34,616 nucleotides of DNA from Nitrospira sp. GTDB lineage: Bacteria > Nitrospirota > Nitrospiria > Nitrospirales > Nitrospiraceae. Each line of letters begins with the position of its first letter. The first letter of the stretch is position 1. The stretch covers positions 1-34,616 of the forward strand of contig JAOUMR010000026.1 in assembly GCA_029881435.1 (NCBI GenBank), in the 5' to 3' direction. The notes beneath the pieces are model-generated. The model saw nothing but the letters and a program-made list of their open reading frames with translations. It searched no databases and was not told where the DNA came from. Both the position numbers and the translations under genes were made by a program. Below, in pieces: positions 1-34,616 of the stretch.

Positions 1-48
1 GCCGTCAGGAAATCGCCTCCTGATCAGATCGGCATACACAACATTTGA

Positions 49-945
49 CTATTTCTCGGTGGTCGTCGTCTGTTGGCTGGTGCTGGAGGTCGTTTGAGTC
101 CCCGCCGGTGGCGTCGCATCCGGGTTGACCACGACATCATCGGGGGTCACCTGTGAGGTGGGCACCACCTGGGTCGACACGTCCGTCGCATCGATGGGGA
201 TCGTGGTGACCGAATCGGCGCCTGGTGCCGTGTGCCCAGACCCGACGGGCGAGGCGTTACTGTCGATGGAATTCGGATCACTGCTCGGAAGATTATTGAG
301 ATAGTCCGTCACCTGTTGCGGCGTAGCGGGCAGCCCGGGCACGAGGACGCCGGGAGGCGAACCCTGATTCGGATAGGCCCAACAGCCCGACGGCTTGAGA
401 AACCAGCCTTGCCATCCCGCCGGCACTTGCGGGTATGGCGGACCCGTGAGACAGAGGGTTGTTGGGATGGAAATCCCTTGGGCGGCGCTCGCGTCACAAT
501 CCGGATGGCCTGGACATTGATGCAACGTGCCCTGCGGGACGACCACCCCATCCACCGACACCCCACTCGGGCCAGCCGTGGCGTTTTTGATCTCGGCCAC
601 TTGCCCGTTATTGAGCGCCACGGACAGCAGCGTCAACCCCGCGAGCACGCCCAAGACCGGCCAGCCCCCTGTGCCTGCCGCGACCAGCCGCACCGCGACA
701 CTCGTGCCGCTCGCCTGGGCAATCGCACTGCCGAGCGCCGTACTGATCGCGCCCCGCTGGGCCGCAATCGTCACCGCCTGGGCGGCGGGAGTGGCGATCC
801 GAGCATAGGAGCCCGCCACCGCCTGCGCCGGAGCCCAGCACACCATGACGCCGAGGACATACAGAAAGAGACCGTACGTGCTGAGGCTTAGAGCCGCCCG
901 GACAGCATGCCCGCGATGAAACAGGCGAGATAGAACAGCGTCCAT
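49..945 (-). CDS. Secreted adsorption-protein candidate of inovirus-like module
   Basis: A 298-residue protein with an N-terminal hydrophobic export segment (about residues 20-44, with an Ala-rich end that could be a signal-peptidase site) and a second hydrophobic stretch at about 91-111. A central part carries Cys144, Cys150, Cys165 and Cys188, which may form disulfides. The C-terminal half is Pro/Thr/Ser-rich and ends in a Thr-rich tail. It lies downstream of Rep, ssDNA-binding and tiny membrane genes, the position of pIII/TspB-like adsorption proteins in filamentous phages. Function is inferred from position and architecture; no diagnostic motif was found. The ATG at 943-945 lies inside the preceding 31-codon ORF, so translation may be coupled. 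The gene is complete; further phage genes should lie left of the window. Confidence 0.6.
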   Translation of the reverse strand: MDAVLSRLFHRGHAVRAALSLSTYGLFLYVLGVMVCWAPAQAVAGSYARIATPAAQAVTIAAQRGAISTALGSAIAQASGTSVAVRLVAAGTGGWPVLGVLAGLTLLSVALNNGQVAEIKNATAGPSGVSVDGVVVPQGTLHQCPGHPDCDASAAQGISIPTTLCLTGPPYPQVPAGWQGWFLKPSGCWAYPNQGSPPGVLVPGLPATPQQVTDYLNNLPSSDPNSIDSNASPVGSGHTAPGADSVTTIPIDATDVSTQVVPTSQVTPDDVVVNPDATPPAGTQTTSSTSQQTTTTEK

Positions 946-983
946 TGTAGTTGTTGCTCCAACGTCAGATCGGTGAAGACCAT
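888..983 (-). CDS. 31-residue membrane peptide, possible minor coat protein
   Basis: An ATG at 981-983 opens a 31-codon frame ending in TAA at 888-890. The peptide has an acidic/Gln-rich N-terminus (starting MVFTDLTLEQQ), one hydrophobic span (about residues 15-27) and a basic end (GRL). It sits between the ssDNA-binding gene and the putative adsorption gene, where filamentous phages encode tiny pVII/pIX-type coat proteins. It overlaps the next gene by 58 nt in another frame. No strong Shine-Dalgarno sequence is visible. The call rests on position, size and hydrophobicity; chance remains possible. Confidence 0.4.
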   Translation of the reverse strand: MVFTDLTLEQQLQWTLFYLACFIAGMLSGRL

Positions 984-1001
984 GAGACTCCAGCTGTCTC
1001 G

Positions 1002-1292
1002 TTACTTGCTGTGCGGACCAGCGGCCGCTCCGTGCGTGATCGGCTGATAGCCCGTCACGTCGATAAACCGTTGACCCTTGAACTCCCGGAGATTGACCGT
1101 GATCTGGGCCGGTTTCATCTTGTTCGCTTCCATCTGCTTATAGAGGGCCTCGTGGTCCTCGGAGATATTGGCTTCCAAGGTGGTCGTGTCCTCCTCGAAA
1201 TAGAGCACGGCATTCCGGAAGGTCCGGGTACCGTCTTGACTTGGTCTCGCCTTGACGCCCATCACCACGCACGTTGCGACAAACTTTGACAT
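1002..1292 (-). CDS. ssDNA-binding protein of inovirus-like replicon
   Basis: A 96-residue protein of the size and composition of the small single-stranded-DNA-binding proteins that coat filamentous phage DNA (pV-like, OB fold). It shows alternating beta-strand-like segments, aromatic residues in the strands (FRNAVLYFEED, FKGQRFIDVTGYQ) and a flexible Gly/Ala-rich end. It is preceded by a near-perfect ribosome binding site (AGGAGG, 7 nt before ATG). It follows a zinc-ribbon gene and precedes the tiny membrane peptide, matching the replication-to-virion gene order of inoviruses. Family membership is inferred from size, pattern and context. Confidence 0.6.
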   Translation of the reverse strand: MSKFVATCVVMGVKARPSQDGTRTFRNAVLYFEEDTTTLEANISEDHEALYKQMEANKMKPAQITVNLREFKGQRFIDVTGYQPITHGAAAGPHSK

Positions 1293-1324
1293 GTCATTCC
1301 CTCCTGGTTAGTGAATGTGAGTTG

Positions 1325-1558
1325 TTACTTGGACCATGGAAACCAGCCCTGCTTGGTGCAGGACCAGAGATAGATCCACATGGTGCCGCAGTCCTGGCAG
1401 CGACCACGCAGTCGGGGTCCACACATGAATAGCGTCAGCACCCCGCTCTGACACCGACGGCAGAGCACCCGTCGTTCGGGGCCCACGACCGCATGTTGCG
1501 TTCGACGCTTCGGAGAACTCGGCTGCTCTTCCTGAGACTCAGGGTCCTGCGATTTCAT
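1325..1558 (-). CDS. Small zinc-ribbon protein of phage module
   Basis: A 77-residue protein with a charged, disordered N-terminus (residues 1-30) and a Cys-rich half: C33xxC36, C46, C54xxC57 and C67. The paired CxxC motifs with intervening basic residues look like a zinc ribbon. Aromatic residues (WIYLW, GWFPW) follow the second knuckle. The ATG overlaps the TGA of the upstream gene (TGATG), indicating translational coupling inside the Rep-ssb operon. Its role is unknown; nucleic-acid or protein binding during phage replication is a guess. Confidence 0.55.
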   Translation of the reverse strand: MKSQDPESQEEQPSSPKRRTQHAVVGPERRVLCRRCQSGVLTLFMCGPRLRGRCQDCGTMWIYLWSCTKQGWFPWSK

Positions 1559-1836
1559 CAGAGGCCTCCTGTGTGCATGATGTCGGTCTGCGATGAGTCG
1601 GGGGTCTCCTCAACGCGGATGCCCTGCCAGACGGCCTCGACCTCAAACACATGCTCGAGCCGCGCCTGGACGGCCTGCAGCAAGAGCGTCTGGAATCCAT
1701 CAAGTTTGGCGAGCTGATAGAGTCCCAGCCGCAGCACGTCGGAATAGCTGGCGTCCCGCTTCGCCGCGAGACTCATCAGTAATGCTCGTTCCTCATTGAG
1801 GAGTTTCACCGTCTGGCTCGACGCATGTTTCATCAT
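1558..1836 (-). CDS. Small hypothetical protein, ribbon-helix-helix-like
   Basis: A 92-residue, mostly helical protein between rep and the zinc-ribbon gene. Its N-terminal half (basic and polar start, then a helix with RDASYSDVLRLGLYQLAKL) resembles the short DNA-binding region of plasmid/phage CopG-like proteins, but I cannot confirm a family. The second half is acidic. A GGGAGG ribosome binding site lies just upstream; the adjacent ATGATG allows a start at 1836 or 1833. It may control rep expression or copy number, which is inference from position. Confidence 0.5.
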   Translation of the reverse strand: MMKHASSQTVKLLNEERALLMSLAAKRDASYSDVLRLGLYQLAKLDGFQTLLLQAVQARLEHVFEVEAVWQGIRVEETPDSSQTDIMHTGGL

Positions 1837-1872
1837 GTCCTCCCTAGTCGCTTGCGTAACCGTACCTGCTGT

Positions 1873-2913
1873 TTAGGCCATCCCTGTGCCATAGGCTGCC
1901 GAGAATCCATCTCGAGGATTCCACCACTGCAGCCGGCGTTTCGTGTTGGCGAGCTCCCGCCCGTTCTGTAAGAGGGCCAGATGTTTGCTCCGCCAGCGAT
2001 CCACCCCATCGACAATCGTACGGACGAGCCACCGTTCCCCGGCGTCCGGATGGGCACAGAGCAGGCTCAACGTGGGGGCCAAGCTTTTCTCCGCCCAGCG
2101 TTTGACCTGCTCGATCGTCTTCACCGCCTGCACGATCGCGAGTTTGGCCCGCTGCATCCCCTCCGTAAGCGTCTTCCACCAGGGGAGGATCGGAGCGTAG
2201 TAACGATCTTTGGGATCGTCCGCTCTGGTGCAATCGCGGAAATCCACGGCGGTCCGGAACACCCCGACGATGTAGCGTTGAAAGGAGTCCTGATCGAGGG
2301 TGGACAACGCCAATCCCACGGCCTGGGCTCGTTCGCGTTTCCATTCCATCTCCCAGCGCATCCAGGGTCCGTCGACTGGCTTCTCTTTGGCCCGTTGTTC
2401 TGCCGCTTTATCGTAGATCCGGAGATAGCTCTCCGATTGGCGAGACCCGAGGGCGAGTGTCTTGCCACGCTCAGCCCCTGTGGGGACATCCAGCCCGCCA
2501 ATGATCCGGCACTGCCGGAAGTGCGACACACAGTGGCCTTTGGCCACGGCCTCATAGACGCCGTCGACATCAATGACGCCGACCCGATCATCGAGCGCGA
2601 CATCGATCCGGCCGAAGTGCCCCTTCTGATCGAAGACCCACGCCGCCAGCTGATGAAACTTGTCGAAAGACCAATGACCAATCAGTTCTTGCGAGAGATC
2701 GACATGGACTTCGCGAGGTGCACGTTTCGCCCCTGTGGCGATCCGGCCATAGCCACTGTCATTGCCGCGACAAATCCAGACCTCCCGGTAGCCTTCATAC
2801 CCCTTCTCATCTCGGATCCAGTCCCCCTCACCGAGTACTCTCTTAAGGATCTCCACCGTGGAGGAAGGAACGGTGAACCGAAGCCATCCAATCGACATTG
2901 ACCAGTTGCTCAT
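1873..2913 (-). CDS. Rolling-circle replication initiation protein (Rep_trans-like)
   Basis: A 346-residue replication initiator of the phage/plasmid rolling-circle type. Two recognisable motifs appear in the expected order: an acidic metal-site motif RIDVALDD at residues 102-109 and the downstream SYLRIYDKA at 162-170, whose Tyr167 lies in the conserved YDK context of this family. Such proteins nick the plus-strand origin and attach covalently to the 5' end. The start ATG (2911-2913) overlaps the TGA of the upstream HTH gene and has GGAGG 10 nt upstream. It anchors the interpretation of 1-3.3 kb as an inovirus-like element. No integrase is present in the window, so host Xer recombination or an unseen recombinase would be needed for integration. 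Confidence 0.8.
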   Translation of the reverse strand: MSNWSMSIGWLRFTVPSSTVEILKRVLGEGDWIRDEKGYEGYREVWICRGNDSGYGRIATGAKRAPREVHVDLSQELIGHWSFDKFHQLAAWVFDQKGHFGRIDVALDDRVGVIDVDGVYEAVAKGHCVSHFRQCRIIGGLDVPTGAERGKTLALGSRQSESYLRIYDKAAEQRAKEKPVDGPWMRWEMEWKRERAQAVGLALSTLDQDSFQRYIVGVFRTAVDFRDCTRADDPKDRYYAPILPWWKTLTEGMQRAKLAIVQAVKTIEQVKRWAEKSLAPTLSLLCAHPDAGERWLVRTIVDGVDRWRSKHLALLQNGRELANTKRRLQWWNPRDGFSAAYGTGMA

Positions 2914-3221
2914 ACAGACCTCCGTGAACGTGGTTGGAATTTGCGCCCCCGTTTGACTAATCGGGGGCTCGGCTGCCCGTCGCGCCGTCGGCTGGCGCCG
3001 CCGGGCGCGCGGCGGGTCACTCCCTCCAGCGTATAGATGATGGGAGGCATATGATGTCCGTTATGCTGGATCGCCGCTCGTACCTGGTCCAGGTCGAACC
3101 GGACCATGCGCCCGAAGCGGATCACCGGGAGGAGACCCTTCCAGTAGGCGCGACGGATAGACACCACACTGACTTTCAAGACGGCGGCGAGTTCGGGAAC
3201 GGTCAACCAGGTGCTCTTCAT
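2910..3221 (-). CDS. Excisionase/MerR-type helix-turn-helix protein
   Basis: A 103-residue protein beginning MKSTWLTVPELAAVLKVS, followed by a region ending in RFGRMVRFDLDQV. This is the classic small winged HTH of the excisionase/AlpA/MerR-like group that binds DNA next to att or origin sites. The C-terminal 40 residues are very basic (Arg-rich). The ATG at 3219-3221 is chosen because AAAGGAA lies 6-8 nt upstream; a longer in-frame ATG at 3275 lacks a ribosome binding site. It overlaps the Rep start by 4 nt, so the two are co-transcribed. It likely regulates the rep operon, perhaps through the repeats at 3301-3340. Confidence 0.7.
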   Translation of the reverse strand: MKSTWLTVPELAAVLKVSVVSIRRAYWKGLLPVIRFGRMVRFDLDQVRAAIQHNGHHMPPIIYTLEGVTRRAPGGASRRRDGQPSPRLVKRGRKFQPRSRRSV

Positions 3222-3300
3222 ACGGTTCCTTTCATGACGCGCTGTGGCATGGGCGGACCCTACTCGGGTGTTCATGCCGGTGGAAATATCCCTGTTGCGG

Positions 3301-3340
3301 TCAGGAGTGGTCAGGAATGGTCAGGAGGAGTCAGGAGTTC
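3301..3340. repeat. Four tandem 10-bp repeats (iteron/operator-like)
   Basis: Four consecutive 10-bp units occur: TCAGGAGTGG, TCAGGAATGG, TCAGGAGGAG and TCAGGAGTTC. The first six bases TCAGGA are invariant. The 10-bp period places each copy on the same face of the helix. They sit 80 bp upstream of the HTH-rep operon, where iterons or operators of the element would be expected. Confidence 0.75.
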
Positions 3341-3377
3341 TGAGGGTGTGATGGCGCGGGTGTGGTGGATCATGATG

Positions 3378-3414
3378 GCTCCTTCGTCATGAATATTTCG
3401 GGCAACGAAGGAGC
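3378..3414. repeat. 10-bp perfect inverted repeat at phage-module edge
   Basis: GCTCCTTCGT at 3378-3387 is perfectly complementary to ACGAAGGAGC at 3405-3414, with a 17-nt AT-richer loop. It lies beyond the tandem repeats, upstream of the HTH-rep operon. It could be a hairpin of a single-strand or rolling-circle origin, an operator, or a terminator; no T-tract follows on either strand. Confidence 0.5.
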
Positions 3415-3757
3415 ACTAATCAGAATCGCCTCTCTAGATGCAAGGATGCGCAGCTCGTGCAATGGATGCATTTAGACATTGGACCGCACGGACGAGAACG
3501 AGTCATGAAGAAACGACACGAACGAACAGGAGGTTTCGAAGGTGAGGCTGAAAATGTTTTACCCCTGGGCCGAATGGCCCTAATTCAGTCCGCGGCGCGA
3601 ATGTCTACAATACCGCCTGGCCAGTCCGACTTTTTCAACCGATGAAGGAGCTTCGTTGAGATGGAAGCGATTTGGATGACGAATCTCTATAACAATTAGA
3701 GTAGCTTCTTGCTCTAACTGATCAACAAATATTATTACTTCGGAAGCCCTTTCCCAT
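3415..3757. other. Gene-free junction between phage module and host genes
   Basis: About 340 bp with no supportable gene. The part after about 3640 is distinctly AT-richer than either side. A hairpin TTAGAG/CTCTAA (3696-3701 and 3712-3717, 10-nt loop) lies about 40 nt past the stop of the minus-strand gene ending at 3758 and may be its weak terminator. I looked for a dif-like or att-like direct repeat and found none that I could support; the matching end would lie outside the window. Confidence 0.4.
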
Positions 3758-4084
3758 TTAACGAATGGAGAGGCAATATTGCTCCAGTTGCTGAGCAAAC
3801 ACGAGAAATTGGTCGCCGCCCTGCCGACGGTAGTCCTCTTTTGGCACCTGCTCTTGCCGTTCTCGCCGCACCTGTTCACAGGCCAGGTGTTCCGCTCGAT
3901 TGATCTGCGGCTGCAATCGAGCCTGTTCTTCCAGTGAGCGACCTGCCAGGCTTTCCTGCAGACGTTGCAGGCTCAGGTAGTGATCGTACAACCTCGGTTC
4001 TTTTTGAAGTGACGATGTGTCAGGCTCCGCCGAATGGACAGTCATAGGGTACAAGAGAAACATGAGTAGAACCATCGTGCGCAT
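3758..4084 (-). CDS. Small secreted hypothetical protein
   Basis: A 108-residue protein with a typical signal peptide (MRTMVLLMFLLYP..., cleavage plausible after the VHSA motif). A mature helical, Gln/Arg/Glu-rich part has two cysteines (in HLACEQV and EQYCLSIR). The ATG at 4082-4084 is preferred because AGGAGG lies 7 nt upstream; the ATG 15 nt further up overlaps that ribosome binding site. It starts 11 nt after the DUF362 gene and may be the last gene of the tad-cyclase-DUF362 run. No family recognised. Confidence 0.6.
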   Translation of the reverse strand: MRTMVLLMFLLYPMTVHSAEPDTSSLQKEPRLYDHYLSLQRLQESLAGRSLEEQARLQPQINRAEHLACEQVRRERQEQVPKEDYRRQGGDQFLVFAQQLEQYCLSIR

Positions 4085-4095
4085 GGTACACCTCC

Positions 4096-5121
4096 TCATC
4101 CGAGCCGTATCCCCTGTTGCGCCGGGATCGTATCGATCAGCTCGAAATTCGTTTGGACGGAAGCAATCGTTTCTCCGCGCTGTTCAATCGCTCCTTCCCT
4201 GATCGGTCCCAGCCAATTGTCGGCCCGTTCCAAATAAGACACTTTATAGGGGTCGATGCCCATGATCCGACAACATGTCGCATCGACTGCCGGGAGATTT
4301 CGCCCCATCACCAATACTCCAACCTGTTTGGGACTTCCCATGATAGGCCCGTCGCCTTCCATGCCGATGATCCCATCGACAATGGCAAAATGAGGTTTCA
4401 GCGTCGCGTTGATATCCAGAATCGAATTCTGTATCCCCATCTTGTGCAGGACATTCTTTGGCCAGCCGTAATACATCCCAGGCATCACACCAAAAAGATT
4501 CTTCATCGAGAGTGTGGCGCCGGTCCAATGGTGAGTCTTCATCTTTGCCATGGACACAATCCAATCCACTTCCTGAAACAGTCCAGGAAAGGTCAGCGTC
4601 TTCATAGTGGTCTGACCACCAGTGTTCGGCAACTCATAGCCAGTGATGTAGTTGAGATCGTGAAATGTGATGCCGTCCTCGGTCAGCACGTCGGCAAGGC
4701 CTGACTCTTCGTAGACCGCCAACGTATCGCGCCGATGCCCTGGCCCTTCGGCAACCATCACCGTAGCGGCGCCCATTCGAAGAAACGCCTCAATGGCTCC
4801 ACGCAGCACAAGCGGGTGAGTATTGATGTGTGGCGCCCCTGAAGCGGTTTCAACCAGGTTCGGCTTGAGTAGAATCCGCTTGCCCCGTAGTTCTTGCCTG
4901 CTGATGCCCAATTCCGTCATCCCTCGCATGAGAATCTCGGCGATCTCTCGTTGATAGTGGTCGACGTTGGAGACAAATGTTTGCGCCTGCTGCGGCAAAC
5001 GCAAGTACCCCCTCGGCAAAAACAACGAGCTGATTCCCAGCATAAGACCAACACCGGATGCCTTGAGCACGTCACGGCGTGTGATCCCGCTGGTCGATGG
5101 TTGATCTTGGCGGTTGGTCAT
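4096..5121 (-). CDS. Tat-exported DUF362 family protein
   Basis: A 341-residue DUF362 protein. A twin-arginine signal is visible at the N-terminus (TRRDVLKASG, Arg15-Arg16) followed by a hydrophobic segment, so it should be exported folded, possibly with a cofactor. The family core includes KRILLKPNLV, the glycine-rich VAEGPGHRRDT and the KMKTHHWTGATLSMKNLFG segment. DUF362 proteins are often linked to Fe-S proteins, but no CxxC cluster motif is present here. The ATG at 5121 has GGAGGAGC just upstream; a TTG at 5145 overlapping the previous stop is the alternative. It is tightly linked to the cyclase-fold gene upstream. The biochemical role is unknown. Confidence 0.75.
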   Translation of the reverse strand: MTNRQDQPSTSGITRRDVLKASGVGLMLGISSLFLPRGYLRLPQQAQTFVSNVDHYQREIAEILMRGMTELGISRQELRGKRILLKPNLVETASGAPHINTHPLVLRGAIEAFLRMGAATVMVAEGPGHRRDTLAVYEESGLADVLTEDGITFHDLNYITGYELPNTGGQTTMKTLTFPGLFQEVDWIVSMAKMKTHHWTGATLSMKNLFGVMPGMYYGWPKNVLHKMGIQNSILDINATLKPHFAIVDGIIGMEGDGPIMGSPKQVGVLVMGRNLPAVDATCCRIMGIDPYKVSYLERADNWLGPIREGAIEQRGETIASVQTNFELIDTIPAQQGIRLG

Positions 5122-5137
5122 GCTCCTCCGCGGTTGC

Positions 5138-6055
5138 TCACTCAATAGCCACAGTAGGCTGCCGAGCCACGATTTGAAACGGTGTACGTGCAGCCTTGTC
5201 CCCCGATAGAGCGCCCAGATAGAGTAGACTCAGCGCGGTGGTATCATAGTCACCGTAACGAGACTGATTCGCCAGACAACGTTCCACCAGCGCTGAACCA
5301 GTCAAGGGCCAGAGATCCCAGCAAGCAAGCCCGATCAAACTCCACCCAAGGGAAATCGGCGTCTGTAATCGTGTCGCCTCACTTTGAAGATAGTGGAGGC
5401 TGGGCAAGACAGCGTCGCGATCAACTGAGCCGGCCAAACCGGCTAATGCGGCGCCGGTGCTTTCCGGCATGGGGTGGAGCTCTTTCCCAAATACGAAGGT
5501 GTTTCCGTAGTTCCACCCCCCATGCGGCAACTGACGATTGAGCAACATGCGAACGGCCTCTTGCACCCGTTCATGCTGACCGTGGCCGGCGCTTCGTAGA
5601 GCCATGATACACAGCGCCGTCGGTTCGACCCATGAATGGGTTCCACCCACCCAAGGCCAGCCTTTGAGCAGACTATCGTGTGCCGATGGCGCATCAGATT
5701 CTCGAGGAAAGTGAACACCGGTCGTGTTCAAGAGAAAGCGGAGGGCTCGTTGTTGTGCGTCACGGCAGGGCTGCGAATCGTGCCAAGCCAGTATTGCCAG
5801 AGGAGTCGGCCAATAGGAGTCAGGATGGCTATTGCTCATACAGAGCCTGCCATCTTGACGTTGCTCGCGCATCACCACACGCTGAGAGCGATCGAGCAAA
5901 TCCTCAGAACCACCGATGGCCTTAACGGCAAGAATACCCCAGGCCGTCGAATCCACCTGGAATTGGCCGTTAGGTCTGCTAGAAAATCCTCCACCGGGCA
6001 GGGCACGGCGTAATAGGGCCGCGCTGCCGAGCGTTCGCAGTGACGAAAAACCCAC
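5138..6055 (-). CDS. Prenyltransferase/squalene-oxidase repeat protein (terpenoid-cyclase fold)
   Basis: A 305-residue protein built of alpha-alpha barrel repeats like those of terpene cyclases and protein prenyltransferases. Repeat cores visible are DSTAWGILAVKAIGG, PTPLAILAW, EPTALCIMALRSAG, STGAALAGLAG, SLGWSLIGLACW and DTTALSLLYLGAL, with a QW-like LPHGGWNYGN. It is about half the length of squalene-hopene cyclases, and I see no DxDD catalytic motif, so it may be a binding or accessory protein. The start is GTG (6053-6055) with GGGGAAGG upstream. It lies 29 nt after tadC in the same direction and just before the DUF362 gene, suggesting one transcript. No signal peptide is evident. Confidence 0.65.
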   Translation of the reverse strand: MGFSSLRTLGSAALLRRALPGGGFSSRPNGQFQVDSTAWGILAVKAIGGSEDLLDRSQRVVMREQRQDGRLCMSNSHPDSYWPTPLAILAWHDSQPCRDAQQRALRFLLNTTGVHFPRESDAPSAHDSLLKGWPWVGGTHSWVEPTALCIMALRSAGHGQHERVQEAVRMLLNRQLPHGGWNYGNTFVFGKELHPMPESTGAALAGLAGSVDRDAVLPSLHYLQSEATRLQTPISLGWSLIGLACWDLWPLTGSALVERCLANQSRYGDYDTTALSLLYLGALSGDKAARTPFQIVARQPTVAIE

Positions 6056-6084
6056 TCTCGCCTTCCCCTGATGGACGGAAAGAA

Positions 6085-7041
6085 TTACTGGCCCGTCATC
6101 GCCGGAAACAACACTCGCACCATCCTAATACAGGCCGGACCGATCGTCACGATAAACATGCTTGGGAAAATGAAGCAAATAAGGGGGAATAACAGCTTCA
6201 CAGGCAACTTCGCGGCTAGCTCTTCCGCCTTGAGACGGCGCGTGGTCCGCATGGAATCCGCATGGACTCGGAGCGCCTGACCGATACTGGTTCCGAACCG
6301 GTCTGTTTGCACCAGAAGGGCCACTAAATTTCTGACTTCTTCAAGGTCGGTACGATGGGCAAGATTTCGCAGGGCCGCCTGCCGCTGCACCCCGGTTCGT
6401 AGTTCCTGCGACAGGAGGTTCAACTCATCTCCGAGAGCGGGATGCGCCGGACTGACCTCCTGCCCTACGCGCCCGATCGCTTGATCCAGCCCCAGTCCCG
6501 CCTCCACACAGACCACCATGAGATCCAATGCATCGGGAATGGCTCGTTGCAGCGTATCCTGTCGAATCGCGATCATGTGCTTCAGCCAGACTGAGGGCGC
6601 ATAATAGCCACAGGCCGCAAGGCAGACATAATAGAACAGCATCGCGTTGGTGCTGGGAAAGCCGAGCAGTTTCACGGGAACCATCGCGAACAAGACTACC
6701 AGCGCAACGGCCAACAACAGCTTCGAACCGATAAAAAAGATTGGCGCCTTTCTGCTCCGGTAGCCGGCGGTCACTAACAGGCGACGCGTGGCTTTGGTCT
6801 CTTCTGCATTGGACGGCTGATTCCACTTAGCAAACCACTCAAGCACAGCATGCATTTGTGCTTGAGCGGCATCAAGGATGTTTTCGGAGGGTTGCTCCAA
6901 TTCGAGCCCTCGCTCGTGACCCTCGGCGCGTCGACGCCAGACTCCCAGTACCTCTCGCCGTTCCATGTACACATATAATGCCGTTCCCAATAACATCACC
7001 GCCAGAAATGTCACAAATGCTACAACGTACGGGAGTTCCAT
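6085..7041 (-). CDS. tadC: Tad pilus inner-membrane platform protein TadC
   Basis: A 318-residue type II secretion F-domain protein. There is an N-terminal membrane segment (about 3-24), a soluble linker, a pair of hydrophobic segments (about 100-155), the T2SSF cytoplasmic helical domain (PDALDLMVVCVEAGLGLDQAI, roughly 165-270) and C-terminal hydrophobic segments (about 280-310). With TadB it forms the platform on which the TadA ATPase acts to assemble Flp pilin. It lies 10 nt after tadB. The order tadA-tadB-tadC is typical of Tad loci. Confidence 0.9.
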   Translation of the reverse strand: MELPYVVAFVTFLAVMLLGTALYVYMERREVLGVWRRRAEGHERGLELEQPSENILDAAQAQMHAVLEWFAKWNQPSNAEETKATRRLLVTAGYRSRKAPIFFIGSKLLLAVALVVLFAMVPVKLLGFPSTNAMLFYYVCLAACGYYAPSVWLKHMIAIRQDTLQRAIPDALDLMVVCVEAGLGLDQAIGRVGQEVSPAHPALGDELNLLSQELRTGVQRQAALRNLAHRTDLEEVRNLVALLVQTDRFGTSIGQALRVHADSMRTTRRLKAEELAAKLPVKLLFPLICFIFPSMFIVTIGPACIRMVRVLFPAMTGQ

Positions 7042-7051
7042 GAATTGCTCC

Positions 7052-8017
7052 TTAGACCTTGATGGTCACCATGCGTTTCATCACCGCCGCCCCGACGACC
7101 ATCATGATACTCCCGGCTGTGGCCAGGTTTTGGCCGATGGGATCCGTAAACAGCAATCCCATATAGTCGGGATTCATTTTGAACAACAGTGCCCCAACGA
7201 CAATGGGGAGTCCTAAAAGAACAGCTGCGGACATCCGTCCCTCCGCGGAAAGCGCCTTGACTCGCAGCTGCAACTCAAATCGCTGACGGATCAGTCCGGC
7301 CAGCGAATCGATGATCTCCGCCAGATTGCCTCCGGTTTCGCGCTGAACCAGGACCGAGGTGATAAAGAACCGGAGATCGACGCTGTCCACTCGACGGGTC
7401 ATATTATCGAGCGCTTGCGGGAGCGACACACCCATCGAGACCTCATCGAACACCTGCCTAAACTCTTTGCCGATCGGATCTGCTGCTTCTTCTCCGACCA
7501 TTTTCAGCCCAACGGAAAAGGCATGGCCGGCCCGTAATGCCCGAGAGACGAGCTCCAGCGCTTCCGGGAGCTGCCGTTCGAACATGGCGAGCCGCTGATT
7601 CTTGCGCCACAGAAGATAGGCATAGGGGATGGCTCCCAACAAGACCGCGAACAGAAGCGCAAGCACGAAGGTCTGCCGCATCGACAAGGCCAGCAAAAAT
7701 CCGCTCGTCGCAAGAGCCAGAGCTGCCAACACGAACAACCCCAATGGGGCTCGACAGTCCGCCTGTCGATGAAGCACCCTGAACGCCTGGAGCTTTCTGA
7801 CTCTCTTGAGAAGGTCGTTTAACCACGGAATATCACTCAGCGACTCTTTGCGCACGATGTCCAATGGTGCGGACTCGATCGGTGACGACCAGTTCTGAAT
7901 CCGTTCAACCGCCCGGTCGACCCCGTGTGGGGCCATCACCCGATAGGCCGTGGTACAGGCATACATGAATAGTAAGATGGTGCCGAAGATGCCGAGACCG
8001 ATCAGTGCCGTTAACAT
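7052..8017 (-). CDS. tadB: Tad pilus inner-membrane platform protein TadB
   Basis: A 321-residue T2SSF protein paralogous to TadC. It has an N-terminal membrane segment (about 3-25), a soluble stretch, a hydrophobic pair at about 95-145, the F-domain ([22 protein letters not shown], continuing to about 245) and C-terminal membrane segments (about 255-320). The gene begins 7 nt inside the end of tadA, so the two are translationally coupled. It works with TadC as the scaffold for pilin polymerisation. Confidence 0.9.
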
Positions 8018-9324
8018 TCATACACCTTTGTTGGATCAAACACATTCGCTGGAAGGACAATCCCTCCGGCGGCCAACCGTTCCGCAAACTTCGGCCTGAC
8101 ACCGGTGGCTTTGAAGCGGCCTTTGACTTTCCGATTCTCATCCAAGCCGGTTTGCTGGTATGTAAACAGCTCCTGCAAGGTAATCAAATCCCCCTCCATG
8201 CCGACGACTTCCTGCACGCTGATCACCTTTCTCGTGCCGTCTGATAAACGGGCGATCTGGATGATCACGTCCAGCGCCGACGAGATATAATGCCGCATCG
8301 CCTTGGCGGCCAGGTTGAAACCGGCCATGGAGACCAGCGTTTCAATTCGCGTGAGGGCATCCCGGCAGGAGTTGGCATGGACGGTCGTTAACGAGCCGTC
8401 ATGACCGGTGTTCATGGCCTGTAACATGTCTAAGCTCTCGGCGCCGCGGACCTCGCCGAGAATGATGCGGTCCGGACGCATACGAAGGGCGTTCTTCACG
8501 AGTTCACGTTGTGCAATCTCGCCCTTCCCTTCGATATTCGCGGGACGCGTTTCCAGGCGGACGACGTGCTCCTGACGCAACTGCAACTCCGCCGCATCTT
8601 CGATCGTCACGATCCGCTCAGTATCGGGAATGAATCCGGACAGGATGTTCAACAAGGTCGTCTTCCCGGTGCCGGTTCCCCCGGAGATCAGGACGTTCAA
8701 GCGCGCCTGGACGATGGCTTTGAGCAGTTCTCCGATCTCCGGAGTGAGCGAGCGTTTCTCGGTCAAGTGGTGCAACTGCAGGGGGTCTTTGCTGAATTTT
8801 CTGATCGAAAGCGATGGGCCATCGATGGCCAACGGGGGAATAATCGCGTTCACGCGAGATCCGTCGGCAAGCCGGGCATCGACCATCGGCACCGACTCAT
8901 CGATCCGACGCCCGATGCGCGACACGATTTTCTCGATGATCTTCTTCAGATGCGCGTCGTCTTTGAACCGAATGGGTGTGCGTTCGAGGCGCCCGAACCG
9001 TTCGACAAAGACGTGCTTATGCCCATTGACCAGAATGTCATTGATGGTCGCATCTGCCAACAATGGCTCCAAGGGTCCCAATCCCAGCACTTCATGGAGC
9101 ACATCCTGCGTAATTTGCGCGCGTTCTCGTTGATTTAAGTTGACCGACTCCTTTTGGAGAAGTTGGTCGATCAGCTTAGTCAACTGTTCGGTCACGGCCG
9201 CCTGCGACATCTTGCCGATGGCATTCATATCGACCAGATCGATCACGCGTTCATGAAGGCGGTCCTTCAAGTCTTGATAGTGGGTGCCCAGTTCGGTTCC
9301 ATTCATCGGTTTCGTCGCCGGCAT
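8011..9324 (-). CDS. tadA: Tad pilus assembly ATPase TadA/CpaF
   Basis: A 437-residue secretion ATPase of the PilT/GspE superfamily that powers Flp pilus assembly. Visible are the N-terminal domain ([21 protein letters not shown], typical of CpaF), the Walker A motif GGTGTGKT at about 215-222 in [14 protein letters not shown], the Asp box [10 protein letters not shown], and Walker [11 protein letters not shown] at about 287-296. The ATG at 9322-9324 has GGGAGGA 4-5 nt upstream; a longer frame begins at a TTG that overlaps this site. It is placed between cpaE and tadB as in most Tad operons. Confidence 0.93.
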
Positions 9325-9374
9325 GATTCCTCCCAATCTCGGTTACCTTCCCTACATTCCGCCCATCGCCACCG

Positions 9375-10595
9375 TCACACGGCGGAGGGTTTGCGCCCGA
9401 CTTCCATTCCGACACTTGAAAAGCACCGCCCCAGAAAGGATAGGCTTTTCGCCTGTCCCTTGAATGAGACCGCGGCGCCTTCGGCATGGTCACCGATGAG
9501 TTGTCCGACGCCTCGCAGATACCATTGCGCGATAGGAGTTCGTGATGCCATGACGGTCAACGGTTTCCCATGATTGATCGCCTCGCTCGCCGATTCATAG
9601 TCGTTGGGAATCAGTCCGGCCATATGAACACCCAACAGCGTCTCGGTTTCAGCCACGAGATCCTTCTGATCTTTTTCATAGCGGTTGACGACCACCGTAA
9701 TCTTGCTTGAGGGATAGTGCGCCGCTGCCAGAAGCTCCAACAACCGTTTGGTTCTCCGGATCACCGGCAGGGAAAGCGTCGTCACCAGGATGATCTGATC
9801 GGCGCTGTCCAGCACCTCCCTGACGGACGGGTCGAGCACATGGCCGCAATCGATGAACACATGCCGGTGGATTGAACGGAGAAGCGACATGACGCGCATC
9901 ATGCTGCCCGGCTCGAACATGAAGTCGTCGTAGGCGTCACAGCCTGACGCAAGAAACTGCAGTCCGGATGGGTGCCGCACCAACGTACTGCGAAGGATCG
10001 TTTCGTCCAATCGTGAAATATCTTTCGTAAGATGGGTCAGACCCTGGGAAGCAGGCACGTCAAGAAACAACCCGAGGTCCCCTCCATGGATGTCCAGATC
10101 GATCAATGCAACCGGCTCCTGATGCCTGGCCTGTTGCACGGAAACGGCCAGGTTCGTGGCAACGGTACTGGTCCCGACGCCACCTCGCACGCCGATGACG
10201 GCGATTACTTTTCCGGCCTGCAGCTCTAAACCGGACGTCTTTCCGGCAAATCGCGCTTCAAACCTCGCTAGAGCCGGTTCCACATCCTGTCTCGTCAGCG
10301 GCTGAGGCAGGAACTCCTTGACACCAACCCGAAAGGCTTCCAACAACAACTGCGAATCCATGCGTGAGGCCGTCAGAAAGATTTCCAGATCCGGCGCCGA
10401 GCTCAACAGTTGGCGCACACGGTCAAATGTGTGCTGAGGGCGAAATTCATCCAGCTCCAGCAACAGCATATCGACCGCCCCGGTCCCCTGGCCCTTGGCA
10501 ATCAGGTAATGCAGCCTGCGCGAGACCATATCTTCAAAGGTTCGACGGACCTCTTCGTTCCGACAATCGATCGACACTGCAATCAATCGAGCCAT
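9375..10595 (-). CDS. cpaE: Tad pilus localisation ATPase CpaE/TadZ
   Basis: A 406-residue MinD/ParA-like protein with an N-terminal atypical receiver domain (about 1-110, ending in the EAFRVGVKEFLPQPL pattern). The ATPase domain begins with the degenerate Walker A GVRGGVGTST at about 135-144. Arg stands in for the deviant Lys and Thr for the P-loop Lys, a pattern familiar in CpaE/TadZ proteins. VALIDLDIHGGDLGLFLD follows as the A' motif. TadZ proteins target the pilus machine to a site in the cell, often the pole. It lies between the tadG-like gene and tadA. Confidence 0.88.
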   Translation of the reverse strand: MARLIAVSIDCRNEEVRRTFEDMVSRRLHYLIAKGQGTGAVDMLLLELDEFRPQHTFDRVRQLLSSAPDLEIFLTASRMDSQLLLEAFRVGVKEFLPQPLTRQDVEPALARFEARFAGKTSGLELQAGKVIAVIGVRGGVGTSTVATNLAVSVQQARHQEPVALIDLDIHGGDLGLFLDVPASQGLTHLTKDISRLDETILRSTLVRHPSGLQFLASGCDAYDDFMFEPGSMMRVMSLLRSIHRHVFIDCGHVLDPSVREVLDSADQIILVTTLSLPVIRRTKRLLELLAAAHYPSSKITVVVNRYEKDQKDLVAETETLLGVHMAGLIPNDYESASEAINHGKPLTVMASRTPIAQWYLRGVGQLIGDHAEGAAVSFKGQAKSLSFLGRCFSSVGMEVGRKPSAV

Positions 10596-10619
10596 GTGAC
10601 GTGTACTCCTCTCTAAGAG

Positions 10620-11699
10620 CTATTCGACAAGCCCTGGAATCGTCGACAGAACCGGCCCGAACGGCGGACCACCCCCGGTCGTATTGCCTTCGAAAATGTT
10701 GCACAGAACGGTGGCCGAGATCAGATGATTCGGAGAGCCTTGCACATTCGTAATCCGGGCTTCTGCATACCCGACAATCGGGAGAGCGCCACTATTATCG
10801 TTCGCAGCACAGCTCGGAGAATCATACACCGGCACGAACACATCCCAATTCCCGTTGGCATCTTTTTTCGCATTATAGAGATTGATCAAGTTTGGAAACA
10901 CGCTTGCCACGTTCCCGTTCGTGAAATTAAGAGTGTCTCCTGGGGCTGTTCCTGGCGATTGATAGGTGCCGGTGCGAAGCCCATCAATGATAGCCCTCAA
11001 CCTGTTCGCATTAGCCGGACTCTGATCGAAGGTATTCCAGGCGGAACAGGCTTGCGGCGTTCCATCATTGGGATAGAATTTGATGGTGTCGCCGCACCCG
11101 AACTGAGTGAAATAGTATGTTGAAATACCGAACGGCACATCCAACTGGCCCGGCGCGGTCTGACCCACCGCCGTCATGTCGGCCGTTGCCACGGCGCTCA
11201 CACTGATGCTCGTCAGCCCGACCACACCGGCGAGAAAGGTGCTGATCGCCCCATTGGCCGATGAGTCGCGCCTCGCCCACACCCGAACGGCTTTGGGTTG
11301 ATTAACCGTGGGGGTATGGATCCTAGTTGTTGGATTCCAGGTCCCGATGGCAATATCCGACGCATTGACGGCAATCGACACACCGGCTGCTGAATTGGCT
11401 AAAGCAGTGGTTTGCACGGCGGAAACAATCGTGGCCTGATCCCCGCCGGTCAGCGTATAGGCTTGTTGTTCAGCCGGTGTCATGCCTTCGTAAATGAGGC
11501 CGAGTGAACGAGTTCCGGCCAACGCCGCCGCATCCGCCGTGTTCTGCAATTCGTTTTTGGCAACAAGGGCATGGCCGATGTCGATCGCGGCCGCCGCCAT
11601 AGCCAGCAGGACCACGAGAAACAGGGCGGTCATCACGGCCACCGCCCCATGCTCATTGCCGAGCGGATCGACGAGTCGTTTCGTATCGACATTATTCAT
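10620..11699 (-). CDS. tadG: TadG-like pilus-associated protein
   Basis: A 359-residue protein with a prepilin-like N-terminus (NEHGAVAVMTALFLVVLLAM, about residues 15-34). It continues into a helix with AIDIGHALVAKNELQNTADAAALAGTR, the signature of the Flp-assembly TadE/G-like family. The expected Glu at +5 after the Gly is absent, as in TadG proteins, which stay membrane-anchored instead of being processed. A long periplasmic beta-rich domain follows with several cysteines (FGCGD, PQACSAW, SPSCAAND, TVLCNI). The start ATG overlaps the tadE stop by 8 nt. Confidence 0.8.
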   Translation of the reverse strand: MNNVDTKRLVDPLGNEHGAVAVMTALFLVVLLAMAAAAIDIGHALVAKNELQNTADAAALAGTRSLGLIYEGMTPAEQQAYTLTGGDQATIVSAVQTTALANSAAGVSIAVNASDIAIGTWNPTTRIHTPTVNQPKAVRVWARRDSSANGAISTFLAGVVGLTSISVSAVATADMTAVGQTAPGQLDVPFGISTYYFTQFGCGDTIKFYPNDGTPQACSAWNTFDQSPANANRLRAIIDGLRTGTYQSPGTAPGDTLNFTNGNVASVFPNLINLYNAKKDANGNWDVFVPVYDSPSCAANDNSGALPIVGYAEARITNVQGSPNHLISATVLCNIFEGNTTGGGPPFGPVLSTIPGLVE

Positions 11700-12108
11700 G
11701 ACGCATCACCACCTGTGTCGTAATAACCAGCGGGTTTGGAATTCCGACGACCGTCGGGATATAGGGAATGAGAAAGTTGTAGTTGTACACGGCCGTCACG
11801 GTCAGCTGGTTCGGGCTGACGAGCCCCACGCCGGCTGGCGTAAAGGTCACATCCGCCTGGTTGACGCCGGTTCCCGTGAGATAGTTGTTCGCAATCGTGG
11901 TGATGTCGCCGCTCGTTCTTTTTGGTGGCCCCTGCACGATACCGGCCCGCGCACCTTCACGCGCCGCATTCGTGACAATTTCGCGGCCATACATTATCAT
12001 GCCGAATTCAATCGTGCCGAAGAGAATCAGGAGAAACACCGGCAACAGAAGTGCAAATTCAGCCGCCGCCACACCCCGCTCATTTAGCTGTTTCATGCCT
12101 GTGATCAT
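11692..12108 (-). CDS. tadE: Pseudopilin TadE
   Basis: A 138-residue TadE-family pseudopilin. It shows a short leader ending in ERG, predicted cleavage by the prepilin peptidase before VAAAEFALLLP (Glu at +5), a 20-residue hydrophobic helix, then MYGREIVTNAAREGARAG, the family hallmark. It would be a minor component priming the Flp pilus. The ATG at 12106-12108 has GAAGGG upstream; another ATG four codons later is possible. Downstream of a lipoprotein gene and overlapping tadG. Confidence 0.88.
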   Translation of the reverse strand: MITGMKQLNERGVAAAEFALLLPVFLLILFGTIEFGMIMYGREIVTNAAREGARAGIVQGPPKRTSGDITTIANNYLTGTGVNQADVTFTPAGVGLVSPNQLTVTAVYNYNFLIPYIPTVVGIPNPLVITTQVVMRHE

Positions 12109-12126
12109 GCCGACATTACCCTTCAG

Positions 12127-12399
12127 TTATTTCGTTTGCACGCCGCTCGACACTATAGAGCGCTGGAATTCAGCATTGGGCGTTTCAAAGCTTTTCCGGT
12201 AAGTCCCCATCGCCGTGGCATTGGCAACTCCATCTTGGCCTTCAACCGGATCCAGTTGCTCTCCGGCGGTTGGGTTCAACACTTGACTGGCCCTCATCTG
12301 TTGATAGGCCGTTCCCCAGTTGGGACTGATCGTCGTCGGCGCACAAGCTCCGGCCGTCAAACCGACCGTTGCGATTAAGATCCCCACAAGTCGTGTCAT
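12127..12399 (-). CDS. Small lipoprotein of Tad locus
   Basis: A 90-residue lipoprotein. The signal peptide MTRLVGILIATVGLTAGAC ends in a lipobox (AGAC). The mature part has the pattern GTAYQQMRASQVLNP, then PVEGQDGVANATAMGTYRKSF. A short outer-membrane lipoprotein next to the secretin gene could act as a pilotin or as the counterpart of RcpB/CpaD, which is otherwise missing here; that is inference. The ATG at 12397-12399 is chosen because of AAGGAG 7 nt upstream and the signal peptide it creates. Confidence 0.7.
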   Translation of the reverse strand: MTRLVGILIATVGLTAGACAPTTISPNWGTAYQQMRASQVLNPTAGEQLDPVEGQDGVANATAMGTYRKSFETPNAEFQRSIVSSGVQTK

Positions 12400-12445
12400 G
12401 GTTTGCTCCTTCTTTTGTCCAAAGGACAACGGTTGAACTATCGGG

Positions 12446-13891
12446 TTACGGCATCAGATGGCCGACACGGCCCTCCATTGCGCTGCCTGTGCTGATGCGA
12501 TTGGACAACATTTCCGCCGCAGGAGACCGTTGTCCTGCCTTGCCGCCGAAATAGCCTTTCTCGGAGAACCCCATCACGTAGAACTCGAAGTCGTTCGGCT
12601 CCACATAATAGTCCGTCGGCAACGTCTGCGCGGTCATGTCAAGCGGCTTCACTAAGTGCGGTGTCACGATGATTACTAATTCCGTTTCGCTCTTTTGGAA
12701 TGAACTGCTTCGGAACAAGGCACCTAGGATGGGAATCTCACCCAGAAACGGCACCTTTTTCACCGACTCCCTGACGTTGTCTCGCAACAACCCGCCGATG
12801 GCGAAGCTCTGTCCATCAGCCAATTCGATCGTCGTTGCCGCTCGCCTGGTCGAAATGGCGGGAACCGTGAACCCTTGTGTGCGTAACGCGTTCGAAAAAT
12901 CCAGTTCTGACACTTCCGGCGCGACATTCAGGCTGATGTGCTTGCGGTCCAAGACATTGGGCGTAAAGACCAACCCCACTCCGAACTTCTTGAATTGGAT
13001 CGTCACCAGACCAAATGCTTGCGGCACTGGTATGGGGAACTCACCACCGGCAAGAAACGCGGCTTCCTGGCCGTTCAACGCCATCAGGGTTGGTTTCGCC
13101 AACACTTTCAGCAAATTCTCTTCTTTGAGCGCATCGACAAATCCGATCCAGGTTGTGCCCCCGGCATTGAATCCGAAGGCGCCTTGGATCGCCTGCGTAA
13201 CCCCCGATGCCAAAGCCGGCGTCCCGCCCGTATAGGCGAGGCCGGCAATGCTCGTCAAATTTCCAAGCACGGAGAGGCCGAAGAAGTCGTTGCCGATTCC
13301 AGTAAAGTTGACTCCAAGCCGCCTGATCAATTCCCGGTTCATTTCAGCCACGCGGACTTCCAACATCACTTGTTGCACACCGCCGACCTGCATGGCATTC
13401 ACGATCTTCTTCGGCGCATAGGCCTCAGCCATGCTCAACGCCCGGTTCAGATTGTTGGCGTTTGAGGCAGTGCCCGAGAGCGTGATGTGATCGTGATCGG
13501 ACGTGACCAGGATGCCGTTTTCTTCCGGCAGGGTTTTGTGAAGATTCTCTTTCAGGCGGGTGACATCCGGCACGATCACCACATCGTACATGCCCATCAT
13601 CTTGCCGCTCTCATTCCACAGCGTGACATTCGTCACACCGATTGTCTTGCCGGTCAGGTAGATCTGCGTGGGAGAGAGGACGACCGTGTCGGCCACTTCC
13701 GGATTGGCCAATGACGCCCGCTTGATCGCCACGGGAAGATCCAGCACCTTCGATTTGCCCATGGTCAGCTCGAGCTTCTGAATGTCGCGCTGCTCCGCGG
13801 CTCCTGTTACCGATGCCTGCCCAAAGGCTTGGGTCTCGGCCAAGAGTGTGAGAGCACAGCCCATGATTGTGATCGCATTGCGTAATTTCAT
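12446..13891 (-). CDS. cpaC: Tad secretin RcpA/CpaC
   Basis: A 481-residue outer-membrane secretin through which the Flp pilus exits. There is a signal peptide (MKLRNAITIMGCALTLLAETQAFG), then the pilus-formation N-terminal domain (KSKVLDLPVAIKRASLANPEVADTVVLSP...) and a BON-like segment to about 170 (VTSDHDHITLSGTASNANNL). The secretin channel domain follows, with VMLEVRVAEMNRELIRRLGVNF near 180, VLAKPTLMALNGQEAAFLAGGEFPIPVP near 275, and ELVIIVTPHLVKP near 420. The ATG at 13889-13891 has GGAGGAGA upstream. Its N-domain is closely similar to the separate protein encoded just upstream. Confidence 0.92.
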   Translation of the reverse strand: MKLRNAITIMGCALTLLAETQAFGQASVTGAAEQRDIQKLELTMGKSKVLDLPVAIKRASLANPEVADTVVLSPTQIYLTGKTIGVTNVTLWNESGKMMGMYDVVIVPDVTRLKENLHKTLPEENGILVTSDHDHITLSGTASNANNLNRALSMAEAYAPKKIVNAMQVGGVQQVMLEVRVAEMNRELIRRLGVNFTGIGNDFFGLSVLGNLTSIAGLAYTGGTPALASGVTQAIQGAFGFNAGGTTWIGFVDALKEENLLKVLAKPTLMALNGQEAAFLAGGEFPIPVPQAFGLVTIQFKKFGVGLVFTPNVLDRKHISLNVAPEVSELDFSNALRTQGFTVPAISTRRAATTIELADGQSFAIGGLLRDNVRESVKKVPFLGEIPILGALFRSSSFQKSETELVIIVTPHLVKPLDMTAQTLPTDYYVEPNDFEFYVMGFSEKGYFGGKAGQRSPAAEMLSNRISTGSAMEGRVGHLMP

Positions 13892-13929
13892 CGGATGTCT
13901 CCTCCAGACGTTTGCCAACTTTCCTAACT

Positions 13930-14562
13930 TTAGAACTTCACTGCATTCACCGACGTCCCCTTGATCACTTCCACGGTCACAGTCTGCACATCAGGATGCC
14001 CCTTGCCTCCAGGCGGCTCGGGGTAGATCTTGAGAAAGTTCAGCACTTTCTTCGGCGCATAGGCTTCAGCCACCGCCAAGATCTGGCTCAGACGAGATTC
14101 ACTGGACACCGTCCCAAATACGGTCACATGGTCGTGGGTTCCCCTCAGACGAATATTCGTTTCATCCGGCAGCAGCTCGGCCAGCTGCTGTTTCAACCGG
14201 ACCAGGTCCACGCCCACATCCAGATCCAGGATGGCGAGCACCTTGCCGTCTGGTCCCCACAGCGTGAGGTTGGTCGTGCCATAGCCCTTCCCTGTCACGT
14301 AGATCTGTTTCGGACTCAGCACCATGGCATCGGCAATCTGCGGATCCGCCAACGATGCCCGCTTGATGGCGACGGGCATATTAACCACGGTCGACTTGCC
14401 GACCACTAGGTTGAGTTGCTGGGCGTCTGTTGATTGTGTAACGAGATGCATGCCCGTCTCCTTGGCCATGACGACCGAAGGCCCCGTCAGAAGAACCCCG
14501 CTGCAAACCAGGACTCCTATCCATTGTGCTTGAGTGCGTGATCGATGCTGTGTGAACTGCAT
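13930..14562 (-). CDS. Secretin N-domain-only protein with CpaB-like tail
   Basis: A 210-residue protein with a signal peptide. The secretin pilus-formation N-terminal domain includes VNMPVAIKRASLADPQIADAM, nearly the same as in the adjacent secretin, and a BON-like part is followed by AEAYAPKKVLNFLKI. There is no channel-forming domain, so it cannot make a pore alone. After a Pro/Gly linker it ends in VEVIKG-x5-VKF, matching the end of CpaB (VEIIKG-x5-IKF) encoded upstream. It may co-assemble with the periplasmic ring of the secretin. GGGAGG lies 7 nt before the chosen ATG (14560-14562). It probably arose by duplication of cpaC and recruitment of a cpaB-like end. Confidence 0.75.
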   Translation of the reverse strand: MQFTQHRSRTQAQWIGVLVCSGVLLTGPSVVMAKETGMHLVTQSTDAQQLNLVVGKSTVVNMPVAIKRASLADPQIADAMVLSPKQIYVTGKGYGTTNLTLWGPDGKVLAILDLDVGVDLVRLKQQLAELLPDETNIRLRGTHDHVTVFGTVSSESRLSQILAVAEAYAPKKVLNFLKIYPEPPGGKGHPDVQTVTVEVIKGTSVNAVKF

Positions 14563-14581
14563 TGCCGTGCCTCCCTGACTC

Positions 14582-15397
14582 TTAGAACTTGATTTCTTTA
14601 CGCACATCACCCTTAATAATCTCGACTCGAAACCCGCCTTCCCCGTTGGTCGCCGGCTTGGGGCGGTATGAACTTAACAACGATCCAACCCGAGCGCCTT
14701 TTGTCAGCACCTTCTCGCTGTTGAGAGGATTCCTCAATGCGAGCCGTAGCTTTCCCTGAGTAGAGGCCAGTGCCAGCTTCTCTGCCTCATCCACCTCCAC
14801 CTCCACCGTAATCACCTGCACCGGTTTCGGCTCCTCGTCTTTTCCCTTTCGCTCCATTTGCGTGCCGGCTGCCAACACCTTCACGTTTTCTAAGATCATT
14901 TTGGCGATCGCATGCTGTTGTCTACCCGTTTCCGGTTCGATCGTCACCATGACGTCGACGCGATCGGCGGGTTTGATGAACCCGGCGACACCAATGACAT
15001 CATCGACTTTGACCGACATGGCCCGCTTGTTCGGGTCCGTCACCGCCGCCACTCCGCCGACTGCCCCGACCGGCGCCAGCTTTGATTCCAGAAGCAGCTC
15101 ATTTCTTTTTAAATCTACGAGCACCACCCGGTCCTTAATCGCGTCCATCGTCGTAAAGTGTCCTTCGGGAATGGCGCCGGGCAGAACCTCCTGCATCAGC
15201 ATCATCTCGGGCGTCAGTTTGGTCCCCCAGGGAATATCGGCATTCGCCACCACCACCTGCACATTCTTGGTCGTGGACAATGGCGCCGCCAGCAACCGGC
15301 TTTTCTCGTTCTGTAGCCATGAGAACACGAGGACGCTGGTGACGAGGCCTAGCACCACCGCCAATCCGAAAAACACCAGAGGTCGATACCGCTTCAT
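14582..15397 (-). CDS. cpaB: Tad pilus assembly protein CpaB/RcpC
   Basis: A 271-residue CpaB/RcpC protein. It has one N-terminal membrane anchor (about 7-27), a SAF domain (VVVANADIPWGTKLTPEMM, about 48-110), then the RcpC domain (AMSVKVDDVIGVAGFIKPADRVDVMVT) and VITVEVEVDEAEKLALASTQGKLRLALRNP. The protein bridges the inner membrane machine and the secretin. Its ATG overlaps the TGA of a tiny upstream frame (15394-15480), and AGGAGG lies close upstream. It ends in VEIIKGDVRKEIKF, a tail also present on the next protein downstream. Confidence 0.9.
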   Translation of the reverse strand: MKRYRPLVFFGLAVVLGLVTSVLVFSWLQNEKSRLLAAPLSTTKNVQVVVANADIPWGTKLTPEMMLMQEVLPGAIPEGHFTTMDAIKDRVVLVDLKRNELLLESKLAPVGAVGGVAAVTDPNKRAMSVKVDDVIGVAGFIKPADRVDVMVTIEPETGRQQHAIAKMILENVKVLAAGTQMERKGKDEEPKPVQVITVEVEVDEAEKLALASTQGKLRLALRNPLNSEKVLTKGARVGSLLSSYRPKPATNGEGGFRVEIIKGDVRKEIKF

Positions 15398-15500
15398 TGC
15401 CCATCCTCCTCTTCAATCGCTGCCATCAGATTTCTTGCTTGCGCTCCGTTCATGAGTCTCACTCCCGCTGAACCAACCATAGCTGATTTCCGTGTGACGC

Positions 15501-16025
15501 CTACCCCCCGAAAGGGCTGAATCCAAGGAGAACCAGTAGGGTGCCGGCGGCGATCGCCAGCCCATACCGGAGTTTGAACGGCAACTGTAAATCCCCTACC
15601 CCAGTCGATCCACCGCTCACAACCGCACCATAGGTGGCGAATGCTAATTTTCTTGATGTGGCGACCACGCCCCATTGATAGGTCATCGCACCCAGCGCAT
15701 AGAGCCCTCCGGCTAATACTGAAAGCGCGGCGACGGAGAGCACGCCAGACGGACCGACTAGCGATCCGATGGCCGCCATCAATTTCACATCACCGGCTCC
15801 AATGGCCCTGCACGCATAGGGAAGTAAGAACAGCCCCATCCCGACGCCAAGTCCGGCCAAGCTAAACAATGCGCCGTACAGCCCACCTACCCAAGTTTGC
15901 ATAAGAAGGCTAATACCCATTGCCGAAAAGGTGAGCCAATTGGGGATGCGAGACCGCCGAAGATCGGTATAGATTGCCGCGATCAGCAGTAATGCCAGAA
16001 CGATAATCATCATGGATGGCATCAT
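15501..16025 (-). CDS. cpaA: Prepilin peptidase CpaA/TadV
   Basis: A 174-residue A24-type aspartic prepilin peptidase with five to six hydrophobic segments. The first catalytic Asp lies in AIYTDLRRSRIPNWLT near the N-terminus, and the second in the conserved GAGDVKL motif near the middle. It removes the leader of Flp and of TadE. The start is uncertain: adjacent ATGs at 16025 and 16022 follow CAGGAGACC, and a GTG at 16058 lacks a ribosome binding site. It follows flp across a strong hairpin. Confidence 0.88.
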   Translation of the reverse strand: MMPSMMIIVLALLLIAAIYTDLRRSRIPNWLTFSAMGISLLMQTWVGGLYGALFSLAGLGVGMGLFLLPYACRAIGAGDVKLMAAIGSLVGPSGVLSVAALSVLAGGLYALGAMTYQWGVVATSRKLAFATYGAVVSGGSTGVGDLQLPFKLRYGLAIAAGTLLVLLGFSPFGG

Positions 16026-16093
16026 GGTCTCCTGAGTCCTCTTTGCATCACCATTCACTCACGCCAATTCCTCGTCACCGCTCCCCTTGAAAT

Positions 16094-16121
16094 GGTTGAC
16101 CCTCATTGAGGAGGGTCAACC
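16094..16121 (-). terminator. 11-bp-stem hairpin between flp and cpaA
   Basis: GGTTGACCCTC (16094-16104) and GAGGGTCAACC (16111-16121) form a perfect 11-bp stem with a 6-nt loop, 30 nt after the flp stop codon. No long T-tract follows on the minus strand (ATTTC), so partial termination or protection of the flp mRNA 3' end is more likely than full termination. This would give much more pilin than machine protein from one promoter. Confidence 0.7.
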
Positions 16122-16150
16122 TTCTGTGCCAGTATGGCTACGTGAACTTC

Positions 16151-16318
16151 TTAACTCCCAACCACATTCGCTGCTGAAGTAATAGCAGTGCTGATGTTGG
16201 TACCGAGCAATTGTACGGCTCCGACGATACCGAGCGTGATAATAGCCAGCAATAGCGCATACTCGGCTGCGGAGGCACCCTCTTCTTCCTTCACGAACTG
16301 ACGAATTGCATTCAACAT
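16151..16318 (-). CDS. flp: Flp-type major pilin
   Basis: A 55-residue Flp/Fap pilin. The leader ends in KEEEG, the cleavage site of the prepilin peptidase, followed by ASAAEYALLLAIITLGIVG with the family Glu-Tyr at +5/+6. The C-terminus is short and polar (GTNISTAITSAANVVGS). The ATG (16316-16318) is preceded by AAGGAG at 7 nt, after an A-rich stretch. An upstream in-frame extension without a stop exists but lacks a pilin-like sequence. It is the first gene of the Tad operon and is probably driven by a sigma-54 promoter about 170 bp upstream. Confidence 0.93.
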   Translation of the reverse strand: MLNAIRQFVKEEEGASAAEYALLLAIITLGIVGAVQLLGTNISTAITSAANVVGS

Positions 16319-16488
16319 GGTTAGCTCCTTTTTTTGTGTAAGATTCTGGTTTCTACCTCTTGAACTGATTGCACATTCCGCGTCTCCGACTCTCAACCTG
16401 CGACCGATCACACCTATCGGGAATTCCCTCACCTCCTTCACCCGGGTTGTCGCATCCAAAAGCCGTTTCCGCATTGCTTGCAGAACAT

Positions 16489-16504
16489 TGCAAATCAGCG
16501 GCCA
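16489..16504 (-). promoter_or_regulatory. Sigma-54 (-24/-12) promoter of flp operon
   Basis: The minus strand reads TGGCCGCTGATTTGCA. GG and GC dinucleotides are spaced exactly 12 bp apart, matching the TGGCACG-N4-TTGCA consensus well (TGGC and TTGCA intact). Transcription would start near 16477 and give a leader of about 160 nt before flp. A sigma-54 activator is encoded at 22255-23292. Confidence 0.6.
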
Positions 16505-16943
16505 AGTCTCCACTCGCTCCAACTGACTGTTTTGTTTAGCACAAGCCTGTTTGCCCTCCATGAACTGCGGTCCTCGCGCCTCAGGCGAAACTTGCCAAAC
16601 CAGGTGCGGTTCCGGTACCGCATCCGCCGGACAAGCGTAGCGTGACCACATCGACAGAGAAGGCCAGTAACTTCGAGCCGATGTCCTCAGCTTCCCGTAC
16701 AAACTGCCTGCACGCTTGACCGCAGCATGCCACCTCAGGGAAAGCACTCGGCCCCCTTGAAGCAACACGATTGTTGCGTTGCCGCAGCGAACCGAGGGCT
16801 TAGAGTGGTGGAAGGAAAAGATGTGCTAAGAGGTGAAGAAGCTCATAAGAACAGGAGTCAAAGACCAGCCGCTCCCACGTCCTTGGTAGCACTCCGGCAA
16901 CCGTGGAAGACAGAAATGTCGAGGAAGAAACGGGCTCTGTACG
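16505..16943. other. Gene-free upstream region of the flp operon
   Basis: Some 440 bp between the sigma-54 element and the stop of the membrane glycosyltransferase gene. Apart from the TGCGGT palindrome, I see no gene and no clear terminator for the upstream operon. Confidence 0.4.
16605..16622. promoter_or_regulatory. Palindromic candidate activator site upstream of flp
   Basis: TGCGGT-TCCGGT-ACCGCA is a 6+6 bp inverted repeat centred about 110 bp upstream of the -24/-12 element, where sigma-54 activators usually bind. A further half site TGCGGT lies at 16566-16571, 39 bp away (close to four helical turns). Assignment to the nearby activator is inference. Confidence 0.4.
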
Positions 16944-18497
16944 TTACTCAGAACGAACGAACACGACTGCAACTTGGTCCTCATAGGCCACGCGAAATCG
17001 TGGATCAAGGCGTAGCAGAGAAGCGAGCGCCATATCGCGTTTGGCGATGACAACCTGTGCTTCGTTAAGTTCAGGATCGTCTTTCCAGCCAGGACCACCC
17101 GTCCAGGTTGTAATCGAACGCTTGATTCGATCGTCTCCATGAATGTTCGCCCGTCCATCCATCGCAACCTTGAGATATGGAAGACGCCAAATCAAATAGC
17201 CCCCCCAGTCGAAATGGTTGTAGAGCGGACCCGTGTATCTCTGCTGCTCGACGAAGGCTGCTGCCTCGATGGGATAGGCTTTCGCCGTATTCTCGTGAAT
17301 CTTTGCTTCTGAAATCCCTCGATACCCCAGTATGCACATGACGCCGGCAGCAACGACCAGCGTGACCGGCACAAGCCTTCCATGAGGCACAATGGATACG
17401 TGCTCACGAGATTCACGCACTTGCTGCGACACAAGAACCGACAGGGAAGCCAGCACTAGAAACCAGATGTCTCGCTGGCCGCGAAACGCGGAAGCCGCTG
17501 CTACACACATCAACAACACTTCAAATGACGACCTCGATCTCCGCCGTCCGAGCCAGACCAAGGCAAACGAAAACATCGCCAGCATAGCCCAATCGGCCAC
17601 AGTGCGGAATGTCGGCGCTTGCATCTCCTGTGTATATTCCCACATCCCTGTCTGGGCCGAGAGTTCGATCACAATCGAGTACAGCCGCACATGGTGCGGC
17701 GTGGCAAACGTGGCAAGCGCACACAACGCTGTCAGGCCGAGCAGTTTCGGCCATTGCGGGAATCCCCATGTTGTCATCGTCGCATGAGCGTCTTTGAACG
17801 GCGGCACGTAGCGATCCACCAGCGGCGCCACGCAAGCCACCCCAAGCAAGCCCAACCCATAAATGAACTGTATATGAATATTGGCCCAGACCCCATAGGC
17901 AAAGGGAAGCAGCCAGAACCATCGGGAATGCCTGCCTTCTCGAAGCGACAATACAACCTCTAACGTGATCGCAAAAAAGAGAATCGTGAGCAACCATGGG
18001 CGCGGCGTGAACATTTTTGATAAAGCAACAACGCTGACAGCCAACAGACCACTGATACACACGAAATCGGAGCATCGAGTTCCGATGATCCGATGCAAGA
18101 CCAACATCGTCAGCCAAACCCCAACCAGGGTATAGAGCAGAATCCCCCTCTCTCCACAGAGTTGCACAAGACCATACATGCTTATCTCGAACAGCCAACT
18201 GTAGGCGACCCATGGTTTGCCTTCTCCATACGCCGAGAACGGGTCTGTCGCCGGAAGAGTGCCGTGCTCCATGATCCACTTACCTGTCTGGAGATGCCAC
18301 CAGATATCCGGATCGAAGACGACAGGCAGGAGTATCCACACCGCGGGGAGTAAATAGAGGACAGCCAAAAGAGCTGTGCGCCTCAGAGTCTCTTCATGAC
18401 AACCTAGCCATGCCATCCAACGTCGGGCCGTTGAATGGGATTCGATTGAAGAGGACGCCATGGTGCTCATGGTCGGCATATGATCGTCGCTATGCAC
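16944..18497 (-). CDS. Multi-membrane GT-C-like glycosyltransferase
   Basis: A 517-residue integral membrane protein with about ten hydrophobic segments and a C-terminal soluble part (from about 410). An early loop after the first membrane span reads VFDPDIWWHLQTGKWI, with acidic residues at the position of the catalytic loop of GT-C (ArnT/PMT/oligosaccharyltransferase-like) enzymes. The soluble end contains YNHFDWGGYLIWRLP and KVAMDGRANI, a pattern seen in uncharacterised membrane glycosyltransferases. It probably moves a sugar from a lipid carrier onto a periplasmic acceptor. The GTG start overlaps the methyltransferase stop by 8 nt; in-frame ATGs at 18479, 18470 and 18461 are alternatives. 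Confidence 0.6.
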   Translation of the reverse strand: MHSDDHMPTMSTMASSSIESHSTARRWMAWLGCHEETLRRTALLAVLYLLPAVWILLPVVFDPDIWWHLQTGKWIMEHGTLPATDPFSAYGEGKPWVAYSWLFEISMYGLVQLCGERGILLYTLVGVWLTMLVLHRIIGTRCSDFVCISGLLAVSVVALSKMFTPRPWLLTILFFAITLEVVLSLREGRHSRWFWLLPFAYGVWANIHIQFIYGLGLLGVACVAPLVDRYVPPFKDAHATMTTWGFPQWPKLLGLTALCALATFATPHHVRLYSIVIELSAQTGMWEYTQEMQAPTFRTVADWAMLAMFSFALVWLGRRRSRSSFEVLLMCVAAASAFRGQRDIWFLVLASLSVLVSQQVRESREHVSIVPHGRLVPVTLVVAAGVMCILGYRGISEAKIHENTAKAYPIEAAAFVEQQRYTGPLYNHFDWGGYLIWRLPYLKVAMDGRANIHGDDRIKRSITTWTGGPGWKDDPELNEAQVVIAKRDMALASLLRLDPRFRVAYEDQVAVVFVRSE

Positions 18498-19218
18498 GGT
18501 TGGACAGCCTGCCGGCCTTGCGGCCCAAAACGAGATATTGCGCGCCGAATGGATATGGTGAAAGATGAGGTTCCATCCATCGAAGTACGCTGAGACTCTT
18601 TGGAAAGATAAAGAGATAGTCGGTTCTCACGATATGAAATCCTGCCGACTGGAGCAGACGGGTCGCTTCGGGGGCTGTCAACGTCACAGCATCGCGATCA
18701 AATGGAATGCGACTCATCACATATCGGGTACCTGGATTCCAGGAATTGTTCTCCCAAAATGCGAGATACCCACCAGGCTCCAATGATCGCCAGATATACT
18801 GTGCTGCCATTTTTCTTTCGGCTACAGGAATGTGATGAAATACGCCATTGCAATATACAAGCTCCCTCTCTTCTTCCGGGCAATACTCCTGAGTCAGCTG
18901 AAAGATAATCCGCCTAGAAGTATGTTCATGCTTGGCCAGCTCGATCAGTTTCGCCGAAGGATCGACTCCTACGACCGACTCGGCGTTGAACTGTCCGAGC
19001 AACAGAGGGGCAGCCTCCCCTCTTCCACACCCGTAATCCATAAAGCGACGGGGGGCTAACTGTAATTTATCCATGCAGGCTTTCACCCACTGAATTCGTC
19101 TAAGAGCGAAATAGTCCTTCTCCTCTCCAGACACGACCAACCCTTCGGCCAACATCCGGTCATAATCACCGGCGTATTGATCGAATTCGTGCGAGGTGAT
19201 TGACTTGGTTCTTATCAT
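18490..19218 (-). CDS. SAM-dependent methyltransferase (class I)
   Basis: A 242-residue class I methyltransferase. The SAM-binding glycine motif FMDYGCGRGEA lies at about 59-69 and the acidic end of strand beta2 is VVGVDPSAKLIELA. ELVYCNGVFHHIP and LEPGGYLAFWENN are the methyltransferase-11/12 post-motifs. The ATG at 19216-19218 shares ATGA with the stop of the upstream GT2 gene. Lying between two glycosyltransferases it could methylate a sugar, lipid-linked intermediate or quinone-like lipid; the substrate is not evident. Confidence 0.8.
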   Translation of the reverse strand: MIRTKSITSHEFDQYAGDYDRMLAEGLVVSGEEKDYFALRRIQWVKACMDKLQLAPRRFMDYGCGRGEAAPLLLGQFNAESVVGVDPSAKLIELAKHEHTSRRIIFQLTQEYCPEEERELVYCNGVFHHIPVAERKMAAQYIWRSLEPGGYLAFWENNSWNPGTRYVMSRIPFDRDAVTLTAPEATRLLQSAGFHIVRTDYLFIFPKSLSVLRWMEPHLSPYPFGAQYLVLGRKAGRLSNRA

Positions 19219-20435
19219 CGCCGGCACATCCCCAAAATGCTGACGAAAAAGCTAGAGAGAATTGTTTGAAAGCTGAGCGCCGTAAGCGTTGCGCCGGGCA
19301 CGACTAATCGCATGGTTTTGGCGTAATCGAGTTGGCCAAACCCCGCCAGTTTCCATCGATGTATGGCCGCGGCAAGAAGGCCCAGCCCGAGCAAGAGCCC
19401 CATTCCCGATAACAAGAGTCCGCGCTCCAGATACATAACTTTAAAAAACCGCGTAAGCCTGAGGTCCTCCGGCATGAGACCTTCGCTGATTGCAAAGGTC
19501 TTCGAGAAAATCGCAAAAAGAACCGATTGGTAGCCGCAGAGAATGGCCAAACTGGCAAATAACAGCGTGTGCGCGTCGAACGTTACCCCATGAATAGTTA
19601 GACCCGGCATGGCGACCACGTAGCCGAGCATGCCGAGGAAGATGAGCATCGCCCCTGGAATGACGAACAACCATCGTGGGCAGTACATGAGGAAGAAACG
19701 GAGCGTGCGCCATCCATCCCGATAGGTCTTGAGATGCGGGGGATGGGCTGTGCGCCCATCTCGATGGAGCGTGATCGGTACTTCAGCGATCTTTTCTCGA
19801 TACAGACTCGACTTGATAATCATCTCGGTGGCGAATTCCATGCCGGTGCATCGCGGGTTAAGCCGTTCGAGTAAAGCTTTCGAAAATCCTCTCAACCCAC
19901 AGTAGACGTCGTTGATCGGCGCACCAAACCAGTGGCGAGCCATGATCGTAAACATGGGATTGCCCCACCATCGATGCAGGAAGGGCATCGCTCCAGGCCT
20001 GATCGTGCCACCTCCCCACGGCAACCGACATCCCATCACAAGATCGTGCCCTTCTCGCAGCTTGTCGACAAAGCGACTGAGATCGAGAAAGTCGTAGCTG
20101 TCGTCTGCATCCCCCATGATGATATAGCGGCCGCGTGAGGCGGTGATTCCGCCCATCAAGGCATTGCCATATCCTCTTGCCTCGACCCGCACGACACGCG
20201 CGCCCATCAGCATCGCGATTTCTTGCGATCCATCGTTGCTGCCGTTATCGGCCACCACGATCTCGCCGGCCACATGATGCTGATTCAGGAATGTCTGGGC
20301 TTTTTGAATACAAGTTCCGATGGTTTCTGCTTCGTTCAGACAGGGCATCACAATCGATAGTTCCGGTGCAGAAGGCAATTTTGCCACTTCGGTCGCAGCC
20401 GATAGTTTCTCAACTCTCTTTTCGTACTCGTACAT
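19215..20435 (-). CDS. Membrane-anchored GT2 (dolichol-phosphate-mannose-synthase-like)
   Basis: A 406-residue family 2 glycosyltransferase: ELSIVMPCLNEAETIGTCI near 25-43, VADNGSNDGS at about 61-70, and the metal-binding DADDSYDF at about 109-116. The catalytic GT-A domain is followed by four C-terminal hydrophobic segments (about 240-400), as in polyprenyl-phosphate sugar synthases. It likely loads a sugar on a polyprenyl phosphate carrier used by the GT-C-like protein two genes downstream. The ATG at 20433-20435 has GGGGGAGG upstream; the longer frame lacks this. Confidence 0.82.
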   Translation of the reverse strand: MYEYEKRVEKLSAATEVAKLPSAPELSIVMPCLNEAETIGTCIQKAQTFLNQHHVAGEIVVADNGSNDGSQEIAMLMGARVVRVEARGYGNALMGGITASRGRYIIMGDADDSYDFLDLSRFVDKLREGHDLVMGCRLPWGGGTIRPGAMPFLHRWWGNPMFTIMARHWFGAPINDVYCGLRGFSKALLERLNPRCTGMEFATEMIIKSSLYREKIAEVPITLHRDGRTAHPPHLKTYRDGWRTLRFFLMYCPRWLFVIPGAMLIFLGMLGYVVAMPGLTIHGVTFDAHTLLFASLAILCGYQSVLFAIFSKTFAISEGLMPEDLRLTRFFKVMYLERGLLLSGMGLLLGLGLLAAAIHRWKLAGFGQLDYAKTMRLVVPGATLTALSFQTILSSFFVSILGMCRR

Positions 20436-20806
20436 GAACTCGCCTCCCCCAGCAGGGTTAAGCCGATGGGCCGATTTCGCACCTCCCTCACGCAAACTCC
20501 AGGCCATCAAGAAGTCAATTTCTTCTTCTGGATTCTCAGTAGGTTGAATGACTGGCCGACTGGGGGGTGAGGCAGTCGCTCCGCACAGGATGGCATGCGT
20601 CTGCGGCTTCGTGACCGCAGGGTTAGATGGCCACGACGTATATCACTTGTGCCCGACTGTCACTTAGGACATGTACAGACTGTTCGATCAAGAGGAGCCA
20701 CCTCTGACTGCGGATTTAGGAAATAGGGTTTTGTTTGACCACCAGCCAGCGTCGCGGCATGCTGGCCGTACATGATCGCTCAACCACACGAGAGGGGCTG
20801 GATGTG
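20436..20806. other. Divergent promoter region between GT2 operon and tadD-like gene
   Basis: About 370 bp holding the regulatory regions of two divergent transcription units. A small hairpin (CTGCGG at 20601-20606 with CCGCAG at 20615-20620) is present. No sigma-54 element with correct spacing was found; the closest has an 11-bp GG-to-GC spacing. Confidence 0.4.
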
Positions 20807-21811
20807 ATGATAGATATGCAATCCCTGAAGTTGCTGTTCGTTGGCGGTGTTATTCTTGGAATTGCAGGGGTAACCGGATGTGGCGGCACAAAAGATCAGC
20901 TCACGTCGTCTGCAGATATGGCCGAATATCGGAAGATGATGGAAGAGCAGAAACAGCAGCAGGAACACCTTGCGGAAGCCACCTCCTCAACCCCTGAGAT
21001 GACCGTGGAAGAGCATGAACGTCGGGGAGATCTCGATGCACAGGCTCGGAACTATCCGCTGGCCAGCCTGCACTATGACAAGGCCTTAAAGGCCGATCCG
21101 GCTCGCAACTCGGTGAGACTCAAGCTGGGGCAGATGTTTCTTCACCAGGGCCTGCTCGACCAGGCTCTAATACAGTTTCAGGACCTCCAACGCCGCGAGC
21201 CCGAGTCTGCGCCGGTTTATGAGGGCCTTGGGCAGATCTATCTGATGCAGGGTAAACCGGTGGAAGCCGAGACGACCTTGACCAAGGCCGTCTCGCTCAA
21301 TCTCTCCAGCTGGCAAGCGCATAACTTGCTCGGTCTCTTGTACGACCAGGGGAAACGCCACGCCGACGCCATCGCGTCCTATCACACGGCGCTCACCTAT
21401 CGCCCACGCGAGCCAAACGTCTTGAACAATCTGGGCCTCGCGTATGCGCTGAGCGGGAATTACGACTCCGCCATCGATGCCTATGAACAGGCCATCTCGG
21501 CTGGTTCGACTTCTCCCAAGCTGTATAACAACTTAGGCATCGCCTATGTCCAGCGTCGCCGCTATGTCGATGCGTTCCATACGTTCAAGAAAGCGACGGA
21601 CGAACCACGCGCCTATAACAACCTTGGTGTCGCCCTCCTCGGCGTCAATAGCGCGAAGAAAGCCGTTGTCTGCTTCGAGAAGGCCATCGAAGCCAGTCCG
21701 CAATACTATGAGAAGGCATCCGAGAATCTTCGGCTTGCCCGCCAAGCCATTCCCAATGCCGGCAAGGGAGCCGCGACTCCGAATATGGCCGACGCCGGTT
21801 CCTGTCCCTAG
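20807..21811 (+). CDS. tadD: TPR lipoprotein, TadD-like
   Basis: A 334-residue lipoprotein with signal peptide and lipobox GVTGC (Cys25). A coiled-coil-like Glu/Gln-rich stretch (EYRKMMEEQKQQQEH) follows, then about six tetratricopeptide repeats (for example LYNNLGIAYVQRRRYVDAFHTFKKA and NVLNNLGLAYALSGNYDSAIDAYEQAI). TadD proteins of Tad loci are such TPR lipoproteins that help secretin assembly, so this is the likely missing tadD although it is 4 kb from flp and on the other strand. Starts further upstream (TTG 20735, ATG 20759) would spoil the signal peptide; GAGGGG precedes 20807. Confidence 0.7.
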   Translation: MIDMQSLKLLFVGGVILGIAGVTGCGGTKDQLTSSADMAEYRKMMEEQKQQQEHLAEATSSTPEMTVEEHERRGDLDAQARNYPLASLHYDKALKADPARNSVRLKLGQMFLHQGLLDQALIQFQDLQRREPESAPVYEGLGQIYLMQGKPVEAETTLTKAVSLNLSSWQAHNLLGLLYDQGKRHADAIASYHTALTYRPREPNVLNNLGLAYALSGNYDSAIDAYEQAISAGSTSPKLYNNLGIAYVQRRRYVDAFHTFKKATDEPRAYNNLGVALLGVNSAKKAVVCFEKAIEASPQYYEKASENLRLARQAIPNAGKGAATPNMADAGSCP

Positions 21812-21833
21812 CCGGAAGGACTATCCGGCTTTG
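21810..21833 (+). terminator. Hairpin terminator after tadD-like gene
   Basis: AGCCGGA (21810-21816) pairs with TCCGGCT (21824-21830), 7-nt loop, followed by a short T-run (TTTGT on reading through). It overlaps the stop codon of the tadD-like gene and lies in the gap to the convergent winged-helix gene. Confidence 0.5.
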
Positions 21834-21855
21834 TCAGCCGATTCCGACGATGACC

Positions 21856-22140
21856 TTACGTATATGATTCAAGAAGCTCTTGCAGTTCCGCTCTTCGGGC
21901 TTGGTTCAAGCCGTAGATTTGCCGGCCTACCAAGCTGCCTCTCCGGATCAGCCAGCCTCGTGCGACGAGGTCATTGAGCGCTCCCTTCACATCCATTCCA
22001 CTGACAGTGGCCCCACACGCGCGAAGCCACCAGTGCTCTATGCCCTCGACTGTATCCTTCGCGTCTGGATGGGCGCAGAGATATCCAAGTAGTAGCCATA
22101 CCACACCATCGCTGTTTGCAGAGTGATCCGGCCTTTCCAT
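21856..22140 (-). CDS. Small winged-helix-like protein
   Basis: A 94-residue protein. The first half (VVWLLLGYLCAHPDAKDTVEGIEHWWL) and the second (VKGALNDLVARGWLIRRG, then RQIYGLNQARRAELQELL) together look like a winged-helix domain with helix, recognition helix and wing. No membrane segment. It is convergent with the tadD-like gene and lies upstream of nothing on its own strand; the sigma-54 activator gene precedes it in the same direction with a 114-nt gap, so they may share a transcript. A regulatory partner role is possible. No Shine-Dalgarno sequence is visible before the ATG at 22140. Confidence 0.6.
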   Translation of the reverse strand: MERPDHSANSDGVVWLLLGYLCAHPDAKDTVEGIEHWWLRACGATVSGMDVKGALNDLVARGWLIRRGSLVGRQIYGLNQARRAELQELLESYT

Positions 22141-22254
22141 AGGAGCCGGTCAGCAGCAGGTTTCATGCCGAGCTGAACCCTCATGGAATCCCTTGGAATA
22201 TTGCGTGATACGCCGTTGAATCATCTCCCTGTGGCAGGCGCACCTCAGGCTCCG

Positions 22255-23292
22255 TCAACACGCTAGGGTTTCAACCGGCTGTTCGGCCGCAGAGAAAGTA
22301 CGGCGATCGAGCCCATGCTTATGGAGCAACCGCTGGAATGCACGGCGCTCTTTCCGCGCAGCGCGGGCCGCTTTGGAAATATTTCCCTGATGCGTGGAGA
22401 GCAGCTTGGTTAGATACGCCCGCTCGAATTCGTCGATCATCTTCGTCTTCGTTTCCTGAAACCCGCCCTGCTCAATCAGGATTTCCTCAAGCCCATCCGG
22501 CACATACATCGCTATTGATCCAGTGGGTTCATGATCAGGCACGTCCAGGTCCGAAGCTTCGAGTGTCTCGCCCATCGCCATGGCGACTGCACGATGAATC
22601 ACGCCTTCTAGTTCCCTCACATTGCCTGGCCAGGCATAGTTCATCATCTTGGTGATCGCGCCGGAGGACAGCTGGATCCCCCCCTTACCAAATTCTTCGG
22701 CGGATCGCTTCACAAACTGGCTGGCCAGCTCGGGGATATCTTCCCTTCGGGCGCGCAGTGGAGGCAGCACCACAGGCAACACATTCAACCGATAGAATAA
22801 GTCTTCCCGGAATTGGCGCGCGTCAACCAAATACCGCAAGTCCGCATTAGTCGCGGCCACGATCTTCACATCGACGGCTCGGCTCTTGGTGGAACCCAGC
22901 GGCCTGAATTCCTGATCCTGCAGCACACGCAGAAGTTTGCTTTGCGCCACCATATTGAGGCTGTTGATTTCATCAAAGAATAAGGTTCCCCCGTCCGCCT
23001 CATGAAACAGCCCGTGTTTTTCGATGAGGGCACCGGTAAATGCCCCCTTGCTGTGGCCGAACAGCTCATTTTCAATCAGATGATCCGGCAAGGCCGCACA
23101 ATTCACAGGCACAAACGGTTTCCCTTTCCGTTCCCCTGAGTAATGAATTGCCCGTGCAAACAGTTCCTTTCCTGTTCCCGTCTCCCCGGAAATCAACACC
23201 GTTGATTTGGACCTGCTTAAGAGTGGAATCTTGCTCTTCACCTGAAGGAAGCACCGACTGGTCCCGATCAATGTTTCTTCCCAATGAGACAT
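22255..23292 (-). CDS. Sigma-54 activator without receiver domain (PspF-like architecture)
   Basis: A 345-residue enhancer-binding protein consisting of an AAA+ domain and a Fis-type HTH only. Walker A is GETGTGKE (36-43), the sigma-54-contacting loop is GAFTGA (83-88), Walker B is GGTLFFDE (101-108), and sensor/arginine-finger motifs lie around FREDLFYRLNVLPVVLPPLR. The C-terminal HTH is NISKAARAARKERRAFQRLLHKHGL. About ten residues precede the AAA+ core, so there is no sensory domain, and control must come from expression or a partner. ATG 23292 has GGAGGAA upstream. It lies 79 nt after the cellulose-synthase-like gene in the same direction. The flp promoter is the obvious candidate target. 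Confidence 0.88.
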   Translation of the reverse strand: MSHWEETLIGTSRCFLQVKSKIPLLSRSKSTVLISGETGTGKELFARAIHYSGERKGKPFVPVNCAALPDHLIENELFGHSKGAFTGALIEKHGLFHEADGGTLFFDEINSLNMVAQSKLLRVLQDQEFRPLGSTKSRAVDVKIVAATNADLRYLVDARQFREDLFYRLNVLPVVLPPLRARREDIPELASQFVKRSAEEFGKGGIQLSSGAITKMMNYAWPGNVRELEGVIHRAVAMAMGETLEASDLDVPDHEPTGSIAMYVPDGLEEILIEQGGFQETKTKMIDEFERAYLTKLLSTHQGNISKAARAARKERRAFQRLLHKHGLDRRTFSAAEQPVETLAC

Positions 23293-23371
23293 GCTGGTCG
23301 TTCCTCCCCTCGTTTCACAACTCACCATGGAGCCCTGTTCGGATTACTCGACAGCAAGATCGGACCGGAAT

Positions 23372-25642
23372 CTAGGCAGCCTGGGCCGTCAATGCTCGCC
23401 ATTGATCAGCCCCCTTCTGAATCCGCTCGATCACAAATCCTGCTATGACCGTATCCTTGTCTTGCATCACCCACGTCCGGCGTATCTTCCCGGAGAATCC
23501 ACCCACATACAGCACTCCTCGATCATCGATCAGATCGATAGTCCCTGGAATATGGACGGAGAACCCTTCCTCCGAAATCTCGCCCAACCGGCCGATTACG
23601 ATCCGATCTCGAAACACGAGACGGCACTCTTGCCGATACGGCGTGCGTAGATACCGACGATTGGACATTCGCGGCTTAGTGAAGAGTTTGTGAAACGCTG
23701 CGATCACGGACCATAGACTTCGGAACATTCCGGGCTCACCCTCCGGCTGGTTCCAGACAGAAGAATCGGAAAATGCCATAGCAATTAACGCCTCAGTCTG
23801 TTTCTCGTCCACTTCGACAAACTTCGCTCCGATCTCCACACTGATCGCCGAGAGCCGTATTTGGCGGCAGATGGTCGCTTCCAGCACAAGATATTCACCT
23901 GCCGTACCTTTGATTCTGCAAAGCAGTCTTCCCGCGTTATCCGCTAACGGCTCGCTCAAATGGATGCAGGCCCCTGTTTCATTGATATCGATAACGGCAC
24001 CTTGGAGGTGCTGTTTCTCTGTCACCAATTCACAGGGACGGCGCCGTTTGATTCGGATCAGCGTCCGCCACTCGGGCAATTCTGCCGCAGCCATAATGAC
24101 CACACTCACCAGAACCACATTGACTCCGCCCCAAAAGAGACTGATCTCCAACCCAGGAACGAGTACATTCTGCCACCAAAGACGGATCCCGGTGACGAAT
24201 CCGGCTACCAGTAACCCCATGACGACCAGGTGCGGTATGCTGTAATAAAATCGTGTGAATCCCGGTTTCTCCTGCCTGGTTCCCTTTGGGGTAATGACAA
24301 AGGGACGTTGCCTTCTTGGACTGAGCGCGGTTTTCAATGCTGCCCAGCCGAGCGCCATGCTGTCTGCAGTTTCATAAATATCGGACCAAAACGCATTGCG
24401 TGTTCCTCGGCTAACCACCCGTAACATCACGAGCGTTGCCAGATAGTAGGATCCAAAAAAGTTCAGGATGGTCGGAAGATCAGCTATCACAGGTGCGATT
24501 CCGAAGAGGAGTGCAAAGAGCGGCGCGACAAGGCAAATGACGCGCGGGATGCCATGGACGAAATAGAAGATCGACGCAAAATACCCGAGGCGCTGGTGTA
24601 GCGAAAGGCCGCGCATCGTCAATGGGTTTGATCGAAACAAGATTTGCACATGGCCCGTCGCCCACCGTACACGTTGCTTGATCAAACTCTCAAATGTCTC
24701 CGGCATGAGTCCGGCCGCGAGGACTTTGTTGAGATAGCAGGAACGATAGCCTTTCGCATGAATCACCATGCTGGTATGGATATCTTCCGTTACAGTTTCC
24801 GTGCGGAATCCGCCGATTTCCTCCAATACACGGCGCCTGAACAGCCCGCAGCTTCCGGCGAAGAAGGCGCTATTGTGCCGATCGCGGCCGGATTGAAGCA
24901 CTCGATAAAATAGCGCTTGCTCATTCTTGAGCACTCCTTCAGTCCGCAAATTCTTCTGAAAGATGTCGGGATTATAAAAATGATGCGGTGTTTGAACAAA
25001 CGCCACCTGCTGGTCCTGGAACATTCCCACGGTATCGTGCAAGAAATCTGCGGTGGGGACATGATCAACATCAAAAATCGCAACAATCTCTCCGCTGGTC
25101 TGTTGCAAGGCGTGGTTCAGATTGCCGGCTTTGGCATGAAGTCGATCGGCCCGGCGTATATATCCGCAGTTCATCGATGCGGCCAGTTGCCGCACCTCGT
25201 CTCGTTTACCGTCATCGAGAATGTGAACGCGATAGCGGTTCTTGGGATACTGTTGACTCATACAACCGACTACCGTTCGACGGAGAATGGATAGCGGTTC
25301 ATCGACGACAGTGATGAAGACATCCACCGTTGGATAACTCGTCAACCGTACCGGTTTCCGTTCCAACGGAGACCACGCGTGATAGGCGAACAGGAGCACC
25401 TGAATGAAGGCGTAAACTTCTGCCGTGTAGACCGTCCAACTTACCAACAGGCTCGACCAATCGTCGGTATTCAACGTGTACAGTCCACGCCATACCAGGT
25501 ATCTGGTATAGAGCACCAGGGTCAGTACTAGAATGATCTGCCGCCCTTGCTTCATCCAGCTCAGTAGACAGATGACAGCCAGCCCAATCACGGACAGAGG
25601 GATGGCGACTGACGAAGCATAAAAGTCATGTATCCAGTTCAT
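23372..25642 (-). CDS. Cellulose-synthase-like GT2 with two C-terminal PilZ domains
   Basis: A 756-residue BcsA-type processive glycosyltransferase. N-terminal membrane segments occupy about 10-95. The GT domain carries ILDDGKRDE (DDG at 143-145), FDVDH (DxD at 191-193), QTPHHFYNPD, FFAGSCG (260-266), TED (285-287) and QRVRW (323-327). Further membrane segments lie at about 350-520. A first PilZ follows with R530-x3-R534 but DINETG (552-557) in place of DxSxxG. A second PilZ after a linker has R662-x3-R666 and EISEEG (688-693). No bcsB or bcsC is visible, so the polymer may not be cellulose. c-di-GMP binding is plausible but both motifs deviate. Confidence 0.8.
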   Translation of the reverse strand: MNWIHDFYASSVAIPLSVIGLAVICLLSWMKQGRQIILVLTLVLYTRYLVWRGLYTLNTDDWSSLLVSWTVYTAEVYAFIQVLLFAYHAWSPLERKPVRLTSYPTVDVFITVVDEPLSILRRTVVGCMSQQYPKNRYRVHILDDGKRDEVRQLAASMNCGYIRRADRLHAKAGNLNHALQQTSGEIVAIFDVDHVPTADFLHDTVGMFQDQQVAFVQTPHHFYNPDIFQKNLRTEGVLKNEQALFYRVLQSGRDRHNSAFFAGSCGLFRRRVLEEIGGFRTETVTEDIHTSMVIHAKGYRSCYLNKVLAAGLMPETFESLIKQRVRWATGHVQILFRSNPLTMRGLSLHQRLGYFASIFYFVHGIPRVICLVAPLFALLFGIAPVIADLPTILNFFGSYYLATLVMLRVVSRGTRNAFWSDIYETADSMALGWAALKTALSPRRQRPFVITPKGTRQEKPGFTRFYYSIPHLVVMGLLVAGFVTGIRLWWQNVLVPGLEISLFWGGVNVVLVSVVIMAAAELPEWRTLIRIKRRRPCELVTEKQHLQGAVIDINETGACIHLSEPLADNAGRLLCRIKGTAGEYLVLEATICRQIRLSAISVEIGAKFVEVDEKQTEALIAMAFSDSSVWNQPEGEPGMFRSLWSVIAAFHKLFTKPRMSNRRYLRTPYRQECRLVFRDRIVIGRLGEISEEGFSVHIPGTIDLIDDRGVLYVGGFSGKIRRTWVMQDKDTVIAGFVIERIQKGADQWRALTAQAA

Positions 25643-25994
25643 TGGGATCTTTCCTGTGCGGCAAAAAGTCCTCGTGGATATGCCGCCTCACCCATTCTCT
25701 GTCGCATGCTACTCATCATGGTAAAGGCTAGGACAGAAGTAGTCTTCTGCCCATACCGAGCTAGGTGGGGGCAAAACCTACAGACAGACTAATGCTTTGG
25801 GAGGGGTGCCCCACCTTCGTCAGAAACATCTGTGGAGGCATGGCGGCCTATGAAGCACTCTGCACAACCTTGGCAAAACCACAGGTTGCTTCCTGGCTGC
25901 GGTTACACAACCACACTCTGTGGTCTGGTTCTCAGGTATTACTGGATTTCTACTCCCGGCTTGTTACCTTCACATGAGTAGCCACGAGGAAGTC
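25643..25994. other. Divergent intergenic region with long-loop inverted repeat
   Basis: About 350 bp with no gene I can support, between the cellulose-synthase-like gene and the divergent DsbA-like gene. It contains AGGTGGGG (25763-25770) and its complement CCCCACCT (25809-25816), extendable to AGGTGGGGGCA against TGCCCCACCT with one bulge, around a loop of about 38 nt. It does not fit the c-di-GMP-I riboswitch consensus. Confidence 0.4.
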
Positions 25995-27038
25995 ATGAAG
26001 ATCACATCGATCACTGGAATCATTGTCGGTATCGGTGGTCTGATCCTGCTCCTGTTCACAACTGCACCGTTCAAGCTCACTATCCCCCGGCAGTCCTCCG
26101 ATTCGGACATAAAAACACAGGTAGTCGCCACGGTAGGAACACGCTCGATTACGCTGATGGAAGTTGAGCGAGCTGTCGCTCTTCAGCTGTATCAGGTAGA
26201 AGAGCAACGGGCGAAGTTGCTCAATGAGTCAACCCAACGTCTCATTGAAGAAGAACTGCTTTCAGCTGAAGCGGCCAGAATAGGCGTCTCTGTTCCGGAA
26301 CTCATAGAGAGAGCGAGTCAATCTGAAGAGATAGCCAAACTGGCCGGTCTACCGGCCCCAGTGCGCCTAGCCATGCAGCCTTCTCAGAAGCTCACAATGT
26401 CACTCCCCTTTCAAATCCCCAAGGACGTATCCAGGATTCGGCAAGCACTGCTAGTTCAATTGCACCGAAAGACCAAGATCCACGCTAATCTCTCTCAACC
26501 AGAACGACCCGTGCTGAATGTCAGTCCAGATGACGATCCCTGGATCGGCACAGCCCAAGCTCCAATAACGATCGTCGAGTTCTCTGACTTTCAGTGTCCC
26601 TACTGCCAACGGAGTGTGCCCATACTCAAAGAGCTCCTGGAAAAATATCCAGGCAAATTGAAGCTGGTCTATCGTGATTTCCCAGGACCGAATCATCAGC
26701 ATGCCTTGTCGGCCGCAGAAGCAGCACAGTGTGCCGTAGAGCAGAGCCGATTTTGGGAATATCATGATGCTTTGTTCGCCAGTCAGACACCGGAAATCGG
26801 ATGGAAGTTTTCCGCTCTAGCCGAAAACCTGGGCCTACGTCAATCGCCATTCAATGCTTGCATGAAGGAACACCGTTATCGCGAAGAGGTATTGAATGAT
26901 CTGCAGGATGGGCTGAAACTTGGCGTGACGAGTACCCCGACTTTCTTCATCAATGGTCGCCCCTTGGTCGGCGCACGACCGCTTGCTGATTTTCAAGCCA
27001 TCATTGACCCACTGCTCAAGCAACCCTCTTCGCCATAG
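25995..27038 (+). CDS. Membrane-anchored DsbA-like thioredoxin with SurA-type N-domain
   Basis: A 347-residue exported protein: an N-terminal signal/anchor (about 1-24), then a helical region (SITLMEVERAVALQLYQVEE, LIEEELLSAEAARIGVSVPEL) like the chaperone N-domain of SurA/PpiC proteins, and a DsbA-type thioredoxin domain from about 190. The active site is C201-P-Y-C204 in FSDFQCPYCQ and the cis-proline loop is TSTPTFFIN (Pro315). It probably catalyses disulfide formation or isomerisation in the periplasm, possibly for Cys-containing pilus or surface proteins encoded nearby. ATG 25995 follows GAGGAAG; an upstream ATG at 25974 is possible. Confidence 0.8.
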   Translation: MKITSITGIIVGIGGLILLLFTTAPFKLTIPRQSSDSDIKTQVVATVGTRSITLMEVERAVALQLYQVEEQRAKLLNESTQRLIEEELLSAEAARIGVSVPELIERASQSEEIAKLAGLPAPVRLAMQPSQKLTMSLPFQIPKDVSRIRQALLVQLHRKTKIHANLSQPERPVLNVSPDDDPWIGTAQAPITIVEFSDFQCPYCQRSVPILKELLEKYPGKLKLVYRDFPGPNHQHALSAAEAAQCAVEQSRFWEYHDALFASQTPEIGWKFSALAENLGLRQSPFNACMKEHRYREEVLNDLQDGLKLGVTSTPTFFINGRPLVGARPLADFQAIIDPLLKQPSSP

Positions 27039-27228
27039 TCTCCTTTGCCTCTAACACCAAGTGCAACATCAATGGCCCTCAACCACGCCGACGCTCAACA
27101 CAGCGTCCACCCACTCGTCTGATCGGTAGGTTCCCCTCCTTTTGACGTACCTCGTTCAGTTCTACCGTTGAGGATCAGACCTGTTACGGTTGACTCAAGT
27201 GCAACGCGAACACCAAAGGAGGGCTGCA

Positions 27229-27474
27229 ATGAGTTGTACACGCTGTCAGGGGCTGATGCTGGAAGAACAAATGATTGATATGGAGGCCAGCTATGGCGAG
27301 ATGTGGGTCTGCGCCCGGCGGTATGTCAATTGTGGCTATCGACAGGACGCCGTCATGCAGCAGCACCGTCTGGCGCAGGCTCCGCAGCAATTGGTCAGCC
27401 ACCATGTCGTGACAGTTCGAGACCCCATTGATCTGGCGTGGGAATCTGAGTCGGTCGATGCCCTGGCTGCCTAA
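27229..27474 (+). CDS. Zinc-ribbon protein, copy 1 (degenerate second knuckle)
   Basis: An 81-residue protein starting MSCTRCQGLM, with C3xxC6 and, in the middle, RRYVNCG with Cys35 but Tyr32 where its paralogue at 32137-32382 has Cys32. It has an extra Cys28 that could substitute. It aligns without gaps to the paralogue with about 29 identities, including the HRLA segment and the terminal LAA. GGAGGG lies 6 nt before the ATG. It stops 53 nt before a receiver gene on the same strand, so they are likely co-expressed. Function unknown; zinc or protein binding is inferred. Confidence 0.7.
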   Translation: MSCTRCQGLMLEEQMIDMEASYGEMWVCARRYVNCGYRQDAVMQQHRLAQAPQQLVSHHVVTVRDPIDLAWESESVDALAA

Positions 27475-27526
27475 GAGGGCCAGGGAACCGCGCGGGGGGA
27501 ATCGCCGGGGAGGAAGGGGTGAGGTG

Positions 27527-27910
27527 ATGAGGCCAGCGGCCATCCTGATCATCGAAGATTATGCGTCAGTACGTACGATGCTGGCTCAGTTGCTTGCGGA
27601 TGTCGGCTATCGCATCTACGTGGCCGCCAATGGTCGACAGGGCCTCGAGCAGTTTCGCGCATATCCTGTGGATCTGGTCCTCACGGATCTGGAGATGCCG
27701 GAGATGAACGGGCTGGACGTCATCAAGGAATTGACCCGTACGGGCCTGGACGTGAAGATCATTGCTATGACCGGGGTAGATTCCGGGGAGTTAGAGAAGG
27801 CCAAACTCTATGGGGCGCGGCAGATCTTTCCCAAGCCCCTTGACCTCCGAGCCCTGCTCCACGCCATCCAATATGAGTTAGGGCAGACGAACCTCGAACA
27901 AGCGAGTTGA
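27527..27910 (+). CDS. Single-domain response regulator 1
   Basis: A 127-residue stand-alone receiver (CheY-like) domain. The acidic pair is E10-D11 in LIIEDYAS, the phosphorylated Asp is D54 in VLTDLEMPEMNG, and the conserved T82 and K103 (FPKPL) are intact. No output domain, so it acts by protein contact. Ribosome binding purines (AAGGGGTGAGG) precede ATG 27527. It is paired with the zinc-ribbon gene just upstream; no histidine kinase is nearby. Confidence 0.85.
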   Translation: MRPAAILIIEDYASVRTMLAQLLADVGYRIYVAANGRQGLEQFRAYPVDLVLTDLEMPEMNGLDVIKELTRTGLDVKIIAMTGVDSGELEKAKLYGARQIFPKPLDLRALLHAIQYELGQTNLEQAS

Positions 27911-28097
27911 CACGGTGCAGACCGAGACCACTCACGCCTGGCATGCCGCATCTCCCTGACGACCCCTGGAACGGACATCGAGCGCGTGTCAGATACAACC
28001 CCGTCACGGACCACCGTCTGCAGCGTAACCCAGTCCTTTCCCATGTGAGGGTGGAAGCGAAACCCTGAATTCCGATCGCCGACCACCGTAGCATCTC

Positions 28098-28322
28098 TTG
28101 CTCTCCCACGGACAACGGGCTCCGTCCCTCGCGACAATCGTCTTGAGGCCATTCAAGGATCGGACAGGAAACCGTCGTAACGCTAACCCATTCGCTTTCT
28201 GTACTCTACAGGCGCTGGTCACGCTGGCCCATGAAACCAAGGAATGGAGTGTGGCTCATGCCCTGATGTGTGGAGTAGCGTACTTGGGAAGGTTCGGCTT
28301 CCGGGTGACTTTCTGCGTGTGA
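28098..28322 (+). pseudogene. Decayed third copy of the 81-residue protein gene
   Basis: The frame translated from about 28146 to 28265 (RPFKDRTGNRRN ... TKEWSVAHAL) matches 20 of 40 positions of the central and C-terminal part of the 81-residue protein at 29377-29622. The N-terminal half is missing from this frame and there is no ATG or ribosome binding site. A related N-terminal trace (TDNGLRPSR) is in another frame, suggesting a frameshift. The frame runs past the normal end. It looks like an old, inactivated copy. Confidence 0.55.
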
Positions 28323-28406
28323 ATCCGGCGTCTCGTTGAAAATCTATCCAGTTCAGGTAGAGTACAACCGATTCATTGGTCTGACAGAGATGCGGCAAGG
28401 GAGTGT

Positions 28407-28769
28407 ATGGCCACCATATTGGTGATGGATGATGAAGCTTCCATTCGGCTGTTGTTGTCGACAGCTCTTCAATCGGCGGGCCACGCGGTGGTCGAAGCAT
28501 CAAATGGGCGCGAGGGGCTGAGGGTGTACCGTCAGACGCCTGCAGATTTGGTCATCGTGGATCTGCTGATGCCTGAGTTGAATGGATTCGATACGATCAT
28601 GGAACTCACGCGCGAATTCCTAGACATCAAGGTCATTGCCATGTCTGGAGTATTTGGTGATGAATTCATGAAGAAGACGGCCAGGCTGTTGGGTGTCCGA
28701 CAGACGGTGCGCAAACCGTTTGGAATTGAGGAAATACTGAAAGCCGTCCGGTATGAGTTGATGCACTAG
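28407..28769 (+). CDS. Single-domain response regulator 2
   Basis: A 120-residue receiver domain with D8-D9 (MDDEASIRLLL), phospho-acceptor D52 (VIVDLLMPELNGFD), S80 and K103 (VRKPF). It is closest to the receiver at 31713-32075 (same length, same MDDEA start, Y-x-L-x-H end). GGGAG precedes the ATG. No output domain and no kinase nearby. Confidence 0.87.
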   Translation: MATILVMDDEASIRLLLSTALQSAGHAVVEASNGREGLRVYRQTPADLVIVDLLMPELNGFDTIMELTREFLDIKVIAMSGVFGDEFMKKTARLLGVRQTVRKPFGIEEILKAVRYELMH

Positions 28770-29176
28770 TCCTCTCAGCCAAGATGAAAGATGCGATCCG
28801 CAGGGAGAGACAGCGGTTGTTTCCTGCATCTTGATCCTCAGACAACGCCCGTTCGACAAGAGGCAGTTCGAAGTCTTTTACAGATTTATCCACAAATTCA
28901 GCCGTGGTCTTGAAGGGGCCAACGAGACACCACCGTCAAGAACCCATTCCCTCAACGTGCATACGTGCCACTACTGTGGTGAATTTTGTGACAAAACCCT
29001 GCAGGAATGGAAGGGAAGCCACGGGAACGTATAGAATCGGTGGAATGCGGTAACCTCTTAATATTACAGCGAATAGATGGGAAACCGTTGCGATAGCGAG
29101 CACTTATCAAAAACCGTTCGTTCGAACTTTTAAGGCGAGGGCCCTCATGCCCCTCCGTGTATAGTTGAATAGTTCT

Positions 29177-29225
29177 GGTCGCCACCGGCAACAGCCGACC
29201 GGCTAACGCCTGCGAGGCGCATCGC
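29177..29225 (+). ncRNA. Conserved structured leader of the 81-codon gene, copy A
   Basis: Two hairpins are conserved between both unit copies: GGTCG (29177-29181) with CGACC (29196-29200), and GCGA (29212-29215) with TCGC (29222-29225). They lie about 150-200 nt upstream of the start codon. In copy B the corresponding stems are at 33202-33225 and 33237-33250. A leader RNA element is possible; it matches no riboswitch I recognise. Confidence 0.3.
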
Positions 29226-29376
29226 TCATGCCAGTCAACCTGTCATTCCCGCTGCGTGATCCTCTCCAGCCCGCCGGTTCCGGCCTCTGCCTCCTGGTTC
29301 CTCCGTGAACTGGGCGGTGCCTCTCCTCCTCTCGTGAGAGAGTCACCTACAGTTCAACATACAAGGAGGAACCATC

Positions 29377-29622
29377 ATGGCGACCACCACATCATCCAAA
29401 CGACCGGCGACCACGCTCCGATGCGGCAACATCAAAGCGACGATCTGGCAGAATGTGAGCGAGAACGGACCATTCTTCGCCACGACCTTTTCTCGCCCGT
29501 TTAAGGATCAGACCGGTGCCTGGCACAACGGCACCTCGTTCGGTCTCAATGACCTGGAGGCGCTCATGAATGTCGCCTTTGAGGCGAAGGAGTGGATCGC
29601 CGCTCACGAATTGAAGCGCTGA
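29377..29622 (+). CDS. 81-residue conserved hypothetical protein, copy A
   Basis: A small soluble protein: a basic Ser/Thr N-terminus, then LRCGNIKATIWQN, an ATTFSRPFKDQTGAW segment and FGLNDLEALMNVAFEAKEWI at the C-terminus. The pattern suggests two or three beta strands (a pair of strands around an aromatic-basic loop) followed by one helix. I recall similar uncharacterised small proteins in accessory regions of other bacteria but cannot assign a function. AGGAGGA lies 6 nt before the ATG. It shares 72 of 81 residues with copy B at 33398-33643, while most nucleotide differences are silent, so both are probably functional. Confidence 0.75.
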   Translation: MATTTSSKRPATTLRCGNIKATIWQNVSENGPFFATTFSRPFKDQTGAWHNGTSFGLNDLEALMNVAFEAKEWIAAHELKR

Positions 29623-29633
29623 GCGTTTTCTTG

Positions 29634-29666
29634 GGAAGCCTCTGGCCATCCGGGGCTTCCTGTTCT
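29634..29666 (+). terminator. Hairpin after 81-codon gene copy A
   Basis: GGAAGCCTC (29634-29642) pairs with GGGGCTTCC (29652-29660), one G-U pair, 9-nt loop, followed by TGTTCT. It lies 12 nt after the stop codon. A shorter, mismatched version follows copy B. Confidence 0.55.
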
Positions 29667-30129
29667 ACGGTGCGATGACTGCCCGGTTAGTACACAGAGC
29701 ATTCATGGTTTGCGCTGCTCGGAGATTACATCTCGAAGCCGGATCCTTACAACAATTCCCCGATTCAGCTGCGAGCAACTCTAGAGCAATGAACGCTAGT
29801 TCGTTACCTTCAGGAATCTGTGGGATAGGGAACCTTGCGAACTTGTTTTCCACGAACACTACCAACAGAGAGTCACCAGGCGGAGTGCCATTGAAACGAA
29901 TGGAACACGAGACTTCTGCTTCGGTTTCGCGACCGCAGCGACGAGTGAGTTGACTCAAAGGTCTCGGGATCCACACTCGGTATTCGTCGGGGATTCGTGC
30001 ATTCTTGGAGCGGTCCCCAAAGAAAATCGGATCAGTATCCGTGTATATACGGGGTCGCGCTCGATGAGCCGTGAAATGCTTGCAGTGCATGCTCGATATG
30101 CTATCCTTCTGCCATTCCGACTCACTCAA
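29665..30129 (-). CDS. Possible hypothetical protein, start uncertain
   Basis: An uninterrupted minus-strand frame whose C-terminal part reads like a real protein (GDSLLVVFVENKFARFPIPQI, then EGNELAFIALELL), a beta-strand pattern followed by a helix. The 5' part is unconvincing: the open frame begins at a TTG without a ribosome binding site, and the first ATG is at 30090. No family recognised. It is divergent from the PilZ gene. It may also be a spurious frame. Confidence 0.3.
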   Translation of the reverse strand: MSESEWQKDSISSMHCKHFTAHRARPRIYTDTDPIFFGDRSKNARIPDEYRVWIPRPLSQLTRRCGRETEAEVSCSIRFNGTPPGDSLLVVFVENKFARFPIPQIPEGNELAFIALELLAAESGNCCKDPASRCNLRAAQTMNALCTNRAVIAP

Positions 30130-30152
30130 TGGGATGAATGATCGAGAGGACT

Positions 30153-30719
30153 ATGAGGAAAATTGCCGAGTACCAGGGGTACACGATTGAATCCGCTCCA
30201 CAACCAGACACACAGGGAGAGAAGTGGCGACTTCGTATCTACATTTCGGTCCAACATCCCCGCGGGATTCAGACTCGTGAATTCACCGCGGATGGCCTCT
30301 ATGCCACCGAGAACGAAGCCGATCTCCATGGACTGGCGTTTGGACAGCGTGTCATTGATGGAAAGGTGGATGGCAAGACCGTGTGGGATCTCAAGTCCCA
30401 GGACCGTCGGATCACACCACGCTTCAGAGTCCAGTTTCGCACCACGTTTTCCTCCTCTCCGACACTGGACGGAACAGGGATGATCCTGGATCTCTCCGCT
30501 GGTGGCTGTCGGATTGAAAGCAGCGTGTCGCTCACGGCAGGTCTCTCGCTGGAACTCCGGATCTATGCGGAAGGCTTGGAATGGCCGTTAATGGTGGAGG
30601 CAGCGACTGTACAATGGGTCAGCGGACAGACGTTTGGGTTGGCGTTCTTCCGGATGAAGGAAGCCGAGCGGCAGCGGCTGGAGCAGGTCATCCAGGACCT
30701 GACAGACCCTCCCATCTGA
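30153..30719 (+). CDS. PilZ-domain protein 1
   Basis: A 188-residue protein with an N-terminal alpha/beta region (about 1-80: IAEYQGYTIESAPQP, LRIYISVQHPRG) and a C-terminal PilZ domain. The c-di-GMP-binding signature is complete: R86-x3-R90 (RITPR) and D113-x-S115-x2-G118 (DLSAGG). The conserved C-terminal strand GQTFGLAFFRM is present. It is a candidate c-di-GMP effector for the surface and pilus functions of this region. ATG 30153 has GAGAGGA just upstream; the ATG at 30138 is less well placed. Confidence 0.82.
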   Translation: MRKIAEYQGYTIESAPQPDTQGEKWRLRIYISVQHPRGIQTREFTADGLYATENEADLHGLAFGQRVIDGKVDGKTVWDLKSQDRRITPRFRVQFRTTFSSSPTLDGTGMILDLSAGGCRIESSVSLTAGLSLELRIYAEGLEWPLMVEAATVQWVSGQTFGLAFFRMKEAERQRLEQVIQDLTDPPI

Positions 30720-30774
30720 ATGAATACGAACCGAATTATAGGTGTCAAAGAACGGGCTTGCTGGGAGGCCCTTA

Positions 30775-30827
30775 TCTCGTACGTGATGGAGCCATCGAGC
30801 GTGCGCGCTCTGAGCCTCTGTACGAGA
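30775..30827. other. Three-way-junction-like element between convergent PilZ genes
   Basis: An outer 8-bp perfect stem TCTCGTAC (30775-30782) / GTACGAGA (30820-30827) encloses two small hairpins: GATG/CATC (30785-30788 / 30793-30796, 4-nt loop) and GAGCG/CGCTC (30797-30801 / 30806-30810, TGCG loop). It fills most of the gap between the two convergent PilZ genes. It may act as a two-way terminator or be an old mobile repeat. Confidence 0.5.
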
Positions 30828-30831
30828 CCGC

Positions 30832-31476
30832 TTAATTCTCTGCAATCACATCACGATCGGACCCTGCACGCACCATGTGAATAACGCGCATCGCGCGAAG
30901 GATGCGGTGTGCCTCGCGCCACAGCTTCTCGGGCCCCTCGTCACACGAGGCATCGGACCCGCCTTCCTCTGAATCTGAATCATCCTTTCCTCGTGCCTCG
31001 GCTGGTCGGTGAGTCGAATCGATCTGAAGATCCAGCAGGTGTTGGAAGATGTCCTCAAGTGATGGGATGCCACGCGGGGGCAGAGCGCGTTGAAGGTTCG
31101 GCAACACCGTCGCAAGTGAAGCCTCCGGATGAGTGGCGCGCGACATCCATTTGAGACCAAGTTTATGGTGCAGGAATTCGCTGACCCACGCCTGATCCAT
31201 CGGTTCCAGGTCCTGCACTTCGATGGCGAATTCATGATCCTTGACCCACAAGACGGTCGCCCGTTGGACGCGAAGCAATGTGGGTCGTTCGGGAACGGAC
31301 ACCTGCAAGGTCAACTGCATGCCGGCTACCACGGGCATCGTTCCCACCACTCGCCAACCTCGAGCGGTCAGATCTAAGACGGTCCCTTCGGCCAGAAAGG
31401 TGGCATTGCCATACCGCATGGGCCAGCCGACTGGAAACCGACTCGAACGCCGCACGGGACTCTTTCTATTCTGCAT
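30832..31476 (-). CDS. PilZ-domain protein 2 with C-terminal extension
   Basis: A 214-residue protein beginning with a PilZ domain: R9-x3-R13 (RRSSR), then D35-L-T37-A-R-G40, where Thr replaces the usual Ser of DxSxxG, and a late strand DHEFAIEVQDLEPMDQAWV. The second half (about 110-214) is a predicted helical region with an acidic, disordered patch (GKDDSDSEEGGSD) and a C-terminal helix; its role is unknown. GGAG lies 7 nt before the ATG. It faces PilZ protein 1 tail to tail and is followed upstream by a receiver and zinc-ribbon gene on the same strand. Confidence 0.78.
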   Translation of the reverse strand: MQNRKSPVRRSSRFPVGWPMRYGNATFLAEGTVLDLTARGWRVVGTMPVVAGMQLTLQVSVPERPTLLRVQRATVLWVKDHEFAIEVQDLEPMDQAWVSEFLHHKLGLKWMSRATHPEASLATVLPNLQRALPPRGIPSLEDIFQHLLDLQIDSTHRPAEARGKDDSDSEEGGSDASCDEGPEKLWREAHRILRAMRVIHMVRAGSDRDVIAEN

Positions 31477-31712
31477 GAGGGGCTCCTTCCCTTGATGGCT
31501 CTCGGCCTAGAGAAAGCGTAGCCCGGCGGTCCGCCCTGCGCCTTCCCCGAACTTGGTACTTCAGAAGGGGGGGGGCTAGAGTCGGTGAAGTCGTGTTGGG
31601 ACGGATATGCCACGAGCTCTCGCACACAGGCGGTGAGCTGAACCATGTCCAATGATGATCGCAGGGAGGGAAGAATCAGACTAAGCCATGACGCAGGATG
31701 GGGACAGCTGCG

Positions 31713-32075
31713 CTAGTGAGCCAGGGTATACCGGACCGCTCGCCGTACTTCATCCGGGGTGAACGGTTTTTGAATCACACGGCGTGCTCCAAATAATTTG
31801 GCGATGTTCAGATAGTTCCGGTCTCCGGTGGCGCCGGTGATGGCAATGACTCGGGCGTCGAGGAATTCTTGTGTGAGAGCCAGCGTCACTTCCAGCCCGT
31901 CCCGCTCCGGCATCAGGATGTCGGTAATGACGACATCGGCCGGCGCTTCGCGATAGAGTGTGAGGCCGTGGTGGCCGTTGGCCGCTTCGCGTATCTGATG
32001 GCCGTCGTCGTCAAGAATTCTGCGCAACAACAACCGAATCGGTGCTTCATCGTCCATGATTAAGATCGAGGCCAT
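31713..32075 (-). CDS. Single-domain response regulator 3
   Basis: A 120-residue receiver domain with D8-D9 (MDDEAPIRLLL), phospho-acceptor D52 (VITDILMPERDG), T80 and K103 (IQKPF), all intact. Closely related to the receiver at 28407-28769. AGGAAGGG precedes the ATG. It lies between the PilZ 2 and zinc-ribbon 2 genes, all on the minus strand, mirroring the plus-strand order. Confidence 0.87.
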   Translation of the reverse strand: MASILIMDDEAPIRLLLRRILDDDGHQIREAANGHHGLTLYREAPADVVITDILMPERDGLEVTLALTQEFLDARVIAITGATGDRNYLNIAKLFGARRVIQKPFTPDEVRRAVRYTLAH

Positions 32076-32136
32076 GGCCCTTCCTGGAACGCACGCAATG
32101 GGTGTGGACGCTTCCGTGTTGGTCGTTACACAGGAA

Positions 32137-32382
32137 TCAGGCCGCTAGCGTAATGACGGCTTCCGTGTCCGCATCGAATTCGTTGTTCGCATTGTATAGT
32201 GCATGACTTGGAGGCACCAGTTTCTGTTGTATTCTGGCCAGCCGATGATGCTCGATAACCGGGTCGTGGACGTTGCCACAATTCATGCACCGATGCCCGC
32301 TGGCCCGCGTATGCCCGATCGTCCCTTCGAAGTCCAAGAAGTGCTCTCTCACCATCAGACCGTGGCAACGTGAACAGTTCAT
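32137..32382 (-). CDS. Zinc-ribbon protein, copy 2 (intact)
   Basis: An 81-residue paralogue of the protein at 27229-27474, with C3xxC6 (MNCSRCHGLM) and C32xxC35 (HRCMNCG), forming a complete four-Cys zinc ribbon. Then HHRLARIQQKLV and an acidic tail ending LAA. The ATG at 32380-32382 has GGAGAG 6 nt upstream; a much longer frame upstream has no start signal. The receiver gene at 31713-32075 follows 61 nt downstream. Confidence 0.72.
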   Translation of the reverse strand: MNCSRCHGLMVREHFLDFEGTIGHTRASGHRCMNCGNVHDPVIEHHRLARIQQKLVPPSHALYNANNEFDADTEAVITLAA

Positions 32383-32961
32383 ATGCGCTCTCCGGGTTAC
32401 AGGTTGTGGGGCTCGTGCGTGCTGTGGAAACGATACCAAAGTCCTGGGGATGAGGTAGACCCAGAGGAGGTAACGCAAACGAGGGGGCACGACGACACAG
32501 GCGTGATCGGATTGAAACGAGGAGGCCTGCTCTATAGGCTTCTTGACCTTATTTGGTAGAGACTGAACGAACCTACTGAGTCATGTGGTTGCGAAGAGAG
32601 GGGACAGCAAGCCGTTGGTTTATCGCTTACTCCCATCAGTCCGAGACGGGTCTGGATCGTCAGATTCCTGGTTGCATTTGGTTGCAGAGTTGCGGTCATT
32701 TTGCCCTGTTTTGTCCTGTTTTGCAGAGCTAAGTCGTTGATCTTGTTGATGTAGCATTGCGTCCGGTGCAATTCGAAACCCGTACTCCACCTAACAGAAC
32801 AACAACTGGCAACAACGTCTACGTTTCTTATCAAGAATCGCCTATTGCTCTACCTCGAACTTCCATCCCCAGAGCCCTCAGAAATTGTTTAGGTGAACGG
32901 GCTGAGGTTTGGGAATCGCTCCGAACGGCGGGCAAGGAAGAAGCCTCTTGCACGTTTCTCC
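32383..32961. other. Long gene-poor stretch with 10-bp phased repeats
   Basis: About 580 bp without a convincing gene. At 32699-32728 three consecutive 10-bp units begin TTTTG (TTTTGCCCTG, TTTTGTCCTG, TTTTGCAGAG), and TTGCAGAG occurs a second time about 40 bp upstream. The region may hold the promoter of the zinc-ribbon gene on the minus strand. Confidence 0.4.
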
Positions 32962-33675
32962 CAAGAACCAACTCCCTCGACGTGTATAGGTGCTACTACT
33001 GTGGTGGATTTCGTGACACAAATCTGCAGGAACGGAAGGAAAGAGACGGGAACGCATAGAATCAATAGAAAGCGCTCACCTCTTAATATTGCAACGAATA
33101 GTGGGGAAATCCTTGCCACAGCGAACATTCCTAAAAACCAGCTATTTGAACTTTTAAGGCGAGGGCCTCCATCCCCCTCCGTGTCTCGTTGAGATAGTTC
33201 TGGTCGCCAACGGCGATAGCCGACCGGCTCTAACCTGCGAGGCGCATCGCTCGCGCCAGTGTCCTGTCACTCTCGCTGCGTGGTCCTCTCCGGTCCGCCG
33301 GTTCCTGCCTCTGCCTGCTGTTTCCTCGGTGACCTGTGCGGTGCCTCTCCTCTTCTCGTGAGAGAGCCACCTTCATCTCACACAAGGAGGAACCATCATG
33401 GCGACCAACACTTCATCCAAACGACCGGCGACGACGCTGCGATGTGGGAACATCAAGGCGACGATCTGGCGGAATGTCAGCGAGAAAGGCCCGTTCTTCT
33501 CCACGACCTTTTCTCGCCCGTTCAAGGATCAGTCCGGCGCCTGGCGCAACGGCACCTCGTTCGGGCTCAATGATCTCGAGGCACTCATGAATGTCGCCTT
33601 CGAGGCCAAGGAGTGGATCACTACTCACGCGCTGAAGCGCTGAGTTGCTTCCAAGGGAAGCCTCCGGGAGCTTAC
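32962..33675 (+). repeat. Duplicated accessory unit, copy B
   Basis: Direct repeat of the 28936-29655 unit, with the same order: CxxC-like short stretch ending in TAG (33057-33059), leader with two conserved hairpins (33202-33225 and 33237-33250), ribosome binding site, 81-codon gene, hairpin remnant. The two copies are about 4 kb apart and flank the PilZ, receiver and zinc-ribbon genes. Confidence 0.75.
33398..33643 (+). CDS. 81-residue conserved hypothetical protein, copy B
   Basis: Paralogue of the protein at 29377-29622, same length, 72 of 81 residues identical. The nine differences are mostly conservative or in the variable ends (Asn4, Arg25, Lys30, Ser35, Ser46, Arg50, Thr75-Thr76, Ala78). 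About twice as many nucleotide changes are silent, indicating purifying selection since duplication. AAGGAGGA lies 6 nt upstream of the ATG. Function unknown. Confidence 0.75.
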   Translation: MATNTSSKRPATTLRCGNIKATIWRNVSEKGPFFSTTFSRPFKDQSGAWRNGTSFGLNDLEALMNVAFEAKEWITTHALKR

Positions 33676-34057
33676 CTTCAGCCGTGTGCAATAACCGTCC
33701 AGTCGTTGTTGCAAGCTCGGGCTGGACACGGCAGGTGGTACAAACAGTCCTGCCCGGCATCCACGCCTTGATCCTGACGGGTGACGGGTGCGACTCAGGT
33801 TATGGAGTCGACACCATTGATGGCCAACAACTACTCCACAAACAGGCATGGCGACGTCCACAAGTGGCTGGCAAATCGCACACCATTTCAGATGTACTTC
33901 TACCCACGCCTTCTCTCTGGCAAGCCAAGGGAGAGGAGATCCTCCGCAAGATTCACCGGGTGAAACAGGTGCTGACTGTCTAGCTATTGAAGAAACCCTG
34001 CACCAGAGAGTTTTGTGACCGCCCGGAGCAAGTCCAATGTGAAGACATGTCAGCGTC
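33676..34057. other. Gene-poor stretch before the transhydrogenase gene
   Basis: About 380 bp. An open frame exists on the plus strand (to 33983) but it starts at TTG, has no ribosome binding site and no recognisable pattern. I see nothing else supportable here. Confidence 0.35.
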
Positions 34058-34616
34058 TTACCGGTCTGGAGCCCAGGGACGTGGTAAGCGATTGATGCCG
34101 TCCAGTGCGGCGACTTTATAACATTCTGCCAGCGTCGGGTAATTAAAGACCGTGTCGATGAAGTAGTGGATTGGACTCCGATGAGCCATGATGGCCTGAC
34201 CGATATGGATCAGCTCCGTCGCCCCTTCTCCGATGATATGGACGCCGAGCAATTCGTAGGTCTGCCGGTGAAACAAGAGTTTGAGCATGCCGGTATCGTC
34301 ACCCATCAGCAGCCCACGGGCGATTTCTTTATAGCGGGCTGTACCCACGGCATAGGGAACATCAGCCTGAGTGAGTTCTTCCTCGCTCGCTCCCACCATG
34401 GAGATTTGCGGAATGGAGTAAATGCCATAGGGCAATAAGGAGTTGTCAATGCGATCCGGATGGCCGAAGGCATGGCAGGAGGCGTGGCGGCCTTGCTGCA
34501 TCGAGGTTGAGGCAAGGGCCGGAAAGCCGATGACGTCGCCGGCCCCATAGATATGTGGAACCGCGGTCTGGAAGTGTTCGTTCACGCCCAGGCGACCGCG
34601 ATTGTCTGGTTTCAAT
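34058..34616 (-). CDS. sthA: Soluble pyridine nucleotide transhydrogenase (SthA-like), 3' part
   Basis: C-terminal 185 residues of a class I flavoprotein disulfide-reductase-family enzyme; the gene runs off the right edge. Visible are the FAD-binding segment PHIYGAGDVIGFPALAS and the dimerisation domain (YGIYSIPQISMVGASEEEL; YKEIARGLLMGDDTGMLKLLFH; GVHIIGEGATELIHIGQAIM; FNYPTLAECYKVAALDGINRL). The combination, lacking the His-Glu motif of lipoamide dehydrogenase at the end, is typical of SthA, which equilibrates NADPH and NADH. A dihydrolipoamide-dehydrogenase-like relative is possible. Confidence 0.82.
   Translation of the reverse strand, partial: LKPDNRGRLGVNEHFQTAVPHIYGAGDVIGFPALASTSMQQGRHASCHAFGHPDRIDNSLLPYGIYSIPQISMVGASEEELTQADVPYAVGTARYKEIARGLLMGDDTGMLKLLFHRQTYELLGVHIIGEGATELIHIGQAIMAHRSPIHYFIDTVFNYPTLAECYKVAALDGINRLPRPWAPDR

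Follow-up and report, generated by a model that had tools for sequence, protein, structure and literature searches.

A short gene between cpaB and cpaC in the window (the whole stretch of 34,616 nucleotides analysed here, from contig C103 of the 3.72-Mb Nitrospira assembly G000) encodes a real and conserved component of a Tad pilus machine, one that is CpaI-like but takes a form not previously recognised. This gene and its orthologues are referred to here as N-only. On the available evidence N-only appears to work like CpaI of Caulobacter, and by this analogy it is probably a bridge of the Tad pilus in a relay running from CpaB through N-only to the secretin CpaC.

The reading frame of N-only runs from an ATG at 14562 to a stop codon at 13930 (Table 1), and the Pfam matches of its two domains differ in strength, with the secretin N-domain (PF13629) recovered at E 7.5e-23 and the BON domain only weakly at E 0.0018. 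The Pfam search did not find a secretin pore domain (PF00263), nor did it find the SAF and RcpC domains, leaving the tail as the sole part in common with CpaB, and NCBIfam holds no model for the protein. Over about 146 amino acids N-only shares 48% identity with the N-terminal region of its full-length neighbour CpaC. The earlier note had described an N-domain-only duplicate of the secretin; the lack of a pore holds, but the duplicated part comprises the BON-like domain as well as the N-domain. No lipobox was seen on reading the signal region. Like CpaI, N-only is a short protein, exported by prediction, with a single PF13629 N-domain and no pore domain, and like CpaI it is encoded inside a Tad locus, here flanked by cpaB and cpaC.

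Table 1. Positions in the window of N-only, its parts and the flanking Tad genes
Feature	Position	Strand	Basis
N-only, candidate CpaI-like bridge protein, 210 aa + stop	13930..14562	-	ORF, PF13629 + BON, orthologues, dN/dS
N-only predicted signal peptide, residues 1-34, h-region WIGVLVCSGVLLTGPSVVMA	14461..14562	-	read from sequence
N-only secretin N-domain PF13629, residues 47-116, VirB9-NTD/Ig-like fold	14215..14424	-	Pfam; AF2 model of orthologue and PDB matches
N-only BON-like domain, residues 123-178, also present in CpaC	14029..14196	-	Pfam; PDB matches DolP, OsmY, BonA
N-only Pro/Gly-rich linker, residues 179-195	13978..14028	-	sequence; 74% identity across orthologues
N-only putative C-terminal docking tail VEVIKGTSVNAVKF, 14 residues	13933..13974	-	DNA pattern, CpaB-tail profile, conservation
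cpaB, RcpC family, TIGR03177, ends VEIIKGDVRKEIKF	14582..15397	-	Pfam, NCBIfam
CpaB putative C-terminal docking hairpin + stop codon	14582..14626	-	DNA pattern, tail profile; hairpin predicted in orthologue
cpaC secretin: PF13629 N-domain, BON, pore domain	12446..13891	-	domain search

The surrounding minus-strand genes are those of a Tad locus, in the order Flp-like pilin (PF04964 score just below the cut-off), prepilin peptidase, cpaB, N-only, cpaC, a short protein resembling the end of CpaD, TadE, a TadE/G-like gene, a cpaE/TadZ-like gene, a CpaF-type ATPase (PF00437) and a TadB/TadC-like pair, the last two genes being named from reading alone rather than a database search. Only 19 bases separate the cpaB stop from the N-only ATG, which is preceded by GGAGG, and the genes therefore form one tight cluster. 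The start of cpaC was set at the ATG at 13891, which has GGAGGAG upstream. The 100-residue protein 3' of cpaC (12127-12429, minus strand) has a weak match, below the cut-off, to the C-terminus of CpaD (PF09476, E 0.0014), and may represent either a shortened CpaD or an envelope protein of other ancestry. Elsewhere in the window, a factor for replication initiation lies at 1873-3275 on the minus strand (E 4.9e-39 to Rep_trans PF02486, with a PHROG match to phage replication initiation) and adjoins a small HTH/excisionase-like protein, while an ORF downstream of it (49-945) is rich in Pro, Ser and Thr, looks exported and has no family matches. A small phage or plasmid has probably integrated here, next to the Tad locus.

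The evidence that ties N-only to CpaB is the C-terminal tail. The last 14 residues of N-only match the end of CpaB (VEVIKG-TSVNA-VKF and VEIIKG-DVRKE-IKF, respectively), and both run directly to the stop codon. A degenerate DNA pattern for the tail, allowed up to three mismatches, found two sites only in the 3.72-Mb assembly, those of N-only and CpaB, and the backwards-pattern control found none. A tail profile trained only on the CpaB tails of ten Nitrospirota loci without an N-only gene beside cpaC gave the N-only tail 28.9 bits and the CpaB tail of the window 27.4 bits. Over 4507 other ORF C-termini the maximum was 9.2 bits; because this set contains spurious ORFs, it stands for a null of matched composition and not for a proteome. 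The same profile was also run on 506,260 internal 14-mers, none of which reached 28.9 bits. A pairwise shuffle test of the two tails was weaker than the profile but pointed in the same direction (9 of 5000 shuffles). The pattern search across the assembly and the profile scores rule out a chance match, so the resemblance that the earlier note had read from the letters is confirmed and, judged by sequence, the N-only tail is homologous to the CpaB tails. Across loci the tails of N-only and CpaB fall into two separate sets, and for this reason there is no sign of ongoing gene conversion. That the N-only tail scores at least as high as that of its own CpaB would be expected if N-only had taken over the contact with CpaC, and is a weak hint in that direction.

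Identity among orthologues is highest in the tail (95%), followed by the BON-like domain (91%), the N-domain (89%), the linker (74%) and the signal region (51%). Values of dN/dS for orthologues against the window copy are about 0.08-0.17, and N-only is under purifying selection. The earlier note had named two findings that would speak against its reading, a tail missing from orthologues and a secretin truncated by a frameshift. Neither was found, as the tail is kept by every complete orthologue of Nitrospira and its close relatives, and a truncated or frameshifted secretin or a pseudogene is ruled out by the intact, full-length cpaC next to the gene, by the endpoint that orthologues share and by the purifying selection on the short gene. 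The same data bear on the notion that N-only is a neutral relic of a secretin duplication whose tail came from the CpaC strand that follows the BON domain. The two stretches do show a marginal similarity (VQQVMLEV in CpaC and VQTVTVEV in N-only, with 268 of 5000 shuffles as good), but the tail matches CpaB far better than this strand, it is the best conserved region of the protein, and the purifying selection largely refutes neutrality; a relic is scarcely credible.

Among 296 Nitrospirota genomes, 30 have a sequence match to the N-only query, a count that includes secretin N-domains. Nitrospira and its close relatives (G143, G018 and G245 among them) have the tailed gene, as does G269, a genome of the same taxonomic order, and every complete locus with the tailed gene on a sufficiently long contig has the gene directly between its neighbours, in the order cpaB, N-only, cpaC. 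In other Nitrospirota Tad loci, some from the same genus or family (G255, G055 and G179), cpaB lies beside cpaC with no N-only between them. The CpaB of such loci still carries the tail motif, sometimes with extra residues after it, and the tail is therefore an old feature of CpaB that N-only shares. Genome G269 has two Tad loci (L050 and L066), only one of which has the bridge gene flanked by cpaB and cpaC, and offers a natural comparison inside one genome. Related short PF13629 and BON proteins that lack the tail also occur outside Tad loci, in three genomes from another family of the same taxonomic order (minus strand; L051:5482-6102, L052:5569-6228 and L053:5447-6172). Two further candidates were rejected. 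A short PF13629 frame in L054 results from an assembly gap within a secretin. A 3268 bp contig (L012) carrying cpaB and the bridge gene in a Verrucomicrobia bin probably does not make that phylum a second host; its genes group with Nitrospira, the N-only gene is the sole PF13629 match in the bin, and all other PF13629 matches listed for 145 Verrucomicrobia genomes sit in frames of at least 460 amino acids. This contig is probably misplaced in the Verrucomicrobia MAG through a binning error.

Recent work on other Tad machines provides the framework for interpreting the tail. As described in parts of PMC12307814 (Nat Commun 2025), RcpC, the CpaB of P. aeruginosa, is a dodecameric periplasmic ring. 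In the models, the beta-hairpin at its C-terminus completes the sheet of the RcpA N-domain, and biofilm formation and aggregation that depend on Tad require this hairpin. The RcpA N-domain nevertheless co-purified with a construct lacking the hairpin, and oligomerisation matters too (PMC12307814). Because in the models this homologous hairpin completes the sheet of an N-domain, and because Tad function requires it, the tail of N-only is very probably a docking element. In Caulobacter, passages of PMC13170226 (mBio 2026) describe CpaI as a small periplasmic protein with the fold of the RcpA N-domain. In the models presented there, the C-terminal sheet of CpaI joins the N-domain of CpaC in the manner of a donor strand, and the C-terminal hairpin of CpaB docks on CpaI. 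Deletion of cpaI leads to secretins without an alignment complex (preprint cited in PMC13170226), many Tad systems have no clear CpaI orthologue (PMC13170226), and CpaI-like genes are recorded in Sinorhizobium (PMC10934763). The earlier note knew of no described Tad component with the build of N-only; according to these passages, the Caulobacter CpaI has it and is modelled to bridge CpaB to CpaC. The main-text passages of the Tad literature consulted contain no remark on a likeness between the tail of a bridge protein and the sequence of CpaB.

By analogy with this arrangement, N-only would be exported to the periplasm and would form a layer or ring between the inner-membrane ring of CpaB and the secretin. 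The beta-hairpin of CpaB (VEIIKGDVRKEIKF) would add strands to the N-domain of N-only, while the hairpin of N-only (VEVIKGTSVNAVKF), carried on the flexible Pro/Gly linker, would add strands to the N-domain of CpaC. The same plug-and-socket joint would then be used twice in series, resulting in a longer channel for passage of the pilus. The CpaB tail occurs both with and without N-only, as would be expected if its docking site is a PF13629 domain from whichever protein supplies it.

The earlier note had instead proposed that the shared tail is a docking tag for one common partner. While a docking element is well favoured, the analogy with CpaI makes the relay more likely than a single partner. 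Both tails might nonetheless sit on the N-domain of CpaC, with N-only as a second soluble ring or as a filler for a mismatch beside CpaB, and the near-identity of the two tails is in keeping with this, as are the CpaB tails of loci without N-only, where CpaC is the sole supplier of PF13629. A single socket would, however, leave the PF13629 domain of N-only itself without a partner, and the contacts modelled in Caulobacter are serial (in the passages of PMC13170226), making this arrangement unlikely. It is less likely still that N-only is a gatekeeper or decoy, which would occupy the hairpins of CpaB before the secretin is ready, or the N-domains of CpaC, against premature assembly of the channel. 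N-only possesses both halves of the joint and could cap either partner, and the RcpC hairpin has been raised as a lid before secretin docking, as a speculation in PMC12307814, but one of the two elements would suffice for a cap.

AF2 modelled the N-domain of an N-only orthologue with pLDDT above 90, and this domain has PDB matches to the N-terminal domains of VirB9 and TrwF and to other Ig-like domains, while the second domain matches the BON proteins listed in Table 1; a likeness of the RcpA N-domain to VirB9 was previously published (PMC10499894). As far as the models go, these resemblances are shared folds and do not in themselves show function. Contacts were modelled in linked pairs of natural same-frame neighbours in which the stop codon between them was read as a residue, such that the chains are artificial. 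In the AF2 model of the L012 chain (CpaB tail and N-only), the CpaB tail forms a hairpin with pLDDT of about 70-82, and the artificial linker next to it is likewise a strand. In that of the L005 chain (N-only and CpaC, stop read as Q), mean pLDDT is 61.8 and the N-only tail, at about 30, is undocked. The linked-pair models neither support nor disprove the relay. It could also be imagined that each N-only tail docks on the N-domain of the neighbouring subunit, building a homomeric ring in the periplasm beneath the secretin. A flexible linker would make such donor-strand exchange sterically plausible, but the resemblance of the tail to that of CpaB would be left unexplained and, in the AF2 chain, the tail is not docked on the N-domain of its own protein, which is weak evidence; a ring assembled in this way is very improbable.

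Phylogenetic analysis of the N-domain and BON regions united 16 tailed N-only proteins (96/92) within a group that includes the Nitrospirales secretins (92/90), and placed the alphaproteobacterial CpaI far off on a long branch. N-only probably originated from a local duplication of cpaC in Nitrospirales, independently of the alphaproteobacterial CpaI, an origin favoured because the BON domain is shared and N-only is close to the local secretin. The AU test did not reject a single clade of N-only and CpaI, and with it a common origin (p 0.27, with only 91 columns common to all). The gene would have arisen when the 5' part of cpaC was duplicated and gained a CpaB-type 3' end between cpaB and cpaC, and the tail could derive from a fusion with cpaB or from convergence of the strand next after the BON domain in the secretin. 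A broader and more tentative reading, which we hold to be possible but would not favour, is that the Tad channel is a stackable joint of PF13629 socket and CpaB-type plug, and that bridges combining a single socket with a single plug have arisen on more than one occasion, each bridge adding one layer. The cases would be the alphaproteobacterial CpaI and, in Nitrospirales, a duplicated secretin N-terminus fused to a CpaB-type tail.

The link between the inner- and outer-membrane halves of Tad machines was first modelled in 2025-2026, and the N-only locus illustrates that a CpaI-like part can exist yet go unrecognised. The N-only tail provides a sequence-level link between the CpaB hairpin and a bridge protein, which makes the plug-and-socket relay testable through swaps of short peptides or domains.

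Four known systems share parts of the N-only design. The N-terminal domain of VirB9, which forms rings in the core complexes of type IV secretion systems, has the fold of the N-only N-domain but is no sequence relative at the levels tested. The N-terminal region of CpaC/RcpA combines PF13629 and BON as N-only does, but the secretin continues into a pore. CpaB/RcpC (PF16976/TIGR03177) has the hairpin motif VEVIKGx5VKF at its extreme C-terminus, as N-only has, and differs in its transmembrane helix and its SAF and RcpC domains. The closest counterpart is CpaI of Caulobacter crescentus, together with the CpaI-like proteins of Sinorhizobium and other Hyphomicrobiales, which is likewise a small exported protein with one PF13629/RcpA-type N-domain and a C-terminal beta element. 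The CpaI and CpaI-like proteins compared are shorter (138-169 amino acids, against 210 in N-only), the CpaI-like proteins of Hyphomicrobiales have a single PF13629 N-domain and neither a pore nor a BON domain, and alphaproteobacterial CpaI tails compared individually with Nitrospira tails have no significant sequence similarity. The analogy between N-only and CpaI therefore rests on domain order, and N-only groups with the Nitrospirales secretins rather than with the alphaproteobacterial CpaI. What is new in N-only relative to CpaI is the position of its gene between cpaB and cpaC, the BON domain it has kept and its CpaB-like tail, to which the Pro/Gly linker adds a further difference.

Follow-up and report, generated by a model that had tools for sequence, protein, structure and literature searches.

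RssB is a receiver protein which delivers its substrate, the sigma factor RpoS, to ClpXP, and it carries a further C-terminal domain. Two Caulobacter proteins, the single-domain receiver CpdR and the c-di-GMP effector PopA, act as adaptors of ClpXP (PMC8973945). Within the ssrA degron the Ala-Ala-COO- end matters most, and similar degrons direct other proteins to ClpXP (PMC7652416). An LVA ending is a known variant of the tag (PMC9382460). In the set of papers searched, no publication combines a single-domain response regulator with a zinc ribbon, and among papers on Nitrospira with PilZ, c-di-GMP, zinc ribbon or response regulator none is, by title, on the gene set described here.

The window analyzed is a 34,616 nt stretch from Nitrospira sp. 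(contig JAOUMR010000026.1). Seven open reading frames of three protein types form two arms on opposite strands. All seven are present and laid out as given in a preliminary description of this DNA. The features are:

27229–27474, + strand: zinc ribbon 1, 81 aa, arm 1, clade A; ends in VDALAA, C32 changed to Y
27466–27474, + strand: Ala-Ala-stop of zinc ribbon 1, GCT GCC TAA
27527–27910, + strand: receiver 1, 127 aa, single-domain, clade A; Pfam PF00072, E 1.7e-24
28407–28769, + strand: receiver 1b, 120 aa, single-domain
28937–29623, + strand: direct repeat copy 1, between receiver 1b and PilZ1; carries an 81 aa open reading frame at 29377–29622
30138–30719, + strand: PilZ1, 193 aa, N-terminal CV_2116 domain followed by a PilZ domain
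30832–31476, - strand: PilZ2, 214 aa
30908–32791, - strand: arm-2 cassette block, colinear with G078, another genome of the same genus (L252, 9051–10943), 79% over 1907 nt
31713–32075, - strand: receiver 2, 120 aa, single-domain, clade B; Pfam E 1.2e-23
32137–32382, - strand: zinc ribbon 2, 81 aa, arm 2, clade B; four cysteines, ends in VITLAA
32962–33644, + strand: direct repeat copy 2, outside arm 2; open reading frame at 33398–33643

For PilZ1 the orthologues favor a start at 30153, as first chosen, over 30138, and this start is probably correct. Pfam Response_reg matches all three receivers of the window (E 1.7e-24 to 5.1e-23).

The zinc ribbon and a single-domain receiver close behind it make up a fixed gene pair. 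In this genome a receiver follows all four full-length (whole-profile) zinc ribbons on the same strand, and elsewhere the zinc ribbon is followed by a receiver at 51 of 60 loci. The genome has 16 weaker zinc-ribbon matches, and after only one of them, C4:39292, does a receiver match follow within 400 nt. The gap between the profile matches is 52–71 nt in 57 of 62 distinct pairs and 52–84 nt in 59 of the 62. Zinc-ribbon and receiver distances are correlated within pairs (Mantel r 0.86, 0/1000 permutations).

Two samples of zinc ribbons were used. Many of their loci are orthologues or close copies of one another, and in the zinc-ribbon, pair and tail counts each distinct protein entered once. 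The first, of 71 proteins, was drawn from 60 loci found by two N-terminal peptide patterns, 29 profile-found loci and three in this genome. The second, of 74 proteins, comes from 17 returned loci and 60 places chosen from those listed, proteins cut at a contig end being left out. Nine proteins are common to both samples and the union is 136 distinct proteins. At E <= 1e-8 the zinc-ribbon profile matches 143 of the 147 genomes of the family, with 1–13 matches per matching genome, some of which are unpaired or do not end in Ala-Ala.

Zinc ribbons 1 and 2 are each exactly 81 aa long, as first described. The gap-free alignment reported for them is found within an alignment of four proteins (36% identity), but two-sequence alignments have small gaps (41% and 39%). 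Neither protein has a Pfam family above the cut-off and no NCBIfam family was matched. The CxxC...CxxC motif is present in 70 of the 71 distinct proteins, the sole exception being zinc ribbon 1, where the change at C32 removes one of the four cysteines. Zinc ribbon 2 was modeled with AlphaFold2 at moderate quality (mean pLDDT 66.5, pTM 0.46), and the model displays strands at positions 9–17 and 25–32 and a helix at 41–55; in this predicted fold the two CxxC knuckles lie on beta hairpins, as they do in zinc ribbons. Positions 58–78 have a pLDDT below 50, and the tail is thus predicted to be flexible and accessible, a property of ClpXP degron substrates. A PDB fold search with the zinc ribbon gave no match at E <= 0.001. 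The best matches are the MqsA N-terminal domain and ZifS (E 0.24–0.54); these are not significant and therefore a toxin-antitoxin role is not claimed. RNA polymerase and TFIIS ribbons are among the weak matches. A fucosyltransferase was considered as a solved relative, however its three sequence matches have an E-value of only 0.014–0.016 and were taken as chance.

By their sequences, the receivers consist of a single receiver domain with an intact phosphosite, as is required of a CpdR-type protein. The phosphosite residues are D in 61 of 62 receivers, K in all 62 and T or S in all 62. The C-terminal residue is commonly His. Receiver 1 scores only 63.5 bits and receiver 2 only 55.1 bits with the CpdR model NF046022, whose cut-off is 180 bits, and the receivers pass neither the CpdR nor the RssB cut-off in NCBIfam. 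The two best NCBIfam matches of receiver 1 are RssB models, far under cut-off, and the best match of receiver 2 is a CheY model. The nearest relative of receiver 1 is in L121 (74%), and receiver 2 is 84% to the copy on contig C10 of this genome. Orthologues of receiver 1b (78%–79%) come after a zinc ribbon-receiver pair in L109, L111 and L112.

The conserved C-terminal Ala-Ala of the zinc ribbons is a new observation that is absent from the preliminary description. The ending is AA in 67 of 71 distinct proteins, with one more ending in LVA; the longer Leu-Ala-Ala ending is found in 31 of the 71. In the wider sample 111 of 136 end in AA. Three receiver-paired zinc ribbons (L160, L161 and L165) have a tail that is neither AA nor LVA. 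As controls, AA endings were counted in receivers (0 of 74), PilZ-bearing open reading frames (1 of 23) and long open reading frames of the same loci (8 of 319, a background of stop-to-stop frames of at least 200 aa that may include non-genes and repeated orthologues).

The terminal Ala-Ala is under protein-level selection. On a 59-row tree, built with the tail columns included and with the divergent rows L160, L161 and L165 excluded, the penultimate codon displays at least 15 codon changes versus one amino acid change, and the last codon at least 17 codon changes versus none. The three codons before Ala-Ala display 20–22 codon changes and 9–15 amino acid changes. A receiver is found within 400 nt of 77 of the 111 AA-ending zinc ribbons versus 4 of the 25 others (136 distinct proteins, Fisher p 1.5e-6 with kinship ignored). 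The remaining 34 of the 111 have no receiver within this distance, thus the tail is not dependent on the receiver.

The tmRNA tag of this genome is ANQELALAA, and the last four residues of zinc ribbon 1, ALAA, are the end of this tag. The same genome encodes a ClpX with the tag-binding loops, i.e. its sequence carries the GYVG, pore-2 and RKH sequences known from solved ClpX structures (loop names partly after PMC7652416). We infer that the Ala-Ala tail of the zinc ribbons is a putative ClpXP degron. The tail could instead be recognized by a different protease or by a binding partner.

PilZ1 matches the Pfam PilZ family (PF07238) with 40.5 bits, where the gathering cut-off is 22.5. PilZ2 has 17.2 bits and is under this cut-off; its E-value is 3e-15 against a genome-specific profile that was built on 24 of the genome's PilZ domains, PilZ2 not included. 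Inspection by eye shows RxxxR and DxSxxG in PilZ1, which we take to be the c-di-GMP motif, and binding is predicted. PilZ2 has DxTxxG.

The PilZ gene is a looser third partner of the zinc ribbon-receiver pair. A PilZ match is found within 3 kb at 18 of 26 clade-A (arm-1-type) loci and at 0 of 25 clade-B (arm-2-type) loci, with the labels A, B and C set by a short motif; L141 is A by motif and groups with B in trees, which would make the counts 18/25 and 0/26. The profile used takes in the two PilZ genes that are directly behind clpX in this genus, and it may miss distant PilZ sequences elsewhere. All 18 clade-A neighbors are on the strand of the zinc ribbon, at several different positions. In L109, L111, L112 and L121, PilZ1 orthologues (75%–82%) end 0.55–0.71 kb upstream of the zinc ribbon. 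The exceptions seen to the PilZ-less clade B are arm 2 of the window and its relative in G078, the one other genome that carries the entire arm-2 trio; there, PilZ2 relatives (79% and 63%, in two frames) adjoin the arm-2 relatives. A further PilZ2 relative (55%) lies in L110, on the opposite strand to a clade-A pair and 3.2 kb away from it. A PilZ-like gene suspected behind the clade-B pair of C10 (L065:3005-3568) was discarded, as Pfam found nothing in it. In a second genus, 9 of the 13 distinct cases of another zinc-ribbon subfamily have a PilZ domain 0.2–0.3 kb upstream. The recurrent trio suggested in the preliminary description is thus largely right: the zinc ribbon and receiver recur together, and the PilZ part applies to clade A and not to most of clade B.

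These data suggest that the zinc ribbon-receiver pairs of Nitrospira, which in some lineages are near a probable c-di-GMP-binding protein, are a candidate protein-breakdown switch. Each arm would be a two-gene unit of a probably short-lived zinc ribbon and a phosphorylatable single-domain receiver. A disordered tether would carry the ssrA-like Ala-Ala degron, and the zinc ribbon would be kept scarce by ClpXP or by some other AAA+ protease that recognizes a C-terminal Ala-Ala. It is hypothesized that the receiver and PilZ gate this degradation. The receiver, by its phosphorylation state, may shield the zinc ribbon, release it or deliver it to the protease; under such control, it is proposed, a histidine kinase encoded elsewhere would set the zinc-ribbon level. 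At loci that also have a PilZ gene, c-di-GMP may be a second input, or else the output. A short-lived zinc ribbon that is degraded by ClpXP and gated by the receiver and, in some lineages, by c-di-GMP is tentatively favored, with a chance that falls a little short of even. A more far-reaching proposal, that Nitrospira evolved independently of Caulobacter a multi-copy switch in which receiver-borne kinase signals and PilZ-borne c-di-GMP jointly decide the ClpXP destruction of a zinc-ribbon regulator whose ssrA-like tail is genome-encoded, is speculative and unlikely to hold in full.

Alternatively, the zinc ribbon may form a stable complex as the output partner of the receiver and bind DNA, RNA polymerase or another protein, with Ala-Ala as a docking peptide or needed in some other, non-proteolytic way. 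Many transcription proteins contain zinc ribbons, and the weak fold matches to RNA polymerase and TFIIS ribbons (none at E <= 0.001), the fixed gene pair with its correlated divergence and the AA tails found without a receiver are all consistent with such a complex. However, a complex alone leaves unexplained that conservation is restricted to the final two alanines of a freely changing tail that is predicted to be disordered, and it does not account for the likeness to the tmRNA tag end. We consider it rather unlikely.

Ordinary clustering, i.e. a zinc ribbon and receiver operon whose PilZ neighbors are there by history, fits a genome rich in both families, with 35 PilZ matches in 3.72 Mb and 92 receiver matches. 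Many loci are orthologous and not independent, some clade-A loci are near-copies, and clade-B loci share, among the matches listed, one PilZ-less neighborhood. However, with 35 matches about 5% of loci would be expected to have a PilZ within 3 kb, and the proportion in clade A is far above this. The upstream PilZ domains of the second genus and the recurrence of the arm-2 trio in G078 also argue against clustering by history, which appears improbable.

The other reading initially offered, that a single cassette was duplicated in inverted orientation around a structured center, would account for the shared order of the three protein types in the two arms but can hardly be correct, as the arms sit in two different clades and each has closer relatives elsewhere. 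Zinc ribbon 1 is within a 28-row clade (SH-aLRT 100) and zinc ribbon 2 is outside of it. Trees that join both arms, which rest on 81 columns for the zinc ribbon and 120 for the receiver, are rejected by the AU test (p = 0.0059 and p = 0.0004, respectively). The nearest DNA in this genome is on contig C180 for arm 1 and on C10 for arm 2. PilZ1 and PilZ2 share only 33% over 83 aa, and the longest inverted repeat in positions 27000–34616 is only 27 nt at 74%. The supposed structured center at 30775–30827 is not structured beyond chance: when positions 30710–30850 are folded, z = 0.09 and 107 of 200 shuffled sequences reach an equal or better fold. Rfam shows no family at gathering score in positions 26000–34616, and neither terminator-like sites (5 versus 6.0 in shuffles) nor promoter-like sites (2 versus 2.9) are in excess.

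The direct repeats with the 81 aa open reading frame have 13 matches in the genome, partial ones counted. They were considered as a mobile-element unit of the module and rejected, since copies are inside arm 1 but outside arm 2. The repeats may have moved the cassettes and are not counted as a part of the module.

If the tail is a degron, Nitrospira would have a large set of signalling proteins that are short-lived and so far unstudied, and these would allow a direct test of how single-domain receivers and c-di-GMP effectors can be tied to regulated proteolysis outside of the Alphaproteobacteria. The zinc-ribbon tail resembles the ssrA tag and natural Ala-Ala C-degrons (PMC7652416) in its terminal Ala-Ala, often Leu-Ala-Ala, on a predicted flexible tail. 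Unlike the ssrA tag, which tmRNA adds, it is part of the coding sequence of a single protein family. The receivers resemble CheY-like and CpdR-like proteins in having a Response_reg domain of about 120 aa with the phosphosite Asp, Thr/Ser and Lys kept, but those of the window type have a fixed zinc-ribbon partner and commonly a C-terminal His. RssB-RpoS resembles the proposed switch in that a receiver brings a substrate to ClpXP, and RssB models are the best, though sub-threshold, NCBIfam matches of receiver 1; it differs in the further C-terminal domain of RssB and in its sigma-factor substrate. PilZ1 has the PilZ domain of c-di-GMP-binding proteins, as PilZ2 probably does; unlike the usual members, PilZ1 is fused to CV_2116, and PilZ2 has the DxTxxG form and falls under the Pfam cut-off. 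The closest parallel is the Caulobacter CpdR/RcdA/PopA hierarchy, where a receiver and a c-di-GMP effector control the ClpXP degradation of regulatory proteins (PMC8973945). Here the genes of a single-domain receiver, PilZ proteins and an Ala-Ala-ending protein are neighbors. Unlike in Caulobacter, the Ala-Ala protein of Nitrospira is a zinc ribbon and the receivers score below the cut-off of the CpdR model.

Two convergent arms lie within positions 27229–32382 of the window, and ORF and Pfam scans of the window confirm the open reading frames and coordinates of the preliminary description. The arms read, in gene order:

27229–27474, plus strand, zinc ribbon 1 (arm 1)
27527–27910, plus strand, receiver 1
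28407–28769, plus strand, receiver 1b
28937–29623, approximately 700-bp repeat with an 81-aa open reading frame
30138–30719, plus strand, PilZ1, with a CV_2116 domain at its N-terminus besides the PilZ domain
32382–32137, minus strand, zinc ribbon 2 (arm 2)
32075–31713, minus strand, receiver 2
31476–30832, minus strand, PilZ2

The surrounding genome comprises 3.72 Mb in 206 contigs, and Nitrospira is the recorded name for nearly all named relatives of the two zinc ribbons. Neither Pfam nor NCBIfam, as searched, contains the zinc-ribbon family; the profile built for it matches 133 of 245 genomes in the phylum sample. In zinc ribbon 1 a Tyr replaces one zinc-ligand Cys, with another Cys four residues earlier, and the usual zinc binding may be lost. 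The approximately 700-bp repeat is direct, its second copy being at 32962–33644 (blocks 78–89% identical), and a decayed piece is found at 28113–28265. The 81-aa open reading frame has 13 matches across the genome and no family in Pfam or NCBIfam. Upstream in the window, genes at about 6000–16000 resemble a Flp/Tad pilus cluster in sequence appearance, and the protein encoded at 23372–25642 resembles a glycosyltransferase and matches the PilZ profile twice (one match by profile, the second suggested by its sequence).

A recurrent trio of zinc ribbon, receiver and PilZ had been proposed. Recurrence holds for the zinc ribbon-receiver pair and in part for PilZ. All four whole-profile zinc ribbons of the genome have a downstream same-strand receiver, and in other genomes a receiver is within 400 nt at 51 of 60 zinc-ribbon loci (the exceptions are L128, L132, L154, L157, L158, L159, L162, L163 and L164). 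Among 16 weaker matches in the window's genome only C4:39292 has a receiver at that distance. The gap between profile matches is 52–84 nt in 59 of 62 distinct pairs and 142–162 nt in three; the chance of a same-strand receiver start within 100 nt is about 1/800, from 92 receiver matches in 3.72 Mb. Zinc-ribbon distances correlate with receiver distances (Mantel r 0.86; 0 of 1000 permutations as high). The receivers of these loci commonly end in Leu-x-His (LDH 12, LQH 11 and LLH 11 of 74).

The pair of arm 1 belongs to clade A and that of arm 2 to clade B. The clade-B loci listed, including that on contig C10 of the same genome, mostly share a neighbourhood, i.e. efflux-type genes upstream and symporter-type and DinB-type genes downstream (by sequence appearance), and thus are not independent events. 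A PilZ gene is within 3 kb of the zinc ribbon at 18 of 26 clade-A loci (clades assigned here by a short motif), always on its strand (18/18), and at 0 of 25 clade-B and 0 of 9 other loci. Given the 35 PilZ matches of the window's genome, about 5% of 6-kb stretches would hold one by chance. Position varies: 0.02–0.1 kb upstream (L123, L128, L131), 0.55–0.71 kb upstream (L109, L111, L112, L121), or downstream. Another zinc-ribbon subfamily, from a second genus, has a PilZ domain whose end is 0.2–0.3 kb upstream in 9 of 13 distinct cases, none with a receiver within 400 nt; L197, among the four without such a domain, has just 393 nt of upstream DNA. Relatives of PilZ2 are found beside a pair in the same-genus genome G078 and, in L110, 3.2 kb off on the opposite strand.

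An inverted cassette duplication, the other proposal, is not borne out. Quick trees built from 62 zinc-ribbon and 65 receiver sequences, on 81 and 120 columns, place arm 1 in clade A and arm 2 in clade B; the split is strong for zinc ribbons (SH-aLRT 100) and moderate for receivers (89), and the AU test rejects trees constrained to unite the arms (p-AU 0.0059 for zinc ribbons, 0.0004 for receivers). Closer DNA relatives lie elsewhere: for the pair of arm 1 the match is on contig C180 (68.8% over 762 nt), for that of arm 2 on C10 (69.6% over 766 nt). Arm 2 is also colinear with G078, at 79% over 1907 nt, in the order zinc ribbon (72%), receiver (83%) and PilZ2 (79% and 63% in two frames); the 19 kb read of G078 contain nothing closely related to arm 1. 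The PilZ2 relative there (L252/L230) switches frame around residue 72, owing either to a frameshift in the gene or to an error of assembly. In L109, and in L111 and L112, which are near-copies of each other, a PilZ1 orthologue (75–77%) is followed after 0.69–0.71 kb by the zinc ribbon, its receiver and an orthologue of receiver 1b (78–79%), and L121 shows a PilZ1 orthologue (82%), zinc ribbon and receiver. PilZ1 is at the opposite end of arm 1 in the window. With these separate relatives, the window holds two separately inherited cassettes joined head-on.

The finding of interest at these loci is the conserved Ala-Ala tail. Sixty-seven of 71 distinct zinc ribbons end in Ala-Ala, one in LVA (L151) and three in neither (L160, L161, L165), compared with 8 of 319 other long open reading frames of the same loci, 0 of 74 receivers and 1 of 23 PilZ-bearing frames. 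The tails use each of the four Ala codons and are closed by any of the three stop codons. Mapped on a 59-row tree, the two final codons require a minimum of 15 and 17 codon changes but 1 and 0 amino acid changes, and the three preceding codons 20–22 codon changes and 9–15 amino acid changes. The pattern suggests that selection acts on the protein and not on the DNA. The approximately 20 residues before the tail are variable and predicted to be disordered. A second, further-reaching sample has 53 of 74 distinct zinc ribbons ending in Ala-Ala, and the two pooled have 111 of 136. Of the 111, 77 have a receiver within 400 nt; of the remaining 25, 4 do (Fisher p 1.5e-6, without correction for kinship). 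Seven loci from outside the taxonomic family (L222–L228) show neither the tail nor a receiver within 400 nt. The genome has about 20 small CxxC-type zinc-ribbon matches, and the Ala-Ala ending is also present on some that lack a paired receiver (C153:11104, C63:12304, C138:25339).

The genome's tmRNA tag is ANQELALAA, of which zinc ribbon 1 shares the last four residues and zinc ribbon 2 LAA; its ClpX retains the GYVG, pore-2 and RKH sequences of solved ClpX chains. Two tandem PilZ genes follow clpX on the same strand at:

G000:C71:2481–4952 (L249, in the window's genome)
L258–L269 (other same-genus loci)

This is 13 of 13 same-genus loci versus 0 of 12 in the order's other families (1.5-kb flanks); in another genome of the genus clpX had no match. 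Ala-Ala is the ending of the first PilZ at 10 of the 13 loci. The adjacency is a circumstantial hint of a link between ClpXP and c-di-GMP.

Judged by its tail, the zinc ribbon is probably short-lived. Single-domain receivers have no output domain, which makes the adjacent zinc ribbon the natural partner, and the receivers keep their phosphosite. The simplest mechanism joining receiver and tail would be a proteolytic switch, where the phosphorylation state of the receiver would alter the protease's access to the zinc ribbon. RssB and CpdR are ClpXP adaptors. The NCBIfam matches of receiver 1 have RssB first and include CpdR, and receiver 2 matches a CheY model best and CpdR second. Because the RssB and CpdR scores of receiver 1 are far below cut-off and receiver 2 is nearest CheY, this likeness offers just a hint of an adaptor role.

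Receivers, PilZ domains and C-degrons are known parts; here the zinc-ribbon family carries the putative C-degron and has the other two as neighbours. A precedent for the proposed switch of receiver and c-di-GMP is the control of ClpXP in Caulobacter, where, as described in passages of PMC8973945, the single-domain receiver CpdR primes ClpXP and the c-di-GMP effector PopA adds substrates to it.
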